A stretch of 64,000 nt of DNA. It comes from Chelativorans sp. YIM 93263 (lineage in GTDB: Bacteria; Pseudomonadota; Alphaproteobacteria; Rhizobiales; Rhizobiaceae). The translations under genes and the position numbers were made by a program. Below the pieces are notes generated by a model, which saw nothing but the letters and a program-made list of their open reading frames with translations, did no database searches and was not told the origin of the DNA. Below are positions 1 to 64,000 of this stretch, one piece after another. The stretch covers positions 437,930 to 501,929 of the forward strand of contig NZ_JAKCWP010000002.1 of assembly GCF_028767125.1 (NCBI RefSeq), written 5' to 3'. Every line of letters begins with the position of its first letter. Position 1 is the stretch's first letter.

Positions 1-153
1 GAATAAGGGTGGCTGAGAGGTCGGGGATAAAATTCCTAGAAAAAAATACACTACTGACAAAGACTGACAAATAGGAGGACGAAGGCAAGCGGAACGCTAT
101 CGCAAATGCGAGCTTTCAACCCTGCATCATAGCTGACCGGCCAGCAACGTTTG

Positions 154-184
154 CGCCCGCCGCGCGGACGCGGCGGGCGTTTTC
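154..184 (+). terminator. Intrinsic terminator of a gene ending left of the window
   Basis: A perfect 11-bp GC-rich stem (154-164 with 169-179, loop CGGA) is followed by TTTTC on the + strand. There is no A-tract on the left side, so it fits a + strand transcript entering from outside the window better than the minus-strand gene at 222-719, although it may also stop that one. Confidence 0.75.
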
Positions 185-221
185 AGGCCGACAATATCAA
201 CGGGAATGGCCGGACGGATGA

Positions 222-719
222 TCAGTCCAATTCGCCATCGTCCGTGTCGCCACCGGTATCGGTGTCATCGTCACCACTATCGGTGTCATCGTCGCCATCG
301 GTCGCGCCGTCGTCACCGATTCCGTCGTCGTCCCCTATTTCACCTGTGACGGTTTCGTCAGTGCCGGTGGTCCTTTCAGTATCCCTGGCAGGATCATTGG
401 TAGTATAGCCGGCGACCATCACCTCTTCCACGATCTGCATCAGTTCGGGCGAGTTCGCGACGGCCATGCAATACGCGTTCCCCGCCGTGAGCTGGGCGGC
501 CAGCTCAGCCGAGTCGACATCGCAGACACTCTCCGCCAGCCAGGGCTCCACATTCACGGTACTCGGGATGCCGCTGGTGGAGTCGACGGTCACGTTGGCG
601 GCGATCTCCGGCTCAATGTTCTCGAGATCAACCGTCACCTGCCTCTCGGTGTTCGACTGAGCGAGAGCCGTTCCGGCGCTGAACGCCACGATTGCGGGAA
701 GCAATAGAAGTCGTTTCAT
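222..719 (-). CDS. Secreted protein with Asp/Gly/Thr-rich acidic tail, function unknown
   Basis: 165 residues. The first 20 form a clear Sec signal peptide (Lys-Arg, a Leu-rich core, cleavage after Ala-Leu-Ala). Residues about 25-110 look like a small globular domain with two cysteines (in SVCDVD and NAYCMA). The last 55 residues are an acidic low-complexity tail of Asp-Asp-Asp-Thr-Asp and Gly-Asp-Asp units that could bind divalent cations. An AGGAGA ribosome site lies just before the ATG. I do not recognise a family. The exported location is well supported; the cation binding is inference. Confidence 0.75.
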   Translation of the reverse strand: MKRLLLLPAIVAFSAGTALAQSNTERQVTVDLENIEPEIAANVTVDSTSGIPSTVNVEPWLAESVCDVDSAELAAQLTAGNAYCMAVANSPELMQIVEEVMVAGYTTNDPARDTERTTGTDETVTGEIGDDDGIGDDGATDGDDDTDSGDDDTDTGGDTDDGELD

Positions 720-1221
720 CGTTCATCTCCTGGGTCGCGTTGATGATTCCACTGCGAACGACAGAAGGGCGCTCATGTTCCCCTGGTAACGCGGTTGTGT
801 TTCATCGCCGCGAAGCCGACCTTTGCTTGCTCATCGAGGGGCCGTAAGCCCCCATCCCGCTGTGGATTGATGCTCTCGGTCGATTCGAGCCACAGCGGTT
901 TTGTGCCGGATAGCACCTCACGCGTAGCCTCGCTTTGCTCGCGGGCCCAGGATGTTCCTGTGAGGCGGCTTCTGCGGAAACACCAGCGCGCTGGATGGCC
1001 ACTCAAGATCCCAGAACTTGAGCCTAGAACCGAGCCTGAGCGAGGGCGAAACGTGACAGCGCTTCTTGGAAATGCACCTCACGCGCGTCATCAACTCTGA
1101 GGGATAATTTCAGATCCCTGCCCCGGGCAAACAGCAAGTTCTTCTATAGAATACAAGGAAACTGGCCACTTGCGGAAGGATCTTTGAAACGCAAAGCCGC
1201 CATTACACTCGGCAAAGAAAA
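720..1221. other. Non-coding stretch, strongly structured between about 775 and 1060
   Basis: No gene with a credible start and ribosome site is seen, although three frames stay open across the middle. The stretch contains perfect hairpins: GGGGC/GCCCC at 838-852, a 9-bp stem pairing 857-865 with 890-898, and CAGGA/TCCTG at 948-960. A TTCTATAGAA palindrome lies near 1145. It could be a structured RNA, a mobile-element remnant or a dispersed intergenic repeat; I could not identify it. Confidence 0.4.
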
Positions 1222-1245
1222 ACCCGGCGGGCAAGCCCGCCGGGT
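1216..1245 (-). terminator. Intrinsic terminator of the porin gene
   Basis: A perfect 11-bp stem (1222-1232 with 1235-1245) closes on a very short loop. On the minus strand it is followed by a T-rich run (the + strand reads AAAGAAAA just left of it). It lies 27 bases past the porin stop codon. Confidence 0.85.
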
Positions 1246-1271
1246 CATGGATAGCTGACTTCTAACCGAGA

Positions 1272-2408
1272 TTAGAAGTTGCGCTGCAAGCGCAGGAAGC
1301 CATGCCACTGGTCAACATCACCCTCCGGGGTGTCGAAGTTGGTGTAGTTGACAGCCAACTTGGCATCGAAGTTCTCGACGATCTCGTAGTCGATGGTCGT
1401 GCCGACATTGTAGGCGTTAACCTCGCCACCGAACAGGTCTGCAGCGAAATCATGGCCAACATTGCTGTAGTAAGCACCACCCACAGAAGCCGTCAGCTTA
1501 GGCGTGGCATGAAAGCCCAGCGTACCAGCAGCTGACCACTCGGCGCCCGGATGGAAGCTGGAAGTACCTTCGTCGGTGTCATAAGTGGTGGAGGAAATGC
1601 CATCAAACGGATTGACCGAGTAGAAGCTGATGCCGCTCTCATACGTGGCCAGAGCCTCCGCAAAGAACGTCTCCGTCAGGTTGGTCCTCACGATACCCTT
1701 AAGGGCGAACTCTTCGGCGGTGGCGTCATAGGCACCGTAGAGATCGGCACTGCCCCAGCCCTGAGCGATACCGATGTTACCGACGACGTTTGGCGTCCAA
1801 TCGTAGTCTTCGTCAGCTTCTTCGAGCACGATCGTGGTGTAGAAGCCGTTGGCCGCATCAAAGGTGTAGCTAACGAAGTGGACGCGCGAATCCGGGAAGT
1901 AACCCCGATCCTGCTCACCGTGGATACCGACATCATAGATCGAGTCGCTCATACCCATGGAGAGGCCACCAAGCGAGATGATCGCCTGCTGCAGGTTTAC
2001 ACCCGAGCTGGTGACACCTGTGGAAATGGCCTCACCTTCGTTCAGGCCGGGCACTGCATAAGTAGGCCCATTCGAGCTGGTGCCACGGAACTTTATCCAG
2101 CCGCGCAGCGTGCCGAGTTCGGTCTCAGAGCGGGCATCGATGTTGAGCTCACCACGAGCATACTTATCCCAACCATCGGAATCACCGAAGTCACCATTGG
2201 TGAAACCGATCTGGTAACGAACCATTCCACCGACCCGCAAGCAGGTCTCGGTCCCCGGAATGTAGAAGAAGCCGGCGCCGTAAACGTCACAGACGCGGAC
2301 ATATTCCATCGGCTCCGGCTCAGGCACGATGATCGGATCGGCAGCCTGGGCGCCGGTAGCGGCAACCGTGGCAGCCGCAGAGCCGATAAGAAGGCTCTTA
2401 ATGTTCAT
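1272..2408 (-). CDS. Alphaproteobacterial outer-membrane porin (Omp2b type)
   Basis: 378 residues. A trimeric beta-barrel porin for passive diffusion of small hydrophilic solutes. A 22-residue signal peptide ends in Ala-Gln-Ala. It is followed by the linker rich in Pro and Glu (VPEPEP) and the two-cysteine segment CDVYGAGFFYIPGTETC that typify Rhizobiales porins. The chain ends in Phe, as outer-membrane barrels do. The start at 2408 is chosen because a GGAGG site sits 7 bases upstream and the signal peptide begins there; a longer in-frame reading would add 41 residues before the signal. It has its own terminator and no operon partners. Family assignment is firm; the paralogue type is not. Confidence 0.95.
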   Translation of the reverse strand: MNIKSLLIGSAAATVAATGAQAADPIIVPEPEPMEYVRVCDVYGAGFFYIPGTETCLRVGGMVRYQIGFTNGDFGDSDGWDKYARGELNIDARSETELGTLRGWIKFRGTSSNGPTYAVPGLNEGEAISTGVTSSGVNLQQAIISLGGLSMGMSDSIYDVGIHGEQDRGYFPDSRVHFVSYTFDAANGFYTTIVLEEADEDYDWTPNVVGNIGIAQGWGSADLYGAYDATAEEFALKGIVRTNLTETFFAEALATYESGISFYSVNPFDGISSTTYDTDEGTSSFHPGAEWSAAGTLGFHATPKLTASVGGAYYSNVGHDFAADLFGGEVNAYNVGTTIDYEIVENFDAKLAVNYTNFDTPEGDVDQWHGFLRLQRNF

Positions 2409-2825
2409 GTTCTGACCTCCAGTCAAAGTTTTAAAGTAGGGTCTGGGTATATTGCTGAAGGACAGCTTCCCTGCCCCATCCCCAATGTGTGAGATAAGTG
2501 CGCAGCAGCGCTCTCTCTCCGAAGCCGACATTACCTATGGAGCGCCTGCGTTCAACAACGATCGCCCGCTCAACTGCGCTTGATGGAGCCTATCCGCATC
2601 ACCTGTTGCACAAATGCCACGAATATAGCGGTCCCAGTAAGGACTCGTTAAGGAACACAGCGAAAAAACCGCCTCGCCTGTGTAGACAAGCACACTCTCC
2701 GACCCCTCCCAGCGCGAATCATTGCGCAACAGAGGCCATCACGATTCGGAAAATGACCGGCCGGACGGACCCACGATAAGGAAAATGCCGCGTGGCCGAT
2801 TCGTCTCGCGCCCCACCGGTGCGGC
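2409..2825. other. Intergenic stretch between porin and putA, nothing identified
   Basis: 417 bases. The part next to 2408 should hold the porin promoter and leader (minus strand). The rest lies downstream of the putA stop. I see no convincing coding region, tRNA or terminator hairpin in it. Confidence 0.4.
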
Positions 2826-5800
2826 TCAAGCCGACGCGAGCAGCGTCGCGTTACCGCCCGCCGCGGTCGTGTCGACGCAAACGGCGCGCTCGTGCACATA
2901 CGCCGCCGGATAAAGCGTCTCCGTCACCAGAGGTACCATCGCCCCTTGGCGCGCGGCCAACGCCCGGCGAAGCGCCGTCAGCCAGCCGGACTCGCCCTGG
3001 GCCGCGACAAGATCCACGGCAAGGCTCGTCAGCGCTTCCGCCTCCACTCGCCCGTCCAACACGGCGAGCGGCAGTTCGCCTTTCAGGAGCGGCTGGAGGA
3101 GAGACATCGCCTCCCCACCCACGGCCAGAACGGCGTTCCCCGCGCTCAGCGCCTGGATAACCTGCGCGACCAGCACCTCCGGATCGGCCCCCAGGCAGAG
3201 GACGCGCCCGCGCGGGGTCAACTTGAGGCTGTTGGCCTCGCCTGTCGGTCCCGGCAGGTCGATGGGGCCGTAGTCCAGGCCCGCGGCGGCCGAAAGCACG
3301 TCCGACCAGCGCCCGCGTAAAATCTGCCGTAGGACCGACACGCGATCACCCCGCCCGGCCCATTCCTGCGAAAATTCGGGAAGGCGGTCGGCCAGTTCCC
3401 TCGTGCCAAGGATGGGACTGCCCGAGGGCATGGCGTCGCTCTTTTCCGGCGCGCTCCGGAACCGGCACAGGTAATGCGCCCCGCCCGCCTTGGGGCCCGT
3501 TCCCGAAAGCCCCTCGCCGCCGAAGGGCTGGGAGCCGACTACCGCGCCCACCTGGTTGCGGTTTACATAGAGATTGCCCGCATGCACACCGTCCACGATT
3601 TCCTGCACGCGAGCGTCGATCCGTGTGTGAAGTCCGAATGTGAGCCCATATCCTTTGGCGTTGATGTCGGCGATGATCTTTTCCATCTCCTCGACATCAA
3701 ACGTCGCCACATGCAGCACGGGGCCGAAGACCTCCCTCTCTATCTCCTCAATTCCGGAAACCTTGAACGCATGCGGGGCGACAAAGCGGCCGCCCTCCGG
3801 CGCGTCGAGCTTGGCGATCAGCCGGCCCTTGCTTTCCATCTCGGCGCAATAGCCGGAAATATCGGCCCGCGCCTCATCGTCGATGACCGGCCCAACGTCG
3901 GTGGAGCGCTCCCACGGGTCGCCCATCGAAAGCGCCTTCATGGCGCCCGTCAGCATCTCGACCGTACGGTCCTCCACATCCTTCTGGATATAAAGCGCGC
4001 GCAACGCGGAACAGCGCTGCCCCGCGCTCTGGAACGCCGAGGCCAGAATGTCCCGCACTGCCTGTTCCGGCAGCGCCGTGGAATCGACGATCATGGCGTT
4101 GAGCCCGCCCGTCTCGGCGATCAGCATGGCATCCGGCGCCGCCGTCTCGGCCAGTTGCCGCTCGATGAGCCGGGCCGTATCCATCGAACCGGTGAAACAC
4201 ACGCCGGCGATCCGCGGGTCCCCCGTCAACGGCCCGCCCACGCTGGGCCCATCGCCGGGCAGGAGTTGCAGCACGTCTTGCGGAATCCCACCCTCATGCA
4301 TGAGCGCGGCTGCCCGCGCGGCAATGAGGCAGGTCTGCTCGGCCGGCTTGGCCACCACCGTATTGCCGGTGACGAGCGCGGCCGCAATCTGCCCGGTAAA
4401 GATGGCGAGCGGGAAGTTCCACGGCGAAATGCAGACGATCACCCCGCGTGCGCGGGTGCCCGCTTCGACGTTCTGCGCCTCCATGGCGTAGTAGCGCAGG
4501 AAATCCACCGCTTCCCGCACCTCGGCCACGCCGTCGGCCAAAGATTTGCCCGCCTCCCGCGTGGCAAGGGCGAAAAGTTCGCTCGCATTGGCCTCGTAGA
4601 GATCGGCAATCCGCCGGAGAATCGCCGCGCGTTCCTTTACCGGCGTTGCCGCCCAGCCGGCCTGCGCGGCAAGCGCGAGCCCCACGGCCTCGCGGGCCTG
4701 GTCAGCGGAGGCATCCGTTACAGTGCCGACCACCTCGTCCAGCCGCGCTGGGTTCAGAACAGTACGCGCCTTGCCGGAACCGGGCGCGCGCGTGATCGGC
4801 CCTGCCTCCCATTGATGGGGCGGGCGGAAGCGGTTGCGCTCGGTGTCGACGATCTCCATCGCCTGCGGGTCGGTGATGTCCCACCCCTTGGCGTTCGGCC
4901 GGTCGGGCCCAAAAATATCGGACGGGGCGGCAATGGCGGGATTGGCCGCCTGATTGTTCGCCTCCACTGTGGCAAAGGGATCGCGCGCGATCTCCTCGGC
5001 ACTCACATCCTCATCCACGATCTGGTGCACGAAGGAAGAATTGGCCCCGTTTTCCAGAAGCCGGCGGACGAGATAGGCCAGCAGGTCTTCATGCGCCCCC
5101 ACGGGCGCATAGATGCGGCAACGCGTGCCCTCACGCCGGCGGACGGTCTCGTGCAACGCCTCGCCCATACCGTGCAGACGCTGGAACTCGAACGTGTCCT
5201 TGTCCTCCGCCATCGCCAGAATCGCGGCCATGGTGTGTGCGTTATGAGTGGCGAACTGCGGATAGACGCGATCGGTCATGGAAAGCAGCTTGCGCGCGCA
5301 GGCGATGTAGGAAACGTCGGTGTTCACCTTGCGGGTGAAGACGGGATAGCCCGAAAGCCCCAACACCTGGGCGCGTTTGATCTCCGTATCCCAATACGCG
5401 CCCTTGACCAGCCGCACCATGATCCGCCGGTCGAGTCTCGACGCGAGCGCGTGGAGCCAGTCGAGTACGAAGGGCGCGCGCTGCCCATACGCCTGCACGA
5501 CCACACCGAAGCCATCCCAACCTGCGAGCGACGGCTCGGCAAGCACGCGCTCAATGATATCGAGCGAGATGTCCAGCCGGTCCGCCTCCTCAGCATCGAT
5601 GTTCAGCCCCATGCCGGCTTCCCGCGCCGCCTGCGCCAGGATGAGCAGCCGCTCGGAGATTTGCGGCACCACCGCCTCGCGGTGCGTTGCCTCGTAGCGA
5701 GGGTGGAGCGCCGAAAGCTTCACCGAGATACCGGGATTCTCACGGATATCGCGGCTGTTGGCCTGCTCCTTCAGCGCGGCGATCGCTTGACGGTAAGCTT

Positions 5801-6443
5801 CGAAGTATCGCTTGGCATCGGCCTCGGTACGCGCCGCCTCGCCGAGCATGTCGTAGGAATAGGTATAGCCCTTGTCGGTATAGGGGCGGCCGCGCTTGAC
5901 GGCTTCGCCGATGGTTCGGCCGAGCACGAACTGCTCGCCCATCTCCCGCATGGCCGCGCCCACTGCCGTACGAATCACCGGTTCGCCAAGCCGCCGCACC
6001 ATGCGGCGCAAGGTGGATTCCACCCCTTCCCCGCGCTCGTCCAGCACCCGGCCCGTCAGCATCAAGGCCCAGGTAGAGGCGTTGACGAAAATCGAGGCGG
6101 AATCGCCCGAATGCGCAGACCAGTCGTGCGGCGTGATCTTGTCGCGGATGAGATCGTCCACCGTCTCCGCGTCCGGAACGCGCAGCAGTGCCTCTGCCAG
6201 ACACATCAGCGCCACGCCCTCGCTCGTGGAAAGGCCGTATTCGGAAAGAAACGCCTCCATAAGATGAAGGTCGGACTTTTTGCGAACCGCGCGCACCAAT
6301 TCGGCCGCATGCGCGGAAATCGCCTCGCGCCGCGCTTGGGAAAGGTCAGCCATGGAAACGAGACGCACAAGCGCCTTTCCCTCTTCGGTCAGGTAATTGT
6401 CGCGGATCTCCGCGCGCAGGGGCCCGGAATCGGGTATGGACAT
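2826..6443 (-). CDS. putA: Bifunctional proline dehydrogenase / L-glutamate-gamma-semialdehyde dehydrogenase PutA
   Basis: 1205 residues. PutA oxidises proline to glutamate in two steps: FAD-dependent proline dehydrogenase, then NAD-dependent P5C/glutamate-semialdehyde dehydrogenase. The proline dehydrogenase barrel spans about 170-480 (VKLSALHPRYE, RLVKGAYWD, RIYAPVGAHEDLL). The aldehyde dehydrogenase spans about 560-1000, with catalytic Cys811 in GQRCSALR and Glu777 in AETGG. Residues past about 1010 form the extra C-terminal aldehyde-dehydrogenase-like domain of long type-B PutAs. There is no N-terminal ribbon-helix-helix DNA-binding domain, so it should not repress itself as the E. coli enzyme does. 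It is divergent from an Lrp-type gene, the usual putR arrangement in Alphaproteobacteria. Confidence 0.97.
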   Translation of the reverse strand: MSIPDSGPLRAEIRDNYLTEEGKALVRLVSMADLSQARREAISAHAAELVRAVRKKSDLHLMEAFLSEYGLSTSEGVALMCLAEALLRVPDAETVDDLIRDKITPHDWSAHSGDSASIFVNASTWALMLTGRVLDERGEGVESTLRRMVRRLGEPVIRTAVGAAMREMGEQFVLGRTIGEAVKRGRPYTDKGYTYSYDMLGEAARTEADAKRYFEAYRQAIAALKEQANSRDIRENPGISVKLSALHPRYEATHREAVVPQISERLLILAQAAREAGMGLNIDAEEADRLDISLDIIERVLAEPSLAGWDGFGVVVQAYGQRAPFVLDWLHALASRLDRRIMVRLVKGAYWDTEIKRAQVLGLSGYPVFTRKVNTDVSYIACARKLLSMTDRVYPQFATHNAHTMAAILAMAEDKDTFEFQRLHGMGEALHETVRRREGTRCRIYAPVGAHEDLLAYLVRRLLENGANSSFVHQIVDEDVSAEEIARDPFATVEANNQAANPAIAAPSDIFGPDRPNAKGWDITDPQAMEIVDTERNRFRPPHQWEAGPITRAPGSGKARTVLNPARLDEVVGTVTDASADQAREAVGLALAAQAGWAATPVKERAAILRRIADLYEANASELFALATREAGKSLADGVAEVREAVDFLRYYAMEAQNVEAGTRARGVIVCISPWNFPLAIFTGQIAAALVTGNTVVAKPAEQTCLIAARAAALMHEGGIPQDVLQLLPGDGPSVGGPLTGDPRIAGVCFTGSMDTARLIERQLAETAAPDAMLIAETGGLNAMIVDSTALPEQAVRDILASAFQSAGQRCSALRALYIQKDVEDRTVEMLTGAMKALSMGDPWERSTDVGPVIDDEARADISGYCAEMESKGRLIAKLDAPEGGRFVAPHAFKVSGIEEIEREVFGPVLHVATFDVEEMEKIIADINAKGYGLTFGLHTRIDARVQEIVDGVHAGNLYVNRNQVGAVVGSQPFGGEGLSGTGPKAGGAHYLCRFRSAPEKSDAMPSGSPILGTRELADRLPEFSQEWAGRGDRVSVLRQILRGRWSDVLSAAAGLDYGPIDLPGPTGEANSLKLTPRGRVLCLGADPEVLVAQVIQALSAGNAVLAVGGEAMSLLQPLLKGELPLAVLDGRVEAEALTSLAVDLVAAQGESGWLTALRRALAARQGAMVPLVTETLYPAAYVHERAVCVDTTAAGGNATLLASA

Positions 6444-6590
6444 GGCTGGCCTCCGCTCTGACGTAACAGCAACAAGATGCTATTGACTACCATATAATAT
6501 TCGTCTCCATCGGCCTAAAACAGCGAAATAACTGGTCGATTTGACTATTCTGCCTCGCGTCGAAATCCTGATTGGACTGGAAAAATCGAA

Positions 6591-7040
6591 ATGTCAGCCC
6601 GTTTGGACCGCATCGACCGCGCCATCCTGGAAACGCTGTCTCGGGATGCGCGGCTTTCCACAACTGAGCTCGCCCGCCGTGTCGGCCTGTCGAAGACGCC
6701 CGTGCAGGCGCGCCTGCGCCGGCTCGAGGAGAAAGGCATCATTCGCGGCTATAGCGCGATCATCGACCGCGAGCGCACCGGAGAAGCCCATCTGGCTTTC
6801 GTGCAAGTGACATTGTCCGATACGCGCTCGGCAGCACTTCAGGCCTTCAACCGCGCCGCTCTCGAAGTCCCCGAGATCGAGCAGTGCCATATGATTGCGT
6901 CGGGTTTCGATTATCTTTTGAAGGTTCGCACGAAGGACATCTCGGCTTACCGCCGCGTGCTCGGCGAAAAAATCTCGACTCTTCCCCATGTCTCACACAC
7001 CTCCACCTTCGTGGCGATGGAGTCGGTGAAGGATCGGTAA
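6591..7040 (+). CDS. putR: Lrp/AsnC-family regulator of proline catabolism (PutR)
   Basis: 149 residues. The N-terminal winged helix-turn-helix covers about 5-65 (LDRIDRAILETLSRDARLS, then GLSKTPVQARLRRLEEKG). The C-terminal RAM/AsnC ligand-binding domain covers about 70-145. It is transcribed divergently from putA with 147 bases between the two starts. Known PutR proteins of Agrobacterium, Rhizobium and Rhodobacter activate putA in response to proline, so the position supports that role. The intergenic region is AT-rich (CATATAATATTCG), consistent with Lrp-type binding and facing promoters. The family is firm; the specific target is inferred from position. Confidence 0.9.
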   Translation: MSARLDRIDRAILETLSRDARLSTTELARRVGLSKTPVQARLRRLEEKGIIRGYSAIIDRERTGEAHLAFVQVTLSDTRSAALQAFNRAALEVPEIEQCHMIASGFDYLLKVRTKDISAYRRVLGEKISTLPHVSHTSTFVAMESVKDR

Positions 7041-7071
7041 TCGCGCTGGACGGACTCTCGGCCCACCCGTA

Positions 7072-7110
7072 TAAAAAGTGCCCGCCGTTTCTTAGCGGAA
7101 ACGGCGGGCA
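7072..7110 (-). terminator. Intrinsic terminator of the small secreted-protein gene
   Basis: A perfect 12-bp stem (7079-7090 with 7099-7110, 8-base loop) is followed on the minus strand by CTTTTTAT. It lies 25 bases past the stop at 7135 and also sits downstream of putR on the other strand. Confidence 0.85.
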
Positions 7111-7134
7111 GCAGGAGAGAACGTAGGAGGCTTA

Positions 7135-7380
7135 TCAGTCGCTGCTTAGGAGAGTGCGGCTGACCAGTTCAAAACGCTGATCGGGCCCCACCACATAGAC
7201 CTCCCGATAGTGGTTGCCCCGATGATGCACGTTGTGGAACGTCACGGAGCCGACGGGTGTCTTCTCCAGTTGGACCTCGGACGGCCCACCATAGGTGATG
7301 CTGCCCGGGATGGGCTCAAGCGCCAAGGCCGGCGCGGCCAGAACCGAGAGGGCGGAAGCAAGGAAAATGATCTTACGCAT
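7135..7380 (-). CDS. Small exported protein, function unknown
   Basis: 81 residues. A signal peptide occupies the first 20 or so (Arg-Lys, a hydrophobic core, cleavage at Ala-Leu-Ala). The mature part of about 60 residues carries PIPGSITYGG and a His-rich HNVHHRGNH segment, then YVVGPDQRFELVSR. It resembles small conserved exported proteins of rhizobia, but I know of no assigned function. The gene is monocistronic with its own terminator and is divergent from the LysR gene at 7531. The four histidines could bind a metal; that is a guess. Confidence 0.75.
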   Translation of the reverse strand: MRKIIFLASALSVLAAPALALEPIPGSITYGGPSEVQLEKTPVGSVTFHNVHHRGNHYREVYVVGPDQRFELVSRTLLSSD

Positions 7381-7530
7381 GGTGTTTCTTTCCTATTCGA
7401 GTTGAGAGCGCGGCCTTCTCGAAACTCGTTCCGTTCCTGGCCCACGCTCGATGAGCATGAGATAGGAATGGACATATCTGTCCAAAACCGCGATAATTTC
7501 GAACAAACTTATCGAACGGATGGATGAGAC

Positions 7531-8550
7531 ATGCAGCCCAATCCGACCCTGGATCAGCTACAGGTGTTCCTGACCGTCGTGGAGAAGGGCAGCTTCTCGG
7601 CTGCCTCCCGCGCGCTCAATCGCACACAATCGGTTATCAGCTACACGATCACGAATCTCGAAGCCCAGCTGGGCCTGAAGCTCTTTAGCCGTTCCGGCAC
7701 GAAGCGACCGCAACTTACGGAAGCGGGTAAATCCGTCCTTGAGGATACCCGCCGGATGCTTGGCGACCTCGACCTGATGCGAGCCCGCGTGCAGGCTTTG
7801 AACGATGGTCTCGAGGGGGAGCTTAATGTCGCCGTGGACGGCATGGTGCCGTGTGAAACCGTTATCGATACGCTGCGCGCGTTCCGAGGTCGTTATCCTG
7901 CCGTGTCCTTGAATGTGACGGTTGGCACGCTCGGGCACGTCATGGATGCCGTCATAAACGGCAAGGCCGTCATCGGTTTCGGCGGTGTGTTGCCAACGAA
8001 AAACGACCGGATCATTTTCGAACGGATCGGCCACTCGTCGGCTATGATTCCCGTCGCGGCTCCGGAGCACCCCCTGGGAATGCTGGACCGCCCATTGACC
8101 CTGGCCGATGTACGAGACAAGACGCAACTCGTCATACACGACGACTCAGGGCTTACGGAGGGAGAGGATTTCAACATTCTCTCCTTCAAGACCTGGCGGG
8201 TCAGCGACGGCGCGACCAAGTACATGTTTATCCGTGGCGGATTGGGTTGGGGTGGGCTTCCTGCCCCCCTCGTAGAGGAGGATGTGGCTCGTGGCCGCCT
8301 CGTCCATCTTCAGTTTCCCGCTTTTGACCAGGGTGGATACCCGGTCTACACAATACGCAATGGCGCAAATCCGCTTGGCCCCGCAGCGCGGTGGCTCGCA
8401 TCCGAGTTTCACTCAAACCTTTCCGGCAAGGACGAAGGCCCAGAGCCTTCCGGGGAGGAGTTCGATGCCGCCGCCGTCGAGAGCGCGCACGATCCTGCCC
8501 GCATTACTATCGGGACACAGCCTCTTATCGTATCCGAACCTCGCGTCTGA
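7531..8550 (+). CDS. LysR-family transcriptional regulator
   Basis: 339 residues. The N-terminal winged helix-turn-helix spans about 6-65 (LDQLQVFLTVVEKGSFSAA, then NRTQSVISYTITNLEAQLG). The type-2 periplasmic-binding-like effector domain spans about 95-305. A C-terminal extension of some 30 residues is rich in Glu, Pro and Ala. The next gene, a PLP dehydratase, starts 14 bases after this stop, so the two are probably co-transcribed. The effector may be an amino acid linked to that enzyme, which is inference. Confidence 0.92.
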   Translation: MQPNPTLDQLQVFLTVVEKGSFSAASRALNRTQSVISYTITNLEAQLGLKLFSRSGTKRPQLTEAGKSVLEDTRRMLGDLDLMRARVQALNDGLEGELNVAVDGMVPCETVIDTLRAFRGRYPAVSLNVTVGTLGHVMDAVINGKAVIGFGGVLPTKNDRIIFERIGHSSAMIPVAAPEHPLGMLDRPLTLADVRDKTQLVIHDDSGLTEGEDFNILSFKTWRVSDGATKYMFIRGGLGWGGLPAPLVEEDVARGRLVHLQFPAFDQGGYPVYTIRNGANPLGPAARWLASEFHSNLSGKDEGPEPSGEEFDAAAVESAHDPARITIGTQPLIVSEPRV

Positions 8551-8564
8551 CACAGGATTCGCCC

Positions 8565-9539
8565 GTGCCTGAATTACCCACTGCGGCCGATGTCGCCGAT
8601 GCAGCCCGTGTGATCTCCGGCGTGGCGCTTCGCACGCCGCTCCTGACCTCGCCCGAGCTCGATACCATCACCGGTGCCAGGGTGTTCCTGAAGGCGGAGA
8701 CACTGCAGCGCGCCGGCGCCTTCAAATTTCGTGGTGCGTATAACCGTCTCTCACGCATCCCCGACGAGCGCAAAGCGGTCGGTGTGGTGGCATTGTCTTC
8801 CGGAAACCATGCGCTTGGCGTCGCCACGGCCGCCAGATTGCTCGGCATCCGCGCCACCAGCGTGATGCCGATGGACAGTCCCGCGACGAAACGGGAGCGT
8901 ACGGCCGCAGCCGGTGCGGAGGTGGTGCTGTTCGATCGCGACAAAGACGACCGTGTGGCCGTGGCCAACGGGATCGCCGAGGAGCGTGGCGCTATTGTCG
9001 TCCCGCCATTCGAAGATTTCTTCATCATCGCTGGACAGGGAACCGTCGGCCGCGAAATCGTCGAAGACCTGAACGAGCTGAAACTCACGCCCGACGCGGT
9101 CCTCTTTCCCTGCGGGGGCGGCGGACTGCTCGCGGGAAGCGCCCTGGCGATCCACGACCAAGCACCGTCAACGGAGCTCTACTCCGTGGAACCGGAAGAA
9201 TTCGACGATCACGCGCGATCGTTCATCGCGGGCGAACGACGAGCCAATCAGAAAGCCTCCGGTTCGATTTGCGACGGGCTGTTGGTTCAGATGCCGGGCG
9301 AACTTACCTTCCAGATAAACAAGCAGCATGTCACGGGAGGCCTGATCGTCTCGGAGGAAGAGGTAAAGCGGGCCGTTGCTTTCGCCTTCCGTGAACTGAA
9401 GCTGGTGGTGGAACCCTCCGGAGCGGCGGCTCTTGCTGCTTTGCTGAGCCAGCACATCGATGTGAGGGGGCAAACGGTCGCCATCGTTCTCACCGGCGGC
9501 AATGTCGATGCCGGCCTGTTTGCCAAACTCATATCCTGA
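8565..9539 (+). CDS. PLP-dependent threonine/serine dehydratase family enzyme
   Basis: 324 residues, fold-type II PLP enzyme of the threonine ammonia-lyase / serine racemase / hydroxyaspartate ammonia-lyase group. The Schiff-base Lys54 lies in AFKFRGAYN, the substrate loop SSGNHALG at 78-85 and the phosphate-binding PCGGGGLLAG at 182-191. It lacks the C-terminal ACT domain of biosynthetic IlvA, so it is a catabolic-length form. Start: GTG at 8565 has AGGA 7-8 bases upstream and the family's N-terminus begins there; the reading frame runs further upstream through the LysR gene. Hydroxyectoine-type EutB or serine racemase are alternatives. Exact substrate is not determinable here. Confidence 0.85.
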   Translation: MPELPTAADVADAARVISGVALRTPLLTSPELDTITGARVFLKAETLQRAGAFKFRGAYNRLSRIPDERKAVGVVALSSGNHALGVATAARLLGIRATSVMPMDSPATKRERTAAAGAEVVLFDRDKDDRVAVANGIAEERGAIVVPPFEDFFIIAGQGTVGREIVEDLNELKLTPDAVLFPCGGGGLLAGSALAIHDQAPSTELYSVEPEEFDDHARSFIAGERRANQKASGSICDGLLVQMPGELTFQINKQHVTGGLIVSEEEVKRAVAFAFRELKLVVEPSGAAALAALLSQHIDVRGQTVAIVLTGGNVDAGLFAKLIS

Positions 9540-9594
9540 AGGGCTACTCCTGAAGCAATGAACCTGGAAATCTTGTGACGAGCGAGAGAGGTGC

Positions 9595-9640
9595 CCCACC
9601 CAAGTTCACCTGGCTATAAAGCAAGATGAACTTGGGTGGG
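9595..9640. repeat. Perfect 14-bp inverted repeat with 18-base loop
   Basis: The sequence at 9595-9608 is the exact reverse complement of 9627-9640. It lies between two convergent genes, where a terminator would be expected, but there is no T-run on either side. It could be a rho-independent-like stop signal lacking a U-tract, a protein-binding site, or the trace of a mobile element. Confidence 0.6.
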
Positions 9641-9778
9641 AGCGGCTGTGCAAAGCTGCGGCCTTGAAGAGCCAGGCGCAACACGAGCCTTTACCGTGAG
9701 CTTCCTGAGCGTGCCTAAATACGAAACACGAGGGCGGACTTCCGAGTAAATCGCGCACCTCGTCAATTCATCATGACC

Positions 9779-11236
9779 TTAAAGCCCCAGCCCGCCGATG
9801 CAGACGTACTTGGTATCGAGATAGTCCTCAATGCCCTGATGTCCGCCTTCCTTGCCGAGGCCGGATTCCTTCAGGCCGCCGAACGGGGCTTCGACGGTGG
9901 TGATAATGCCCTCGTTCACCCCGATGAGACCGTATCTCAGGCCCTCCATGACGCGGAACGTGCGCCCCAGGTCGCCGGTATAGAAGTAGCAGGCGAGGCC
10001 GAAAATCGTATCGTTGGCGAGAGCCACGCCTTCATCCTCTTCCTTGAAGCGGAATATGGGCGAAACGGGCCCGAAGATCTCCTCCTGCATGAAGCGCATG
10101 TCCGGCGAAGCATCCGAAATCACGGTGGGCTCGAAGAAGGTGCCGCCCAGCGCATGGCGATTACCGCCAGCGACCACCTTGGCACCCTTGCTTGTCGCGT
10201 CAGCGATCAGCTCCTCGACCTTCTCCACCGCACTTTGGTCGATCAGCGGCCCCTGTTGGGTGCCATCCTCCAGCCCGGAGCCGACTTTCAGTTCGTTGGT
10301 CGCTTGAATCAGTTTCTCAACAAACTGGTCGTAAACACCCTCCTGCACAAAGAATCTGTTCGTGCAAACGCAGGTCTGGCCGGAGTTGCGATACTTCGCG
10401 GCGACCGCTCCCTGCACGGCCCGGTCCACATCGGCATCGTCGAAAACCAGGAACGGCGCATTGCCGCCGAGCTCCATCGAGACCTTCTTGACCGTATCCG
10501 CCGACTTCTTGATGAGCATCTTGCCGATCTCAGTCGAGCCGGTGAAGGTGATCTTGCGCACCAACGGGTTCTCGCACAGCTCGTCGCCGATCTCCGAGGC
10601 CGAGCCGGTCACGATATTCACCACGCCTTTCGGGATACCTGCCTCCTCGGCCAGAACGCCCCAGGCAAGCCCGGAATAAGGCGTCTGCGTGGCCGGCTTG
10701 GCAACAGTCGTACAGCCCGCCGCCAGCGCCGGGCCGATCTTGCGCGCCAGCATGGAAGACGGGAAATTCCACGGCGTGATGGCGCCGATGACGCCGACCG
10801 GCTCCTTCGTCACCATAATGCGCCGGTCCGCCCAGGGCGACGGCACGAGATCGCCATAAGCGCGCCGGCCTTCCTCGGCGAACCACAGCACATAGGCCGC
10901 CGACATGCCGACCTCGCCCTTGGCTTCCGCCAGCGGCTTGCCCTGCTCCAGAACGAGCAGTTCGGCGAGCGCATCCTGATTGTCCATGATCGCGTCGTGA
11001 AGCTTTCGCAGGAGCACCGCGCGCTCGTTCGCGGATGTTTTCTTCCACGAATGAAAAGCCTTGTCTGCCGCCTCGATCGCCCGGCGTGTTTCGGTCCTGC
11101 CGCCCTTCGGTATGGTACCGATCGTCTGTCCCGCCGCCGGGTTCGTGACTTCGACCGTCGCGCCGGAGTCGGCTCCGACCCAGGCACCGTCGATGTAGTT
11201 TGCCTCGCGCAGAAACTGGCTTGTTTTCTGGAGCAT
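9779..11236 (-). CDS. gabD: Succinate-semialdehyde dehydrogenase (NAD(P)+)
   Basis: 485 residues, the usual GabD length. It oxidises succinate semialdehyde to succinate, the last step of GABA breakdown. The aldehyde dehydrogenase fold carries catalytic Cys289 in GQTCVCTNRF (with the neighbouring Cys291 seen in GabD enzymes), the general base Glu255 in MELGGNAP, and the cofactor-site segment ITPWNFP. The ATG at 11236 follows a GAGGAA-type ribosome site. The aminotransferase at 29308-30693 could supply the semialdehyde but is 18 kb away. A related omega-semialdehyde substrate such as glutarate semialdehyde is possible. Confidence 0.9.
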   Translation of the reverse strand: MLQKTSQFLREANYIDGAWVGADSGATVEVTNPAAGQTIGTIPKGGRTETRRAIEAADKAFHSWKKTSANERAVLLRKLHDAIMDNQDALAELLVLEQGKPLAEAKGEVGMSAAYVLWFAEEGRRAYGDLVPSPWADRRIMVTKEPVGVIGAITPWNFPSSMLARKIGPALAAGCTTVAKPATQTPYSGLAWGVLAEEAGIPKGVVNIVTGSASEIGDELCENPLVRKITFTGSTEIGKMLIKKSADTVKKVSMELGGNAPFLVFDDADVDRAVQGAVAAKYRNSGQTCVCTNRFFVQEGVYDQFVEKLIQATNELKVGSGLEDGTQQGPLIDQSAVEKVEELIADATSKGAKVVAGGNRHALGGTFFEPTVISDASPDMRFMQEEIFGPVSPIFRFKEEDEGVALANDTIFGLACYFYTGDLGRTFRVMEGLRYGLIGVNEGIITTVEAPFGGLKESGLGKEGGHQGIEDYLDTKYVCIGGLGL

Positions 11237-11400
11237 TCTTTCCTCCTCGGCGCCGCGGATAAAGCGCCTTGTTCCGCATGAAAATCGAGTATCAGCCGAA
11301 AAGCGCTTCGCCGAATTCGCCTTGCGGGTATCAGCGGAGCCAACTTGCCTTGGAAACTAACGTCCGATCTAACGAATGCAAGTTTCCCGTTGTATATCCA

Positions 11401-12351
11401 TCATCCGAACGCCCACTGGGCCACGACCAGCCAGAACGACGTCGTCACCACCGCCGAGGCGGTCGCGATGGTCATGGCGTTGGAGGCCAGCGCCTGGCCG
11501 GTGCGGAACTGCGAGGCGATGAGATAGGGATTGACGCCGGATGGCAGTGCCGCGGCCGCAACGGCCACCTTGGCAGTCAAGGGCGGCAAGCCGAACAGCT
11601 TTGCAAAAACGAGCGCCGCCGCCGGCATCAGAAAAAGCTTAAGCGCCGCGACAACGAGAGCCGGGCGCACGTTCCCGCTGATGCCGTAGCGGCGCAGGCT
11701 AAGCCCCATCGCAAACAGCGCGACCGGCCCGGCAACATCCGCCAGCGCATCGATCAGCCGTTCGAGCAGCGCCGGCATCGAGAGCCCCGTCACGCGCCAC
11801 AAGAGCCCGGCCAGAATACCGATGACGAGCGGATTGGACAGGAGGGTGCGTGCAAAATCCCGCGTCATATCCAGCCATCCCGGCCGTTCGCCTGCCTTGC
11901 TGCCCAAAAGTGCGAACAGCAGAATTGACGCCGCGGTCATAACCGGCAAGTGGACGGACACGAGGAGCGAGAGGATTTCGAAGCCCTCCTGCCCGTAAAC
12001 GCCCAGCATGAACGGTATCCCGATCAAAACCAGGTTCGAAAATCCGGCGGCCAGGCCTCCGACGACCCCGGCGCGACTGTCGCGTCCGAAAACGCGAACC
12101 GTTATGAGCTGGGACAGCCCCCATGTGACCACGATTGCCGAAAAATAGACCGCCCACAGCCCCAGCGGGAGGCTGCCGGCGAAATCGGCTTGTGACATGG
12201 TGCGAAAAAGAAGCAGCGGGACGGCGACGGATACGGCAAACTCGGTGAGCGCCGTATCGGTCTCCTGCTTCAACAGGCCGGACCAGCCGCTGAAGTAGCC
12301 GAGTGCGACAAGACCGAAAACGAATGCGACGGTGGCAGCAAGGGGCGACAT
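11401..12351 (-). CDS. AEC-family (auxin efflux carrier) permease
   Basis: 316 residues with about ten hydrophobic segments. The N-terminal LVALGYFSGWSGLL, the mid-protein GFSNLVLIGIPFML and the C-terminal SGVNPYLIASQF are typical of AEC transporters such as MdcF and YfdV. Members move organic acids or small metabolites; the substrate here is unknown. The start at 12351 was preferred because the first transmembrane helix begins there; an in-frame ATG 22 codons earlier cannot be excluded since neither has a strong ribosome site. Divergent from the gene at 12488. Confidence 0.85.
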   Translation of the reverse strand: MSPLAATVAFVFGLVALGYFSGWSGLLKQETDTALTEFAVSVAVPLLLFRTMSQADFAGSLPLGLWAVYFSAIVVTWGLSQLITVRVFGRDSRAGVVGGLAAGFSNLVLIGIPFMLGVYGQEGFEILSLLVSVHLPVMTAASILLFALLGSKAGERPGWLDMTRDFARTLLSNPLVIGILAGLLWRVTGLSMPALLERLIDALADVAGPVALFAMGLSLRRYGISGNVRPALVVAALKLFLMPAAALVFAKLFGLPPLTAKVAVAAAALPSGVNPYLIASQFRTGQALASNAMTIATASAVVTTSFWLVVAQWAFG

Positions 12352-12487
12352 CGCGGTCCGCTTTATGGCATGTAGCGGGTGCCGGCAAGTGAGATGCGGC
12401 AGGTTGTCCTCACGCAATATTATGTGATGCTGATTGTATGTGCGGGCACACCACCTCTATATGATTGGGAACAGCAAGGAAATTTTG

Positions 12488-13039
12488 ATGCTTCGTGCCG
12501 CCGTTCTCATCTTCGTTCTCCTCGCTGCGCTTCCCGTGGCAGCCACGGAGGCCGGCTGGGCGCTCTTGCGCTATGGCGGCCAGGTTATCCTCATCAACCA
12601 CGCGCATTCACCGGGCGGCAACGAGCCGGCGAATTTCGACATCGAGAACTGCGCCACCCAGCGCAACCTCTCCAGCGAGGGTGAACAGCAGGCACGGCGC
12701 ATGGGCGCGCTCTTCTTTGCCCGTGCGGCGCCGGTTCAACAGGTATTGAGCAGCGGCTATTGCCGGGCGCGGGATACGGCCGATCTCGCCTTCGATACCG
12801 ACGTGGAGATTTTCACGCCGCTGAATCCGCCTTCGCCCGATCCGGAGTTGCAGGACGCCCAACTTGAAGAGCTGCGCGAGCGCATCAACACGTATAGCGG
12901 CGCAGGAAATCTGATCATGATCACCCATACGCAAACCATAGAAGCCGTGGCCGGCGTGCGCCCGCGGGACGCCGAAGCTGTCATCCTGTCCCGCTCCGAT
13001 GACGAGATCGGCGTTGCCGCGCGCATAAACTTCAACTGA
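12488..13039 (+). CDS. Exported histidine-phosphatase-superfamily protein with altered RHG motif
   Basis: 183 residues. A signal peptide covers about 1-19 (hydrophobic LIFVLLAALPVAA). The fold signatures of the phosphoglycerate-mutase-like branch are present: CATQRNLSSEG, SSGYCRARDTA with its conserved Arg, and the C-terminal catalytic His in ITHTQT. The first motif, normally Arg-His-Gly/Ala, reads Asn-His-Ala (LINHAHSPGG), so the phosphate-binding Arg appears lost. An AAGGA site precedes the ATG. It may be an attenuated phosphatase or a binding protein. It lies 105 bases before acpXL, possibly by chance. Confidence 0.8.
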   Translation: MLRAAVLIFVLLAALPVAATEAGWALLRYGGQVILINHAHSPGGNEPANFDIENCATQRNLSSEGEQQARRMGALFFARAAPVQQVLSSGYCRARDTADLAFDTDVEIFTPLNPPSPDPELQDAQLEELRERINTYSGAGNLIMITHTQTIEAVAGVRPRDAEAVILSRSDDEIGVAARINFN

Positions 13040-13144
13040 CTTTGCCGGGGGCAACCACCGTTCTGCCCTTTTCCTGCCTAGAAAAACCGATTAGACAGCC
13101 ATCGTTTATCAAGGAACCGAATCCCGTTTCAGGGGAAACCTGCA

Positions 13145-13423
13145 GTGACAACAACATTCGACAAGGTTGCCGATATCATCGCCGAAACCAGCGAGATTGA
13201 CCGCGACACGATTACGCCCGAAAGCCACACCATTGACGATCTCGGCATCGACAGCCTGGATTTCCTGGACATTGTCTTTGCCATCGATAAAGAGTTCGGC
13301 ATCAAGGTGCCGCTCGAAAAATGGACACAGGAAGTCAACGACGGCAAAGTCGGGGCGGACGAATACTTCGTCATGAAGAATCTGTGCTCCAAGATCGATT
13401 CGCTGGTGGCCGAAAAGGCTTAG
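13145..13423 (+). CDS. acpXL: Acyl carrier protein AcpXL
   Basis: 92 residues. AcpXL carries the growing 27-hydroxyoctacosanoic (very-long-chain) fatty acid before its transfer to lipid A in Rhizobiales. The phosphopantetheine attachment Ser37 lies in [15 protein letters not shown]. The chain is longer and more C-terminally extended than house-keeping AcpP, as AcpXL is. The start is GTG, in frame right at the N-terminal [12 protein letters not shown]. It heads a cluster with fabF2XL, fabF1XL, adhXL and lpxXL. The fabZ-type dehydratase usually found next to it is not here. Confidence 0.96.
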
Positions 13424-13451
13424 GAACGCCAGGGACAGCGTGCGAGGCGAC

Positions 13452-14636
13452 ATGAATCCGACAGATGTGGTCATCACCGGGATGGGCATCGTCTCCTCGC
13501 TCGGGCTCGGCCCCGACGCGCATTGGCAGGCGCTGACGAAAAAGACGCCTGTCCCGGTTCTCGACCGGGAGCGTTTTGCCCCCTACACGGTCCACCCCCT
13601 GCCCGAGATCGACTGGAGCGAGCAGATCCCGCGCCGCGGCGATCAGCGTCAGATGGGCACCTGGCAGCGCCTTGGCACCTATACGGCCGGGCTTGCGCTC
13701 GACGATGCCGGGATCAAGGCCGACGAGGCGCTCTGCGCTTCCATGGACATGGTCGTGGCGGCCGGCGGCGGCGAGCGGGACGTGGACGTCGACCAGGCCA
13801 TTCTGGACGAATCGCTTTCGCGCAACGATCACGATGTCCTCATCAACGAGAAGCTGACCACGGAACTGCGCCCGACGCTGTTCCTCTCACAGCTTTCGAA
13901 CCTCCTGGCCGGCAATATCTCCATCGTGCACAAGGTCACCGGCTCCTCGCGTACCTTCATGGGCGAGGAAGGCGCGGGTGTCTCGGCCATCGAGACCGCG
14001 GCCGCGCGCATCCGCTCAGGGCAGTCGAGCCATATTCTGGTCGGCGCGGCCTTTCAGACGGAGCATCCCGACATGCTCCTTTCCTATGAGTTGGCCGGCC
14101 ATCTTCAGCGTGATGCGTGGTCGCCGGTCTGGCAGCGCGATGACGAAAAAGGTGGTGGCATCATAACAGGCTCGGGCGCGGCCTTTCTGGTGCTCGAATC
14201 GCGCGAGCACGCAGAGGAGCGCGGACGAGACGCCTATGCGGCGATCGGCACGGTCCTGTCGGGCCGCGCACGCCGCCAGGGACGCGCCTTTCAGGAGCAT
14301 CTGGACGGAATGCTGGAGGCCTTCTCCGGCAATCGGGAACCGATTCTCGGCCTGTCGGGCGCCTCCGGCGCACACGCGGCAACGCAAGCCGAAAAAGCGG
14401 CTTTGGAAGGGCGGAAGATCGTCACGCGGGGCTTTTCCAGTCTGACCGGGCACCTCAAGGAAGCGCAGTTCCCGTTCGCCGTGGCGCTTGCCGCGCTTGC
14501 CGTTCATCACGAGGCGTCCTACCCGGCCTTCGACATGGAAAACGAAAAGGCCTTTGACGCCGCGCCCTCGGCGGCCCTTGCCACGACAATCGGCTATAAT
14601 TGTTTCGAAGGCATGGGACTCGTCGTCAAGGCCTGA
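13452..14636 (+). CDS. fabF2XL: Beta-ketoacyl-ACP synthase-like protein FabF2XL, active-site Cys absent
   Basis: 394 residues, thiolase/ketosynthase fold. It matches the fabF2 position of the AcpXL cluster. The segment that carries the nucleophile in ketosynthases (TACASGA in the next gene) reads TGSSRTF at 163-169, with no Cys. The C-terminal Gly-His (SSLTGHLKEAQ) is kept, but the HGTST motif is not recognisable. This resembles chain-length-factor subunits that pair with an active ketosynthase, so it probably works as a heterodimer with FabF1XL; that is inference. The ATG at 13452 has GAGG 5-9 bases upstream and lies 28 bases after acpXL. Confidence 0.85.
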   Translation: MNPTDVVITGMGIVSSLGLGPDAHWQALTKKTPVPVLDRERFAPYTVHPLPEIDWSEQIPRRGDQRQMGTWQRLGTYTAGLALDDAGIKADEALCASMDMVVAAGGGERDVDVDQAILDESLSRNDHDVLINEKLTTELRPTLFLSQLSNLLAGNISIVHKVTGSSRTFMGEEGAGVSAIETAAARIRSGQSSHILVGAAFQTEHPDMLLSYELAGHLQRDAWSPVWQRDDEKGGGIITGSGAAFLVLESREHAEERGRDAYAAIGTVLSGRARRQGRAFQEHLDGMLEAFSGNREPILGLSGASGAHAATQAEKAALEGRKIVTRGFSSLTGHLKEAQFPFAVALAALAVHHEASYPAFDMENEKAFDAAPSAALATTIGYNCFEGMGLVVKA

Positions 14637-14653
14637 GCAGGAAGGAGCACGGC

Positions 14654-15922
14654 GTGAAAACGACCGACAGTTTCGCAAGACCGCTCGTGGCGGTGACCGG
14701 CATGGGCGTCGTCACGTCCCTCGGTCAGGGCAAGGAGGAAAACTGGGCCGCGCTGACCGATGGCAAGTCCGGCATTCACCGCATTACCCGCTTTCCCATC
14801 GATCATCTGGCGACCACCATCTCCGGCATGGTCGATTTCCTGCCCGAAAGCCGGCAGGGTGCGAGCGCCTTGACCCATGCGCTGGCCGATCTTGCCGCCG
14901 ACGAGGCGATTGCCGAGGCCGACCTTGCGCGTGGCGATTTCGACGGCCCCCTTTTCCTTGCCTCCCCGCCCGTCGAACTCGATTGGCATAATCGCCTGCG
15001 TCTTTATGGCGAGTCGGATCGCTCGGAGGGCTGGCGCAGCTTGATCCAGCAAGCGCGCGAGACCAGAGAGAAAGCGCTTTTTGAGGAAAGCCAGTTCGCC
15101 TCCATAGCCGACCGGCTGGCGGAAAAATACGGCACACGCGGCCTGCCCGTCACGCTTTCCACCGCCTGCGCCTCCGGCGCCACGGCCATCCAGCTCGGTG
15201 TCGAGGCCATTCGCCGGGGCGAATGCGACCGGGCGCTGGCCATCGGTTCCGACGGCTCGGCGACCGCCGAGGCCCTCATCCGCTTTCTGCTGCTTTCGGC
15301 GCTTTCCACGCAGAACGACAATCCGGAAAAGGCCTCCAAGCCCTTCACCAAGGATCGCGACGGCTTTGTGCTCGCCGAAGGCTCTGCCGCGCTCGTCCTC
15401 GAATCGCTTGAAAGCGCCCTGGCCCGCGGCGCGGAGGTTCTGGGCATCGTGCGCGGTTGCGGGGAAAAGGCGGACGATTTCCACCGCACGCGCTCGAAGC
15501 CGGATGGATCGCCGGCCATCGCCGCGGTGGAAGCCGCGCTGTCCGATGCCGGGATGAATGCGGACGAGATCGACTATATCAACGCCCACGGCACCTCGAC
15601 GCCGGAAAACGACAAGATGGAGCATATGTCGCTTTCCGCGGTTTTTGGCGAGCGGATGCCCACCCTGCCCATTTCTTCCAACAAGTCGATGATCGGCCAC
15701 ACGCTCTCCGCGGCCGGCGCGGTGGAGGCGGTTTTCTCACTGATGACCATGCGTGAAGGCGTAATCCCGCCCACGATCAACTACGACAATCCTGATCCCT
15801 CCATCGCGCTCGACGTCGTTCCCAACACCAAGCGAGAGGCGGAGGTCGCGACCGTGCTTTCGAACTCCTTCGGCTTTGGCGGCCAGAACACGTGTCTGGT
15901 GATGGCTCGGGAAGCAGGATGA
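14654..15922 (+). CDS. fabF1XL: Beta-ketoacyl-ACP synthase FabF1XL
   Basis: 422 residues, FabF-type condensing enzyme of very-long-chain fatty acid synthesis on AcpXL. The full catalytic triad is present: Cys172 in STACASGA, His312 in NAHGTST and His349 in SMIGHTLSA. A GFGGQN loop near the C-terminus is intact. The GTG start at 14654 is chosen because AAGGAG lies about 6 bases upstream and 17 bases separate it from the fabF2XL stop. It is likely co-transcribed and partnered with the Cys-less FabF2XL. Confidence 0.93.
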   Translation: MKTTDSFARPLVAVTGMGVVTSLGQGKEENWAALTDGKSGIHRITRFPIDHLATTISGMVDFLPESRQGASALTHALADLAADEAIAEADLARGDFDGPLFLASPPVELDWHNRLRLYGESDRSEGWRSLIQQARETREKALFEESQFASIADRLAEKYGTRGLPVTLSTACASGATAIQLGVEAIRRGECDRALAIGSDGSATAEALIRFLLLSALSTQNDNPEKASKPFTKDRDGFVLAEGSAALVLESLESALARGAEVLGIVRGCGEKADDFHRTRSKPDGSPAIAAVEAALSDAGMNADEIDYINAHGTSTPENDKMEHMSLSAVFGERMPTLPISSNKSMIGHTLSAAGAVEAVFSLMTMREGVIPPTINYDNPDPSIALDVVPNTKREAEVATVLSNSFGFGGQNTCLVMAREAG

Positions 15923-15924
15923 AA

Positions 15925-16034
15925 CGGGCGAATAGCAAAATAGCGGGTAGCGAATAGTGAGTTTTGCATCTGCAAGTTTGCCGTCCTCTCGGCTCTTTCC
16001 TATCCGCTACTTTCTACTCGCTATCCGCTTTTCC
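15925..16034. repeat. Imperfect inverted repeat of the intergenic 'TAGCGAATAG' type
   Basis: The left arm (about 15925-15959) contains repeated units such as AGCGGGTAGCGAATAG. The right arm (about 16000-16034) contains CTATCCGCTACTTTCTACTCGCTATCCGC, broken here only by description; the two are near reverse complements. It fills the gap between fabF1XL and adhXL and looks like a dispersed palindromic intergenic repeat rather than a terminator, as no T-run follows. Confidence 0.55.
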
Positions 16035-16049
16035 TCGAGGCATTGACCC

Positions 16050-17078
16050 ATGCGCGCACTACAACTGGTCGCAGACCGCAATCTCGAAATTGCCGACATC
16101 TCACCACCGTCCGCCCCCGGCCAGGGCGAGGTGACGGTCCGCATCGCTGCCGTCGCGCTCAACCACATCGACGTGTGGGGTTGGCGCGGCATGGCGTTTG
16201 CAAAGCGCAAGTTGCCGCTCGTCATTGGTGCAGAAGCTTCCGGCATTGTTGACGCGGTCGGTCCAGGTGTGAGCGACCTGGTTCCCGGTCAGCTTGTCTC
16301 CATCTATGGCGCACGTACCTGCGGGCTCTGCCGCCCTTGCCGCGAGGGCCGCGACAATCTTTGTGAGCATGTCGGCGGCGTTCACGGCTTTCATCTCGAC
16401 GGTTTTGCCCAGGAAAAGATCAATCTGCCGGCCCGCCTGCTCGTCCCTGCCCCGCCCGGAGCGGACGAGATTGCCGCTGCCGTCGCCCCCGTCACCTTTG
16501 GCACGGTCGAGCACATGCTGTTTGACAACGCGAAGCTGGAGCCGGGCGAGACGATCCTGGTTCACGCCGGCGGTTCCGGTATCGGCTCCGCTGCAATCCA
16601 GCTCGCCAAGCGCATGGGATGCACGGTTATCACCACCGTCGGCTCGGACGATAAGGCCGAAAAGGCATCGGCACTGGGGGCGGACCACGTCATCAATTAC
16701 CGTGAAGACCGCTTCGAAGGCGTCGTGCGCAAGATCACCAAGAAGCGCGGCGTGGATGTGGTCTTCGAGCATGTCGGTGCCGACACTTGGGCGGGCTCCA
16801 TGCTGTGCATGAAGCGCGGAGGCCGGCTCGTCACCTGCGGCTCCACCTCAGGTGTCTCGACGAACATGAACCTGATGCAGCTCTTCCAGCAGCAGTTGAA
16901 GATCTTCGGCTCCTTCGGCTGCCGCATGGAGAACATGGCCGACGCCATGCAGAAGATGGCCGCCGGAATCGTCACGCCTGTCATCGATACCGAAGTCGGC
17001 TTCGAGGATATCGACAAGGCGCTGGAGCGCATGGAAACCCGCGATGTCTTCGGCAAGATCGTCCTGCGGGTTGATTAG
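16050..17078 (+). CDS. adhXL: Zinc-type alcohol dehydrogenase / quinone oxidoreductase of the AcpXL cluster
   Basis: 342 residues, MDR superfamily. The GroES-like domain is at about 1-130 and the Rossmann NAD(P) domain at about 150-290, with HAGGSGIGSAAIQLAK as nucleotide-binding glycine motif. Cys-rich CGLCRPCREGRDNLC supplies a structural zinc lobe. In rhizobia a gene of this type lies between fabF1XL and lpxXL and is thought to act on the very-long-chain acyl intermediate, possibly as an enoyl reductase; the reaction is not proven. The ATG at 16050 immediately follows the repeat at 15925-16034. Confidence 0.85.
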   Translation: MRALQLVADRNLEIADISPPSAPGQGEVTVRIAAVALNHIDVWGWRGMAFAKRKLPLVIGAEASGIVDAVGPGVSDLVPGQLVSIYGARTCGLCRPCREGRDNLCEHVGGVHGFHLDGFAQEKINLPARLLVPAPPGADEIAAAVAPVTFGTVEHMLFDNAKLEPGETILVHAGGSGIGSAAIQLAKRMGCTVITTVGSDDKAEKASALGADHVINYREDRFEGVVRKITKKRGVDVVFEHVGADTWAGSMLCMKRGGRLVTCGSTSGVSTNMNLMQLFQQQLKIFGSFGCRMENMADAMQKMAAGIVTPVIDTEVGFEDIDKALERMETRDVFGKIVLRVD

Positions 17079-17145
17079 GAGACCATTTTGCGTCGGTGCT
17101 GGCCTCCTCTGCTGATATCGTTGTCTCCCGTAGCGAAGCGGGACG

Positions 17146-17178
17146 GCTCAGGCATGGATCCTCGAGTCAAGCCTGAGC
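17146..17178. repeat. Palindromic dispersed repeat (GGCATGGATCCTCG type)
   Basis: A perfect 8-bp stem (17146-17153 with 17171-17178) encloses ATGGATCCTCGAG. A related sequence occurs at 26206-26265. Such elements are common between genes in Mesorhizobium-like genomes. It may also end transcription after adhXL. Confidence 0.55.
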
Positions 17179-17239
17179 AGTTTCACTTACAAGACGGCCG
17201 ACGCCCACGCCCCCAGCCAAGCACCCTGCCCGGCGCGAA

Positions 17240-18160
17240 ATGAAACGCCTGCTGCGAAAGCTCGGCCGCAATCTCAAGACGGCCGAACATTGGCTGACGG
17301 CGCAAGTAGCGCTCGCCATCCTCTCGCTCCTGCGGCGCCTGCCGCCCGACAAGGCACTAAGCTTCGCCGAACGCGCAGCGCGCAGAATTGGCCCGCTCGT
17401 CGGGCGCCATAAACTCGCGCTCGATAACCTGCGCAAAGCCTATCCCGAAAAGTCGGAAGACGAGATCGAAATCATCGCCTCCGACATGTGGGCAAACATG
17501 GCGCGGCTTTCAACGGAATATGTCTTTCTCGACAAGCTGTTCGACTACGACCCTGAACAAGCCGAACCGGGACGCGTGGAGGTCTCCGGCGCCGAGATCT
17601 TCAAGCGCATTCGCAATGAGGACAAGCCCCATATCTTCTTTACCGCTCACCTCGGGAATTTCGAGTTCCTGCCGATCGCCGCGGCAACCTTCGACCTCGA
17701 CGTCACCGCACTCTTCCGCCCGCCCAACAACCCTTTCATCGCCGACTACATTGAACGCACGCGCCGGGCATCCATGGGCCGTCTCCTCGCCTCACGTGCG
17801 GGCGCCGCGTTACAGCTCGCTCGCATTCTGGAGGACGGCGGCAATGTCGGCGCGCTGGTGGATCAGAAATTCCTAGGGGGCGTACGCACGTACTTTTTCG
17901 GCCGCGAATGCAACACGAGCCCGCTCGTGCCGAAGCTCGCCCGTCAGTATGAATGCGACGTATACCCGGCCCGCTGCATCCGCCTGCCCGGCGGCCGCTT
18001 CCGGCTGGAAGTCAGCGAAAAGCTCGACCTGCCGCGCGATTCGAACGGTGCCGTCGACGTTACCCGCATGACTCAACTCCTGAACGATACCGTGGAAGAG
18101 TGGGTTCGCGCCGATCCCGGCCAGTGGATGTGGTTCCACAAGCGTTGGGAGATCAGATAG
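17240..18160 (+). CDS. lpxXL: Lipid A very-long-chain acyltransferase LpxXL
   Basis: 306 residues, HtrB/MsbB (LPLAT) family. It transfers the AcpXL-bound 27-OH-C28 chain to a primary acyl group of lipid A on the inner membrane's cytoplasmic face. The catalytic HX4E motif is HLGNFE at 137-142. An N-terminal amphipathic/hydrophobic segment (VALAILSLLRRLPP) anchors it, and the basic C-terminus ends in KRWEIR. It closes the AcpXL cluster in the order known for rhizobia. Confidence 0.95.
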   Translation: MKRLLRKLGRNLKTAEHWLTAQVALAILSLLRRLPPDKALSFAERAARRIGPLVGRHKLALDNLRKAYPEKSEDEIEIIASDMWANMARLSTEYVFLDKLFDYDPEQAEPGRVEVSGAEIFKRIRNEDKPHIFFTAHLGNFEFLPIAAATFDLDVTALFRPPNNPFIADYIERTRRASMGRLLASRAGAALQLARILEDGGNVGALVDQKFLGGVRTYFFGRECNTSPLVPKLARQYECDVYPARCIRLPGGRFRLEVSEKLDLPRDSNGAVDVTRMTQLLNDTVEEWVRADPGQWMWFHKRWEIR

Positions 18161-18237
18161 CGTCTGGACCAATATTCTTGTGGCATTGCAACCCTCCCTT
18201 GCTTGCAAAAAATTGAAACAGAGTCTTGATTGCCCGA

Positions 18238-19515
18238 ATGAACCAGCAGCTTGCCAAAGCGGTCGCCGACCGTGCCGATGAAATCGTCAACCTTACGGTC
18301 GACCTGATCCGTTTTCCCACAGTCAATCCGCCCGGCGAAGCCTATACGCCATGTGCGGAATACATTGCGCGCGACCTTGCCCGCCGTGGCTTCGAAACCC
18401 GGCTCATTCGCGGCGAAGGGGCTCCGGGCGACAATGATCGATATCCGCGCACCAATGTCGTCGCCCGCCGCGAGGGCAACCGCCCCGGCCCGACTGTTCA
18501 CTTCAATTCTCATATTGACGTGGTAGAGGCCGGTGAAGGTTGGACGGTCGATCCATTCGCCGGCACCGTACGCGACGGAAAGGTCTTTGGTCGCGGCGCC
18601 TGTGATATGAAGGGCGGTCTCGCGGCTTCTGTCATCGCCGTAGATGCATTCCTCGCCATTTTTCCCGATTTTCCCGGTGCGATCGAAATCTCCGGCACGG
18701 TGGACGAGGAGTCTGGCGGCTTTGGCGGCGTCGCCCATCTCGCGAAGCAGGGCTTCTTTTCCCGGCCGCGCGTCGATCACGTCATCATTCCCGAGCCGCT
18801 CAACAAGGACCGCATCTGCCTTGGCCATCGCGGCGTCTGGTGGGCGGAGATCCAGACCCACGGCGCCATTGCCCATGGCTCCATGCCTTTCCTCGGCGAT
18901 TCGGCCATCCGGCACATGGGCGCGGTCCTCGAGGCATTCGAGCAGGAGCTTTTCCCGGCGCTCGACCGCAAGCAGACCTCCATGCCCGTCGTGCCGGAAG
19001 GCGCCCGGCGCTCGACCATGAACATCAATTCCATCCATGGCGGCCAGACGGAGGACCACTTCCCCGGCCTGCCCTCGCCCAACGTGGCGGACTCCTGCCG
19101 GATGGTCATCGACCGGCGCTTTCTGATCGAGGAAGACATTGCCGAGGTGAAGAGCGAAGTGACGGCGATCCTCGACCGCCTGAAACGCGAGCGCTCGCGC
19201 TTCGACTACCACATGCGCGATCTCATGGAGGTCCTGCCGACCATGACCGAGCAGGATGCTCCCGTGCCACAAGCGTTGGCCGCCGCCATTCGGGACGTCT
19301 TCGGCAAGGAGCCTGAATACGTGATTTCGCCCGGTACTTATGACCAGAAGCACGTCGCACGGCTCGGCCATCTGCATGATTGCGTGGCCTATGGCCCCGG
19401 TGTGCTCGATCTCGCTCACCAGCCGGACGAATGGGTCGGCATCGACGATATGATCCAGTCCGCCACGGTTATGGCCATGGGGCTGAACGCGCTGCTTCGG
19501 GGTGTGAACGCTTGA
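18238..19515 (+). CDS. M20-family deacylase (ArgE/DapE type)
   Basis: 425 residues. A zinc amidohydrolase of the acetylornithine deacetylase / succinyl-diaminopimelate desuccinylase group. Metal and catalytic residues are visible: His92 and Asp94 in SHIDVV, the bridging Asp123 in CDMKGG, and Glu157-Glu158 in DEESGG. The ATG at 18238 is preferred over a TTG four codons earlier. It sits 99 bases before an oligopeptide ABC transporter on the same strand, so it may cleave an acylated amino acid or peptide imported by that system. The exact substrate cannot be told; the gene may be annotated argE, but no arginine genes are near. Confidence 0.85.
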   Translation: MNQQLAKAVADRADEIVNLTVDLIRFPTVNPPGEAYTPCAEYIARDLARRGFETRLIRGEGAPGDNDRYPRTNVVARREGNRPGPTVHFNSHIDVVEAGEGWTVDPFAGTVRDGKVFGRGACDMKGGLAASVIAVDAFLAIFPDFPGAIEISGTVDEESGGFGGVAHLAKQGFFSRPRVDHVIIPEPLNKDRICLGHRGVWWAEIQTHGAIAHGSMPFLGDSAIRHMGAVLEAFEQELFPALDRKQTSMPVVPEGARRSTMNINSIHGGQTEDHFPGLPSPNVADSCRMVIDRRFLIEEDIAEVKSEVTAILDRLKRERSRFDYHMRDLMEVLPTMTEQDAPVPQALAAAIRDVFGKEPEYVISPGTYDQKHVARLGHLHDCVAYGPGVLDLAHQPDEWVGIDDMIQSATVMAMGLNALLRGVNA

Positions 19516-19614
19516 AAGCGCTCCGGGGGACGTTTACTCACACATCAAACCGCGCTTCAATCAGCGCCAGAAAAGAGCGCACCGTCGCGCGAACAAGAAA
19601 CGGGGAGACATGGC

Positions 19615-21096
19615 ATGAAAACTTTAGCAACGATGCTCGGCGCTGCGGCGATGGTGCTGACGTCAGGGTCTGCGGCTTTGAGCGCGCGCACCGATCTGGT
19701 GGTCGGCGTCGTACTGGAGCCCCCTCACCTCGATCCCACCGCAGGCGCAGCCGCAGCAATCGATGAGATCGTCTATGCCAACATCTTCGAGGGACTGACG
19801 CGCATCGGGCCGAACGGCAATGTGCAGCCCGCCCTGGCCGAAAGCTGGGAAGTTTCCGACGACGGCACGGTCTACACCTTCCACCTGCGCGAGGGCGTTA
19901 CCTTCCACGACGGCACCACCTTCGATGCCGAGGACGTGAAGTTCTCGCTCGAACGCGCCATGGCGGAGGATTCCACCAACGCCCAGCAGCAGCTCTTTTC
20001 CGCCATCGAAACCGTTGAGGTCATCGACCCCGCCACGGTCGAGGTCACTCTTGAAAATCCCCAGGGCTCTTTCCTGTACAACATGGGCTGGGGCGACGCG
20101 GTGATCGTCGCGCCGGAATCGGCAGAGAACAACAGGGAGAACCCCGTCGGCACCGGCCCTTTCACGTTCGAGAACTGGGCCAAAGGTTCTTCCGTGACCA
20201 TCGTGAAAAACCCCGACTACTGGGGTGAGCCGGTTGCGCTTGACGAGGCCGAGTTCCGCTTCATTCCGGATGCGGCGGCTTCGGTCACAGCGCTTCTGTC
20301 CGGCGATGTTCAGGCTTTCCCGAATCTGCAGGCCAGCGATTCCCTGCCGCAGATCGAAGCCGATCCGCGCTTCGAGGTCGTCATCGGCGCCACAGAAGGC
20401 GAGACGATCCTTGCCATGAACAACGGCAAGGAGCCGTTCGACAACCTTCAGGTCCGCCAGGCCATCTCTCATGCGCTGAACCGCGACGAGATCATCCTCG
20501 GCGCGACGTCGGGTAACGGCGTTCCGATCGGCTCCCACTTCTCTCCCGCGAGCGAGGCCTACGTCGATCTGACGGACACTTATCCGCACGATATAGAAAA
20601 GGCGAAGGAGATTCTTGCCGAAGCCGGCTATCCCGAGGGCTTCGAGGCCACATTGAAGTTGCCCCCGCCCACCTATGCGCGCCAGGGCGGCGAGATCGTT
20701 GCCTCGCAGCTGCGCGAGATCGGGATAGAGTTCGAGATCATCCCGATGGAGTGGGCGCAGTGGCTAGAACAGGTCTTCACCAACAGGGACTACGACCTGA
20801 CGATCATTTCCCATACCGAGCCCAACGACATCGAGATCTATGCGCGGGATGACTACTATTTCGATTATGACAATCCCGAGTTCGATGCCGTGATGGAGGA
20901 GCTCGAGGCAACCACGGATCCCCAAGAGCGCAACGAGCTTTATGGCCGCGCCCAGCGCATCATCGCCGAGGATGCGGTCAATGGCTTTCTCTTCCAGCTC
21001 CCCAAAACGGGCGTGTGGGACGTGAACCTCGAAGGCATGTGGGAGAACATGCCCATCCAGGCCAATGATCTGACGCAAGTCCGCTGGACGGACTGA
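19615..21096 (+). CDS. Peptide ABC transporter, periplasmic solute-binding protein
   Basis: 493 residues, family 5 extracellular solute-binding protein (DppA/OppA type). A signal peptide covers about 1-24. The domain signatures follow: LDPTAGAA near the N-terminus, LAESWEVSDDGTVYTFHLREGV, GTGPFTFENW and VRQAISHALNRDEI. Acidic composition fits a periplasmic protein. It leads the cluster binding protein, two permeases and a double ATPase. The bound ligand is likely a di- or oligopeptide or a similar amide; glutathione and others are possible. Confidence 0.92.
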   Translation: MKTLATMLGAAAMVLTSGSAALSARTDLVVGVVLEPPHLDPTAGAAAAIDEIVYANIFEGLTRIGPNGNVQPALAESWEVSDDGTVYTFHLREGVTFHDGTTFDAEDVKFSLERAMAEDSTNAQQQLFSAIETVEVIDPATVEVTLENPQGSFLYNMGWGDAVIVAPESAENNRENPVGTGPFTFENWAKGSSVTIVKNPDYWGEPVALDEAEFRFIPDAAASVTALLSGDVQAFPNLQASDSLPQIEADPRFEVVIGATEGETILAMNNGKEPFDNLQVRQAISHALNRDEIILGATSGNGVPIGSHFSPASEAYVDLTDTYPHDIEKAKEILAEAGYPEGFEATLKLPPPTYARQGGEIVASQLREIGIEFEIIPMEWAQWLEQVFTNRDYDLTIISHTEPNDIEIYARDDYYFDYDNPEFDAVMEELEATTDPQERNELYGRAQRIIAEDAVNGFLFQLPKTGVWDVNLEGMWENMPIQANDLTQVRWTD

Positions 21097-21130
21097 AGTC
21101 TTTGAGGGAAGTCGGCAAAGTTTGCGCTCT

Positions 21131-21185
21131 GCCTTGCCCCTCTCTGTCCTGCCGGACAAAGGGGGGCGCAAAGGGGCGCAGACAT
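21131..21185. repeat. Fragment of a dispersed intergenic repeat
   Basis: The segment CCCCTCTCTGTCCTGCCGG and the following G-rich block form a partial palindrome (GTCC/GGAC). Its wording closely matches the piece found inside the coding region at 35021-35070, suggesting both are copies of one repeat family. Confidence 0.45.
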
Positions 21186-21211
21186 TGCCTGCTGCTTCGG
21201 GACCACCCCGC

Positions 21212-22156
21212 ATGACAACCTTCCTCCTCAAGCGCCTGGCAATCGGGCTTGTCACTCTGCTGGTCGCCTCCATCGTCGTGTTCGGCGTTCTGGAGGTGCT
21301 GCCGGGCGATCCCGCGCGCATCATGTTGGGCATGAACGCGAGCCCCGAGGCGCTGCAATCGCTTCGTGCTCTGATGGGCCTCGACCAACCGCTCGTCACC
21401 CGCTACCTGAATTGGCTGGGTGGCATGGCCGTCGGCGATTTCGGCGCCTCAATCACCTATTCCTCTCCCGTGATCGATCTCATCGGTGAGCGACTTGCGG
21501 TCTCCCTTCCGCTCGCCATGATCGCGCTTCTCCTGTCCACGTTGATCGCCATTCCTGTCGGCGTTTTCGCCGCGTCCCGGCGCGGCGGCGTCGCCGATAC
21601 GATCACCATGGGCACCGCCCAGGTCGGCGTGGCGATCCCCAATTTCTGGTTTGCCCTGCTCCTCGTCTACGTCTTCGCCGTCGGCCTGCAACTGGTTCCC
21701 GCTGGTGGCTTTCCCAGCTGGAATGAACCATGGGCAGCCATGAAGGCACTGATCCTCCCGGCTGTCTCCCTGGCTCTGCCGCAGGCGGCAATCCTCGCCC
21801 GCGTTACGCGCTCGGCCATGGTGGAGGTCATGGGCGAGGACTATATCCGCACCGCCCGCGCCAAGGGCCTGCCGCGCAAGCGGGTCCTCTGGCGTCATGC
21901 GCTGCGTAACGCGCTCATTCCGGTTCTCACGATCCTCGGCCTGCAATTCGCGTTTCTGCTGGCCGGCACGATCATCATCGAGAACGTCTTCTACCTTCCC
22001 GGTCTCGGCCGCCTCATCTTCCAGGCGATCAGCCAGCGTGACCTGATCGTGGTCGAAGGCGTCGTCATGCTGCTGGTGGCGAGCGTCGTCCTGATCAATC
22101 TTGTCGTCGACATCTGCTACGCGGTTGTCGACCCGCGCCTGAGGGTCCGCCGATGA
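21212..22156 (+). CDS. Peptide ABC transporter, permease (DppB type)
   Basis: 314 residues, six predicted transmembrane helices. The N-terminus FLLKRLAIGLVTLLVASI and the EAA-like loop VMGEDYIRTARAKGLPRKRVLWRHALRNA are typical of DppB/OppB subunits. The ATG at 21212 is chosen because the family's first helix starts immediately after it; a longer frame reads back through a repeat. It overlaps the next gene by four bases (ATGA), implying translational coupling. Confidence 0.93.
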   Translation: MTTFLLKRLAIGLVTLLVASIVVFGVLEVLPGDPARIMLGMNASPEALQSLRALMGLDQPLVTRYLNWLGGMAVGDFGASITYSSPVIDLIGERLAVSLPLAMIALLLSTLIAIPVGVFAASRRGGVADTITMGTAQVGVAIPNFWFALLLVYVFAVGLQLVPAGGFPSWNEPWAAMKALILPAVSLALPQAAILARVTRSAMVEVMGEDYIRTARAKGLPRKRVLWRHALRNALIPVLTILGLQFAFLLAGTIIIENVFYLPGLGRLIFQAISQRDLIVVEGVVMLLVASVVLINLVVDICYAVVDPRLRVRR

Positions 22157-23022
22157 GCGCCGAGTCCGCATTCGCCCCGCCGCCGGAGCGCCATTTTCTT
22201 ATGAAGGCGCTCACCAATCGCTCGTTCCTGATCGGCCTCATCATCACGGCCTTCATCGCCCTGATGGCGCTCACCTCCTTCTTCTGGACGCCTTACGACA
22301 TCACACGCCTGCAGGTGTCCGACCGCATGCAGGGCCTCTCGCTCGCACATCCCTTCGGCACCGATCACATGGGCCGCGATATCCTCTCCATGATCATGAT
22401 CGGCGCACGCAACTCCATCGCGGTCGCCATCGTCGCCGTCGGTATCGGCATGGGTGTCGGCGTGCCGCTCGGTACTTGGGCCGCCGCCCGCGGCGGCTGG
22501 GTGGACGAGATGCTGATGCGGGTAAACGACGTCGTCTTCGCCTTTCCTGCCCTGCTTTCGGCCGTGATGATCACCGCCATCTTCGGCCCCGGCGCCGTCA
22601 ACGCGATCATAGCCATCGGCATCTTCAACGTACCGGTCTTCGCCCGTGTCGCGCGCGCCGGCGCGCTGGCCCTGTGGCCCCGCGAGTTCATCCTGGCGGC
22701 ACGCGCTTCCGGCAAGGGCAAGACGCTTATCACTATCGAGCACATCCTGCCCAACATCACCAATCTGCTGCTCGTTCAAGGCACGATCCAGTTCGCACTG
22801 GGCATTCTGGCCGAAGCAGGCCTTTCCTATCTGGGACTCGGCGCGCAGCCGCCTATGCCCTCCTGGGGCCGCATGCTTTTCGACGCGCAGACGCGCATCG
22901 CCGTCGCGCCGCATCTGGCGCTATTCCCCGGTCTTGCCATCGTCATCACCGTGCTTGGCCTCAATCTCCTGGGCGACGGCTTGCGAGACATCCTCGATCC
23001 GAAACTGAGGCGCGAGCGATGA
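22153..23022 (+). CDS. Peptide ABC transporter, permease (DppC type)
   Basis: 289 residues. Has the DppC hallmark HPFGTDHMGRDILSMIMIGARNS before the permease domain and the coupling loop REFILAARASGKGKTLITIEHILPN, broken here in description only. Six transmembrane helices are expected. It overlaps both neighbours by four bases, so this is one tightly coupled operon. It forms the translocation channel with the subunit at 21212. Confidence 0.93.
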   Translation: MSAESAFAPPPERHFLMKALTNRSFLIGLIITAFIALMALTSFFWTPYDITRLQVSDRMQGLSLAHPFGTDHMGRDILSMIMIGARNSIAVAIVAVGIGMGVGVPLGTWAAARGGWVDEMLMRVNDVVFAFPALLSAVMITAIFGPGAVNAIIAIGIFNVPVFARVARAGALALWPREFILAARASGKGKTLITIEHILPNITNLLLVQGTIQFALGILAEAGLSYLGLGAQPPMPSWGRMLFDAQTRIAVAPHLALFPGLAIVITVLGLNLLGDGLRDILDPKLRRER

Positions 23023-24650
23023 GCCTGCTGGAAATCGAAAAGCTGTCGCTCTCCATCCACGGAGCGCCGATCCTCAGGGAGGTCGATATCTCCGTCGCCT
23101 CCGGCGAGGTGATGGGTCTCGTCGGCGAATCCGGCTCCGGCAAGTCGATGACGGCGCTGACATTGATGCAGCTCCTGCCCCAGGGAGCACGCGCGAGCGG
23201 CCGCGTTACCTTCGACGGGATCGACATTCTTTCCGCGCCGGAATCCGCCATGTGCCGGCTGCGTGGCGACGATATCGGGATGGTTTTCCAAGAACCAATG
23301 ACCGCTCTCAATCCGGTCAAGACCATCGGCGAGCAGGTGGCCGAAGGTATCCGCTGGCACACCGGAGCGAACCGCGCCGATGCGGAAGCGCGCGCCCGCG
23401 CTATGCTCGAACGCGTCGGGCTGCCTGAAAAGCAGTTTCCGCTCACCCGTTATCCGCACGAACTTTCCGGCGGTCAGCGCCAGCGCGTCGTCATTGCCAT
23501 CGCCTGTGCGCTGAAGCCGAAGCTGCTCATTGCCGACGAACCCACCACCGCCCTCGACGTCGTGCTCCAGGCGCAGATTCTCGATCTCCTGCGCGACCTG
23601 GTGGACGAGAACCGCATGAGCCTGCTGCTCATCTCGCATGATCTCGCCGTCGTAACGGACATGTCCGACCGCATCACCATCATGCGGCACGGCGAAGTGA
23701 TGGAGGAAGGCGAGACCGCCCGCACGCTGACCGAACAGCGCCACCCTTACACGCGGCAGTTGGCGGAAGCCTCCACCCACGTGCCCGCGCGCGCCAAAAC
23801 CCCGGTGCAGAAGGGGACGACGGAGCCGCTCCTTTCCGTGCAGAACGTCACGCGCGACTATCCCGTGCGCCGGGAATCCCTTTTCAGGCCGGCAAAGCCG
23901 TTCCGCGCGGTGAACAATGTCTCGTTTTCGCTGGATGCCGGCCAGACGACGGCACTTGTCGGCCGCTCCGGCTGCGGCAAATCCACCCTCGCCCGCATGA
24001 TTCTTGCGCTCGACCGCCCGACGAGCGGCGCCATCGCCTTCTTGGGCGAGGACATCAGCGCCAAAAGCGAAGCCGCCCTTCGCCCGGCCCGCCGCAATAT
24101 GCAGGTGGTCTTTCAGGATCCATATGGCTCCTTCGACCCGCGCCACAAGGTGGAGCGTCTCGTGGCGGAGCCCCTTCACCTGCTCGATGAGAAGCCGGGT
24201 CAGGCGCGCAGGCGCGAATTGGTGGCCGAGGCACTGGAACAGGTGGGGCTTCAGACCTCCGACCTCGACAAGTATCCGCACGAATTCTCCGGCGGACAGC
24301 GCCAGCGGATTTCCATCGCCCGCGCCATCATCACCAAGCCGAAACTAGTCGTCGCCGACGAGCCCGTCTCCGCCCTCGATGTGTCGATCCGCGCACAGAT
24401 CCTTGATCTTTTCGCAGATCTCAACGAGCGGTTGGGCGTGGCCTATCTCTTCATCACGCATGACCTGACGGTCGCACGCGCGATCACCGACACAGTCATG
24501 GTCATGCATGATGGCGAGATCGTTGAGCACGGCATAACAAACGATGTTCTCAATCGCCCAGCAACGGAGCCGGCCAAGGCCCTTGTCGCCGCCGCCCCCG
24601 ATCTGCAACGGGCATTGGAACGGCGGTTGGAGAAGGTCGAGAGAGCTTAG
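23019..24650 (+). CDS. Peptide ABC transporter, fused double ATP-binding protein
   Basis: 543 residues, two complete ABC ATPases in one chain (DppD-DppF or GsiA type). Domain 1 has Walker A GESGSGKS and signature LSGGQRQRV; domain 2 has Walker A GRSGCGKS and signature FSGGQRQRI. Walker B segments are LLIADEPTTALD and LVVADEPVSALD. The C-terminal half includes an oligopeptide-type tail. The start at 23019 overlaps the permease stop (ATGA). It energises import through the two upstream permeases. Confidence 0.95.
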   Translation: MSLLEIEKLSLSIHGAPILREVDISVASGEVMGLVGESGSGKSMTALTLMQLLPQGARASGRVTFDGIDILSAPESAMCRLRGDDIGMVFQEPMTALNPVKTIGEQVAEGIRWHTGANRADAEARARAMLERVGLPEKQFPLTRYPHELSGGQRQRVVIAIACALKPKLLIADEPTTALDVVLQAQILDLLRDLVDENRMSLLLISHDLAVVTDMSDRITIMRHGEVMEEGETARTLTEQRHPYTRQLAEASTHVPARAKTPVQKGTTEPLLSVQNVTRDYPVRRESLFRPAKPFRAVNNVSFSLDAGQTTALVGRSGCGKSTLARMILALDRPTSGAIAFLGEDISAKSEAALRPARRNMQVVFQDPYGSFDPRHKVERLVAEPLHLLDEKPGQARRRELVAEALEQVGLQTSDLDKYPHEFSGGQRQRISIARAIITKPKLVVADEPVSALDVSIRAQILDLFADLNERLGVAYLFITHDLTVARAITDTVMVMHDGEIVEHGITNDVLNRPATEPAKALVAAAPDLQRALERRLEKVERA

Positions 24651-24678
24651 GGCACGCAGCTGTAAAGCTAAAACACTC

Positions 24679-25056
24679 TCACTTCAGTTCCGCTTCCTCC
24701 AGGTCCAGAAGCGCGGCAAGCCGCCCGCGCAGGCGGCCCTCCCGCCCCTTGAGCGCCTCGTCACAGCGGCCGATGGTAAGCAACGCAGCGGCCAACCGCC
24801 GCCGCTCCGCTCGCGGACGTGAGCGGAACTCCGCTCCCGCCTCTGCCTGCTCGATCCCATAGCTGGCAATCAGCGCTTCCAGTCTGGCCATGGAGGGGGC
24901 GCTTATGCCGAAGGCGCGCAACCCGACACGCCGGATAACCGCGAGCGTTTGCTCATTCGCAGCACCGTCGTTCAGCACGAGCCGCAGGAGTAGGAGAATC
25001 TCGGCCGCCTGATCTGCCTCGGGCCTGTCGAAATCGATGGGCATGCTTTCCGGCAT
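24679..25056 (-). CDS. Hypothetical cytoplasmic protein
   Basis: 125 residues, mostly alpha-helical in appearance (Leu, Ala, Glu and Arg rich), no signal peptide or membrane segment. A strong AGGAGGGGAG ribosome site precedes the ATG at 25056. It converges on the ABC transporter operon. I do not recognise the family; short Arg/Ala-rich proteins of this kind are common in rhizobia. Confidence 0.6.
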   Translation of the reverse strand: MPESMPIDFDRPEADQAAEILLLLRLVLNDGAANEQTLAVIRRVGLRAFGISAPSMARLEALIASYGIEQAEAGAEFRSRPRAERRRLAAALLTIGRCDEALKGREGRLRGRLAALLDLEEAELK

Positions 25057-25073
25057 ACTCCCCTCCTCCGCTT

Positions 25074-25234
25074 ATACCAAGGGAGATAACTATTGGCCGG
25101 CCTGACCGGACCCTCGCGCGCCATGGCGACCTTGCGCCGCGCTTATGTTGCAACCGCATCACGGCTCTCGGCGCGCCTTGCCACAACACGCGACACCTCC
25201 GGTCAGTCCGATCAATAGTAATCTCCCTTTGTAT
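25074..25234. repeat. MITE-like element with 37-bp imperfect terminal inverted repeats
   Basis: The left arm (25074-25110) and the reverse complement of the right arm (25198-25234) agree at 32 of 37 positions. An 87-base GC-rich core lies between. It has no coding capacity. The size, terminal inverted repeats and position between divergent genes suggest a miniature inverted-repeat element or a rhizobial palindromic intergenic element. Confidence 0.7.
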
Positions 25235-25328
25235 TGCACAAGGCTTGAAAAGCGAAATTGACTTGTGCCGTTCGCGCCTTTGTGGTGGAAAGGCGCCTCT
25301 TCCTTGCCTCGCAGGTCATTATTGCCAA

Positions 25329-26114
25329 ATGTTTGACATCGCGGTCGAAACCGCGCTTCTGCTCGCTCTCGCGGCGTTTTTCGCTGGTTTTATGGACGCC
25401 ATCGCGGGCGGCGGCGGTCTGGTAACCGTTCCTGCGCTCCTGCTTGCCGGGTTCGGCCCGGTCGAATCAATCGCCACGAACAAGCTGCAAAGCATCTTCG
25501 GAACAGCCTCGTCCGTAATAGCTTATTCGGCAAAGGGCCATGTTGACCTCAAGGCGCAGATTCCGTGGGCCTGCCTGTCCTTTATCGCGGGTGTCGGGGG
25601 TGCCTTGATGGCGAGCTTCCTGCCCGGTGAATTTCTGGAAGCCATCCTCCCGGTGCTTCTCATCGGCGTTGCCATCTTTTTTGCCGTCAGGCCCCGCGTG
25701 GACGACATCGACCGTGCCCGGCGCATCTCTCCCTTTCTTTTCGGCATAGCCATCGTGCCCGTCATCGGGTTTTATGACGGTGCCTTCGGTCCCGGCGCGG
25801 GTTCATTTTTCATGCTGGCCTTTGTGGCGCTTGCCGGCTTCGGCATTCTGAAGGCTACCGCCCACACCAAACTCCTCAACTTTGCGTCCAATTTCGGCGG
25901 CTTCGTCGCCTTTGCCTTCCTCGGGGTGGTCTACTGGAAGATCGGCCTGTTGATGGGCGTTGCCCAGTTCGCCGGTGCCCGGCTCGGCGCCGCCCTTGCG
26001 ATGAAAAAAGGAGCAGCGGTCATCAAGCCGCTTCTGATCGTCGTCTGCCTCGCCCTTGCCCTCCGCCTGCTGACGCAGGAAGACAATCCCCTGCTGACAT
26101 TTCTTGGGTTTTAA
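25329..26114 (+). CDS. TSUP-family (TauE/SafE) membrane transporter
   Basis: 261 residues, about eight transmembrane segments. Two signature repeats are visible: AAFFAGFMDAIAGGGGLVTVPALLLAG near the N-terminus (quoted only in part by motif, GGGGLVTVP) and GFYDGAFGPGAGSF in the middle. Family members export or import sulfite, sulfoacetate, taurine or related organic anions. The ATG at 25329 gives the standard family length; a longer frame adds 28 residues outside the family. Confidence 0.88.
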   Translation: MFDIAVETALLLALAAFFAGFMDAIAGGGGLVTVPALLLAGFGPVESIATNKLQSIFGTASSVIAYSAKGHVDLKAQIPWACLSFIAGVGGALMASFLPGEFLEAILPVLLIGVAIFFAVRPRVDDIDRARRISPFLFGIAIVPVIGFYDGAFGPGAGSFFMLAFVALAGFGILKATAHTKLLNFASNFGGFVAFAFLGVVYWKIGLLMGVAQFAGARLGAALAMKKGAAVIKPLLIVVCLALALRLLTQEDNPLLTFLGF

Positions 26115-26133
26115 GCGGAGATCATTTCTCCGC
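26115..26133 (+). terminator. Weak hairpin directly after the TSUP gene
   Basis: GCGGAGA at 26115-26121 pairs with TCTCCGC at 26127-26133 right after the stop codon. There is no proper T-run, so termination is uncertain. Confidence 0.35.
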
Positions 26134-26205
26134 GTCTTCATCCCTGAACGCCCGCGCAAAGCAAGGGCGTGTCCAGATCTCTGATGGTGGAGTTCCGACA
26201 CGAAG

Positions 26206-26265
26206 GCTCCGGCATGGATCTCGGGTCTCTGCTTCGCTCCGCCAGGGATGACGACATCATAGGGA
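26206..26265. repeat. Copy of the GGCATGGATC dispersed repeat
   Basis: Contains GGCATGGATCTCGGG followed by CTTCGCTCCGCCAGGGATGACGAC-like text, related to the copy at 17146-17178. A typical intergenic repeat in this group; no coding content. Confidence 0.45.
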
Positions 26266-26367
26266 GCTTCGGCTAATCAGCCGCGCGGGAACAATAGGAC
26301 GGGTCAGTCTGCTTGATGATCCCTCATAGAATGGTAGGCTATCCGTCGGTTCACAGGAGGAGCCACC

Positions 26368-26799
26368 ATGTCCAAGTCCGTAACCATCCAGTTCCCACGC
26401 GTATTCCCCACGTTTCGATACCGCGATCCGGCAGCGATGATCGACTGGCTTGTTCGCGCGTTCGGCTTCTCGGTCCATGCGCGATATGGCGAGGGCGGTA
26501 AGGTCGCTCACGCGGAACTTGCGCTTGGCTCTTCCATCATCATACTCGGGCAGGCATCGGAGGACAGTTTTGGTGCAATGGTCGGCGAGCCCGGCCAGAA
26601 CGGTGGAAAGTCCATCTATATCGCCGTCGAGCGGTTCGACGTCACATACGACCAGGCGGTCAAGGCCGGAGCCGAAATCCTGGAGGAACCGGTCGACCGC
26701 GACTATGGCAGCCGCGAATTCATCTGCCGCGATCCCGAGGGCAATATCTGGACAATCGGCACCTACTGGCCGAAAGCGCATGAGGCGCCGGAGGAATAG
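26368..26799 (+). CDS. VOC-superfamily (glyoxalase/bleomycin-resistance-like) protein
   Basis: 143 residues. One vicinal-oxygen-chelate beta-alpha-beta-beta-beta unit pair: FPTFRYRDPAAMIDWLVRAFGF at the start and RDPEGNIWTIGTY at the end, with a Glu/His-type metal-site pattern only partly obvious. A strong CAGGAGGAG ribosome site precedes the ATG. It belongs to the PhnB-like group; the substrate is unknown. Confidence 0.8.
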   Translation: MSKSVTIQFPRVFPTFRYRDPAAMIDWLVRAFGFSVHARYGEGGKVAHAELALGSSIIILGQASEDSFGAMVGEPGQNGGKSIYIAVERFDVTYDQAVKAGAEILEEPVDRDYGSREFICRDPEGNIWTIGTYWPKAHEAPEE

Positions 26800-26900
26800 A
26801 CCGCCGTGCCGCCTTGCGCACACCGGCTTTGTCCAAGCACGCATTGCGCGCGCTCTCCAATGCACTAAACTGATATGCGGAGGAAGTTTGGGAGGATGCC

Positions 26901-28070
26901 ATGGATGCCCTCATCGAGAGCGACAGCGCTCAGTTCGAGTTGAATCCGGACCAGCGCGCGATCCAGGACATGACGCGGAGTTTCGCGGCCGATCATGTAG
27001 CCCCGTTAGCGCTGGAATGGGATGAGAAAAAACATTTCCCGGTCAATGTCATCCGCGAGACGGGTCCGCTCGGCTTTGGTGGCATTTATTGCGGGGAAGA
27101 CGTCGGGGGCTCGGCTCTCGGACGGCTGGATGCTGTGCTTATCTTCGAGGCTCTAGCAGCCGCTTGCCCTGGCTTTTCCTCCTACATTTCCATCCATAAT
27201 ATGGTCGCCTGGATGATCGACAGTTTCGGTAGCGAGGACCAGCGCCAGCGTTTCCTGCCGAAGCTGACCTCGATGGAGTGGCTCTCCAGCTATTGCCTTA
27301 CCGAGCCCGGATCCGGCTCGGACGCCGCCGCCCTCAAAACCAAAGCCGTGAAAAATGGCGATCATTACGTCTTGAACGGAACAAAACAGTTCATCTCCGG
27401 CGCCGGCGAAACGGATATCTACCTCGTCATGGTGCGCACGGGCGAGGATGGGCCGCGCGGCGTCTCGACACTGCTCGTCCCGAAGGATGCGCCCGGCCTC
27501 TCCTTCGGACCTCTGGAGAAGAAAATGGGCTGGCACATGCAGCCCACCCGCCAGGTCGTCTTCGAGGATTGCCGTGTGCCCGCCGAAAACCTTCTCAGCA
27601 GTGAGGGTGAAGGCTTCCGAATCGCGATGGCCGGCCTCGACGGTGGCCGCTTGAACATTGCCGCCTGCTCGCTCGGCGGGGCACAGGCCGCGCATGAGAA
27701 AGCCCTAGCCTACACGGCCGAGCGGCAAGCCTTCGGCCAGCCGGTCAATCGCTTCCAGGCCCTGCAATTCAAGCTGGCCGACATGGAAACGAACCTGAAC
27801 GCCTCGCGTGTGCTTCTTTACACCGCCGCTTCCAAGCTGGACGCCAAGTCACCCGATGCCTCCAAATGGTCGGCCATGGCCAAGCGCTTCGTCACGGACA
27901 CCTGCTTCGATGTCGCCAACGACGCGCTCCAGCTTCATGGCGGCTACGGATATCTGCAGGATTACGGGCTGGAGAAGCTGGTGCGCGACCTGCGCGTACA
28001 TCAGATACTGGAAGGCACGAACGAGATCATGCGCCTGATCATCGCGCGGCATTTGGTGGGAAAACAGTAA
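26901..28070 (+). CDS. Acyl-CoA dehydrogenase, probably isobutyryl-CoA dehydrogenase
   Basis: 389 residues. FAD enzyme that introduces an alpha,beta double bond into acyl-CoA. Signatures: CLTEPGSGSDAAALKT, the FAD loop AERQAFGQPV and the catalytic Glu371 in ILEGTNEIMR. The 3-hydroxyisobutyrate dehydrogenase gene 111 bases downstream places it in valine breakdown, hence isobutyryl-CoA (ACAD8-like) as the likely substrate. 2-Methylbutyryl-CoA is an alternative. Confidence 0.9.
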   Translation: MDALIESDSAQFELNPDQRAIQDMTRSFAADHVAPLALEWDEKKHFPVNVIRETGPLGFGGIYCGEDVGGSALGRLDAVLIFEALAAACPGFSSYISIHNMVAWMIDSFGSEDQRQRFLPKLTSMEWLSSYCLTEPGSGSDAAALKTKAVKNGDHYVLNGTKQFISGAGETDIYLVMVRTGEDGPRGVSTLLVPKDAPGLSFGPLEKKMGWHMQPTRQVVFEDCRVPAENLLSSEGEGFRIAMAGLDGGRLNIAACSLGGAQAAHEKALAYTAERQAFGQPVNRFQALQFKLADMETNLNASRVLLYTAASKLDAKSPDASKWSAMAKRFVTDTCFDVANDALQLHGGYGYLQDYGLEKLVRDLRVHQILEGTNEIMRLIIARHLVGKQ

Positions 28071-28181
28071 GGCGATAGGGCAGCAGTGGTTTTGATACGC
28101 TCAGCGATGGGGTCGTCCCTCACCCTTTATTCCCCCTAACGCCCAATTGCCATACTGCCATTCATCGGGAGGAGAACCAAA

Positions 28182-29069
28182 ATGACCACCACCGCCTTCA
28201 TCGGCCTCGGCAATATGGGAATTCCCATGGCGGCCAATCTGATCAAGGCCGGGCATGAGGTGCACGGCTTCGATCTCGTCGCCACCAATCTGGAGAAGGC
28301 TGAAGCAAGCGGCGTCAAGCCGGCCGCAAGCGCGGCCGCGGCTATCGAACGCGCGGAGGTGGTTATCACCATGCTTCCGGCGGGTAAGCACGTCCTGTCG
28401 GTCTATGAAGATATCGCGCCGAAGGCAACCAGGGGCACGCTCTTCATCGACTCCTCAACCATCGACGTGGATTCGTCGCGCAAAGCCCACGATATTGCCG
28501 CCGAACACGGCCTGCTGTCGATAGATGCTCCTGTGTCCGGCGGTGTCGGCGGCGCGGAGGCCGGTACGCTGACCTTTATGGCCGGCGGTTCCGAGGCGGC
28601 CTTCGTCAAGGCCGAACCGATCCTTCAGCCCATGGCGGGCCGCGTCGTCCATTGCGGCGATGGCGGGGCCGGTCAGGCGGCCAAGATCTGCAACAATATG
28701 ATTCTCGGCATCTCAATGATCGGCGTGGGAGAAGCCTTCGTCCTGGCCGAAAAGCTCGGCCTTTCGCATCAGGCGCTCTTCGATGTCGCCTCCACGTCCT
28801 CCGGGCAGTGCTGGTCGCTCACCACCTACTGCCCGGTTCCGGGGCCGGTGCCCACCTCCCCTGCCAATCGGGATTACCAGCCGGGCTTTGCCGCCGCCCT
28901 GATGCTAAAGGATTTGCGCCTTGCCCAGGAAGCGGCCCAGAACAACGGCGCGGCAACCCCGCTGGGCGCGGAAGCAGCACAACTCTATGCGCTGTTCGAG
29001 ACAATGGGCAACGGCGACAAGGATTTCTCCGCCATCATCAATTTCCTCCGGGGAGCGGCCGGAAAATAA
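28182..29069 (+). CDS. mmsB: 3-hydroxyisobutyrate dehydrogenase
   Basis: 295 residues. NAD-dependent oxidation of 3-hydroxyisobutyrate to methylmalonate semialdehyde in valine catabolism. The N-terminal Rossmann motif is FIGLGNMGIPMAANL, the substrate motif DAPVSGGVGGAEAGTL and the catalytic Lys168 in AGQAAKICNN. A GGGAGGAG-type ribosome site precedes the ATG. Partner of the acyl-CoA dehydrogenase upstream. The same fold serves tartronate semialdehyde reductase, but the context favours valine. Confidence 0.92.
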   Translation: MTTTAFIGLGNMGIPMAANLIKAGHEVHGFDLVATNLEKAEASGVKPAASAAAAIERAEVVITMLPAGKHVLSVYEDIAPKATRGTLFIDSSTIDVDSSRKAHDIAAEHGLLSIDAPVSGGVGGAEAGTLTFMAGGSEAAFVKAEPILQPMAGRVVHCGDGGAGQAAKICNNMILGISMIGVGEAFVLAEKLGLSHQALFDVASTSSGQCWSLTTYCPVPGPVPTSPANRDYQPGFAAALMLKDLRLAQEAAQNNGAATPLGAEAAQLYALFETMGNGDKDFSAIINFLRGAAGK

Positions 29070-29271
29070 CCAGAAGCGCCGCCACAAAAAAATCCCGAAG
29101 TTAAGCTTTGTTCAAGATCTTGCTAACCTCCCGGTAACCATGTCCGGGTAAAACGGAAAACGAGGCGGATGTCACGGCCTCCAGGCTCCGGATCAGGTCT
29201 CGCGTACCGGAGTGGCCGCCCTCGCAAGCGTTGCGTATTCCCGCGAGGGCGACAGTGACGGCGTTTTGATC

Positions 29272-29302
29272 ACCGCGTTTCTCCCCGGAGAGCGCGGTTT
29301 TC
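29272..29302 (+). terminator. Probable terminator downstream of mmsB
   Basis: ACCGCG at 29272-29277 pairs with CGCGGT at 29293-29298, with an inner CTCC/GGAG stem, followed by TTTTC. A second hairpin (29217-29225 with 29243-29251) precedes it. The distance of about 200 bases from mmsB lowers confidence. Confidence 0.45.
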
Positions 29303-29307
29303 AGCAT

Positions 29308-30693
29308 TCAGCCCCTCGATTTATGCTGATCCTGCTCCGCCCGGTCCAGAGCTGCGACAATCCGGTCGCACGCCAGATCGATCGTCTCGCACGTCCAGAT
29401 CAGCGGTGGGGAGAGGATCATTGTGTCGCCGACAGCCCGCATCATCAGCCCGTCCTCGATGGCATGGTCCCGCACGCTCGTTGCGGCCGCACCTTCCCCG
29501 GGAAAACGCTCGCGTGTTTCCTTATCCGCCACGATCTCGATTGCCCCCATCAGCCCGAAGCTGCGTACCTCGCCCACGATCGGATGATTGGCAATGCGCT
29601 CCTTCAGCGAGTCGGCGAAATATGGTCCAGTCTCCTCGCGAACGCGCTTGATCAGCCCCTCCCGCTCGATGATTTCGAGGTTTTTCAGCGCCACGGCACA
29701 AGCCACGGGATGACCGGAATAGGTGTATCCGTGGAAGAACTCACCGCCCTTCTCCACCAGCGTCGAGGCAATGCGATCGCCTACCAGAAGTGCTGAAAGC
29801 GGCTGATAGCCCGAAGTCAGCGCCTTGGCGGTGCTGATCGTGTCGGCCTCAATACCGATCCTCTGCGCGGCAAACCATTCGCCCGTCCGGCCATAGCCGG
29901 TGATTACCTCGTCGAGCATCAGCAGGACGTCGTATTTACGGCAGATTCGCTGGATTTCCGGCCAGTAACTTTCCGGCGGGATTTTCACGCCCCCCGCACC
30001 CATGACGGGCTCGCCGATGAAGGCAGCGACATTCTCCGGCCCGGCCTCCAGAATTGCGTCTTCCACGGCCTTTGCCGCACGCAGGCCGAAATCATGCTCG
30101 CTCTCACCCGGCTCCTTCAGTTCGAAAGCGTAAGGCGGCATGACATGCGAAATATTTGGCACTGCCCCGTTGAGCTGGCCGTGCATGGCCGCCATTCCAC
30201 CCAGCGACGTGCCTGCGATAGTCGAGCCGTGATAGGCCCACTGGCGTGAGATGATGCGGTTTTTCTCCGGCTTGCCCTCCAGCGCCCAGTAATGCCGCAC
30301 CAGCCTCAAGGCCGTGTCGTTTGTCTCCGAGCCCGACGAGCCGTAGAATACCTGACTGATATTTGCCGGCGCGATCTCCGCCAGCTTCTTTGCCAAGAGA
30401 ACGGGCGACGGCGTGGAGCAGCGGAAGAAAGAATTGTAATAGGGCAACTCCTTCATCTGCTCGTAAGCGACCTCCGCCAGCTCTTCGCGGCCATAGCCGA
30501 CATTCACGCACCAGAGCCCCGCCATGCCGTCGAGGATCTCCTTGCCTTCCGTGTCATAGACGAAGGCCCCGTCGGCGCGGGTGATAATGCGTGAGCCTGC
30601 GGCGCGCAGATCCCTGTGATCGGTAAAAGGATGCAGGTGGTGCGCGGCATCGAAGCCCTGAAGCTGCGCCAGGGAAAAGTTTTGGTAAGCCAT
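29308..30693 (-). CDS. Class III omega-aminotransferase
   Basis: 461 residues, fold-type I PLP enzyme. The PLP Lys290 is in TISTAKALTSGYQP, the Asp261 in LMLDEVITGYGRTGEW, and YGSSGSETNDTALRL binds the cofactor phosphate. Related enzymes move the amino group of beta-alanine, GABA, putrescine or other omega-amines to pyruvate. It is divergent from mttB1 with 341 bases between starts, so it may share regulation with the methylamine/betaine genes. The amine donor is not determinable. Confidence 0.9.
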   Translation of the reverse strand: MAYQNFSLAQLQGFDAAHHLHPFTDHRDLRAAGSRIITRADGAFVYDTEGKEILDGMAGLWCVNVGYGREELAEVAYEQMKELPYYNSFFRCSTPSPVLLAKKLAEIAPANISQVFYGSSGSETNDTALRLVRHYWALEGKPEKNRIISRQWAYHGSTIAGTSLGGMAAMHGQLNGAVPNISHVMPPYAFELKEPGESEHDFGLRAAKAVEDAILEAGPENVAAFIGEPVMGAGGVKIPPESYWPEIQRICRKYDVLLMLDEVITGYGRTGEWFAAQRIGIEADTISTAKALTSGYQPLSALLVGDRIASTLVEKGGEFFHGYTYSGHPVACAVALKNLEIIEREGLIKRVREETGPYFADSLKERIANHPIVGEVRSFGLMGAIEIVADKETRERFPGEGAAATSVRDHAIEDGLMMRAVGDTMILSPPLIWTCETIDLACDRIVAALDRAEQDQHKSRG

Positions 30694-31034
30694 GGAATTA
30701 GAGTCTCCGTTTGAATCGATCTCGCAAGTGCCAAGAGAATCAAACGACGGCTGGCGGCGAATATCCGATCCGCGCGCACAGCCGCAAAAGCTCTGTGTGC
30801 CGCGTGCGTCGCGACACCTTCAAGCTCGGGTAGAGCGGGAAGCTTTTGCCCGGCAGACTCATCATGCGTCGATTAAACCGGATACCGATCCTCCCTTCAA
30901 GCACGACCGTTACTGATTATCCGAAAGCGTCACGAGAATGTCGCTTCTCTTGCGCTTTCCGTCGCCTTGCCCGTGTTGGGCAGCGGCAGAGGGGTTCATC
31001 ATGTCTCCATTCTATAACAGGCACGAGGAAAAAC
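30694..31034. promoter_or_regulatory. Divergent control region between aminotransferase and mttB1
   Basis: 341 bases without a credible gene. It must hold both promoters. A short hairpin TGCCC/GGGCA is present at 30968-30982. A GAGG ribosome site precedes the + strand start at 31035 and a GGAG site precedes the minus start at 30693. I see no clear copy of the palindrome found upstream of bmt. Confidence 0.4.
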
Positions 31035-32612
31035 ATGAACGTTTCCGGCACGCCTGAGAATGCGCAGACTGCGACCAGCCGCCCGCGCCGGGGCGGACGC
31101 GCGGGCAAACGGGGCGCGGGCGCGGGAAGTTTCGAGCAACCGCCCTTCCGCCAGCTTCGCATACCCTTCCCTCCGACGCAGATCGTCTCCGAGGACGAAC
31201 TCGAATCCATTCACCTCGCCTCCTTGCGCGTGCTGAAGGAAATCGGCGTCGACGTACTGCATGACGAAGCGCGCGCCATCATGCGCCGCCATGGCGCCGA
31301 TGTGGACGAGGATACGCAGCGTGTGCGCTTCGACCCCGATATGGTGCTCGAGTTCATTTCCCACTGTCCCGCTGAATACACAGTGCACGCGCGCAATCCC
31401 GCGCATGATCTGCGCGTGGGTGGCGATAACATCATCCTGGCGCAGATGGCCTCCGCGCCGAACTGCTCCGATATGGACGGCGGGCGGCGGCCTGGCAATC
31501 AGGCCGATTTTCGCAATTTCGTGAAGCTCGGGCAGATGCACAACATCGTCCATTGCCTGGGCGGCTATCCGGTGGAGCCGATCGACGTCCATCCCAGCAT
31601 CCGGCATCTGGAGTGTCTGCGCGACATCACCACCCTCACGGACAAGACCTTCCACATCTATTCGCTGGGGCGCGAGCGCAATCTGGATGGCATTGAGATC
31701 GCCCGCATTGCCCGCGGGGTGAGCCGCGAGCAGTTCATCGACGAGCCCTCCTGCTTCACGGTCATCAATACAAACTCGCCGCTCAGGCTCGATATTCCGA
31801 TGATGGAAGGCATCATCCAGATGGCCACCCAAGGCCAGGTGGTGATCGTCACGCCCTTCACACTCGCCGGCGCAATGGCGCCTGTTACCATTGCCGGCGC
31901 CCTGGTCGAGCAAAACGCCGAGGCGCTCGCCGCACTTGCCTTCTCGCAAATGGTGCGGAAAGGCGCACCCGTTGGCTATGGCGGCTTCACATCGAACGTA
32001 GATATGCGCTCCGGTGCTCCCGCTTTCGGCACACCGGAATATATGAAGGCGCAGCTTATCGGCGGACAACTCGCCCGCCGCTATAAGATCCCCTACCGCA
32101 GCTCCAACGTCTGCGCGGCCAACACGGTGGATGCTCAAGCCGCCTATGAGAGCGTGTTCTCGCTCTGGGGCTGCATTCAGGGCCACACAAACTTGATGAA
32201 GCATGCCGCTGGCTGGCTAGAGGGCGGACTGTGCTGTTCCTATGAAAAAATGATGCTCGATTTCGAACTTCTACAGATGGTCGCCGAGTTCCTGACGCCC
32301 CTCGACCTTTCGGAAGACGCGCTTGGGGTCGAGGCCATACGCGAGGTCGGGCCGGGCAGCCACTTCTTCGGCTCGCAGCACACGCAGGCGCGCTACAAAA
32401 CGGCGTTTTACTCCCCCATGATCTCCGATTGGCGCAATTATGAGAGCTGGGCACAAGCTGGTGCCCCGACCTCCATAGAACATGCGAACCGCCTCTGGAA
32501 GGAGCGGCTGGCCCTCTACGAGGAACCGCCCATGGAAGAGGCTATCCGCGATGAACTTAACGAATTCGTCGAACGCCGCACCCGCGAAGGCGGGGCGCCG
32601 ACGGATTTTTAA
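31035..32612 (+). CDS. MttB-family (trimethylamine/betaine methyltransferase-like) protein 1, non-pyrrolysine
   Basis: 525 residues. MttB-family TIM-barrel methyltransferases move a methyl group from a quaternary or tertiary amine to the cobalt of a corrinoid protein. Residues about 15-35 form an Arg/Gly-rich segment (PRRGGRAGKRGAGAG). The barrel follows from about 50, with VHARNPAHDLRVGG, ITPFTLAGAMAPVTIAGAL-type text and HAAGWLEGGL. No in-frame amber codon is present, so it is not the pyrrolysine TMA enzyme; glycine betaine (MtgB), proline betaine or carnitine types are closer. The ATG at 31035 follows GAGG. A DMGDH-like gene follows at 102 bases. The substrate is unproven. Confidence 0.88.
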   Translation: MNVSGTPENAQTATSRPRRGGRAGKRGAGAGSFEQPPFRQLRIPFPPTQIVSEDELESIHLASLRVLKEIGVDVLHDEARAIMRRHGADVDEDTQRVRFDPDMVLEFISHCPAEYTVHARNPAHDLRVGGDNIILAQMASAPNCSDMDGGRRPGNQADFRNFVKLGQMHNIVHCLGGYPVEPIDVHPSIRHLECLRDITTLTDKTFHIYSLGRERNLDGIEIARIARGVSREQFIDEPSCFTVINTNSPLRLDIPMMEGIIQMATQGQVVIVTPFTLAGAMAPVTIAGALVEQNAEALAALAFSQMVRKGAPVGYGGFTSNVDMRSGAPAFGTPEYMKAQLIGGQLARRYKIPYRSSNVCAANTVDAQAAYESVFSLWGCIQGHTNLMKHAAGWLEGGLCCSYEKMMLDFELLQMVAEFLTPLDLSEDALGVEAIREVGPGSHFFGSQHTQARYKTAFYSPMISDWRNYESWAQAGAPTSIEHANRLWKERLALYEEPPMEEAIRDELNEFVERRTREGGAPTDF

Positions 32613-32714
32613 AGATGGTGATGTGGGACGGCCGTTTGGCCGAAGATGGTTCAGCGCCTGACTTGCGCTTCGTTTATCTCCGGAATCAAAATCTTCAGAA
32701 GCGGAAATAACCCC

Positions 32715-35306
32715 ATGAGAACCCAAGCAAAAGCGGTGGTCATCGGCGGCGGCGTAGTTGGATGCTCGGTGCTTTATCATTTGGCCCGCGCCGGCTGGAC
32801 AGATGTGCTTCTCATCGAGCGCTCGGAGCTGACCTCCGGTTCGTCGTGGCATGCAGCCGGCGGGTTTCACACGCTGAACGGCGATCCGAACGTGGCCAAA
32901 CTGCAGGCCTATACGGTGCAGCTCTACAAGGAGATCGAGGAGTTGTCAGGTCAGTCCTGCGGACTGCACTTGACGGGCGGCGTGATGATGGCCGACAGCC
33001 CGGAGCGCATGGACTTCCTGCGCCTCGTCCACGCCAAAGGGCGCTATCTCGGCATGGAGACCGAGCTGATCACTCCATCCGAGGCCAAGTCCATGTTCCC
33101 GCTCATGGACGAGAGCCACTTCGTCGGCGCCCTATGGGATCCGGTGGAAGGCCATCTCGACCCCTCTGGTACTACCCATGCCTACGCCAGGGCGGCGCGC
33201 AAGCTGGGCGCCGAGATCGAGCTTCGCAACAGAGTGATCGAAATCACGCAAAAACCGGACGGCACCTGGAATGTGGTGACCGAAAAAGGCACAGTGAAAG
33301 CGGAGCACGTGGTCAATTGCGGTGGTCTGTGGGGCCGCGAGGTAGGCCGCATGGTGGGGCTTGAACTGCCGCTTCTGGCCATGGAGCACATGTATCTGCT
33401 CACGGAGCCCATGCCGGAAGTGGAGGAGTTCAACCGCTCAACCGGCCGCGAGCTGATAGGCGTGATCGACTTCAAGGGCGAGATTTACACGCGCCAGGAG
33501 CGTAACGGCGTCCTGCTCGGCACCTACGAAAAAGCCTGCAAACCCTGGTCGCCGGTCGACACGCCCTGGGATTTCGGCCACGAACTGCTCCAGCCCGACA
33601 TCGACCGTATCGCCCCTTCGCTGGAGGTCGGCTTCCGCCACTTCCCCGCGCTGGAAAACGCCGGGATCAAGCAGGTCATCAACGGCCCCTTCACCTTCGC
33701 CCCGGACGGCAATCCGCTGGTCGGTCCCGTCCAGGGCCTGACCAATTTCTGGTGTGCCTGCGCGGTCATGGCCGGCTTCAGCCAGGGCGGCGGCGTGGGG
33801 CTGGCGCTGGCGAACTGGATGGTAGATGGCGATCCGGGCTTCGACATCTGGGGCATGGATGTGGCCCGCTTCGGCGAATGGGCGACCCTGCGTTACACCA
33901 ACGCCAAGGTCCGCGAAAACTACTCGCGACGCTTCTCCATCCGCTTCCCCAACGAGGAGCTCCCCGCCGCCCGGCCAGCACAGACGACGCCGCTCTACGA
34001 CGTGATGGTGCGCGACAACAATGCCGTGATGGGTGACAGCTGGGGCTTGGAAACACCTCTCTGGTTCGCGCCCAAAGGCACCGAGGCCCAGGACGTCGTC
34101 TCCTTCCACCGCTCGAACGATTTTGAGCATGTCGGGAACGAGGTGCGTGCCGTCAGGAATGGTGTTGGCGTGACCGAAATCGCCAACTTCGCCAAATACG
34201 AAGTCACCGGCACAGGCGCGGAAGCCTTTCTCAATCGCCTCATGACCAACCGCATGCCGAAGGCCGGGCGCATTGTTCTGTCGCCCATGCTCAACCAGTT
34301 CGGCAAGCTGATCGGCGACTTCACAATAGCGAAGGCCGGCAACGACCGCTTTATGATGTGGGGCTCTTCCGCGGCGCAAATCTATCATATGCGCTGGTTT
34401 GAAACACACATGCCGGCTGACGGCTCCATACGCATCCACCGTTTCGACCAGACGCTCGTCGGCCTTTCCATCGCCGGGCCGAAATCTCGCGCGGTGCTTG
34501 AAAAGCTCACCGATGCCGATGTTTCGAAGGAAGCTTTCCGCTTCATGGACTTCCGCGAGTTGGATGTGGCGGGCGCGCCGTGTATGGTCAATCGCCTCAG
34601 TTATACCGGCGATCTCGGTTACGAGATCTGGATGCCGCCGGCCTATCAGCGCCGGGTCTACGAGAACATCAAGGACGCGGGCGCAGAGTTCGGCATCGTC
34701 GACTTCGGCATGCGCGCGCTGCTTGCCATGCGGCTGGAGAAAAATTTCCCCACCTGGTTCCGCGAACTGCGTCCGATCTACGGCCCGTTCGAAGGGGCTA
34801 TGGAGCGCTTCGTCCGCCTTGAGAAGAATGATTTCATAGGGCGCGATGCGGCGCTCAAGGAACGAACTGAAGGCCCAAAGATCTGCCGCGTCTCCTTCGT
34901 CGTGGACGCACTGGATGCCGACGTAATGGGTGACGAGCCGATCTGGGCAAAGGTCGGTGATCGGGATTTCGGCACGGTCGAAAAGCCGCATGGCTACGGA
35001 GCATCAAGGTTTGGCGCCGACCGATCCCCTCTGTCCGCTGAGCGAACATCTCTCTCTCATGAGGAGAGAGACGCCTCCGCGATCCTCGGCATCACCGACG
35101 GAGAGTGGCGCGTCGTGGGCTGGATCACCTCAGGTGGCTACGGCCATTTCGTCAAACAATCCCTCGCCCAGGGCTACGTCCCGGCGGGATTGGCAGAGGA
35201 CGAAAGCGAAGACCTGTTCGAGATTGAAATTCTTGGTCAGCGCCGTCGTGCCCGTATTACGGTCGAGCCGCCCTTCGATCCGAATGGAGAGCGGATGCGG
35301 GGATAG
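32715..35306 (+). CDS. FAD-dependent dimethylglycine/sarcosine dehydrogenase-like protein with GcvT domain
   Basis: 863 residues. An N-terminal DAO-type FAD domain (GGGVVG at 11-16, covalent-FAD-type His46 in SSWHAAGGFH) is followed by a linker and a folate-binding aminomethyltransferase (GcvT) domain from about 440. Such enzymes oxidise dimethylglycine or sarcosine and pass the methyl carbon to tetrahydrofolate or release formaldehyde. It follows mttB1, so betaine to dimethylglycine to sarcosine is a natural sequence. Residues about 763-792 look foreign: they are encoded by a palindromic repeat inserted in frame. The ATG at 32715 begins the FAD motif. Confidence 0.9.
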   Translation: MRTQAKAVVIGGGVVGCSVLYHLARAGWTDVLLIERSELTSGSSWHAAGGFHTLNGDPNVAKLQAYTVQLYKEIEELSGQSCGLHLTGGVMMADSPERMDFLRLVHAKGRYLGMETELITPSEAKSMFPLMDESHFVGALWDPVEGHLDPSGTTHAYARAARKLGAEIELRNRVIEITQKPDGTWNVVTEKGTVKAEHVVNCGGLWGREVGRMVGLELPLLAMEHMYLLTEPMPEVEEFNRSTGRELIGVIDFKGEIYTRQERNGVLLGTYEKACKPWSPVDTPWDFGHELLQPDIDRIAPSLEVGFRHFPALENAGIKQVINGPFTFAPDGNPLVGPVQGLTNFWCACAVMAGFSQGGGVGLALANWMVDGDPGFDIWGMDVARFGEWATLRYTNAKVRENYSRRFSIRFPNEELPAARPAQTTPLYDVMVRDNNAVMGDSWGLETPLWFAPKGTEAQDVVSFHRSNDFEHVGNEVRAVRNGVGVTEIANFAKYEVTGTGAEAFLNRLMTNRMPKAGRIVLSPMLNQFGKLIGDFTIAKAGNDRFMMWGSSAAQIYHMRWFETHMPADGSIRIHRFDQTLVGLSIAGPKSRAVLEKLTDADVSKEAFRFMDFRELDVAGAPCMVNRLSYTGDLGYEIWMPPAYQRRVYENIKDAGAEFGIVDFGMRALLAMRLEKNFPTWFRELRPIYGPFEGAMERFVRLEKNDFIGRDAALKERTEGPKICRVSFVVDALDADVMGDEPIWAKVGDRDFGTVEKPHGYGASRFGADRSPLSAERTSLSHEERDASAILGITDGEWRVVGWITSGGYGHFVKQSLAQGYVPAGLAEDESEDLFEIEILGQRRRARITVEPPFDPNGERMRG
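35021..35072. repeat. Palindromic repeat inserted in frame in a coding region
   Basis: CCCCTCTGTCCGCTGAGCG-like text is followed by a CTCTCTCTCATGAGGAGAGAG-type inverted repeat (35050-35070, described by position). It resembles the repeat at 21131-21185. The frame stays open through it. Confidence 0.6.
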
Positions 35307-35323
35307 CCCCTCCAACTACAATG

Positions 35324-36127
35324 TTAAGGAGGGAAGGGACCGAGCGCGCGGCGGAGGAGCGCCAAGTGCTCTGGTGGTGTCGTCCAGCTGGTGATGAACG
35401 GCAGGCCTTTTCGCCGCCCCGTCCAGCCGGCGACCACCAGACCGGCGGATGCAGGCTCGAAACGCAGGATGAGCGTCCAGGTGCGGCAGTCGACAGCACA
35501 GACGTCCGCCCTGCCTTCGGCAACGGCGAGCGCGGAGGCACGGTGGGAGCCCGTCTCGAATTGCTCCGGAAACAGTGAAAAGCCTTCGCCCATAATCTCC
35601 AGATCGCGCCGCAGGGCAATGAAACCGGACATGGAATTGGGTTCGTTGTAGGCCAAGCGCTTGCCGCGCAGCTTCTCTAAAGGGATGCGGGCACCCGCAT
35701 CGGCGGAAGCGGTGATCGCCGGCGCCTCGCCGCGCCGCATCAGGATCGCGCTCGAATAAAGCTGCCCCTCTCCGCCCTCATGGGCCGAATAATCCGGCTG
35801 GCCAACGACTTGCACATACTTATCGAGCCCGGCTTCCATCGGCCCCCAGCAGGTCTGCGCAAGCAGAAGGGCCGGATGCCGCCACAACACACCGAGGTCG
35901 AGTTCATCCGGCGGAAGGGTAGCCGGATCCGGCGCGATCAACCGACCTTCGGCGTCGCGGATGCCGCCCGGCACCGCCGGCATATCGGCATTGCGGCGTG
36001 TAAGCCACGCCGGCGCGTCAAAATCTTCCGCCCTCAACGCATGGCAAAGCTGCGACCATTCGGCGTCGGTCTCGGCAAGCGTCTCAGGCCAGTCATACAT
36101 CGGAAAGGCGGTAACGAAGGTGCTCAT
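35324..36127 (-). CDS. PhnD/SsuA-like solute-binding fold protein without signal peptide
   Basis: 267 residues. It resembles the periplasmic phosphate/phosphonate binding-protein fold (PhnD-like): KLRGKRLAYNEPNSMSGF and SHRASALAVAEGRADVCAVDC are the usual hinge and ligand segments. The N-terminus MSTFVTAFPMYDWPETL is not a signal peptide, so the protein is probably cytoplasmic and not part of a classical importer; no permease or ATPase is near. It lies 45 bases after the desaturase gene on the same strand. Its role is unknown; a sensor or ligand carrier is a guess. Confidence 0.75.
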   Translation of the reverse strand: MSTFVTAFPMYDWPETLAETDAEWSQLCHALRAEDFDAPAWLTRRNADMPAVPGGIRDAEGRLIAPDPATLPPDELDLGVLWRHPALLLAQTCWGPMEAGLDKYVQVVGQPDYSAHEGGEGQLYSSAILMRRGEAPAITASADAGARIPLEKLRGKRLAYNEPNSMSGFIALRRDLEIMGEGFSLFPEQFETGSHRASALAVAEGRADVCAVDCRTWTLILRFEPASAGLVVAGWTGRRKGLPFITSWTTPPEHLALLRRALGPFPP

Positions 36128-36172
36128 GGGATCATATCGACCGCAAGAGCGAAGGAACGCAAGGCTTCACTC

Positions 36173-37183
36173 TCATTCCTTCGCCGGTCTTGCCGGGATG
36201 GGTATGGTTCCCGCGCCGGCCAACGAGCGGCCTTGTGCACGCGGACGGAAAGCGCGTGGCGCATACGGATCGCGATGAAGCACCGGATGCACCACCGGCT
36301 CCTTCGCGCGAAAGGCAAAATCCTTGAGAAGCGCAAAATAACCCGGATAGGCATAGCCGCCGTTGCGGCGCAACCATTCCTCCTGGCGTTCCCGATAAAG
36401 CCGCGGTAGCGCATACCAGGGTGCTGCCGGAAGTTTGTGATGTACCAGATGCAGATTGTTGTTGAGGAACAGCAGGGAAAGCAGCGAACGCTCCACGATG
36501 ATGGTGCGGCCGTCCGGCCGCTCGGACCACTGATGCTCGGCAAAGGTGCGAATGGCGATCAACGACTGTCCAAGCCAAGCAGGCACCAGTACATACATCC
36601 ACAGCGGCATACCGAAGCCATAGGAGATGATCGGCACAACGACTGCCAACCCGAGGACGTGCAAGCTCCACGCTTTTCGAACATCGCGGTCGCCCGCGGC
36701 GATCAGCTTCGTCTCGGAGGCGAAAAACGCGACGTTCATGATCAGCGGCCCGAGGATGAAACGGCCAGCCATCGTGTTGTTGATCTGCAGGAGCAACCGA
36801 ACCGCGCGCGGCAACTCTTTATAATGCCAAAGGGCGCGGTAGTAGCTCTCGGGATCCTCGAACGGGTCGGTCAGCCGCTCATCCGCATGGTGTCGCAGAT
36901 GCAAGGCCTTGAAGCGGCGATAAGGATAGACAAGGCCGATCGGCAATCCGACAAGGATCTCATTGACCGCTGCGCTGCGCGTGGGATGCCCGTGCAGACA
37001 CTCGTGCATGAGCGATGATTGAAGGGCAATCGTAAAGGTCAGAACCACAAGCGCAGCAATCGGCCAATCCGGCCAAAGAGCAAAGCCGGCCGCGCCCCAA
37101 GCTGAATAACATAGAAAAATCAGCACAAATGTCGGCCACTCAATCGCCGGGCGGCCGTGCCGGCTCTTGTCTCTCGTTTCCAT
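36173..37183 (-). CDS. Membrane fatty acid desaturase-family protein
   Basis: 336 residues, integral-membrane di-iron oxygenase family. The three histidine boxes are HECLHGH (60-66), HLRHH (95-99) and HLVHH (245-249). Four or more hydrophobic segments flank them. The ATG at 37183 is selected (AGGA about 5 bases upstream; a second ATG is adjacent); a much longer frame would overlap the divergent regulator. It probably forms an operon with the PhnD-like gene. Such enzymes desaturate fatty acids or hydroxylate small substrates; the link with the neighbouring methyl-transfer genes is positional only. Confidence 0.85.
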   Translation of the reverse strand: METRDKSRHGRPAIEWPTFVLIFLCYSAWGAAGFALWPDWPIAALVVLTFTIALQSSLMHECLHGHPTRSAAVNEILVGLPIGLVYPYRRFKALHLRHHADERLTDPFEDPESYYRALWHYKELPRAVRLLLQINNTMAGRFILGPLIMNVAFFASETKLIAAGDRDVRKAWSLHVLGLAVVVPIISYGFGMPLWMYVLVPAWLGQSLIAIRTFAEHQWSERPDGRTIIVERSLLSLLFLNNNLHLVHHKLPAAPWYALPRLYRERQEEWLRRNGGYAYPGYFALLKDFAFRAKEPVVHPVLHRDPYAPRAFRPRAQGRSLAGAGTIPIPARPAKE

Positions 37184-37349
37184 CATTTTCCTGCGGTGCC
37201 ACAACACGCTGAATGCGTCGCGAAAGGCTACTGACACTTTTTGACAGGAGGCCCGCGGACCGGCAACGAGAGAATGCGCACAATGCGTTGCGTCTTGAAA
37301 GCAAATCCTGCAAATGTTTACGAAAGAAAACAAATGCGGAGTATCGTCC

Positions 37350-38210
37350 ATGGACGACACAACGAAGAACCCACCCGACAAGCGCGACCTTTCTGAGGTC
37401 TTCCGCCAGCGGTTGAGAACGCTGCTCCAGCGCTCTGGGCTGAACCAGTCGGCATTTGCTGCTGCGGTCGGGATCGACCGCTCGGCGCTGTCGCAGCTTC
37501 TGGCCGGCAGTTCTGCACGCTTGCCGCGCGCCGAAACGCTCATGAACATTGCCGCCCGGCATCAGGTCTCGCTCGACTGGCTGCTGGGCCTCAGCCATGA
37601 TGAAGGCATCACGGGCGAACTACGCGAAAATCTGGAGATCGCGGAAGCCGAAGGCGGCTTCGGGCAGACCCTGCTCGCCCGGTGGCATGCCGAAGCCATC
37701 GGCACCAAGATCCGCTATGTGCCCTCGACCATCCCCGATCTGCTGCGCACGGAGCACGTCATCCTCTACGAGGCGGAAACAGCCCTCCAAAGCCGCGAAG
37801 CACAGATCGGCGAAGCCCGGTATCGGGTAGACTATAACCGCCGCCCCGAGACAGACATGGAAGTCTGCATGTCCAGGCAAACCCTCGAGGTTTTCGCAAG
37901 GGGCGAAGGGATCTGGCAAAATCTTCCGCTGGATGTGCGGGTCGAGCAAATCGCCCATATGACGCAACTGCTGAAGGACCTCTACCCGACGTTCCGCCTT
38001 TTTCTCTATGACGGGCGGAGGCGCTATTCCGCGCCCTACACGGTGTTCGGTCCCTATCGCGCCGCGCTCTATATCGGCGGCATGTACCTCGTGCTGAACG
38101 CAACACAGTCCGTGGCCACCCTCACCCGCCATTTCGATAATCTGATCCGCGCTGCCGAAGTAAACGCCCATGAGACAGCGGATTTCGTTCAATCACTTTC
38201 GTTTGATTGA
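37350..38210 (+). CDS. XRE-family transcriptional regulator with C-terminal effector-like domain
   Basis: 286 residues. A helix-turn-helix of the Cro/CI type spans about 14-75 (LNQSAFAAAVGIDRSALSQLL, quoted as motif SALSQLLAG). The remaining 200 residues form a conserved domain of unknown ligand (for example RPETDMEVCMSRQTLEVF). It is divergent from the desaturase and directly precedes bmt, so it may control one or both. The ATG at 37350 has GCGGAG upstream; an ATG twelve codons earlier lacks a ribosome site. Confidence 0.85.
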   Translation: MDDTTKNPPDKRDLSEVFRQRLRTLLQRSGLNQSAFAAAVGIDRSALSQLLAGSSARLPRAETLMNIAARHQVSLDWLLGLSHDEGITGELRENLEIAEAEGGFGQTLLARWHAEAIGTKIRYVPSTIPDLLRTEHVILYEAETALQSREAQIGEARYRVDYNRRPETDMEVCMSRQTLEVFARGEGIWQNLPLDVRVEQIAHMTQLLKDLYPTFRLFLYDGRRRYSAPYTVFGPYRAALYIGGMYLVLNATQSVATLTRHFDNLIRAAEVNAHETADFVQSLSFD

Positions 38211-38227
38211 ATGCTTTACTTGACGTT

Positions 38228-38247
38228 ATATAAAGACTTCTTTATAT
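38228..38247. promoter_or_regulatory. Perfect 20-bp palindrome (ATATAAAGA-N2-TCTTTATAT) upstream of bmt
   Basis: Two 9-base arms are exact reverse complements across a CT spacer, and a third related half (ATCTTTATA) follows. It lies 49 bases before the bmt ATG and 18 after the XRE stop, the position of an operator. From memory it resembles sites assigned to SahR, an S-adenosylhomocysteine-sensing ArsR-type regulator of methionine-cycle genes; the XRE neighbour is the other candidate binder. Confidence 0.7.
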
Positions 38248-38295
38248 CTTTATACAGCTATCAGAATGGCGTTTCCGACTGGAAAGGCGGCTGCC

Positions 38296-39315
38296 ATGCA
38301 GAACCCGATCGACGCTCTGATCGCAGAGAAAGGCGTGCTTCTTGCCGACGGCGCGACCGGCACTAACCTTTTCGATATGGGCCTGCAATCGGGTGAAGCG
38401 CCCGAATTGTGGAATGAAGATGCACCGGAAAAGGTGGAGGCCCTGCACAGCGGATTCGTCGAGGCGGGCTCCGATATCATTCTCACCAACTCCTTCGGCG
38501 GAACCCGTCAGCGGCTGAAACTGCACGGCGCGCAGGATCGCGTTTTCGAGATCAACAAGAAAGCTGCGGAAATCGCCTGCCGCGTGGCGGCAAGTGCAGG
38601 TCGGCGCGTCATCGTCGCCGGCTCTGTGGGCCCCACCGGTGAGCTTCTGGTGCCGCTCGGGGCGATGGCTTACGAGGATGCGGTGAACGCATTTGCCGAG
38701 CAGATCGAGGGGCTGAAGGCCGGCGGCGCGGAGGTCGCCTGGATCGAGACCATGTCGGCGCCCGACGAGATCCGTGCGGCGGCGGAGGCGGCAATCCGGG
38801 TCGGGCTCCCCTACACATATACGGGCTCTTTCGACACGGCCGGACGCACCATGATGGGCCTGGCGCCAAAGGATATCCACGGTGTGGTCGATGAACTCTC
38901 CGAAAGGCCTGTCGCCGTGGGCGCCAATTGCGGCGTCGGCGCGCCAGACATCCTTGCCGCATTGCTGGACATGTCGGAAGCCCAGCCCGACGCCAAGATC
39001 GTCGTTAAGGGCAATTGCGGCATCCCGGAGTTCCACGGCTCGGAAATCCATTATTCAGGCACGCCGGAGCTCATGGCCGATTATGTGCGCCTGGCGGTTG
39101 ATGGCGGCGCCAGGATCATCGGCGGCTGCTGCGGCACGTCCTTCGAGCATCTTGCCGCCATGCGCAAGGCGCTCGACGAGCATCGGAAAGGCGCCCGACC
39201 CAGCGTGCAGGACATCGAGTCACGCGTCGGGCCGATGCGAAACAAGGCTGCCGCCCAGAGCGGCGCCGATAGCGCCGGACCAAACCGCCGGCAGCGGCGG
39301 CGGGCACGCGCTTGA
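38296..39315 (+). CDS. bmt: Homocysteine S-methyltransferase (betaine-homocysteine methyltransferase, Bmt)
   Basis: 339 residues, zinc-dependent TIM-barrel homocysteine methyltransferase. The three zinc ligands are Cys212 (GANCGVG) and Cys278-Cys279 (GGCCGTS). The start DGATGTNLFDMG is typical. In Sinorhizobium meliloti the Bmt enzyme uses glycine betaine to make methionine and dimethylglycine; proteins of this class can also take methyl groups from methylated corrinoid proteins, and a corrinoid gene lies 2 kb away. The ATG at 38296 follows a GGAAAGGCGG site. The C-terminus ends in a basic tail (RRQRRRARA). Confidence 0.9.
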   Translation: MQNPIDALIAEKGVLLADGATGTNLFDMGLQSGEAPELWNEDAPEKVEALHSGFVEAGSDIILTNSFGGTRQRLKLHGAQDRVFEINKKAAEIACRVAASAGRRVIVAGSVGPTGELLVPLGAMAYEDAVNAFAEQIEGLKAGGAEVAWIETMSAPDEIRAAAEAAIRVGLPYTYTGSFDTAGRTMMGLAPKDIHGVVDELSERPVAVGANCGVGAPDILAALLDMSEAQPDAKIVVKGNCGIPEFHGSEIHYSGTPELMADYVRLAVDGGARIIGGCCGTSFEHLAAMRKALDEHRKGARPSVQDIESRVGPMRNKAAAQSGADSAGPNRRQRRRARA

Positions 39316-39350
39316 TTTAAACCGACGGGATAGGCTGCCGTCCGCACCTC

Positions 39351-40979
39351 TCACGAGAAGGCGTCGGGCATGGAGTCCTTGCGCCGCGCAACATAGTCCT
39401 GCAACGCCTCGTCGATGCCCTCGTCCAGAGTTGGCGCCTGATAGGCATCGAGCCACTGGCGGGCGAGTTCGTTGGCGCGCTGCTGCGCGGTCTTCTCGCC
39501 GTCGCTCGCCCACTGCTCATAGGAATTGTTATCCGCAATAGAAGAGCGATAGAAGGCGTTCTGGAAGTTGGCTTGGGTATGGCTGCAGCCTAGATAATGG
39601 TTGCCCGGCCCGACCTCTCGGATGGCATCCATTGCCTGCCCGTTCTCCGAGAGGTCGAGCGGCTCGCACAGGCGCTGCTGCATACCGAGTTGATCAATGT
39701 CCATCATAAATTTCTCGAAGGACGAAACCAGCCCACCCTCCAGCCACCCGGCCGCGTGGAGCACGAAATTGGTGCCGGCGAGCACTGTCGCGTTCAACGT
39801 GTTCGCGCTTTCATAAGCCGATTGCGCATCCGGAATCTTCGATGCGGTCAGCGATCCGCCCGTGCGGAAGGGAAGGCCCAGCCTGCGGGCGAGTTGTGCC
39901 GCTCCGTAGGAGACGAGCGAAGGCTCGGGCGTGCCGAAGGTCGGAGCACCGGACTGCATGGAAATGGAAGAGGCAAACGTGCCGAAAACCACCGGCGCGC
40001 CCGGACGCACAAGCTGCGTGAAGGCGGCACCTGCCATCACTTCCGCCAAGACCTGGGTCAGCGTGCCGGCTACGGTCACCGGGCTCATGGCACCTGCCAG
40101 GATGAATGGTGTGATGATGCAGGCCTGGTTGGCCCGGGCATAGACCTTCGCAGCACCCAGCATCGTCTCATCGAACACCATGGGCGAGTTCGCGTTGATA
40201 AGGTTGATGACGACCGTGTTCTGATCGACGAATTCCTCGCCGAACAGGATGCGCGCCATGGCCACCGTGTCCTCGGCGCGCTCGGGTGCCGTCACCGAGC
40301 CCATGAACGGCTTGTCGGACAAGCGCATGTGCGAATAGATCATGTCGAGATGGCGCTTGTTCACCGGCACGTCCACCGGCTCGCACACTGTCCCGCCCGA
40401 ATGGTGAATCGGCGGCGCCATATAGGCCAGCTTCACCAGATTGCGGAAATCCTCCAGCGTTGCATAACGGCGGTTGCCGTCGAGGTCGCGAATGAAGGGC
40501 GGCCCGTAGACGGGGGCGAAAATGGTCGTGTTGCCGCCGATTTCGACGGAGCGCTCCGGGTTGCGCGCGTGTTGAGTGAAGGTTGACGGGGCGGTTTTCA
40601 GGAGCTCACGGCACAGTCCCCTGGGAAAGTGCACACGCTCGCCCTTTACCTCCGCTCCGGCTTCCTTCCAAAGCTGAAGCGCTTCCGGATCGTCGCGAAA
40701 CTCGATACCGATTTCTTCGAGGATCGTATCGGCGTTCGCCTCGACAATGCCCAACCCTTCTTCGTCCAAAACCTCATAAGGCCGCAGGGGACGACGTATG
40801 TAACCGAGTTGCTGTCCCGGCCCGCTACCGCCCCGTGCCGCGCGGCGGGCGGCTGCACCTCCGCGTTCTCCACGGCCGCCACGTTCCCGGCCGGAACGGC
40901 CTTTCCTGCTCTCGCCGGCTTCAGTGGTCAATTCCTGGTTCGTCGCCGGATCCTGGTCCATCTTTACATCCTTCGACAT
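39351..40979 (-). CDS. MttB-family methyltransferase protein 2, non-pyrrolysine
   Basis: 542 residues. The MttB barrel starts at about 65 and carries FTQHARNPERSVEIGGN, CIITPFILAGAMSPVTVAG and HAAGWLEGGLVSSF, parallel to the first paralogue. Residues about 22-55 are extremely Arg/Gly-rich (RSGRERGGRGERGGAAARR). No in-frame amber codon occurs, so no pyrrolysine. The ATG at 40979 has GAGG 6 bases upstream. It is divergent from the corrinoid protein, its probable methyl acceptor, with 287 bases between them. The gene converges on bmt. Likely substrate: a betaine; unproven. Confidence 0.88.
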   Translation of the reverse strand: MSKDVKMDQDPATNQELTTEAGESRKGRSGRERGGRGERGGAAARRAARGGSGPGQQLGYIRRPLRPYEVLDEEGLGIVEANADTILEEIGIEFRDDPEALQLWKEAGAEVKGERVHFPRGLCRELLKTAPSTFTQHARNPERSVEIGGNTTIFAPVYGPPFIRDLDGNRRYATLEDFRNLVKLAYMAPPIHHSGGTVCEPVDVPVNKRHLDMIYSHMRLSDKPFMGSVTAPERAEDTVAMARILFGEEFVDQNTVVINLINANSPMVFDETMLGAAKVYARANQACIITPFILAGAMSPVTVAGTLTQVLAEVMAGAAFTQLVRPGAPVVFGTFASSISMQSGAPTFGTPEPSLVSYGAAQLARRLGLPFRTGGSLTASKIPDAQSAYESANTLNATVLAGTNFVLHAAGWLEGGLVSSFEKFMMDIDQLGMQQRLCEPLDLSENGQAMDAIREVGPGNHYLGCSHTQANFQNAFYRSSIADNNSYEQWASDGEKTAQQRANELARQWLDAYQAPTLDEGIDEALQDYVARRKDSMPDAFS

Positions 40980-41266
40980 GGCGCGCCTCTGCTTCCCTGA
41001 AATAGGGCGAAGCTTAAATATCGACATGGTAATCAAACGCGTACAGGCGAACGTTCCGCAAACGCCAGACCGTGTCGCATAGAGGCCGTTAAGGCCCGGG
41101 GAGCGACTGCTTGTAAGGCTCCGTAAAAATCGCTTCCGTGTAACATTCAGTCGCTTTCTTTGTGCAAGACGTCGCAAATCAGCTATGGAAACACCCCGCA
41201 CGAGGCTTAACTTGCGACGTAAATGTCCGTGGCCAAAGGCCTGACAGGAAACGGCAGGAGCCTGGA
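40980..41266. promoter_or_regulatory. Divergent region with structured leader of the corrinoid gene
   Basis: 287 bases. On the + strand, ACGTCGCAA at 41169-41177 pairs perfectly with TTGCGACGT at 41212-41220 around a 34-base loop. Near the start codon, AGGCCTG at 41237-41243 can pair with CAG-(GA)-GCCT at 41255-41263, covering the AGGAG ribosome site. This could be a regulated leader; it does not match SAM-II or cobalamin riboswitch patterns that I can recall. Confidence 0.4.
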
Positions 41267-41968
41267 ATGTCCGACAACGACGAGATTATCCTTTCCGAGC
41301 TTCCCGACGATGAACTTGTGCAGCAGATGCACGATGATCTTTATGACGGGCTGAAGGAAGAAGTCGAGGAAGGCACGCGTATCCTGCTCGACCGCGGCTG
41401 GCAACCATATAGGGTTCTCACCGAGGCTCTTGTCGAGGCGATGCGTGTCGTCGGCGAGGATTTCCGCGACGGCATCCTCTTCGTGCCGGAAGTGCTGTTG
41501 TCGGCCAACGCCATGAAATCGGGTATGAACATACTGCGCCCACTCCTGGCCGAGACCGGCGCGCCAAAGCAGGGCAAAATGGTGATCGGCACCGTGAAGG
41601 GCGACATCCACGATATCGGTAAGAATCTCGTCGGCATGATGATGGAGGGAGCTGGCTTCGACGTCATCGACCTTGGCATCAACAACCCGGTCGAAAATTA
41701 CCTGGAGGCGATCGAGGAGCACCAGCCGGATATTATCGGCATGTCCGCCCTCCTGACGACCACCATGCCTTACATGAAGGTGGTTATCGACACGATGAAG
41801 GAAAAAGGCATCCGCGACGACTACATAGTTCTCGTCGGCGGTGCGCCGCTCAACGAGGAGTTCGGAAGGGCCGTCGGCGCGGATGCCTACTGCCGAGATG
41901 CTGCCGTGGCGGTCGAAACCGCCAAGGAATTCATGAAACGCAAACACAACCTCGCGGCGGCGAACTGA
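41267..41968 (+). CDS. Cobalamin-binding corrinoid protein (MttC/MtgC-like)
   Basis: 233 residues. The N-terminal helical cap (about 15-95) is the B12-binding module 1. The Rossmann-like B12 domain carries DIHDIG at 113-118 (cobalt-ligand His115) and SALLTTTMPYM, with GGAPLN near the end. It shuttles the methyl group between MttB-type and acceptor methyltransferases. The ATG at 41267 has AGGAG 7 bases upstream. Divergent from mttB2. No RamA-like reductive activase is seen in the window, although one is normally needed. Confidence 0.93.
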   Translation: MSDNDEIILSELPDDELVQQMHDDLYDGLKEEVEEGTRILLDRGWQPYRVLTEALVEAMRVVGEDFRDGILFVPEVLLSANAMKSGMNILRPLLAETGAPKQGKMVIGTVKGDIHDIGKNLVGMMMEGAGFDVIDLGINNPVENYLEAIEEHQPDIIGMSALLTTTMPYMKVVIDTMKEKGIRDDYIVLVGGAPLNEEFGRAVGADAYCRDAAVAVETAKEFMKRKHNLAAAN

Positions 41969-42002
41969 GCGCCGCGGAGCGCGAAAAGAGCTCGCGAAGA
42001 GT

Positions 42003-42167
42003 TTAGTAGGTCTGCGTCTCAGTCGCGATGTTGCGCCCCGCATCCTGCGTGGCATCGACGACATTGGCCGTGTCCTGGCCCGCACCGCGGATCGTATTGG
42101 CACAGCCACCCGCGAGGCCGGCAACGGCGATTAGAATGGCAAGCCTTGAAAAGATGCGCTGTGTCAT
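42003..42167 (-). CDS. Entericidin EcnA/B-type small lipoprotein
   Basis: 54 residues. A short lipoprotein signal (ILIAVAGLAGGC) places a lipidated Cys near residue 22, followed by NTIRGAGQDTANVVDATQDAGR, the entericidin pattern (NT-GAG-D), broken here only by name. Entericidins are small membrane lipoproteins linked to stress or programmed lysis. The ATG at 42167 has GGAGAA upstream; a longer reading frame lacks support. Divergent from the DUF1638 gene at 47 bases. Confidence 0.8.
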   Translation of the reverse strand: MTQRIFSRLAILIAVAGLAGGCANTIRGAGQDTANVVDATQDAGRNIATETQTY

Positions 42168-42214
42168 GATGTGCTTCTCCGTCTGGTAACGCGCCTTTGG
42201 CGCGGGAAAACGAA

Positions 42215-42859
42215 ATGAATAGGACAGCTTCCAAACGTGCTGAGAGCAAAAATGTTCTGGTGATTGCCTGTGGGATGATCGCACGTGAGGTTCTCGCGGT
42301 TCGTGAGAAGCTTGGCTTCGATCACCTGGAGATCACCTGCCTGCCTGCCGAGTATCACTACTACCCGGACCGCATTCCGCCGGCGCTCGACCAGGCAATC
42401 TCGCAAGCGAAGAATCGGGGCTACCGCCACATCTTTGTCGGATATGCCGATTGCGGCACGGGCGGAGACCTGGATCGCGTGTGCGAGCGGCACGGCGTCG
42501 AACGTATTGCGGGACCGCACTGCTTTGCATTTTACCAGGGCCTCGACGCCTTCGCCCGGATGGAAGAGCAGGACATGATGTCCTTCTACATGACCGATTT
42601 CCTCTGCCGCCACTTCGAGACGTTTTTCCTAAAACCCCTCGGGCTGGATCGGCATCCGGAGCTTATCCCGGACTTTTTCGGCAATTACCAAAAGCTCATT
42701 TACCTGGCCCAGACCGAAGATCCCGAGCTCGAAAAGGTGGCGAAGGACGCCGCGCGCCTGCTTGACCTGGAGTATGAGCGCCGCTTCACGGGCTATGGCG
42801 ACCTTCAAAAAGTCCTGAAGAGCGCCGCTGGAACCGTAAACTTGCCTGATTCCTTATGA
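42215..42859 (+). CDS. DUF1638 protein associated with methyl-transfer genes
   Basis: 214 residues. A conserved domain of unknown function that repeatedly occurs beside MttB-family and corrinoid genes. It contains four well-spaced cysteines: IACGMIA, GYADCGTGGDL, GPHCFAFYQG and DFLCRHFE, suggesting a metal or cofactor site. No signal peptide or membrane helix. The ATG at 42215 is chosen over a TTG six codons earlier. The context suggests a part in amine demethylation or corrinoid handling; the reaction is unknown. Confidence 0.8.
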   Translation: MNRTASKRAESKNVLVIACGMIAREVLAVREKLGFDHLEITCLPAEYHYYPDRIPPALDQAISQAKNRGYRHIFVGYADCGTGGDLDRVCERHGVERIAGPHCFAFYQGLDAFARMEEQDMMSFYMTDFLCRHFETFFLKPLGLDRHPELIPDFFGNYQKLIYLAQTEDPELEKVAKDAARLLDLEYERRFTGYGDLQKVLKSAAGTVNLPDSL

Positions 42860-42872
42860 ATGTTTAACCGCG

Positions 42873-43550
42873 ATGTCCGAAAATGCAGCGGGCATTCGCA
42901 TTCAGCAAAGGAAAACGGGCATGCGGGCTGAAGGGACCGGTTTGGACGCGCAGTTTCAGCTGCCGCCGCGGCGGATATCCCGAATCCTCAACGATCTGGC
43001 CCGCGAAGCTGAAGGCACCATAACCTTTGAGCAGATTCGCCAAGCACTGGGCGACCGGAGCTTTGCTACACTGCTTGTGCTCTTCTCCTGCCTCAATCTT
43101 CTTCCGTTTCCTCCCGGCAGTACGTTGATCCTAGGTGCACCTCTGCTGTTGCTCGCGGTGCAAATGATCGTCGGCCGCCGCACGGTATGGCTCCCGCGCT
43201 TCCTGCTTCGGCGATCCGTAACGGCAGAAACGTTTCGGCGTATGAGCGACCGCTTCGCCCCTAGACTGGAGTGGATCGAGCGCTTCATCCGACCGCGCAT
43301 GTGGCCCTCTCACAGGCGGACCGACCGGATCGTCGGTTTGCTGGTGCTCGTGCTCGCCATCGCAACTACGTTACCAGTCCCCTTCGGCAACTGGTTCCCT
43401 GCGCTCGCCTGCGCACTGACGGGCCTCGCGCTTTCCGAGCGCGACGGCTTGCTTTTCGCGATCGCAGTCATCGTCAGCATGCTTGCCCTCACTCTGTTTG
43501 CAGCCCTGATCAGCGCAGCCTCGCTGCTGGCCAATTTCCTTGCCGGATAG
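42873..43550 (+). CDS. exoD: ExoD-family membrane protein
   Basis: 225 residues. Matches the exopolysaccharide-synthesis ExoD family: NDLAREAEGTITFEQIRQALGDRSFATLLVLFSC begins the conserved part (only the motif LGDRSF is needed to see it), followed by LPFPPGSTLILGAPLLLLA and three or four transmembrane segments. ExoD is known from Sinorhizobium as required for nodule invasion and alkaline tolerance. It begins 13 bases after the DUF1638 stop and may be co-transcribed by chance. Confidence 0.85.
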   Translation: MSENAAGIRIQQRKTGMRAEGTGLDAQFQLPPRRISRILNDLAREAEGTITFEQIRQALGDRSFATLLVLFSCLNLLPFPPGSTLILGAPLLLLAVQMIVGRRTVWLPRFLLRRSVTAETFRRMSDRFAPRLEWIERFIRPRMWPSHRRTDRIVGLLVLVLAIATTLPVPFGNWFPALACALTGLALSERDGLLFAIAVIVSMLALTLFAALISAASLLANFLAG

Positions 43551-43629
43551 GAATATCTCTTGCAGACCGGCACCGGTTGGATTTAAGCGACGCTCGTCAC
43601 AATAATATTCTTCACCTGAGGAATCATGA

Positions 43630-44571
43630 ATGGCCGAGCCGCACCTCCTTGCTGTCGGCGGCGCACATATTGACCGTCGAGGCCGGGTCCATGGCCCGTA
43701 CGTTGCCGAGGCATCCAATCCCGGTAGCATGAGTGAGGAAGTGGGCGGAGCCGTGCTGAATGCGGCCCGCATGGCCGTTCAGCGGGGGCTATCTGTTTCG
43801 CTATTCTCATTGCGCGGCGGGGATGCAGCCGGCCAGAAGGTCGCGGAAACGATAGAGGAAACCGGCATAGACGACCTTTCGGCAACTTTCCTCGACCGCA
43901 CGACACCCAGCTATACCGCCATCCTCAGCCAGAACGGCGATCTCGTTACCGGCCTGGCGGACATGCACCTTTACGAGTTGGGGTTTGCAAAACAACTTCA
44001 GCGCCGAAAGCTGCGCGAGGCATTTGCGAATTCGGACGCAGTGTTGTGCGACGCCAATATGCCGGCCGAGGCATTACAGCAGCTCGCGGTTCTTGCCGAA
44101 AACAAGCCGGTCTACGCCATCGCGATCTCTCCGGCGAAGGTCGTGAGGCTCGAACTGGTTCTCGGGTCGCTCGCGGTCCTGTTCATGAACCGCCGGGAAG
44201 CCCGGAGACTGGCTGGCCTGGAGGCGGAAAGGCCCATCGAAGAGGCAGTGCGAATTCTTCGTGAAAAGGGCCTTCGCGCGGGTGTAATCACCGCGGGAGA
44301 TGCACCTGCGCTTATGTTTGATAACGAGGGATACACGGAGATCGCACCACCGAAGGTGCACAACGTTGCCGACGTGACTGGCGCCGGAGATGCACTCGCA
44401 GGCGCGTCAGTTGCAGCCTTGATGCGCGGTTTTACCCTGGCCGAAGCAGTTCGCGAGGGCATGGCGGCCGCAAAACTGGTCGTGGAAAGCGACCGAGCTG
44501 CCCCGCGCGTGGGCAGCCGCACCTTTGGCGACGCGCTTGCCTCCGTCCCGCCCATAAACAACCACCCCTGA
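43630..44571 (+). CDS. psuK: PfkB-family pseudouridine kinase
   Basis: 313 residues, ribokinase-like. The C-terminal signature DVTGAGDALAGA holds the catalytic Asp, and the N-terminal GGAHIDRRGRV resembles the start of PsuK. It phosphorylates pseudouridine to pseudouridine 5'-phosphate. The next gene is psuG, 24 bases on, which cleaves that product, so the pair defines a pseudouridine salvage operon. GAGGA lies 8 bases before the ATG. Confidence 0.88.
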   Translation: MAEPHLLAVGGAHIDRRGRVHGPYVAEASNPGSMSEEVGGAVLNAARMAVQRGLSVSLFSLRGGDAAGQKVAETIEETGIDDLSATFLDRTTPSYTAILSQNGDLVTGLADMHLYELGFAKQLQRRKLREAFANSDAVLCDANMPAEALQQLAVLAENKPVYAIAISPAKVVRLELVLGSLAVLFMNRREARRLAGLEAERPIEEAVRILREKGLRAGVITAGDAPALMFDNEGYTEIAPPKVHNVADVTGAGDALAGASVAALMRGFTLAEAVREGMAAAKLVVESDRAAPRVGSRTFGDALASVPPINNHP

Positions 44572-44595
44572 ATGGCAGCCGAAACAGGAGTTCCG

Positions 44596-45510
44596 ATGTC
44601 TTCGCTCGAAAAGGTCGATATTCACCCGCCGGTAGCCGAAGCGCTGGCTGCAAAACGGGCGGTCGTGGCGTTGGAAAGCACGATCATCACTCACGGCATG
44701 CCCTGGCCGCAGAATAATGAAATGGCGGCAGACGTCGAAACAATTATTGCCGAAGAAGGTGCCGTGCCGGCCACCATCGCGGTGATAGACGGCCGCCTGA
44801 AGATCGGGTTATCGGCGGAGGAGCGCAAGGATCTGGCGCAGCGCAGGGACGCCATGAAGCTCTCGCGGGCCGACCTTGCCTTTGCCATTGCCGAGGGCCG
44901 AAGCGGCGGCACGACGGTTGCAGCCACGATGATCGGAGCCCATTTCGCCGGGATCCCTGTCTTCGCAACCGGGGGCATCGGCGGCGTTCACAAAGGAGCG
45001 GAAGCAAGCTTCGACATATCCTCCGATCTCGAGGAGCTGGCGCGCACGCCGGTCATCGTCGTTTCGGCCGGACCGAAGGCGATTCTCGACATTCCGAAGA
45101 CGCTGGAAGTTCTGGAAACGCGCGGCGTGCCGGTCGTGGGCTACAAAGCCAGGATGATGCCGGCCTTCTGGTCGCGCGAATCAAATTGCCGCGCACCTCT
45201 TCAGCTCGACACGCCCGAGGCAATCGCCCGCTTTCACCAGACCAGAGCCACGCTCGGTCTTGCCGGCGGAATGCTGATCGGAAATCCCGTCCCGGCCGAA
45301 GCGGAAATTCCCGCGGATGAAATGATCCAGTACATAACGCGGGCCCAGTCAGACGCGCGCGTGGAGGGGATTCGCGGAAAGGCGGTCACGCCATACCTGC
45401 TCGACCGAATTTTAAAGATCACCCACGGCCGCAGTCTGGAAACCAACATCGCACTCGTAAAAAACAATGCGCGCCTTGCGGCGCGCATTGCAACAGCTCT
45501 CGCTGGCTAG
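44596..45510 (+). CDS. psuG: Pseudouridine-5'-phosphate glycosidase
   Basis: 304 residues. Cleaves pseudouridine 5'-phosphate to uracil and ribose 5-phosphate. The conserved blocks VVALESTIITHGMPWPQN, FATGGIGGVHKGAE and VVSAGPKAILDIPKTLE are all present, and FWSRESNCRAPLQLD follows. Mn2+-dependent enzyme with a catalytic Lys in the family. The ATG at 44596 has AGGAG 6 bases upstream. It converges with the OmpA gene. Confidence 0.95.
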   Translation: MSSLEKVDIHPPVAEALAAKRAVVALESTIITHGMPWPQNNEMAADVETIIAEEGAVPATIAVIDGRLKIGLSAEERKDLAQRRDAMKLSRADLAFAIAEGRSGGTTVAATMIGAHFAGIPVFATGGIGGVHKGAEASFDISSDLEELARTPVIVVSAGPKAILDIPKTLEVLETRGVPVVGYKARMMPAFWSRESNCRAPLQLDTPEAIARFHQTRATLGLAGGMLIGNPVPAEAEIPADEMIQYITRAQSDARVEGIRGKAVTPYLLDRILKITHGRSLETNIALVKNNARLAARIATALAG

Positions 45511-45560
45511 CGAGGGAATGGCGCTGCGCCCGCAATGGCGCGAGCGCCGATACCGGTTTG

Positions 45561-46220
45561 CTAGCCGGCAGTGAGCGGCGAAAGGCGGATTTCCACGCGC
45601 CGGTTCTGCGCCCTGCCCTCCGGCGTGGCATTCGAAGCGACCGGGTCTGCCTCGCCGCGGCCGATGACGGCGAAGCGGCGGCCATCCGTGCCCTGCGAAA
45701 CCAGGTAGTTGGCAACAGATCCTGCACGGCGCTGGGACAGGTCGAGATTGTGACTCTCCGAACCCGTGGAATCCGTATAGCCATACACGTCGACCAGCGT
45801 CTGATCATAGCGTCTCAGCACGAGGGCCACCGAATTCAGTGTCGGGTAGAAACCGGACTGGATGTCGGACGAATCGGTTGAGAAGGTGATGTTCGACGGC
45901 ATGTTCAGGACGATATGGTCTCCCATGCGCGTCACGCTGACGCCGGTCCCCTGAAGCTGGTCACGCAATTGCGCTTCCTGCCGGTCCATGTAGTTGCCGA
46001 TCGTACCACCGGCCAGCGCACCAACGCCGGCGCCGATAAGCGCGTTGCGCCGATCGTCACCACCAGCGAGAAGCCCCAGTCCCGCGCCAGCAAGTGCGCC
46101 CAGTGCCGCGCCGCCAGCAGTGTTAGAAATTTTTTGCTGTCCCGTATAGGGATCGGTGGACGTCACGCACCCCGCCGCGAAACCGCAGACCATGGCAACG
46201 GCAATTATCTTCTTGAACAT
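45561..46220 (-). CDS. OmpA-family lipoprotein with glycine-zipper segment
   Basis: 219 residues. A lipoprotein signal ends at Cys18 (FAAGC). A glycine zipper follows at about 35-75 (GGAALGALAGAGLGLLAGG and GAGVGALAGGTIG). The peptidoglycan-binding OmpA C-terminal domain occupies about 105-215 (VDVYGYTDSTGS, LSQRRAGSVANYL, NRRVEIRL). It probably tethers the outer membrane to the cell wall (YiaD-type). ATG at 46220 has AGGAGAGG upstream, one codon after a TTG alternative. Confidence 0.92.
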   Translation of the reverse strand: MFKKIIAVAMVCGFAAGCVTSTDPYTGQQKISNTAGGAALGALAGAGLGLLAGGDDRRNALIGAGVGALAGGTIGNYMDRQEAQLRDQLQGTGVSVTRMGDHIVLNMPSNITFSTDSSDIQSGFYPTLNSVALVLRRYDQTLVDVYGYTDSTGSESHNLDLSQRRAGSVANYLVSQGTDGRRFAVIGRGEADPVASNATPEGRAQNRRVEIRLSPLTAG

Positions 46221-46421
46221 CAAGCATCCTCTCCTGTCAGCACAACTTCAGCCCGCGGGAACGCCGCGAGAATCACGTCCCTCGCGCCCTTCTAGCATAA
46301 ATGCGGCAAAAGCAGCATCAACAGCACCTACTCACCGCGATGCAGGAGCCAATGGAGAACTTGCCCTCCGGCAGCCTTTAAGACACTAGTGGCCCGGTCC
46401 CGCCCGACGCTTCCAGTATAG

Positions 46422-47255
46422 CTATGATTGCGCGTCCCATTCCGGGGAGAACTCGTAATCGCAAATCCGCGCCCCCGCTGCGCGCAACGCGCTGATCGCC
46501 TCCATCTCCTCCGGCTCCAGTGCGAAGTCGAAAACGTCGGCGTTCTCGGCCAGGCGCTCCTTGCGGCTGGTACGGGGGATAACGGCCACATCCTCCTGCT
46601 GCAGGTGCCAGCGCAGGATCACTTGTCCCGGCGTCTTGCCATGACGTCCTGCCGCCGCTTTCACCGCCGGCTCGTTCAGTAGCGGCCCACCCCTGTAAAG
46701 CGGCGCAAAGGAAACCATGGCCATTCCATGCTGGCGGCAGGCCGCGAGCACCTTATCCTGGTTGAGATAAGGATGATATTCGACCTGATTGGCAACCAGA
46801 GGTGCCGCCGAACGCTTCACGGCCTCGGCAAGAGTGCGGGTGGGAAAATTGGATACACCGATGTGACGGGTAAGTCCCTCATCGCGAACCCGGTTGAGCG
46901 CTTCCATGGTTTCGGCAAGCGGAATATCCGGGTTCGGCCAATGGATCAGCAGCAGGTCCACATAATCCGTGCCGAGCCGTTCCAGGCTGCGCGCAGCCGA
47001 GCGCCGAAGATCGTCGGCCGAAAGATCCGTCCACCATACTTTCGTGGTCAGAAAAAGTTCTTCGCGCGACAGGCCGGAGGCCCGGATCCCCTCGCCCACT
47101 TCACGCTCATTGTCATACATGGCGGCGGTATCGACGTGGCGGTATCCATGTTCGATCGCGTGCTCCACGAGTTCGGAGCAGGCACGCCCCGACAAGGTCC
47201 AGGTCCCAAGCCCTATCACCGGAATTTCGGCTCCATTCGCAACCAGCTTCCTCAT
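46422..47255 (-). CDS. Aldo/keto reductase
   Basis: 277 residues, (beta/alpha)8 NADPH-dependent reductase of the 2,5-diketo-gluconate reductase type. The catalytic tetrad is Asp42, Tyr47 (HVDTAAMYDNE), Lys72 (TTKVWW) and His105 (LLLIHWP). The C-terminal cofactor segment is VAVIPRTSRKERLAEN. Reduces aldehydes or ketones; substrate not known. The ATG at 47255 is preferred over one eight codons upstream that lacks a ribosome site. Confidence 0.9.
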   Translation of the reverse strand: MRKLVANGAEIPVIGLGTWTLSGRACSELVEHAIEHGYRHVDTAAMYDNEREVGEGIRASGLSREELFLTTKVWWTDLSADDLRRSAARSLERLGTDYVDLLLIHWPNPDIPLAETMEALNRVRDEGLTRHIGVSNFPTRTLAEAVKRSAAPLVANQVEYHPYLNQDKVLAACRQHGMAMVSFAPLYRGGPLLNEPAVKAAAGRHGKTPGQVILRWHLQQEDVAVIPRTSRKERLAENADVFDFALEPEEMEAISALRAAGARICDYEFSPEWDAQS

Positions 47256-47405
47256 GGCACGCCTGCTCCTCTCTTCCATTCGACACGATATCTGCGCGCA
47301 AGCATCCAGCCCCGTTGACCCATCTCAATATATGCGCTCCGTATGAACATAACGACTGCCTGCGCATCAAGGGCCAAAGACATTGGATTTATCCGGGAGA
47401 AGGCA

Positions 47406-48377
47406 ATGCAATCGGACCAGGTAAAACTTCCTCGGATCGAGCTTATTGATATTGCCCGCGGCGGGGCGCTGGTCGCCATGGCCGTCTATCACTTCACCTG
47501 GGACCTCGATGCTTTCGGCTATTTGGAGCCCGGGACCTCCGTGACCGGCGGCTGGAAAATCTTCGCCCGGTCGATTGCCAGTTCTTTCCTCTTTCTGGTC
47601 GGCGTCAGCCTCTATCTCGCCCACGGTCAGGGCATTCGATTGCACTCCTTCGCGAAACGTTTGGGTGTGATTATTTTGGCTGCGGGCGCTATCACTCTCG
47701 TCACATATTTTGCGACCCCGAATGGCTTCATTTACTTTGGCATTCTCCATCACATCGCGGTCGCCAGCGTCCTTGGTCTCCTGATTCTGAGACTGCCGGT
47801 GGTCATTTTGCTCCCACTTGCTGCCGCAGTGATAACCGCACCGCACTACATTCACGCCGATTTCCTCAACCAGCCTGCCTTCTGGTGGACCGGCCTTTCG
47901 AACAATGTGCGCCCGTCAAATGATTTCTTCCCGATTTTCCCGTGGTTCTCTGCCGTGATCCTTGGAATTGCAGCGACAAAATTCGCCGCCTTGGCCAATC
48001 TCCTTCAGCCGATGGCTGCTATCCGGCCCGCGCGAAAACTGCCGCTTCTACCCGCTATCGGCCAGCACAGCCTGGCCTTTTACCTGCTTCACCAGCCGGT
48101 ATTGATTTCGGCAGTCTGGTTGTTTGTGCAAGTCGTGCCACCACCCGCTACCGCCACCGCTACGTTCAACCGTGATGCCTGCACGACCCAATGCGCCGCG
48201 GAGCGGGACGAAGCGTTCTGCCGCGCCTACTGCTCTTGTGTATTCGACAACGCGGAGGCGCAGAATCGCCTCGACGACCTTTACGCCACCCAGCCGGATG
48301 AGGAGACCAGAAACTGGTTGAACGATCTTGCCTTCCAGTGCACCGTTGAGAACAATGGCCAATCGTCGGCAAGATAA
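47406..48377 (+). CDS. Heparan-alpha-glucosaminide acetyltransferase-like (DUF1624) membrane protein with Cys-rich tail
   Basis: 323 residues. The start RIELIDIARGGALVAMAVYHF and several transmembrane helices fit the DUF1624/YeiB-like acyltransferase group. After the last helix, residues about 255-320 form a soluble tail with clustered cysteines: CTTQC, CRAYC and a nearby SCVF, a twin CX3C arrangement. GGAGAAGG precedes the ATG. The enzymatic substrate is unknown; the tail is unusual for the family as I know it. Confidence 0.78.
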   Translation: MQSDQVKLPRIELIDIARGGALVAMAVYHFTWDLDAFGYLEPGTSVTGGWKIFARSIASSFLFLVGVSLYLAHGQGIRLHSFAKRLGVIILAAGAITLVTYFATPNGFIYFGILHHIAVASVLGLLILRLPVVILLPLAAAVITAPHYIHADFLNQPAFWWTGLSNNVRPSNDFFPIFPWFSAVILGIAATKFAALANLLQPMAAIRPARKLPLLPAIGQHSLAFYLLHQPVLISAVWLFVQVVPPPATATATFNRDACTTQCAAERDEAFCRAYCSCVFDNAEAQNRLDDLYATQPDEETRNWLNDLAFQCTVENNGQSSAR

Positions 48378-48399
48378 TGAAGCGTATGGGAGGGGATTG

Positions 48400-48879
48400 A
48401 TGAGCGATTCGCTTGAACACGCGCCAAGCCGCTTCCCTTGGCCGCCCGTCCTGTATCTGGCTGCCATCGCGATCAGCGTTCTGCTCAATTATGCCGTGCC
48501 GCTGCCGTGGCTGCTCCCGCCCCTATCCGATATTCTCTTCGCAATCGGTTGCTTACTCGTGCTCGCCGCAGCGTATCTCTATATCGGCGCCTTTCGTGCC
48601 TTGCAGCGCGGCAACACGACGATCCATCCCACCAAAGGCGCCAATCATCTGGTGACGACGGGACCATTCGCCATCAGCCGCAATCCGATTTACCTCGGCA
48701 ATACGGTCTTGATGTTCGCGATCGGCATGATTTCCGGAAGTGTCTGGTTCTTCGTGCTTGGCCTTGCAGCCGCGTTCGCCACGCAGAAACTCGCAATCGA
48801 GCCCGAAGAACGCCATCTGGAGCTGCGTTTCGGGAAGCGTTTTCGCGACTATCAGAAAAAAGCCCGGCGCTGGTTCTGA
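48400..48879 (+). CDS. Isoprenylcysteine carboxyl methyltransferase-family membrane protein
   Basis: 159 residues, four or five transmembrane segments. The SAM-binding signature is FAISRNPIYLGNTV and the C-terminal EPEERHLELRFGKRFRDYQKKARRW is the family's closing block (shown by motif only). Bacterial members methylate small thiol or phospholipid-type substrates or have unknown roles. A GGGAGGGG site lies before the ATG. It directly abuts the convergent MerR gene (TGATCA shared stop region). Confidence 0.85.
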   Translation: MSDSLEHAPSRFPWPPVLYLAAIAISVLLNYAVPLPWLLPPLSDILFAIGCLLVLAAAYLYIGAFRALQRGNTTIHPTKGANHLVTTGPFAISRNPIYLGNTVLMFAIGMISGSVWFFVLGLAAAFATQKLAIEPEERHLELRFGKRFRDYQKKARRWF

Positions 48880-49266
48880 TCAGGTCTTGACGCCGAGTTC
48901 GGCCAGCCGCTCCACACAAGCTTCCTCGGCTTCATCCAGTTCCTGCAGCGCTTCTTCGAGATCGCGCCGCTTCTGCCGCAAGGCCTGCCGCTTTTCCTCA
49001 ATCTTTTCGACGAGCAGATGCAATTGCCCCACTTCGCCTGGCGGTTCCTTGTAAATCTGTATGATCTCGCGGATCTCGGAAACGGAAAAGCCGAGCCGCC
49101 GTCCTCGCAAAATCTGGCGTAAAAGATGGCGATCAGACGGGCGGTACAGCCGCGTCCGCCCGCGCCGCACCGGATGAATGAGCCCTTCATCCTCATAAAA
49201 ACGGAGCGTACGCGTCGAGATGCCGAACTCGCGGGTTAATTCAGTAATCGTATAATAGTCCCGCAT
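48880..49266 (-). CDS. MerR-family regulator, LiuR-like
   Basis: 128 residues. Winged helix-turn-helix at about 5-70 (TITELTREFGISTRTLRFYEDEGLI, of which YTITEL and RTLRFYE are typical) and a dimerisation coiled coil at about 75-115. No Cys metal site of the MerR/CueR kind. It resembles LiuR, a MerR-type regulator of branched-chain amino acid breakdown; the valine genes at 26.9-29.1 kb are not adjacent, so the target is uncertain. Confidence 0.82.
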   Translation of the reverse strand: MRDYYTITELTREFGISTRTLRFYEDEGLIHPVRRGRTRLYRPSDRHLLRQILRGRRLGFSVSEIREIIQIYKEPPGEVGQLHLLVEKIEEKRQALRQKRRDLEEALQELDEAEEACVERLAELGVKT

Positions 49267-49344
49267 GCACCTACCACCTTGAAGCTGTAGCCGGACCCTT
49301 CACTTGATTTACGTAGAAGTCAATTCATGCTTTTTCGTAATTTT

Positions 49345-50778
49345 TCATGCGGCTTCGTACCAACGCTTTGCAAGGCTCAGATCCTGAAGGAAACGCTGAT
49401 ACTCCGCCTCCGCGGCGTCCGGGTTCGGCAGCCGCAGCAGATAGGAAGGATGAACGGTCACGAGAAGCGAACACCCGTTCAGATCAAGAATGCGCCCCCT
49501 CTCCTTGGTCACCGCCATGGAGCGGCCCGTGAGGCCAAGTATGGCCGTCGCTCCCAACGCAACGATCAGCTTGGGCGACACGGTCCGGATTTCCCGATCA
49601 AGCCAAAACCGGCAGGCGGAAACCTCGCCGGCGGACGGCTTGCTGTGCACGCGCCTCTTGCCGCGCGGCTCGAACTTGAAATGCTTCACCGCATTGGTGA
49701 CATAGGTCTTCTTGCGTTCAATGCCGATTTCGGCCAGCGCCCGGTCGAACAGTTGGCCCGCCGGCCCAACGAAAGGCCGACCTGAAAGGTCCTCCTGATC
49801 ACCCGGCTGCTCTCCCACGAACATGACGGACGCATCCAGCGGTCCTTCACCGGATACCGCCTGCGTAGCCGGGCCATGCAGCGGGCATTCCCGGCAGGAA
49901 TGTATCTCGTTGCGCATGGCTTCGAAGGAATCCGGATGCGAGACGACCGGCTCGGCACGGCGCATGCGTTCGGCAAGCACGTCGGCGAAACGGGGCCGCG
50001 CATCGGGCGCGCGCTCTTCCATTGCTTTGATACGGTTTTGCGCCTGATGCACCATTTCCGGGATAAAGGCAGTTTCCGGCATGGTGGGCCAGTGACGCTT
50101 CGGCATCTGCGCTGTCATGGCGTTCACGCGCAGACGCGCGGGATTGAAGGTTGTGCGGTAATAAGCGGTCCAAAGCTCATCCAAGACAGCGTCCCCTGCC
50201 GAGGCCGGACGCGCTTCCGCCGGGCCGAAATCCAGTTTCTGGTCACGCCAGGCTATCGTGCCGATGGGCGTACAGATGAGCCAGTCCATGTTGCTGAACC
50301 GGTCGACGAAGAAGGACGCCGCGCGATTCAATATAAAGTGCTGCGGCTCATGCCAGGCGACGAAGACTCTAGCGCCATCGATCTCGCGCTCAGAAAACCG
50401 AACATAGGCATGCATGCGATAAACGTCTTTATCAACCGCCTTGGCATAGCGTTCAGCCTGCTGGACATCGGCATCGGCAATCCGGTTCAGGACATTGTGC
50501 TCACCTTTTCGAATACGCCACAGGAGGCGATAAAGGAGCGAAAACCGATCCGGCGCGCGATGGCAGAGTACTTTCGAAAGCAGTGTCAAAAAGCGGCGGG
50601 GGACGTGAACCTGCACACCGCTCTCCGGTACGTTGGTTTCGAGCGTATCGAACAGTGAGCCGGTTTGCTCATCCGTGAAGGCTATCTGTTCAGGTGGCAG
50701 ATTGCGTGCGAGGCATTGCCGGGCCGCGGCCCGAAAACCCTCCTCATCACAATCCGCCGGCAGCGAAACCATAAGCAT
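49345..50778 (-). CDS. UdgX-type uracil-DNA glycosylase with N-terminal DUF4130 domain
   Basis: 477 residues. DUF4130 covers about 80-250; the family-4-like uracil glycosylase covers about 290-475. UdgX hallmarks: GEQPGDQEDLSGRPFVGPAG at 322-341 and the R-loop KRRVH at 374-378, whose His378 is the residue that binds covalently to uracil-site DNA in UdgX. Iron-sulfur cysteines begin with CRECPLHG. It overlaps the stop of the radical-SAM gene (ATGA), so the two are translationally coupled; this pairing recurs in many bacteria. Confidence 0.93.
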   Translation of the reverse strand: MLMVSLPADCDEEGFRAAARQCLARNLPPEQIAFTDEQTGSLFDTLETNVPESGVQVHVPRRFLTLLSKVLCHRAPDRFSLLYRLLWRIRKGEHNVLNRIADADVQQAERYAKAVDKDVYRMHAYVRFSEREIDGARVFVAWHEPQHFILNRAASFFVDRFSNMDWLICTPIGTIAWRDQKLDFGPAEARPASAGDAVLDELWTAYYRTTFNPARLRVNAMTAQMPKRHWPTMPETAFIPEMVHQAQNRIKAMEERAPDARPRFADVLAERMRRAEPVVSHPDSFEAMRNEIHSCRECPLHGPATQAVSGEGPLDASVMFVGEQPGDQEDLSGRPFVGPAGQLFDRALAEIGIERKKTYVTNAVKHFKFEPRGKRRVHSKPSAGEVSACRFWLDREIRTVSPKLIVALGATAILGLTGRSMAVTKERGRILDLNGCSLLVTVHPSYLLRLPNPDAAEAEYQRFLQDLSLAKRWYEAA

Positions 50779-52013
50779 CAGGAGAGCGCCAGGGAAAGTT
50801 GCTGAGGCTTGGGCGCAAGCCGGTCTTTCAGATGCGCATCGTCCAGGAGCGCGCGCGGCCGCCAGTCCGGCGTGGTGATAAAGGGCCGCACGCGCGCCAC
50901 CGAGTTGGTCAGCCGCTTAAGCTCGGCAAGGCGAAGGCTAGCGTGCTTGCGCGCGGCGATGATGCCGTCCACCGCCCGCGTGCCCAGCCCCGGAACCCGC
51001 AACAGCATCTCGCGGCTTGCCCGGTTGATATCGACCGGAAATAGGTCCCGATGCGTCAGCGCCCAGGCAAGCTTCGGATCGATCGAAAGATCAAGCATGC
51101 CGCCGGGCAGCGCCTCTTCTATTTCCGGCAGCGTAAAACCGTAAAAGCGCAAAAGCCAATCGGCCTGATAGAGCCGGTGTTCGCGCATGAGCGGCGTCGG
51201 TCTGGCCGGCAAGCTGGCTGATGCATGGCCTGTCGGGCTGAAGGCGGAGTAATAGACCCGTTCCAGAGCGTATGAAGCATAAAGTCCGGCGCTAGCCCGC
51301 AATATATCGCGATCCGAAGACGAGTCCGCCCCTACGACCATCTGTGTGCTCTGGCCCGCCGGCGCAAAGCGCGGCGGCCGCGCCCTGCCCGCACGCGTCC
51401 GTTCCGAAGAAGCCTCAATCTTCACACGTGTCCTCGCGAGACCCTGCTTGATCTCGGTGGCGGATTTCTCAGGCGCGAGTTCTTCAAGCGCGGCCTCGGC
51501 CGGCATTTCAACGTTCATCGAGAGCCGGTCGGCATAAAGCCCCGCTTCGTCAAGCAATTCGGAACTCGCCCCGGGTATGGTTTTGAGGTGGATATAACCA
51601 CGAAAAGCGTGCTCCTGCCGCAGTGTTCTGGCCACTCGCACGAGGTCGGCCATGGTCTCGTCGGCCGAGCGCGCGATGCCGGATGAAAGAAACAGACCCT
51701 CGATGCAGTTGCGCCGATACAGATCCAGCGTAAGTTGCACCACCTCATCGACCTTAAACCGTGCGCGCCGGACATTGCTCGACCGCCGGCTGACACAATA
51801 GATGCAGTCGTACTTACAGAAGTTGGTCAGCAGAATTTTCAGAAGCGACACGCAACGCCCGTCCGGCGTAAAGGCGTGACAAATGCTCTGGCCCGTTACG
51901 GAGCCGAGCCCCTTTCCCGCCTTGCGCTTATCACCGCCGGAGGAAACGCAAGAGGCGTCATATTTAGCGGCTTCGGCGAGAATTTCCAGTTTTTGAAGCA
52001 GGTTGAGAGGCAT
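50778..52013 (-). CDS. Putative DNA modification/repair radical-SAM protein
   Basis: 411 residues. The radical-SAM cluster motif CX3CX2C is Cys66-Cys70-Cys73 (NFCKYDCIYC). A C-terminal helix-hairpin-helix (DINRASREMLLRVPGLGTRAV, motif VPGLGTRAV) suggests DNA binding. The family is always next to a UdgX/DUF4130 gene, hence the repair label; its chemistry is not established. GAGG precedes the ATG at 52013. Confidence 0.9.
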   Translation of the reverse strand: MPLNLLQKLEILAEAAKYDASCVSSGGDKRKAGKGLGSVTGQSICHAFTPDGRCVSLLKILLTNFCKYDCIYCVSRRSSNVRRARFKVDEVVQLTLDLYRRNCIEGLFLSSGIARSADETMADLVRVARTLRQEHAFRGYIHLKTIPGASSELLDEAGLYADRLSMNVEMPAEAALEELAPEKSATEIKQGLARTRVKIEASSERTRAGRARPPRFAPAGQSTQMVVGADSSSDRDILRASAGLYASYALERVYYSAFSPTGHASASLPARPTPLMREHRLYQADWLLRFYGFTLPEIEEALPGGMLDLSIDPKLAWALTHRDLFPVDINRASREMLLRVPGLGTRAVDGIIAARKHASLRLAELKRLTNSVARVRPFITTPDWRPRALLDDAHLKDRLAPKPQQLSLALS

Positions 52014-52179
52014 GCGAACCTCGATTCTGTTCCTTTTTTGTTCTTATACAAGACGGTGTCATTCCCTGCAATCGACTATGCATTTGCCAAATCGTCGCGG
52101 GGTGATCCCGCCACGCAAGGAACGAGACGCCGCTCTGGACGTTCGGCGCGGAGTGAACAAGCGCGAAGGGATCGTACCC

Positions 52180-52629
52180 ATGTCCTACTGGAGATTTGCG
52201 GCCATGATCGCCACGGGGACGGTCGTAATGTACGGGATTATGTACATGGCCACTTATGAGTTCAGTCACGCAACTTTCAGCGAGTCGCGTGTCTATATGG
52301 CTTTGGCGATGGGTGCCACGATGTCCATCGTCATGCTGGCTTACATGTGGGGAATGTATGCCGGCACGGGTGCGAAACTGGGCATCTTCGCAACAGCGCT
52401 GGTCGTATTGACTGCCGCAGTGGCCCTCGACAGAAGCCAGTTTCTGGTTGAGGACGTAGGCTTCATGAGTTCGATGATCCCTCATCATTCGATAGCTATT
52501 ACGAGGAGCGAGCGCGCTCGCATCTCCGATCCGCGGGTCCGCGATCTTGCGCAGCAGATTATCGAAGCTCAGCGGGAAGAAATCGCCGAAATGAAGGCGC
52601 TTATAGAGGACCTGAACGAGAACCCTTAG
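52180..52629 (+). CDS. DUF305 membrane-anchored protein
   Basis: 149 residues. Three hydrophobic segments in the first 95 residues and the DUF305 domain after (MSSMIPHHSIAITRS, DPRVRDLAQQIIEAQREEI). DUF305 proteins are ferritin-like helical modules often near metal-handling genes; the paired histidines may bind a metal. The ATG at 52180 has AAGGGA upstream. A longer frame lacks support. No copper or metal genes are adjacent, so the role is open. Confidence 0.82.
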   Translation: MSYWRFAAMIATGTVVMYGIMYMATYEFSHATFSESRVYMALAMGATMSIVMLAYMWGMYAGTGAKLGIFATALVVLTAAVALDRSQFLVEDVGFMSSMIPHHSIAITRSERARISDPRVRDLAQQIIEAQREEIAEMKALIEDLNENP

Positions 52630-52664
52630 TCAGGCGCCATAGCTTGAACGGAAGCACGATAGAA

Positions 52665-56192
<3,528 letters not shown>

Positions 56193-56268
56193 TTTTTCTC
56201 ACTGCGCCATCGAGATTCGTCAGATAATTGTCGGGGATCGCCCCGGCATGGTAAAGGCCGACCGTTGG

Positions 56269-56970
56269 TTACCCCGGATTATCTTCGGCCAGTGGTTCCC
56301 GAAACATTTCTCGCACCATCGGTCCCAGTTCGTCCGGATGTTCCGCAATGCGGTCTGCACCAGCGCCCTCAAGCTCGCCGCGATCGCCGTAACCCCACAG
56401 AACACCGATGCTCCGCACCCCGTTGGCGCGCGCGCCGATAATATCGTGCATGCGGTCGCCGATCATCACCGTTTGCCCCGCATCGATCGGTTCGCTGGCA
56501 AGAATGTGCCGTATCAAGTCCGTTTTGTCAGAGTTCCGGCCATCGGGTTCGGAGCCATGGACTGCATCGAAGTAGATATGCAGCCCGAAATGTTCGAGAA
56601 TGTCAGCCGTATAGGACTTCACTTTCGAGGTCGCCACCGAAAGAATGTATCCATCTCTGGCAAACCCGGCCAGCACCTCCGAGACACCCGGAATGAGACG
56701 GTTTTCGAATTTGCCGACATCGCCATAACGCTCACGGTAGAGCCTCACGCCCTCCCATATGAGCGCTTCATCATCCGTTTCGAGCAACTTGGCAAGATTC
56801 GACTGTATCGGCGGCCCGATACACCAGCGCAAATCCTCCGCTGCCGGCGCCAAACGGCCCAGCCTTTCCAAAGCGTATTGCAGAGAGCGTGTGATGCCGA
56901 CGAAGGGGTCGGTCATAGTCCCGTCGAGATCGAAGAGAAGCGCCGGGCGGGGTTGGAGGCTATCGTTCAT
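56269..56970 (-). CDS. HAD-superfamily phosphatase (Gph-like)
   Basis: 233 residues. Motif I DLDGT has the nucleophile Asp14 and the acid/base Asp16; motif II is VATSK and motif III IGDRMHDIIGARANG. The cap is of the phosphoglycolate phosphatase/beta-phosphoglucomutase type. The ATG overlaps the stop of pccA (ATGA), indicating coupling with it. Substrate unknown; a house-cleaning phosphatase is likely. Confidence 0.88.
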   Translation of the reverse strand: MNDSLQPRPALLFDLDGTMTDPFVGITRSLQYALERLGRLAPAAEDLRWCIGPPIQSNLAKLLETDDEALIWEGVRLYRERYGDVGKFENRLIPGVSEVLAGFARDGYILSVATSKVKSYTADILEHFGLHIYFDAVHGSEPDGRNSDKTDLIRHILASEPIDAGQTVMIGDRMHDIIGARANGVRSIGVLWGYGDRGELEGAGADRIAEHPDELGPMVREMFREPLAEDNPG

Positions 56971-58976
56971 GCAAACTCCATAATCACCGCATCGACCGCG
57001 AGGCTATCGCCGGGAGCGGCCTTGATGGCGGAGACCGTACAATCGCGCTCGGCGCGGAGGACGTTTTCCATCTTCATGGCCTCGACCACCGCCAGCACCT
57101 CGCCCGCCTTCACCTGCTGACCTTCGTCTACGGCGATGGAGACGACCAGCCCCGGCATCGGGCAAAGGAGCATTCTCGATGTGTCCGGCGCCTTGCGCGC
57201 CGGCATCAGCCGGTCGAACTCGGCGATGCGCGGGAGCATCACGTGTGCGGTCGCGGCAAAACCCTTCCAGGAGAGCCTGACACCGTTGAGTACGGGGCGG
57301 ATCTGCACAGCCACCTCCCGCCCATCTATCCGCCCCTCCCAAACAGGCTCGCCCGGCCGCCAGGAGGAGACGAGGTTCAAGGTCTCGCCATCGAGCTGAA
57401 TGTCCACCTCGGTGGGAATGGACGCCATGCCTTCCACCAGCGAAACCGGCACATAGTCCTTGCCAAGCTTCACCACCCAATCCCGCTTGATGTCGCCTGA
57501 ATGCGGCGCGAGCCGTCCCGGCAGGCGATCTAGCCGGTCCCGCCGCAATAGCTCGACGGCAAGCGCGACCGCACAGAAGATCGCCCGCGCCTTCTTGTCC
57601 GGCTCAGATATGGAAAAGCCTTCCGGATACTCTTCGGCGATGAAACTCGTGGAAAGCTGTCCTTCACGCCAGCGCGGATGGCGCATAAGCGCGGCAAGAA
57701 ACGGGATGTTGTGCTCGATGCCGTCCACAACAAATCGGTCGAGCGCATCCGACATGGCATCGATGGCCTGAAGACGATCCGGCGCATGGGTACACAGCTT
57801 GGCGATCATCGGATCGTAGAACATGGAAATTTCAGACCCTTCCGCGACACCTGTATCGTTGCGCACGGCAACGGCGCCATGCTCCCCCTCTTCAGGTGGG
57901 CGGTAGCGGGTCAGCCGTCCGATGGACGGCAGGAAACTGCGTGTCGGGTCTTCCGCATAGATCCGGCTTTCGATAGCCCAGCCGTCCCGCCTCACGTCTT
58001 TCTGCGCGATCTTCAGCTTTTCACCCGCGGCGATGCGGATCATTTGCTCGACAAGATCTATGCCCGCCACAAGCTCCGTCACCGGGTGCTCAACCTGCAA
58101 CCGAGTGTTCATCTCGAGAAAGTAGAAATTCTTGTCCTTGTCCGCGATAAACTCAACCGTACCGGCGCTCTGATAGTCTACGGCCTTGGCCAGCGCCACG
58201 GCCTGCGCACCCATGGCTTGGCGTGTCTCCTCGTCGAGAAAAGGCGACGGCGCCTCCTCAACGATTTTCTGGTTGCGCCGCTGAATGGAGCACTCGCGCT
58301 CGCCAAGGTGAATGGCGTGGCCGAAACCGTCGGCCAGCACCTGAATCTCGATGTGGCGCGGCTCCTCGACGAACTTCTCGATGAAGATCCGGTCATCGCC
58401 GAAGGAGGATGCGGCCTCGGATTTGGAGCGCGCAAAGCCCTCCCGGGCCTCATCATCGTCCCAGGCGACCCGCATACCCTTGCCCCCGCCCCCGGCGGAC
58501 GCCTTGATCATCACCGGATAGCCGATCTCCGTGGCAATGGCCGCCGCATGATCGGCATTCTCGATCAGCCCGACGAAGCCCGGAACGGTTGATACGCCGG
58601 CTTCCCCCGCGATCTTCTTCGAGGTGATCTTGTCGCCCATGGCGCGGATCGCCTTGGGCTTCGGCCCGATGAAGGCGATGCCTTCCGCTTCCAGGCGCTC
58701 GCAGAAGTCCGGATTTTCGGAGAGAAAACCATAGCCCGGGTGCACGGCCTCTGCCCCGCTCTCCTTACAGGCCGCGATGATCCGGTCGATGGACAGATAG
58801 CTTTGATTCGCCGGCGCCGGCCCGATCTCCACGGCTTCGTCGGCCATCTCGACATGGACGGCATCGACATCAACATCCGAGTAAACGGCGACGGTCGCGA
58901 TCCCCATTCGGCGCGCCGTCTTTATGACGCGGCAGGCGATCTCCCCCCGATTGGCAATCAAGATCTTTTTGAACAT
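56967..58976 (-). CDS. pccA: Propionyl-CoA carboxylase, biotin-carboxylase/carrier subunit
   Basis: 669 residues. ATP-dependent carboxylation of a biotin that then carboxylates propionyl-CoA (or acetyl-/methylcrotonyl-CoA). Biotin carboxylase spans about 1-450, the BT linker about 455-590, and the biotinyl domain ends the chain, with Lys635 in VVEAMKMEN. The ATG at 58976 is preferred because the family starts [16 protein letters not shown]. The carboxyltransferase subunit (pccB) is not in the window. Valine breakdown genes above also yield propionyl-CoA. Confidence 0.93.
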
Positions 58977-59131
58977 GCAGGCGATTCCCCCAACGGCCAT
59001 ACAGTTCTACGGGCTTGTGCCAAAGCGCTCAAGATCGAGTAAGCGCGAAGCCGTATGGCTGGACAATCGTTCTTGCGCGCGGCGGCATTTCCCGACTACT
59101 TTCGAACGCAGTTACACGAGGAGAACAGCCG

Positions 59132-60259
59132 ATGAAAACGCGTGCCGCCGTCGCCACCGCCGCCGGAAAACCACTGGAGATCATGGAGGTCGATCTGGAG
59201 GGCCCGCGCGACGGCGAAGTGCTGCTCGAAGTCAAGGCCACAGGCATTTGCCACACGGATGATTTCACCTTGTCGGGCGCCGATCCGGAAGGGCTTTTTC
59301 CCACCATTCTCGGCCATGAGGGTGCCGGTGTGGTGGTCGATGTCGGCCCCGGCGTGACAAGCCTGAAGAAGGGCGATCATGTCATTCCGCTCTATACCCC
59401 GGAATGCCGTCAGTGCCCCTCCTGCCTGTCGCAGAAGACGAACCTCTGCACGGCCATTCGGGCGACGCAGGGGCAGGGCCTCATGCCCGACGGCACCTCG
59501 CGTTTCTCTATCGGCGGGGAGAAACTGCATCACTATATGGGCTGCTCGACCTTCTCCAATCACACGGTCCTGCCGGAGATCGCGGTGGCGAAGGTCAATC
59601 CCGAGGCGCCCTTCGACAAAATCTGCTACATCGGCTGCGGCGTGACGACCGGCATCGGTGCCGTCATCAACACCGCCAAGGTAGAGATCGGCTCCACGGC
59701 CATCGTCTTCGGACTCGGCGGCATCGGCCTCAATGTCATTCAGGGTCTGCGGCTTGCCGGCGCGGACATGATCATCGGCGTCGATATCAACAATGCCAAG
59801 AAGGAATGGGGCGAGAAGTTCGGAATGACGCATTTCGTCAATCCGAAGGAGGTCGAGGGCGATCTCGTGCTCTATCTCGTCGACATGACCAAGCGCGGCG
59901 CGGACCAGATTGGCGGGGCAGACTACACCTTCGATTGCACGGGGAATGTTACCGTCATGCGTCAGGCGCTCGAATCGGCTCATCGCGGCTGGGGCGAATC
60001 GATCGTCATCGGCGTTGCCGGTGCGGGGCAGGAAATCTCCACGCGTCCTTTCCAGCTCGTCACCGGCCGCACGTGGAAAGGCACGGCCTTCGGCGGCGCA
60101 CGCGGGCGCACCGACGTGCCGAAGATCGTCGACTGGTACATGGAAGGCAAGATCGACATCGATCCGATGATCACGCACACGCTGTCGCTCGACGAGATCA
60201 ACAAGGGCTTCGATCTCATGCACGGCGGCGAATCCATCCGCAGCGTGGTAGTGTATTGA
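59132..60259 (+). CDS. frmA: S-(hydroxymethyl)glutathione dehydrogenase / class III alcohol dehydrogenase
   Basis: 375 residues, zinc enzyme oxidising S-hydroxymethylglutathione (formaldehyde plus glutathione) to S-formylglutathione. Catalytic zinc: Cys40, His62 and Glu63 region (GHEGAGV); structural zinc cysteines 92, 95, 98 and 106. The NAD fold carries [12 protein letters not shown]. The start at 59132 has GAGGAG 9 bases upstream. The following hydrolase fghA at 61302 completes formaldehyde oxidation to formate; three small genes lie between. Confidence 0.96.
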
Positions 60260-60271
60260 GGCCCCGGCATC

Positions 60272-60730
60272 TTGCCCACGATCTATGTCGATGCTGATGC
60301 TTGCCCCGTGAAGGCGGAGGTGACCCGCGTTGCCGAGCGTCACGACGTTCCCGTCGTGTTCGTCTCCAATGGTGGGCTCCGCCCTTCGCGCGATCCGATG
60401 GTGCGCCATGTCGTCGTGCCGGGAAAAGCCGACGCCGCGGATGACTGGATTGCCGAGAATGCGGCGGAAGGCGATATCGGCATTACGGCAGACGTGCCGC
60501 TTGCATCCCGCCTTGTCGAAAAGGGATTGCAAGTGCTGGCCCCGACCGGCCGAGCTTTCACGCGCGAAAGCATCGGAATGGACGTCGCAATGCGCAACCT
60601 GAAGCAGGATCTGCGCGAATCCGGCGAGATCAAGGGCTACAATGCCGGCTTCACCGCCCGGGATCGGTCGGCGTTTCTCCAGGCGCTGGATCTCGCCGTG
60701 CGGCGTGCCCTGCGTGAAAATCGCGGGTGA
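60272..60730 (+). CDS. YaiI/YqxD-family (UPF0178, DUF188) protein
   Basis: 152 residues. PIN-like fold with the conserved IYVDADACPVK (Asp7, Asp9) and a later SRDPMVRHVVVPGKADAADDW region; the motif set matches the UPF0178 family, thought to be nuclease-like. The start is TTG at 60272, the only one in frame with the conserved start. It lies 12 bases after frmA. Function not proven. Confidence 0.85.
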   Translation: MPTIYVDADACPVKAEVTRVAERHDVPVVFVSNGGLRPSRDPMVRHVVVPGKADAADDWIAENAAEGDIGITADVPLASRLVEKGLQVLAPTGRAFTRESIGMDVAMRNLKQDLRESGEIKGYNAGFTARDRSAFLQALDLAVRRALRENRG

Positions 60731-60784
60731 AACCAAGCGCGGCAAATGCTATATGGGATGCATGTATCCCGAAAGGTCACCACA

Positions 60785-61012
60785 ATGAGCAAGCAAACGG
60801 CGATCCGCCTTTCCGACGAGACCTACGCACGCCTGCAGGCTTTGGCAAAGCGAACCGGCCGCACGGCCTCCTATTACATTCGCGAAGCCATCGAAGAGCG
60901 GCTGGATGATCTCGAGGATATTTATCTGGCCGAAAAAGCGATGGAACGAATCCAACGCGGTGAATCGAAAGTTGTAAGCGCCGAGGAATTCTGGCGTGAA
61001 CTGGACGATTGA
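60785..61012 (+). CDS. RelB/CopG-like antitoxin (ribbon-helix-helix)
   Basis: 75 residues. N-terminal ribbon-helix-helix (AIRLSDETYARLQALAKRTG) followed by IREAIEERLDDLEDI and an acidic C-terminal helix that should wrap the toxin. AAAGG lies upstream. It overlaps the toxin gene by 17 bases. Neutralises the RelE-type toxin and probably represses its own promoter. Confidence 0.88.
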   Translation: MSKQTAIRLSDETYARLQALAKRTGRTASYYIREAIEERLDDLEDIYLAEKAMERIQRGESKVVSAEEFWRELDD

Positions 61013-61265
61013 GTACAACACCGCGGTTCGAAAAAGCATCCGTAAGCTGGACCCGCAAACCCGTCACCGAATCCGTCAGTTTCTCAGCGAGCGCCTTGCT
61101 TCTCTTGATGATCCCCGCCAACTGGGCGCTGCGCTCAAAGGCTCAAAATTCGGTGACTTCTGGCGTTATCGGGTCGGCGATTACCGCATCATCTGCGTTA
61201 TTCAGGACCACAAGCTTGTCGTTCTCGTCCTGGAAATCGGCCATCGGAGGGAAATCTACCGGTAG
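60996..61265 (+). CDS. RelE/ParE-family toxin
   Basis: 89 residues. Compact RelE/ParE fold: WTIEYNTAVRKSIRKLD, GDFWRYRVGDYRIICVIQD and VLEIGHRREIY carry the conserved Arg, Tyr and terminal basic residues. GTG start at 60996, GAGGA upstream, overlapping the antitoxin. Likely an mRNA-cleaving RelE type since the C-terminus has HRREIYR; gyrase-poisoning ParE is possible. Confidence 0.88.
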   Translation: MNWTIEYNTAVRKSIRKLDPQTRHRIRQFLSERLASLDDPRQLGAALKGSKFGDFWRYRVGDYRIICVIQDHKLVVLVLEIGHRREIYR

Positions 61266-61301
61266 CCGGGTTCAGACTTTCAATCAGCCAGTGAGTTCAC
61301 G

Positions 61302-62138
61302 ATGAAAACCATTTCCACCGCAAGATCCCATGGCGGCGTTCAGGGCGTTTATTCCCACGCCTCCGAAACCTGCAATTGCGAGATGACCTTCGCCGTCTTC
61401 GTGCCGCCGCAGGCGACGGACGGCCCCTGCCCCGTTCTCTGGTATCTCTCGGGCCTGACCTGCACCCATGCGAACGTGATGGACAAAGGCGAATATCGCC
61501 GCAAGGCCGCGGAGCTTGGGCTGATCGTTGTCTGCCCGGACACCAGCCCGCGCGGCGAAAAAGTGCCGGACGAGCCGGACAACTGGCAGTTCGGATCCGG
61601 GGCCGGGTTCTATCTCGACGCAACCGAAGCGCCCTATTCCGAAAACTACCGCATGTACTCCTATCTCACGAAGGAACTGCCAGCGCTGATCGAAAGGGAA
61701 TTTCCGGCCGATATGAGCCGGCAGAGCATTTTCGGTCATTCCATGGGCGGCCACGGGGCTCTGACCATTGCTCTCAAAAACCCCGAGCGTTTCAAAAGCT
61801 GCTCGGCTTTCGCGCCCATCGTCGAACCATCGACGGCCGGCTGGTCAAAGACGGCATTCGAGCGTTATCTCGGCAGCAATCCTGCCGGCTGGCGCGCTTA
61901 CGACGCATGTGCGCTCGTGAAAGACGGGCAGCGCTTCGATGAATTCCTCATTGATCAGGGCACAGCCGACGGGTTTCTCGATGAAGGCTTGCGGCCATGG
62001 CTGTTCGAAGAAGCGTGCAAAGAGGCCGGTATTCCGCTGACGCTCAATATGCGCGAAGGCTATGACCACTCCTATTTTTTCATTTCTACCTTCATGGAAG
62101 ACCATCTTGCCTGGCACGCCGCCCGCATGAGCCGCTGA
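61302..62138 (+). CDS. fghA: S-formylglutathione hydrolase
   Basis: 278 residues, alpha/beta hydrolase. Nucleophile Ser147 in GHSMGG; Asp in DQGTAD and His in GYDHSYFF complete the triad. Conserved Cys-containing YLSGLTCTHANV and FGSGAGFYLDATEAP are diagnostic. Releases formate and glutathione from S-formylglutathione. Completes the pathway begun by frmA. The ATG at 61302 lies 36 bases after the toxin gene. Confidence 0.96.
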   Translation: MKTISTARSHGGVQGVYSHASETCNCEMTFAVFVPPQATDGPCPVLWYLSGLTCTHANVMDKGEYRRKAAELGLIVVCPDTSPRGEKVPDEPDNWQFGSGAGFYLDATEAPYSENYRMYSYLTKELPALIEREFPADMSRQSIFGHSMGGHGALTIALKNPERFKSCSAFAPIVEPSTAGWSKTAFERYLGSNPAGWRAYDACALVKDGQRFDEFLIDQGTADGFLDEGLRPWLFEEACKEAGIPLTLNMREGYDHSYFFISTFMEDHLAWHAARMSR

Positions 62139-62293
62139 TAAGACGTTTAAGAAACCAGGATAAAGTACTGCTCAAATTTTCCTTTTCCCTCCCAATAGAA
62201 AACAAACCTGCCGCCGGAGCTTGTTATCCTGCGGCGTGTCCTGCATTCTTCATGTCTAACACTTAAAAAGCTTCAGACAGGAGATGTATCCCG

Positions 62294-62677
62294 GTGCAGA
62301 ACACCGCGCACATTTATTCCGAGCTTCCCGACCGTGATACAATGGGCGGGCGGCTCTCTCGTGCCCGCGATTCCGCGGGGTTGACCATTGCAGAGTTGGC
62401 ACGCCGCCTCGGCGTAAAGGCCTCCACCATTCAAGCCTGGGAAAGCGACCGCTCTCAGCCGCGCGCCAATCGGCTTGCCATGCTGGCCGGCGTCTTGAAC
62501 GTCAGTCTGTCCTGGCTGCTCCATGGCGTTGGCGCATCGCCAGCGGACGAAAGCCGCTCCGATCTCGTCCAGGCCGTTTCCACCAATCTGCAGCGCCTGC
62601 AGCGCCTTCACGAGGAAACGGCAAGCATTATCGCTCAGATCGAGCGGGATCTGGCGCGCGCAGCAAATTTGGAGTAA
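62294..62677 (+). CDS. XRE-family regulator with C-terminal coiled coil
   Basis: 127 residues. Cro/CI helix-turn-helix at about 20-75 (TIAELARRLGVKASTIQAWE). The last 35 residues form a Leu-rich heptad helix (LQRLQRLHEETASIIAQIERDL) that may mediate oligomers. GTG start at 62294 with an AGGAG site about 11 bases upstream; an internal ATG at residue 17 is an alternative. It lies in front of the glycine-riboswitch region but transcribes toward it. Confidence 0.8.
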   Translation: MQNTAHIYSELPDRDTMGGRLSRARDSAGLTIAELARRLGVKASTIQAWESDRSQPRANRLAMLAGVLNVSLSWLLHGVGASPADESRSDLVQAVSTNLQRLQRLHEETASIIAQIERDLARAANLE

Positions 62678-62785
62678 CGACCATTCGGTTGTGAATGGTG
62701 AGCCTCAATGCAGGGTGTGGAGGTGACAACACACTTCGCCTGCGCTAGGTTCAAAATTGTCGTGGGTCAAATTGCCCGCCTGTTT

Positions 62786-62968
62786 GTGGGAGAGAGCAGC
62801 CTCGCTGCCGCCGAAGGGGAAATCGCCCGAAATCTCTCAGGCAAATGAACCGCAAACGGGTTAGACACTCTGGAAAGTCGGGGCTTGCGCCCCGCGCCGA
62901 AGGTGTAAGCGCTGCCGACAGGGTTCCGGTCGCGCGAGTCTCTCAGGCTTCCGACAGAGGGGCACGGA
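62786..62968 (+). promoter_or_regulatory. Tandem glycine riboswitch
   Basis: Two consecutive aptamers: the first shows GGGAGAGAGC, GCCGCCGAAGGGG and CTCTCAGGCAAA; the second shows CGCGCCGAAGGTG, GTCTCTCAGGC and ends in CCGACAGAGGGG. The linking segment TTAGACACTCTGGAAAG is typical. It ends about 40 bases before gcvT and should turn on glycine cleavage when glycine is high. Confidence 0.93.
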
Positions 62969-63008
62969 CACGTTGCATGGGCAGCGTGCGTGCAGCTTTG
63001 GAGGAATG

Positions 63009-64000
63009 ATGAGCGACGAGAAAACCCTGAGACATCTGCCGCTGGAGGCGATGCATGAGGAAGCCGGGGCGCGTTTCGGCGCCTTTGCCGGCTGGCGCAT
63101 GCCGTTGACCTATCCTGCCGGCGTGATGAAGGAGCACCTCCATACGCGAGAAAAGGCCGGCCTGTTCGACATCTCGCACATGCAGCTTTTTGCGGTGGAA
63201 GGCCCAGGTGCTGCCTCTTTCCTCGAGCGTGCCTGCCCGATCGAAGCGGCGGGCCTTGGGTCAGGCAAGTCCAAATACACGGTGCTGCTGGACGAAGACG
63301 CCGGTATTATCGATGACCTGATTATCACGCGCTTGGGCAACGACCGCTTCATGATCGTGGCAAATGCCGGCAATGCGGCAAGGGACGAAGCCCACCTTAG
63401 CGCCATTGCCCAAGGCCTCGACGTGCAGATCGAACCATTGGAGCTCGCTTTGCTGGCCCTGCAGGGGCCGGAAGCAGAAAGCGTTCTCATCGGTGCCGGT
63501 CTGGACTTGAGCGACCTTACATTCATGACGGCCGTAGAGCCGCACGAAAGGTGGTTTGTCTCACGGTCGGGCTATACGGGCGAAGACGGATTCGAGATCG
63601 CGCTGCCCCCTGACGAAGCGCCGGGATTGGCAGAGAAGATCCTGGCGGACGACCGCGTCCAGTGGATTGGCCTTGCAGCGCGGGACAGCTTGCGGCTGGA
63701 AGCCGGCCTCTGCCTGCACGGACAGGATCTGACCGAGAAGACCGACCCCGCCAGCGCGACGCTTCTTTGGGCCATCCCCAAGCAATTGCGGGAGGAAGGC
63801 GCGTTCGTCGGCGCCGAGGCGCTGCGGCGCATCCGTGCCGAAGGCATCAAGGAAAAGCGCGTCGGGCTAAAGCCGGAAGGACGCCAGCCCGTACGCACCG
63901 GTACTCCCCTCGTCGATGAGACCGGGAATGCTGTCGGCCGCGTAACCTCCGGCGGGTTTGGCCCCTCGGTCGGTCACCCGGTCGCCATGGGTTATGTCGC
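63009..64000 (+). CDS. gcvT: Glycine cleavage system T protein (aminomethyltransferase), partial
   Basis: At least 330 residues; the gene runs off the right edge of the window. It transfers the methylene carbon of glycine to tetrahydrofolate and releases ammonia within the glycine cleavage complex. Typical segments: FAGWRMPLTYPAGVMKEH near the start, FDISHMQLFAVEGPGA, and RSGYTGEDGFEIALP. Start: the second of two adjacent in-frame ATGs (63006 and 63009) because GGAGG ends five bases before it. The riboswitch lies just upstream; gcvH and gcvP probably follow outside the window. Confidence 0.95.
   Translation, partial: MSDEKTLRHLPLEAMHEEAGARFGAFAGWRMPLTYPAGVMKEHLHTREKAGLFDISHMQLFAVEGPGAASFLERACPIEAAGLGSGKSKYTVLLDEDAGIIDDLIITRLGNDRFMIVANAGNAARDEAHLSAIAQGLDVQIEPLELALLALQGPEAESVLIGAGLDLSDLTFMTAVEPHERWFVSRSGYTGEDGFEIALPPDEAPGLAEKILADDRVQWIGLAARDSLRLEAGLCLHGQDLTEKTDPASATLLWAIPKQLREEGAFVGAEALRRIRAEGIKEKRVGLKPEGRQPVRTGTPLVDETGNAVGRVTSGGFGPSVGHPVAMGYV

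Follow-up and report, generated by a model that had tools for sequence, protein, structure and literature searches.

Described systems and the Chelativorans cluster

In Phaeobacter inhibens, mutant fitness data show that methionine is made through three separate modules (corrinoid, pterin and homocysteine) together with two further proteins, one RamA-like (DUF4445) and one of the DUF1638 family, and that all five are important for making this amino acid (Price et al. 2018, PMC5764234). According to the sections of that study cited here, the RamA-like and DUF1638 proteins have near-identical distributions across the alphaproteobacteria, some bacteria such as Sinorhizobium meliloti retain MetH as well, and no specific proposal is made for DUF1638 (PMC5764234). 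In Ruegeria pomeroyi, this split methionine synthase proved to double as the glycine betaine demethylase MtgBCDE: mtgC and mtgD are required for methionine synthesis and for growth on glycine betaine, mtgD adjoins metF2, and the Bmt homologue was named MtgE (Mausz et al. 2025, PMC12478193). The same report describes MtgBCDE, both reductive modules and cobalamin genes as co-located in S. meliloti (PMC12478193).

The window analysed here is a stretch of 64,000 nt from Chelativorans sp. YIM 93263, whose genome assembly comprises 27 contigs and 4.25 Mb with a listed completeness of 99.99%. Within it, the original prediction had proposed a cluster for the demethylation of quaternary amines at 31035-42859. 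Profile searches with Pfam and NCBIfam bore out this gene list gene by gene, and every family call lies above its own Pfam cut-off. The ends of the cluster fit as well: the MttB1 frame has an ATG at 31035, and the DUF1638 gene stops at 42859. The genes are as follows:

31035..32612, + strand: MttB1, MttB-superfamily (non-pyrrolysine) methyltransferase, accessory; Pfam MTTB 651.7 bits (cut-off 25); start chosen by eye
32715..35306, + strand: DMGDH-like flavoprotein with GcvT-type folate domains; Pfam DAO, FAO_M, GCV_T and GCV_T_C; start chosen by eye
35324..36127, - strand: PhnD-like binding protein; PF12974 47.0 bits (cut-off 27)
36173..37186, - strand: fatty-acid-desaturase-family protein; PF00487 115.5 bits (cut-off 29.7) on the longer ORF 36173-37549; start chosen by eye
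37314..38210 (alternative start 37350), + strand: XRE-type regulator, divergent from the desaturase; PF01381 (HTH_3) 37.3 bits (cut-off 23)
38296..39315, + strand: Bmt/MtgE, homocysteine module; PRK07534 544.5 bits (cut-off 338), PF02574
39351..40979, - strand: MttB2/MtgB, predicted glycine betaine:corrinoid methyltransferase; Pfam MTTB 796.1 bits (cut-off 25), 940 bits to 4yyc
41267..41968, + strand: MtgC, stand-alone corrinoid protein; PF02310 and PF02607, GDIHDIG, alignment to 1y80
42215..42859, + strand: DUF1638 protein, presumed second corrinoid-reactivation factor; PF07796 90.7 bits (cut-off 27)

The core of the cluster (Bmt, MttB2, the corrinoid protein and DUF1638; 38296-42859) matches the published system. 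Like R. pomeroyi and P. inhibens, the genome encodes an MttB-type donor enzyme (PF06253), a stand-alone MtgC (PF02310/PF02607), MtgD beside a MetF paralogue, a separate homocysteine module (PF02574), a RACo-type activase, and DUF1638 beside MtgC. It differs from both in additionally encoding a two-ORF MetH, in clustering Bmt, MttB2 and MtgC while MtgD and the activase lie on another contig, and in carrying an extra pair of MttB1 and the DMGDH-like flavoprotein. With the S. meliloti bmt (SMc04325) region it shares the co-location of MtgB, MtgC and MtgE (PMC12478193), whereas MtgD and the activase are not co-located with them in Chelativorans. Three Sinorhizobium loci (L051, L056 and L086) carry Bmt, MttB2, MtgC and DUF1638 in the same order as our cluster, and none of the outer window genes was matched there. 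Compared with MtgB/MtgC/MtgA of Desulfitobacterium hafniense and the MttB-family enzymes MtcB and MtyB of Eubacterium limosum, the predicted chemistry from quaternary amine via corrinoid to folate is the same and the predicted ligand-contacting His, Arg and Asn are kept. In contrast, those hosts are anaerobes, and MtgC of Chelativorans, which has both B12 domains and the GDIHDIG motif, scores under the cut-offs of both NCBIfam MtgC models.

We therefore consider it very probable that the core genes constitute a modular cobalamin-dependent methyl-transfer system of the MtgBCDE type, an explanation that includes MttB1 as an accessory part. The route drawn in the original prediction, from betaine through a corrinoid to folate and homocysteine in an aerobe, is the likely reading of the core but not a new one, as it is already described in the cited parts of PMC5764234 and PMC12478193. 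The fresh part is solely the second methyltransferase, MttB1, beside this already described core.

Core neighbourhood, activase and co-occurrence

Neighbourhoods were taken from the best 80 of 589 MtgC homologue loci, which lean to close relatives, and screened with the window proteins; the counts use only loci with enough sequence, with at least 50% identity and 100 bits for upstream genes and 60 bits for DUF1638. Among these best 80 of 589 loci, MttB2 lies upstream of MtgC in 74/77, Bmt in 52/74, and DUF1638 follows within 3 kb downstream in 73/78. The outer genes are found upstream far less often: the XRE regulator in 21/73, the desaturase in 17/72, the PhnD-like gene in 5/71 and the DMGDH-like gene in 2/69. 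Scattered neighbours in related genomes had been named beforehand as the outcome that would speak against the cluster. The core proved strongly conserved but the outer genes did not, so the 12 kb consist of a conserved core and an accessory layer, and a chance neighbourhood is ruled out for the core.

The earlier observation that the window contains no activase is correct: searched in full, the genome has a single PF14574 match, and contig C21 carries it. There, a RamA/RACo-type protein is encoded (RACo_C_ter match at C21:52894-53700) by an ORF with Fer2, RACo linker, middle and C-terminal domains. It is recognised by Pfam and stays under the NCBIfam cut-offs (RamA, 119 of 500 bits; AcsV, 393 of 800). 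The gene run on C21 consists of a DUF5981 protein, a MetF paralogue, MtgD and then the activase; it is unlinked to the cluster, and the activase is thus not missing from the genome, which excludes a corrinoid system without activase. MtgD, a pterin-binding protein, is best named by PRK07535 (396 bits, cut-off 259), the NCBIfam model for methyltetrahydrofolate:corrinoid/iron-sulfur protein methyltransferase, and is separate and adjacent to the MetF paralogue (C21, L089 9474-11672).

Both MTTB genes of the genome are within the window. PF02310 has four matches, in MtgC, in a part of MetH (C23), in a 715-aa frame on C21, which we guess to be a mutase, and partially in a 113-aa frame on C22. MtgC is the one evident stand-alone corrinoid protein of its kind, so neither MttB protein has another evident partner. 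MetH is split over two adjacent ORFs, L090 4059-5135 and 5132-7807, which share 4 bases; the second carries its own reactivation domain. The genome further contains two SoxG matches and, on C27, a second DMGDH-like gene that is 36% identical to the window copy and scores slightly higher against solved DMGDH; these fit with onward demethylation. Gene identities, the genome-wide completeness of the parts list, conservation and the residue pattern given below were all obtained directly.

Co-occurrence was analysed in 150 genomes sampled from the order, with MttB-like proteins counted at E <= 1e-100. MtgC-like proteins are present in 67 of them, the RACo-type activase in 68, DUF1638 in 60 and MttB-like proteins in 63; 53/150 have all four and 79/150 none of them. 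MtgC and the activase occur together in 64 genomes and are both absent from 79, with MtgC only in three and activase only in four. The three MtgC-only genomes have listed completeness values of 88%, 56% and 61%; G011, G102 and G137, which with one further genome make up the activase-only set, reach 94-100%, and this speaks against strict dependence. Fisher tests gave very small p-values but ignore relatedness, and the counts are not independent because the 150 genomes are related to one another. Of the 64 genomes with this pair, 40 have MtgC and the activase at most 10 kb apart, Chelativorans being of the unlinked type. An MttB match at E <= 1e-100 is absent in 5 of the 67 MtgC genomes, which likewise speaks against strict dependence.

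All 60 genomes with DUF1638 also have MtgC, at most 3 kb away in 52 of them. DUF1638 was not matched in 7/67 MtgC genomes, including G013, G098 and G129, which are 98-100% complete, indicating that it is not needed everywhere. In an alignment with 42 of 75 relatives, Cys19, Cys42, Cys80, Cys103, His37, His48 and His102 are invariant in 43/43 sequences. The structure predicted from these 43 sequences is an alpha/beta protein (mean pLDDT 88.6) in whose secondary-structure string several of the invariant Cys and His residues fall at or just past strand ends, which suggests a possible metal or cluster site. Foldseek returned 0 PDB matches to the model at E <= 0.001, and a sequence search of solved structures gave none at E up to 1.

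The two MttB proteins and the surroundings of MttB1

MttB1 and MttB2 are 39.1% identical to each other. Both ORFs are without an in-frame stop, and against TIGR02369, the model of the pyrrolysine-containing trimethylamine methyltransferase (MttB proper), the two score 291.9 and 273.6 bits, well below its cut-off of 525. Among solved structures, 4yyc is matched with 940 bits by MttB2 and 355 by MttB1, and 2qne (DhMtgB) with 422 and 309, respectively; identity to 2qne is 44.2% over 473 positions for MttB2 and 34.5% for MttB1. The entry 4yyc is annotated merely as putative.

Docking in a 2019 study of Methanolobus vulcani, made with no bound structure, predicted that Tyr94, Asn199, Arg309 and His345 of DhMtgB contact glycine betaine, and Phe353 was likewise proposed, for stacking, in the cited part of that study (PMC6855144). 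We compared these positions in 75 MttB2 relatives (at least 70% identity and E <= 1e-100 among the best 80 of 589 loci, leaving out the window copy, L091) and in 29 MttB1 relatives among the matches listed, again not counting the window copy. The positions of Asn199, Arg309 and His345 are kept in 75/75 MttB2 relatives and in 29/29 MttB1 relatives among the matches listed. The Tyr94 position is Tyr in 75/75 MttB2 relatives, whereas the 29 listed MttB1 relatives have Ala (22), Ser (5) or Gly (2). In the window copies, all four positions are kept in MttB2, and MttB1 has Ala at the Tyr94 position. At the Phe353 position both groups have Gly, an argument against taking the docking too literally. 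From the loss of Tyr94 in one group and its retention in the other, we infer that MttB1 probably serves a betaine other than glycine betaine, and we read its group as a putative subfamily whose chemistry is unchanged and whose pocket is altered.

Since the 10-kb flank cuts off most MttB1 positions, MttB1 was traced separately, in 20 of the 22 best-scoring other genomes and in stretches of up to 20 kb (only 7.2 kb in L126). G069 and G024 were left out of these 20; G069 also has a DMGDH-like gene beside MttB1, and G024 has a Bmt-like match instead. In 12/20 loci from these best-scoring relatives (L121-L125, L129, L132, L133, L135 and L137-L139), a DMGDH-like gene adjoins MttB1 or lies within about 2 kb. 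In L123 and L135, Bmt comes after the pair and MttB2 farther along; the pair occurs with Bmt in L122 and with MttB2 in L124. A full oligopeptide-type transporter set lies beside MttB1 in 6/20 loci (L123, L124, L125, L132, L133 and L137). The window's own SBP_bac_5 transporter (19615-23022) was rejected as an MttB1 partner: compared with the transporters next to MttB1 relatives, identity is 27-30% for its binding protein, 30-38% for its permeases and at most 44% for its ATPase parts. The class-III aminotransferase gene beside MttB1 (29308-30693) was likewise set aside, with matches only in L121 and L122 of the 20 loci.

Against the dimethylglycine dehydrogenase chain 4p9s, the flavoprotein reaches 569 bits; it combines the DAO, FAO_M, GCV_T and GCV_T_C domains with the flavin-linking His motif, SSWHAAG aligning to STWHAAG; the His of this motif presumably carries the flavin. 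Its pairing with MttB1 would be chemically sensible: a quaternary amine would lose its first methyl group to MttB1, and the tertiary amine left behind would lose the next to the flavoprotein. A literature search at the level of titles and the beginnings of abstracts found no paper about this pair.

Competing explanations and the proposed pathway

Whether Bmt accepts the corrinoid-bound methyl group was a question posed with the original prediction. Among proteins of solved structure, the homocysteine module of Thermotoga MetH (1q7m) is the one that Bmt (339 aa) resembles most in sequence, with 152.8 bits. In Bmt, C212, C278 and C279 align with C207, C272 and C273 of the Thermotoga chain, which we take to be zinc ligands, so that the zinc cysteines of the barrel are present. 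The alignment to human BHMT reaches 43.2 bits and ends at residue 319 of 406, and Bmt lacks the C-terminal segment beyond the barrel by which human BHMT is recognised. Bmt could nevertheless be a true betaine-homocysteine methyltransferase acting alone, with its place beside mtgC reflecting a shared substrate instead of corrinoid methyl transfer. This is what its NCBIfam family name (betaine--homocysteine S-methyltransferase) says, and since the genome also has a separate MetH, Bmt need not be the methionine synthase. Moreover, Narvaez-Barragan et al. 2025 (PMC12366255) report cobalamin-independent methionine formation by purified P. inhibens Bmt, directly from betaine and DMSP. Their in vitro test was run, according to the cited section, at 200 uM enzyme with 200 uM donor, which counts against this reading. 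Besides the structural scores, two points make us think Bmt acting alone unlikely: the P. inhibens homologue and the corrinoid and pterin modules have common mutant phenotypes (PMC5764234), and S. meliloti-type Bmt is without the betaine-binding residues of human Bhmt, as stated in the cited part of Mausz et al. (PMC12478193). The in vitro and the mutant results (Price, Mausz) do not exclude each other. Sequence likeness favours the MtgE reading and would still be compatible with some betaine use, and the mutant data from a relative support Bmt as a probable acceptor of the corrinoid-bound methyl group.

The core might also be a split methionine synthase only, with a compound other than glycine betaine as the donor of MttB2; the 44.2% identity to DhMtgB leaves the specificity not assured, and the closer match, 4yyc, is of putative function. 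However, MttB2 and all its compared relatives keep the Tyr, Asn, Arg and His predicted for glycine betaine, MttB1 is the sole other MttB, and a profile search found no Ring_hydroxyl_A match anywhere in the genome, so that we give this reading little probability. We assume that GbcA-type glycine betaine monooxygenases fall in the Ring_hydroxyl_A family. A single pathway for one substrate, comprising the whole 12 kb with desaturase, PhnD-like protein and XRE regulator, would account for the order MttB1, DMGDH-like, PhnD-like, desaturase and XRE recurring in L121 and L122, and together with Bmt, MttB2 and MtgC in L045. XRE and desaturase also travel together upstream of Bmt, and a carnitine 3-dehydrogenase is found on the Phaeobacter sp. 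G2 plasmid CP104104 near a relative of the desaturase that has a divergent HTH gene. Against this stand the low counts of the PhnD-like, desaturase and DMGDH-like genes at the best 80 of 589 MtgC loci and rhizobial plasmids on which desaturase and PhnD-like genes occur together with no listed methyltransferase nearby. The full 12 kb as one functional unit was rejected on these grounds, and we rate a single pathway as quite improbable. We regard the desaturase and PhnD-like genes as probably independent of demethylation, the PhnD-like protein probably being a neighbour outside the pathway. The desaturase had no match among solved structures at E up to 1, and a literature search for it together with PhnD gave nothing related by title.

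In the preferred MtgBCDE reading, glycine betaine would be demethylated by MttB2 (MtgB), with MtgC-bound cob(I)alamin as the methyl acceptor; MtgD would pass the methyl group on to tetrahydrofolate, and the MetF paralogue beside MtgD would begin oxidation of the folate-bound methyl group. As an alternative exit, Bmt (MtgE) would deliver the methyl group to homocysteine, giving methionine. Inactive cob(II)alamin would be re-reduced by the RamA/RACo-type ATPase from C21 and the DUF1638 protein. The dimethyl product would then be demethylated by the DMGDH-type enzymes of the window and C27 and by sarcosine oxidase. MttB1 would serve as an accessory donor module on the same MtgC, probably with a non-glycine betaine donor, and the adjoining flavoprotein would take the next methyl group. 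More tentatively, as a possibility that we would not call probable, the MttB1 group may be a separate aerobic subfamily of MttB in which the aromatic residue predicted to bind glycine betaine was lost and which demethylates a bulkier betaine, removing with the flavoprotein two methyl groups in turn (via cobalamin, then folate), all into a single MtgC, with DUF1638 as a metal- or cluster-bearing partner of the activase.

Our analysis adds a rhizobia-related genome from which the complete MtgBCDE parts list can be read off. It settles the activase question for this genome and narrows the one on Bmt, now that the homocysteine protein can be assigned to a modular system already known. The donor of MttB1 is the one testable specificity question of the cluster. 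With these genes, a relative of the rhizobia would probably use vitamin B12 to demethylate betaines, for energy or for methionine.

Pairing of desaturase-family and PhnD-like genes

On rhizobial plasmids, desaturase-family and PhnD-like genes occur as a loose pair. Regions with both genes, that of the window included, are:

Window 35324-37186: PhnD-like gene and desaturase-family gene
L145 7001-8939: desaturase-family gene and PhnD-like gene
L147 4986-6804: desaturase-family gene and PhnD-like gene

The two genes lie at most 0.35 kb apart in 11 records among the matches listed (60 of 64 records and 60 of 130); in others the distance is at least several kb. Inspection by eye for a signal peptide in the PhnD-like protein of the window revealed none evident.

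Methionine synthase, MtgC-like domains and a glycine riboswitch

L090:4059-5135 (own genome, contig C23): MetH, first ORF
L090:5132-7807 (same contig): MetH, second ORF
G006:C4:6310-6936: corrinoid domain within a longer frame
G094:C15:10012-10626: corrinoid domain within a longer frame
Window 62777-64000: glycine riboswitch and GcvT-like ORF

The first MetH ORF encodes the homocysteine domain alone and shares 4 bases with the second, which carries the pterin, B12 and reactivation domains; the gene may be genuinely split, or the break may come from a frame error. In the sampled genomes G006 and G094, domains with 46-48% identity to the stand-alone corrinoid protein MtgC lie in frames of ∼630 aa, which are possibly fused methyltransferases. 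The riboswitch match (63.6 bits) precedes an ORF that was named GcvT-like by eye from its sequence and extends past the window edge.

Relatives on other plasmids

L143 8978-22569 (Phaeobacter sp. G2 plasmid CP104104): desaturase relative, HTH gene and carnitine 3-dehydrogenase region
L144 9004-15399 (Mesorhizobium sp. WSM1497 plasmid): MttB1 relative and neighbours

In Phaeobacter, the HTH gene is divergent from the desaturase relative, with one DUF2061 gene separating them; carnitine 3-dehydrogenase is encoded nearby and an MttB gene ∼7.5 kb off. Judged by these neighbours, the pair made up of desaturase and regulator is possibly tied to quaternary amines.

The Mesorhizobium protein is 56.7% identical to the methyltransferase MttB1, and its gene lies together with those for an Ldh-family oxidoreductase, a 2OG-Fe(II) oxygenase, a ring-hydroxylating dioxygenase and an ABC binding protein. 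This group is perhaps a betaine catabolic cassette.
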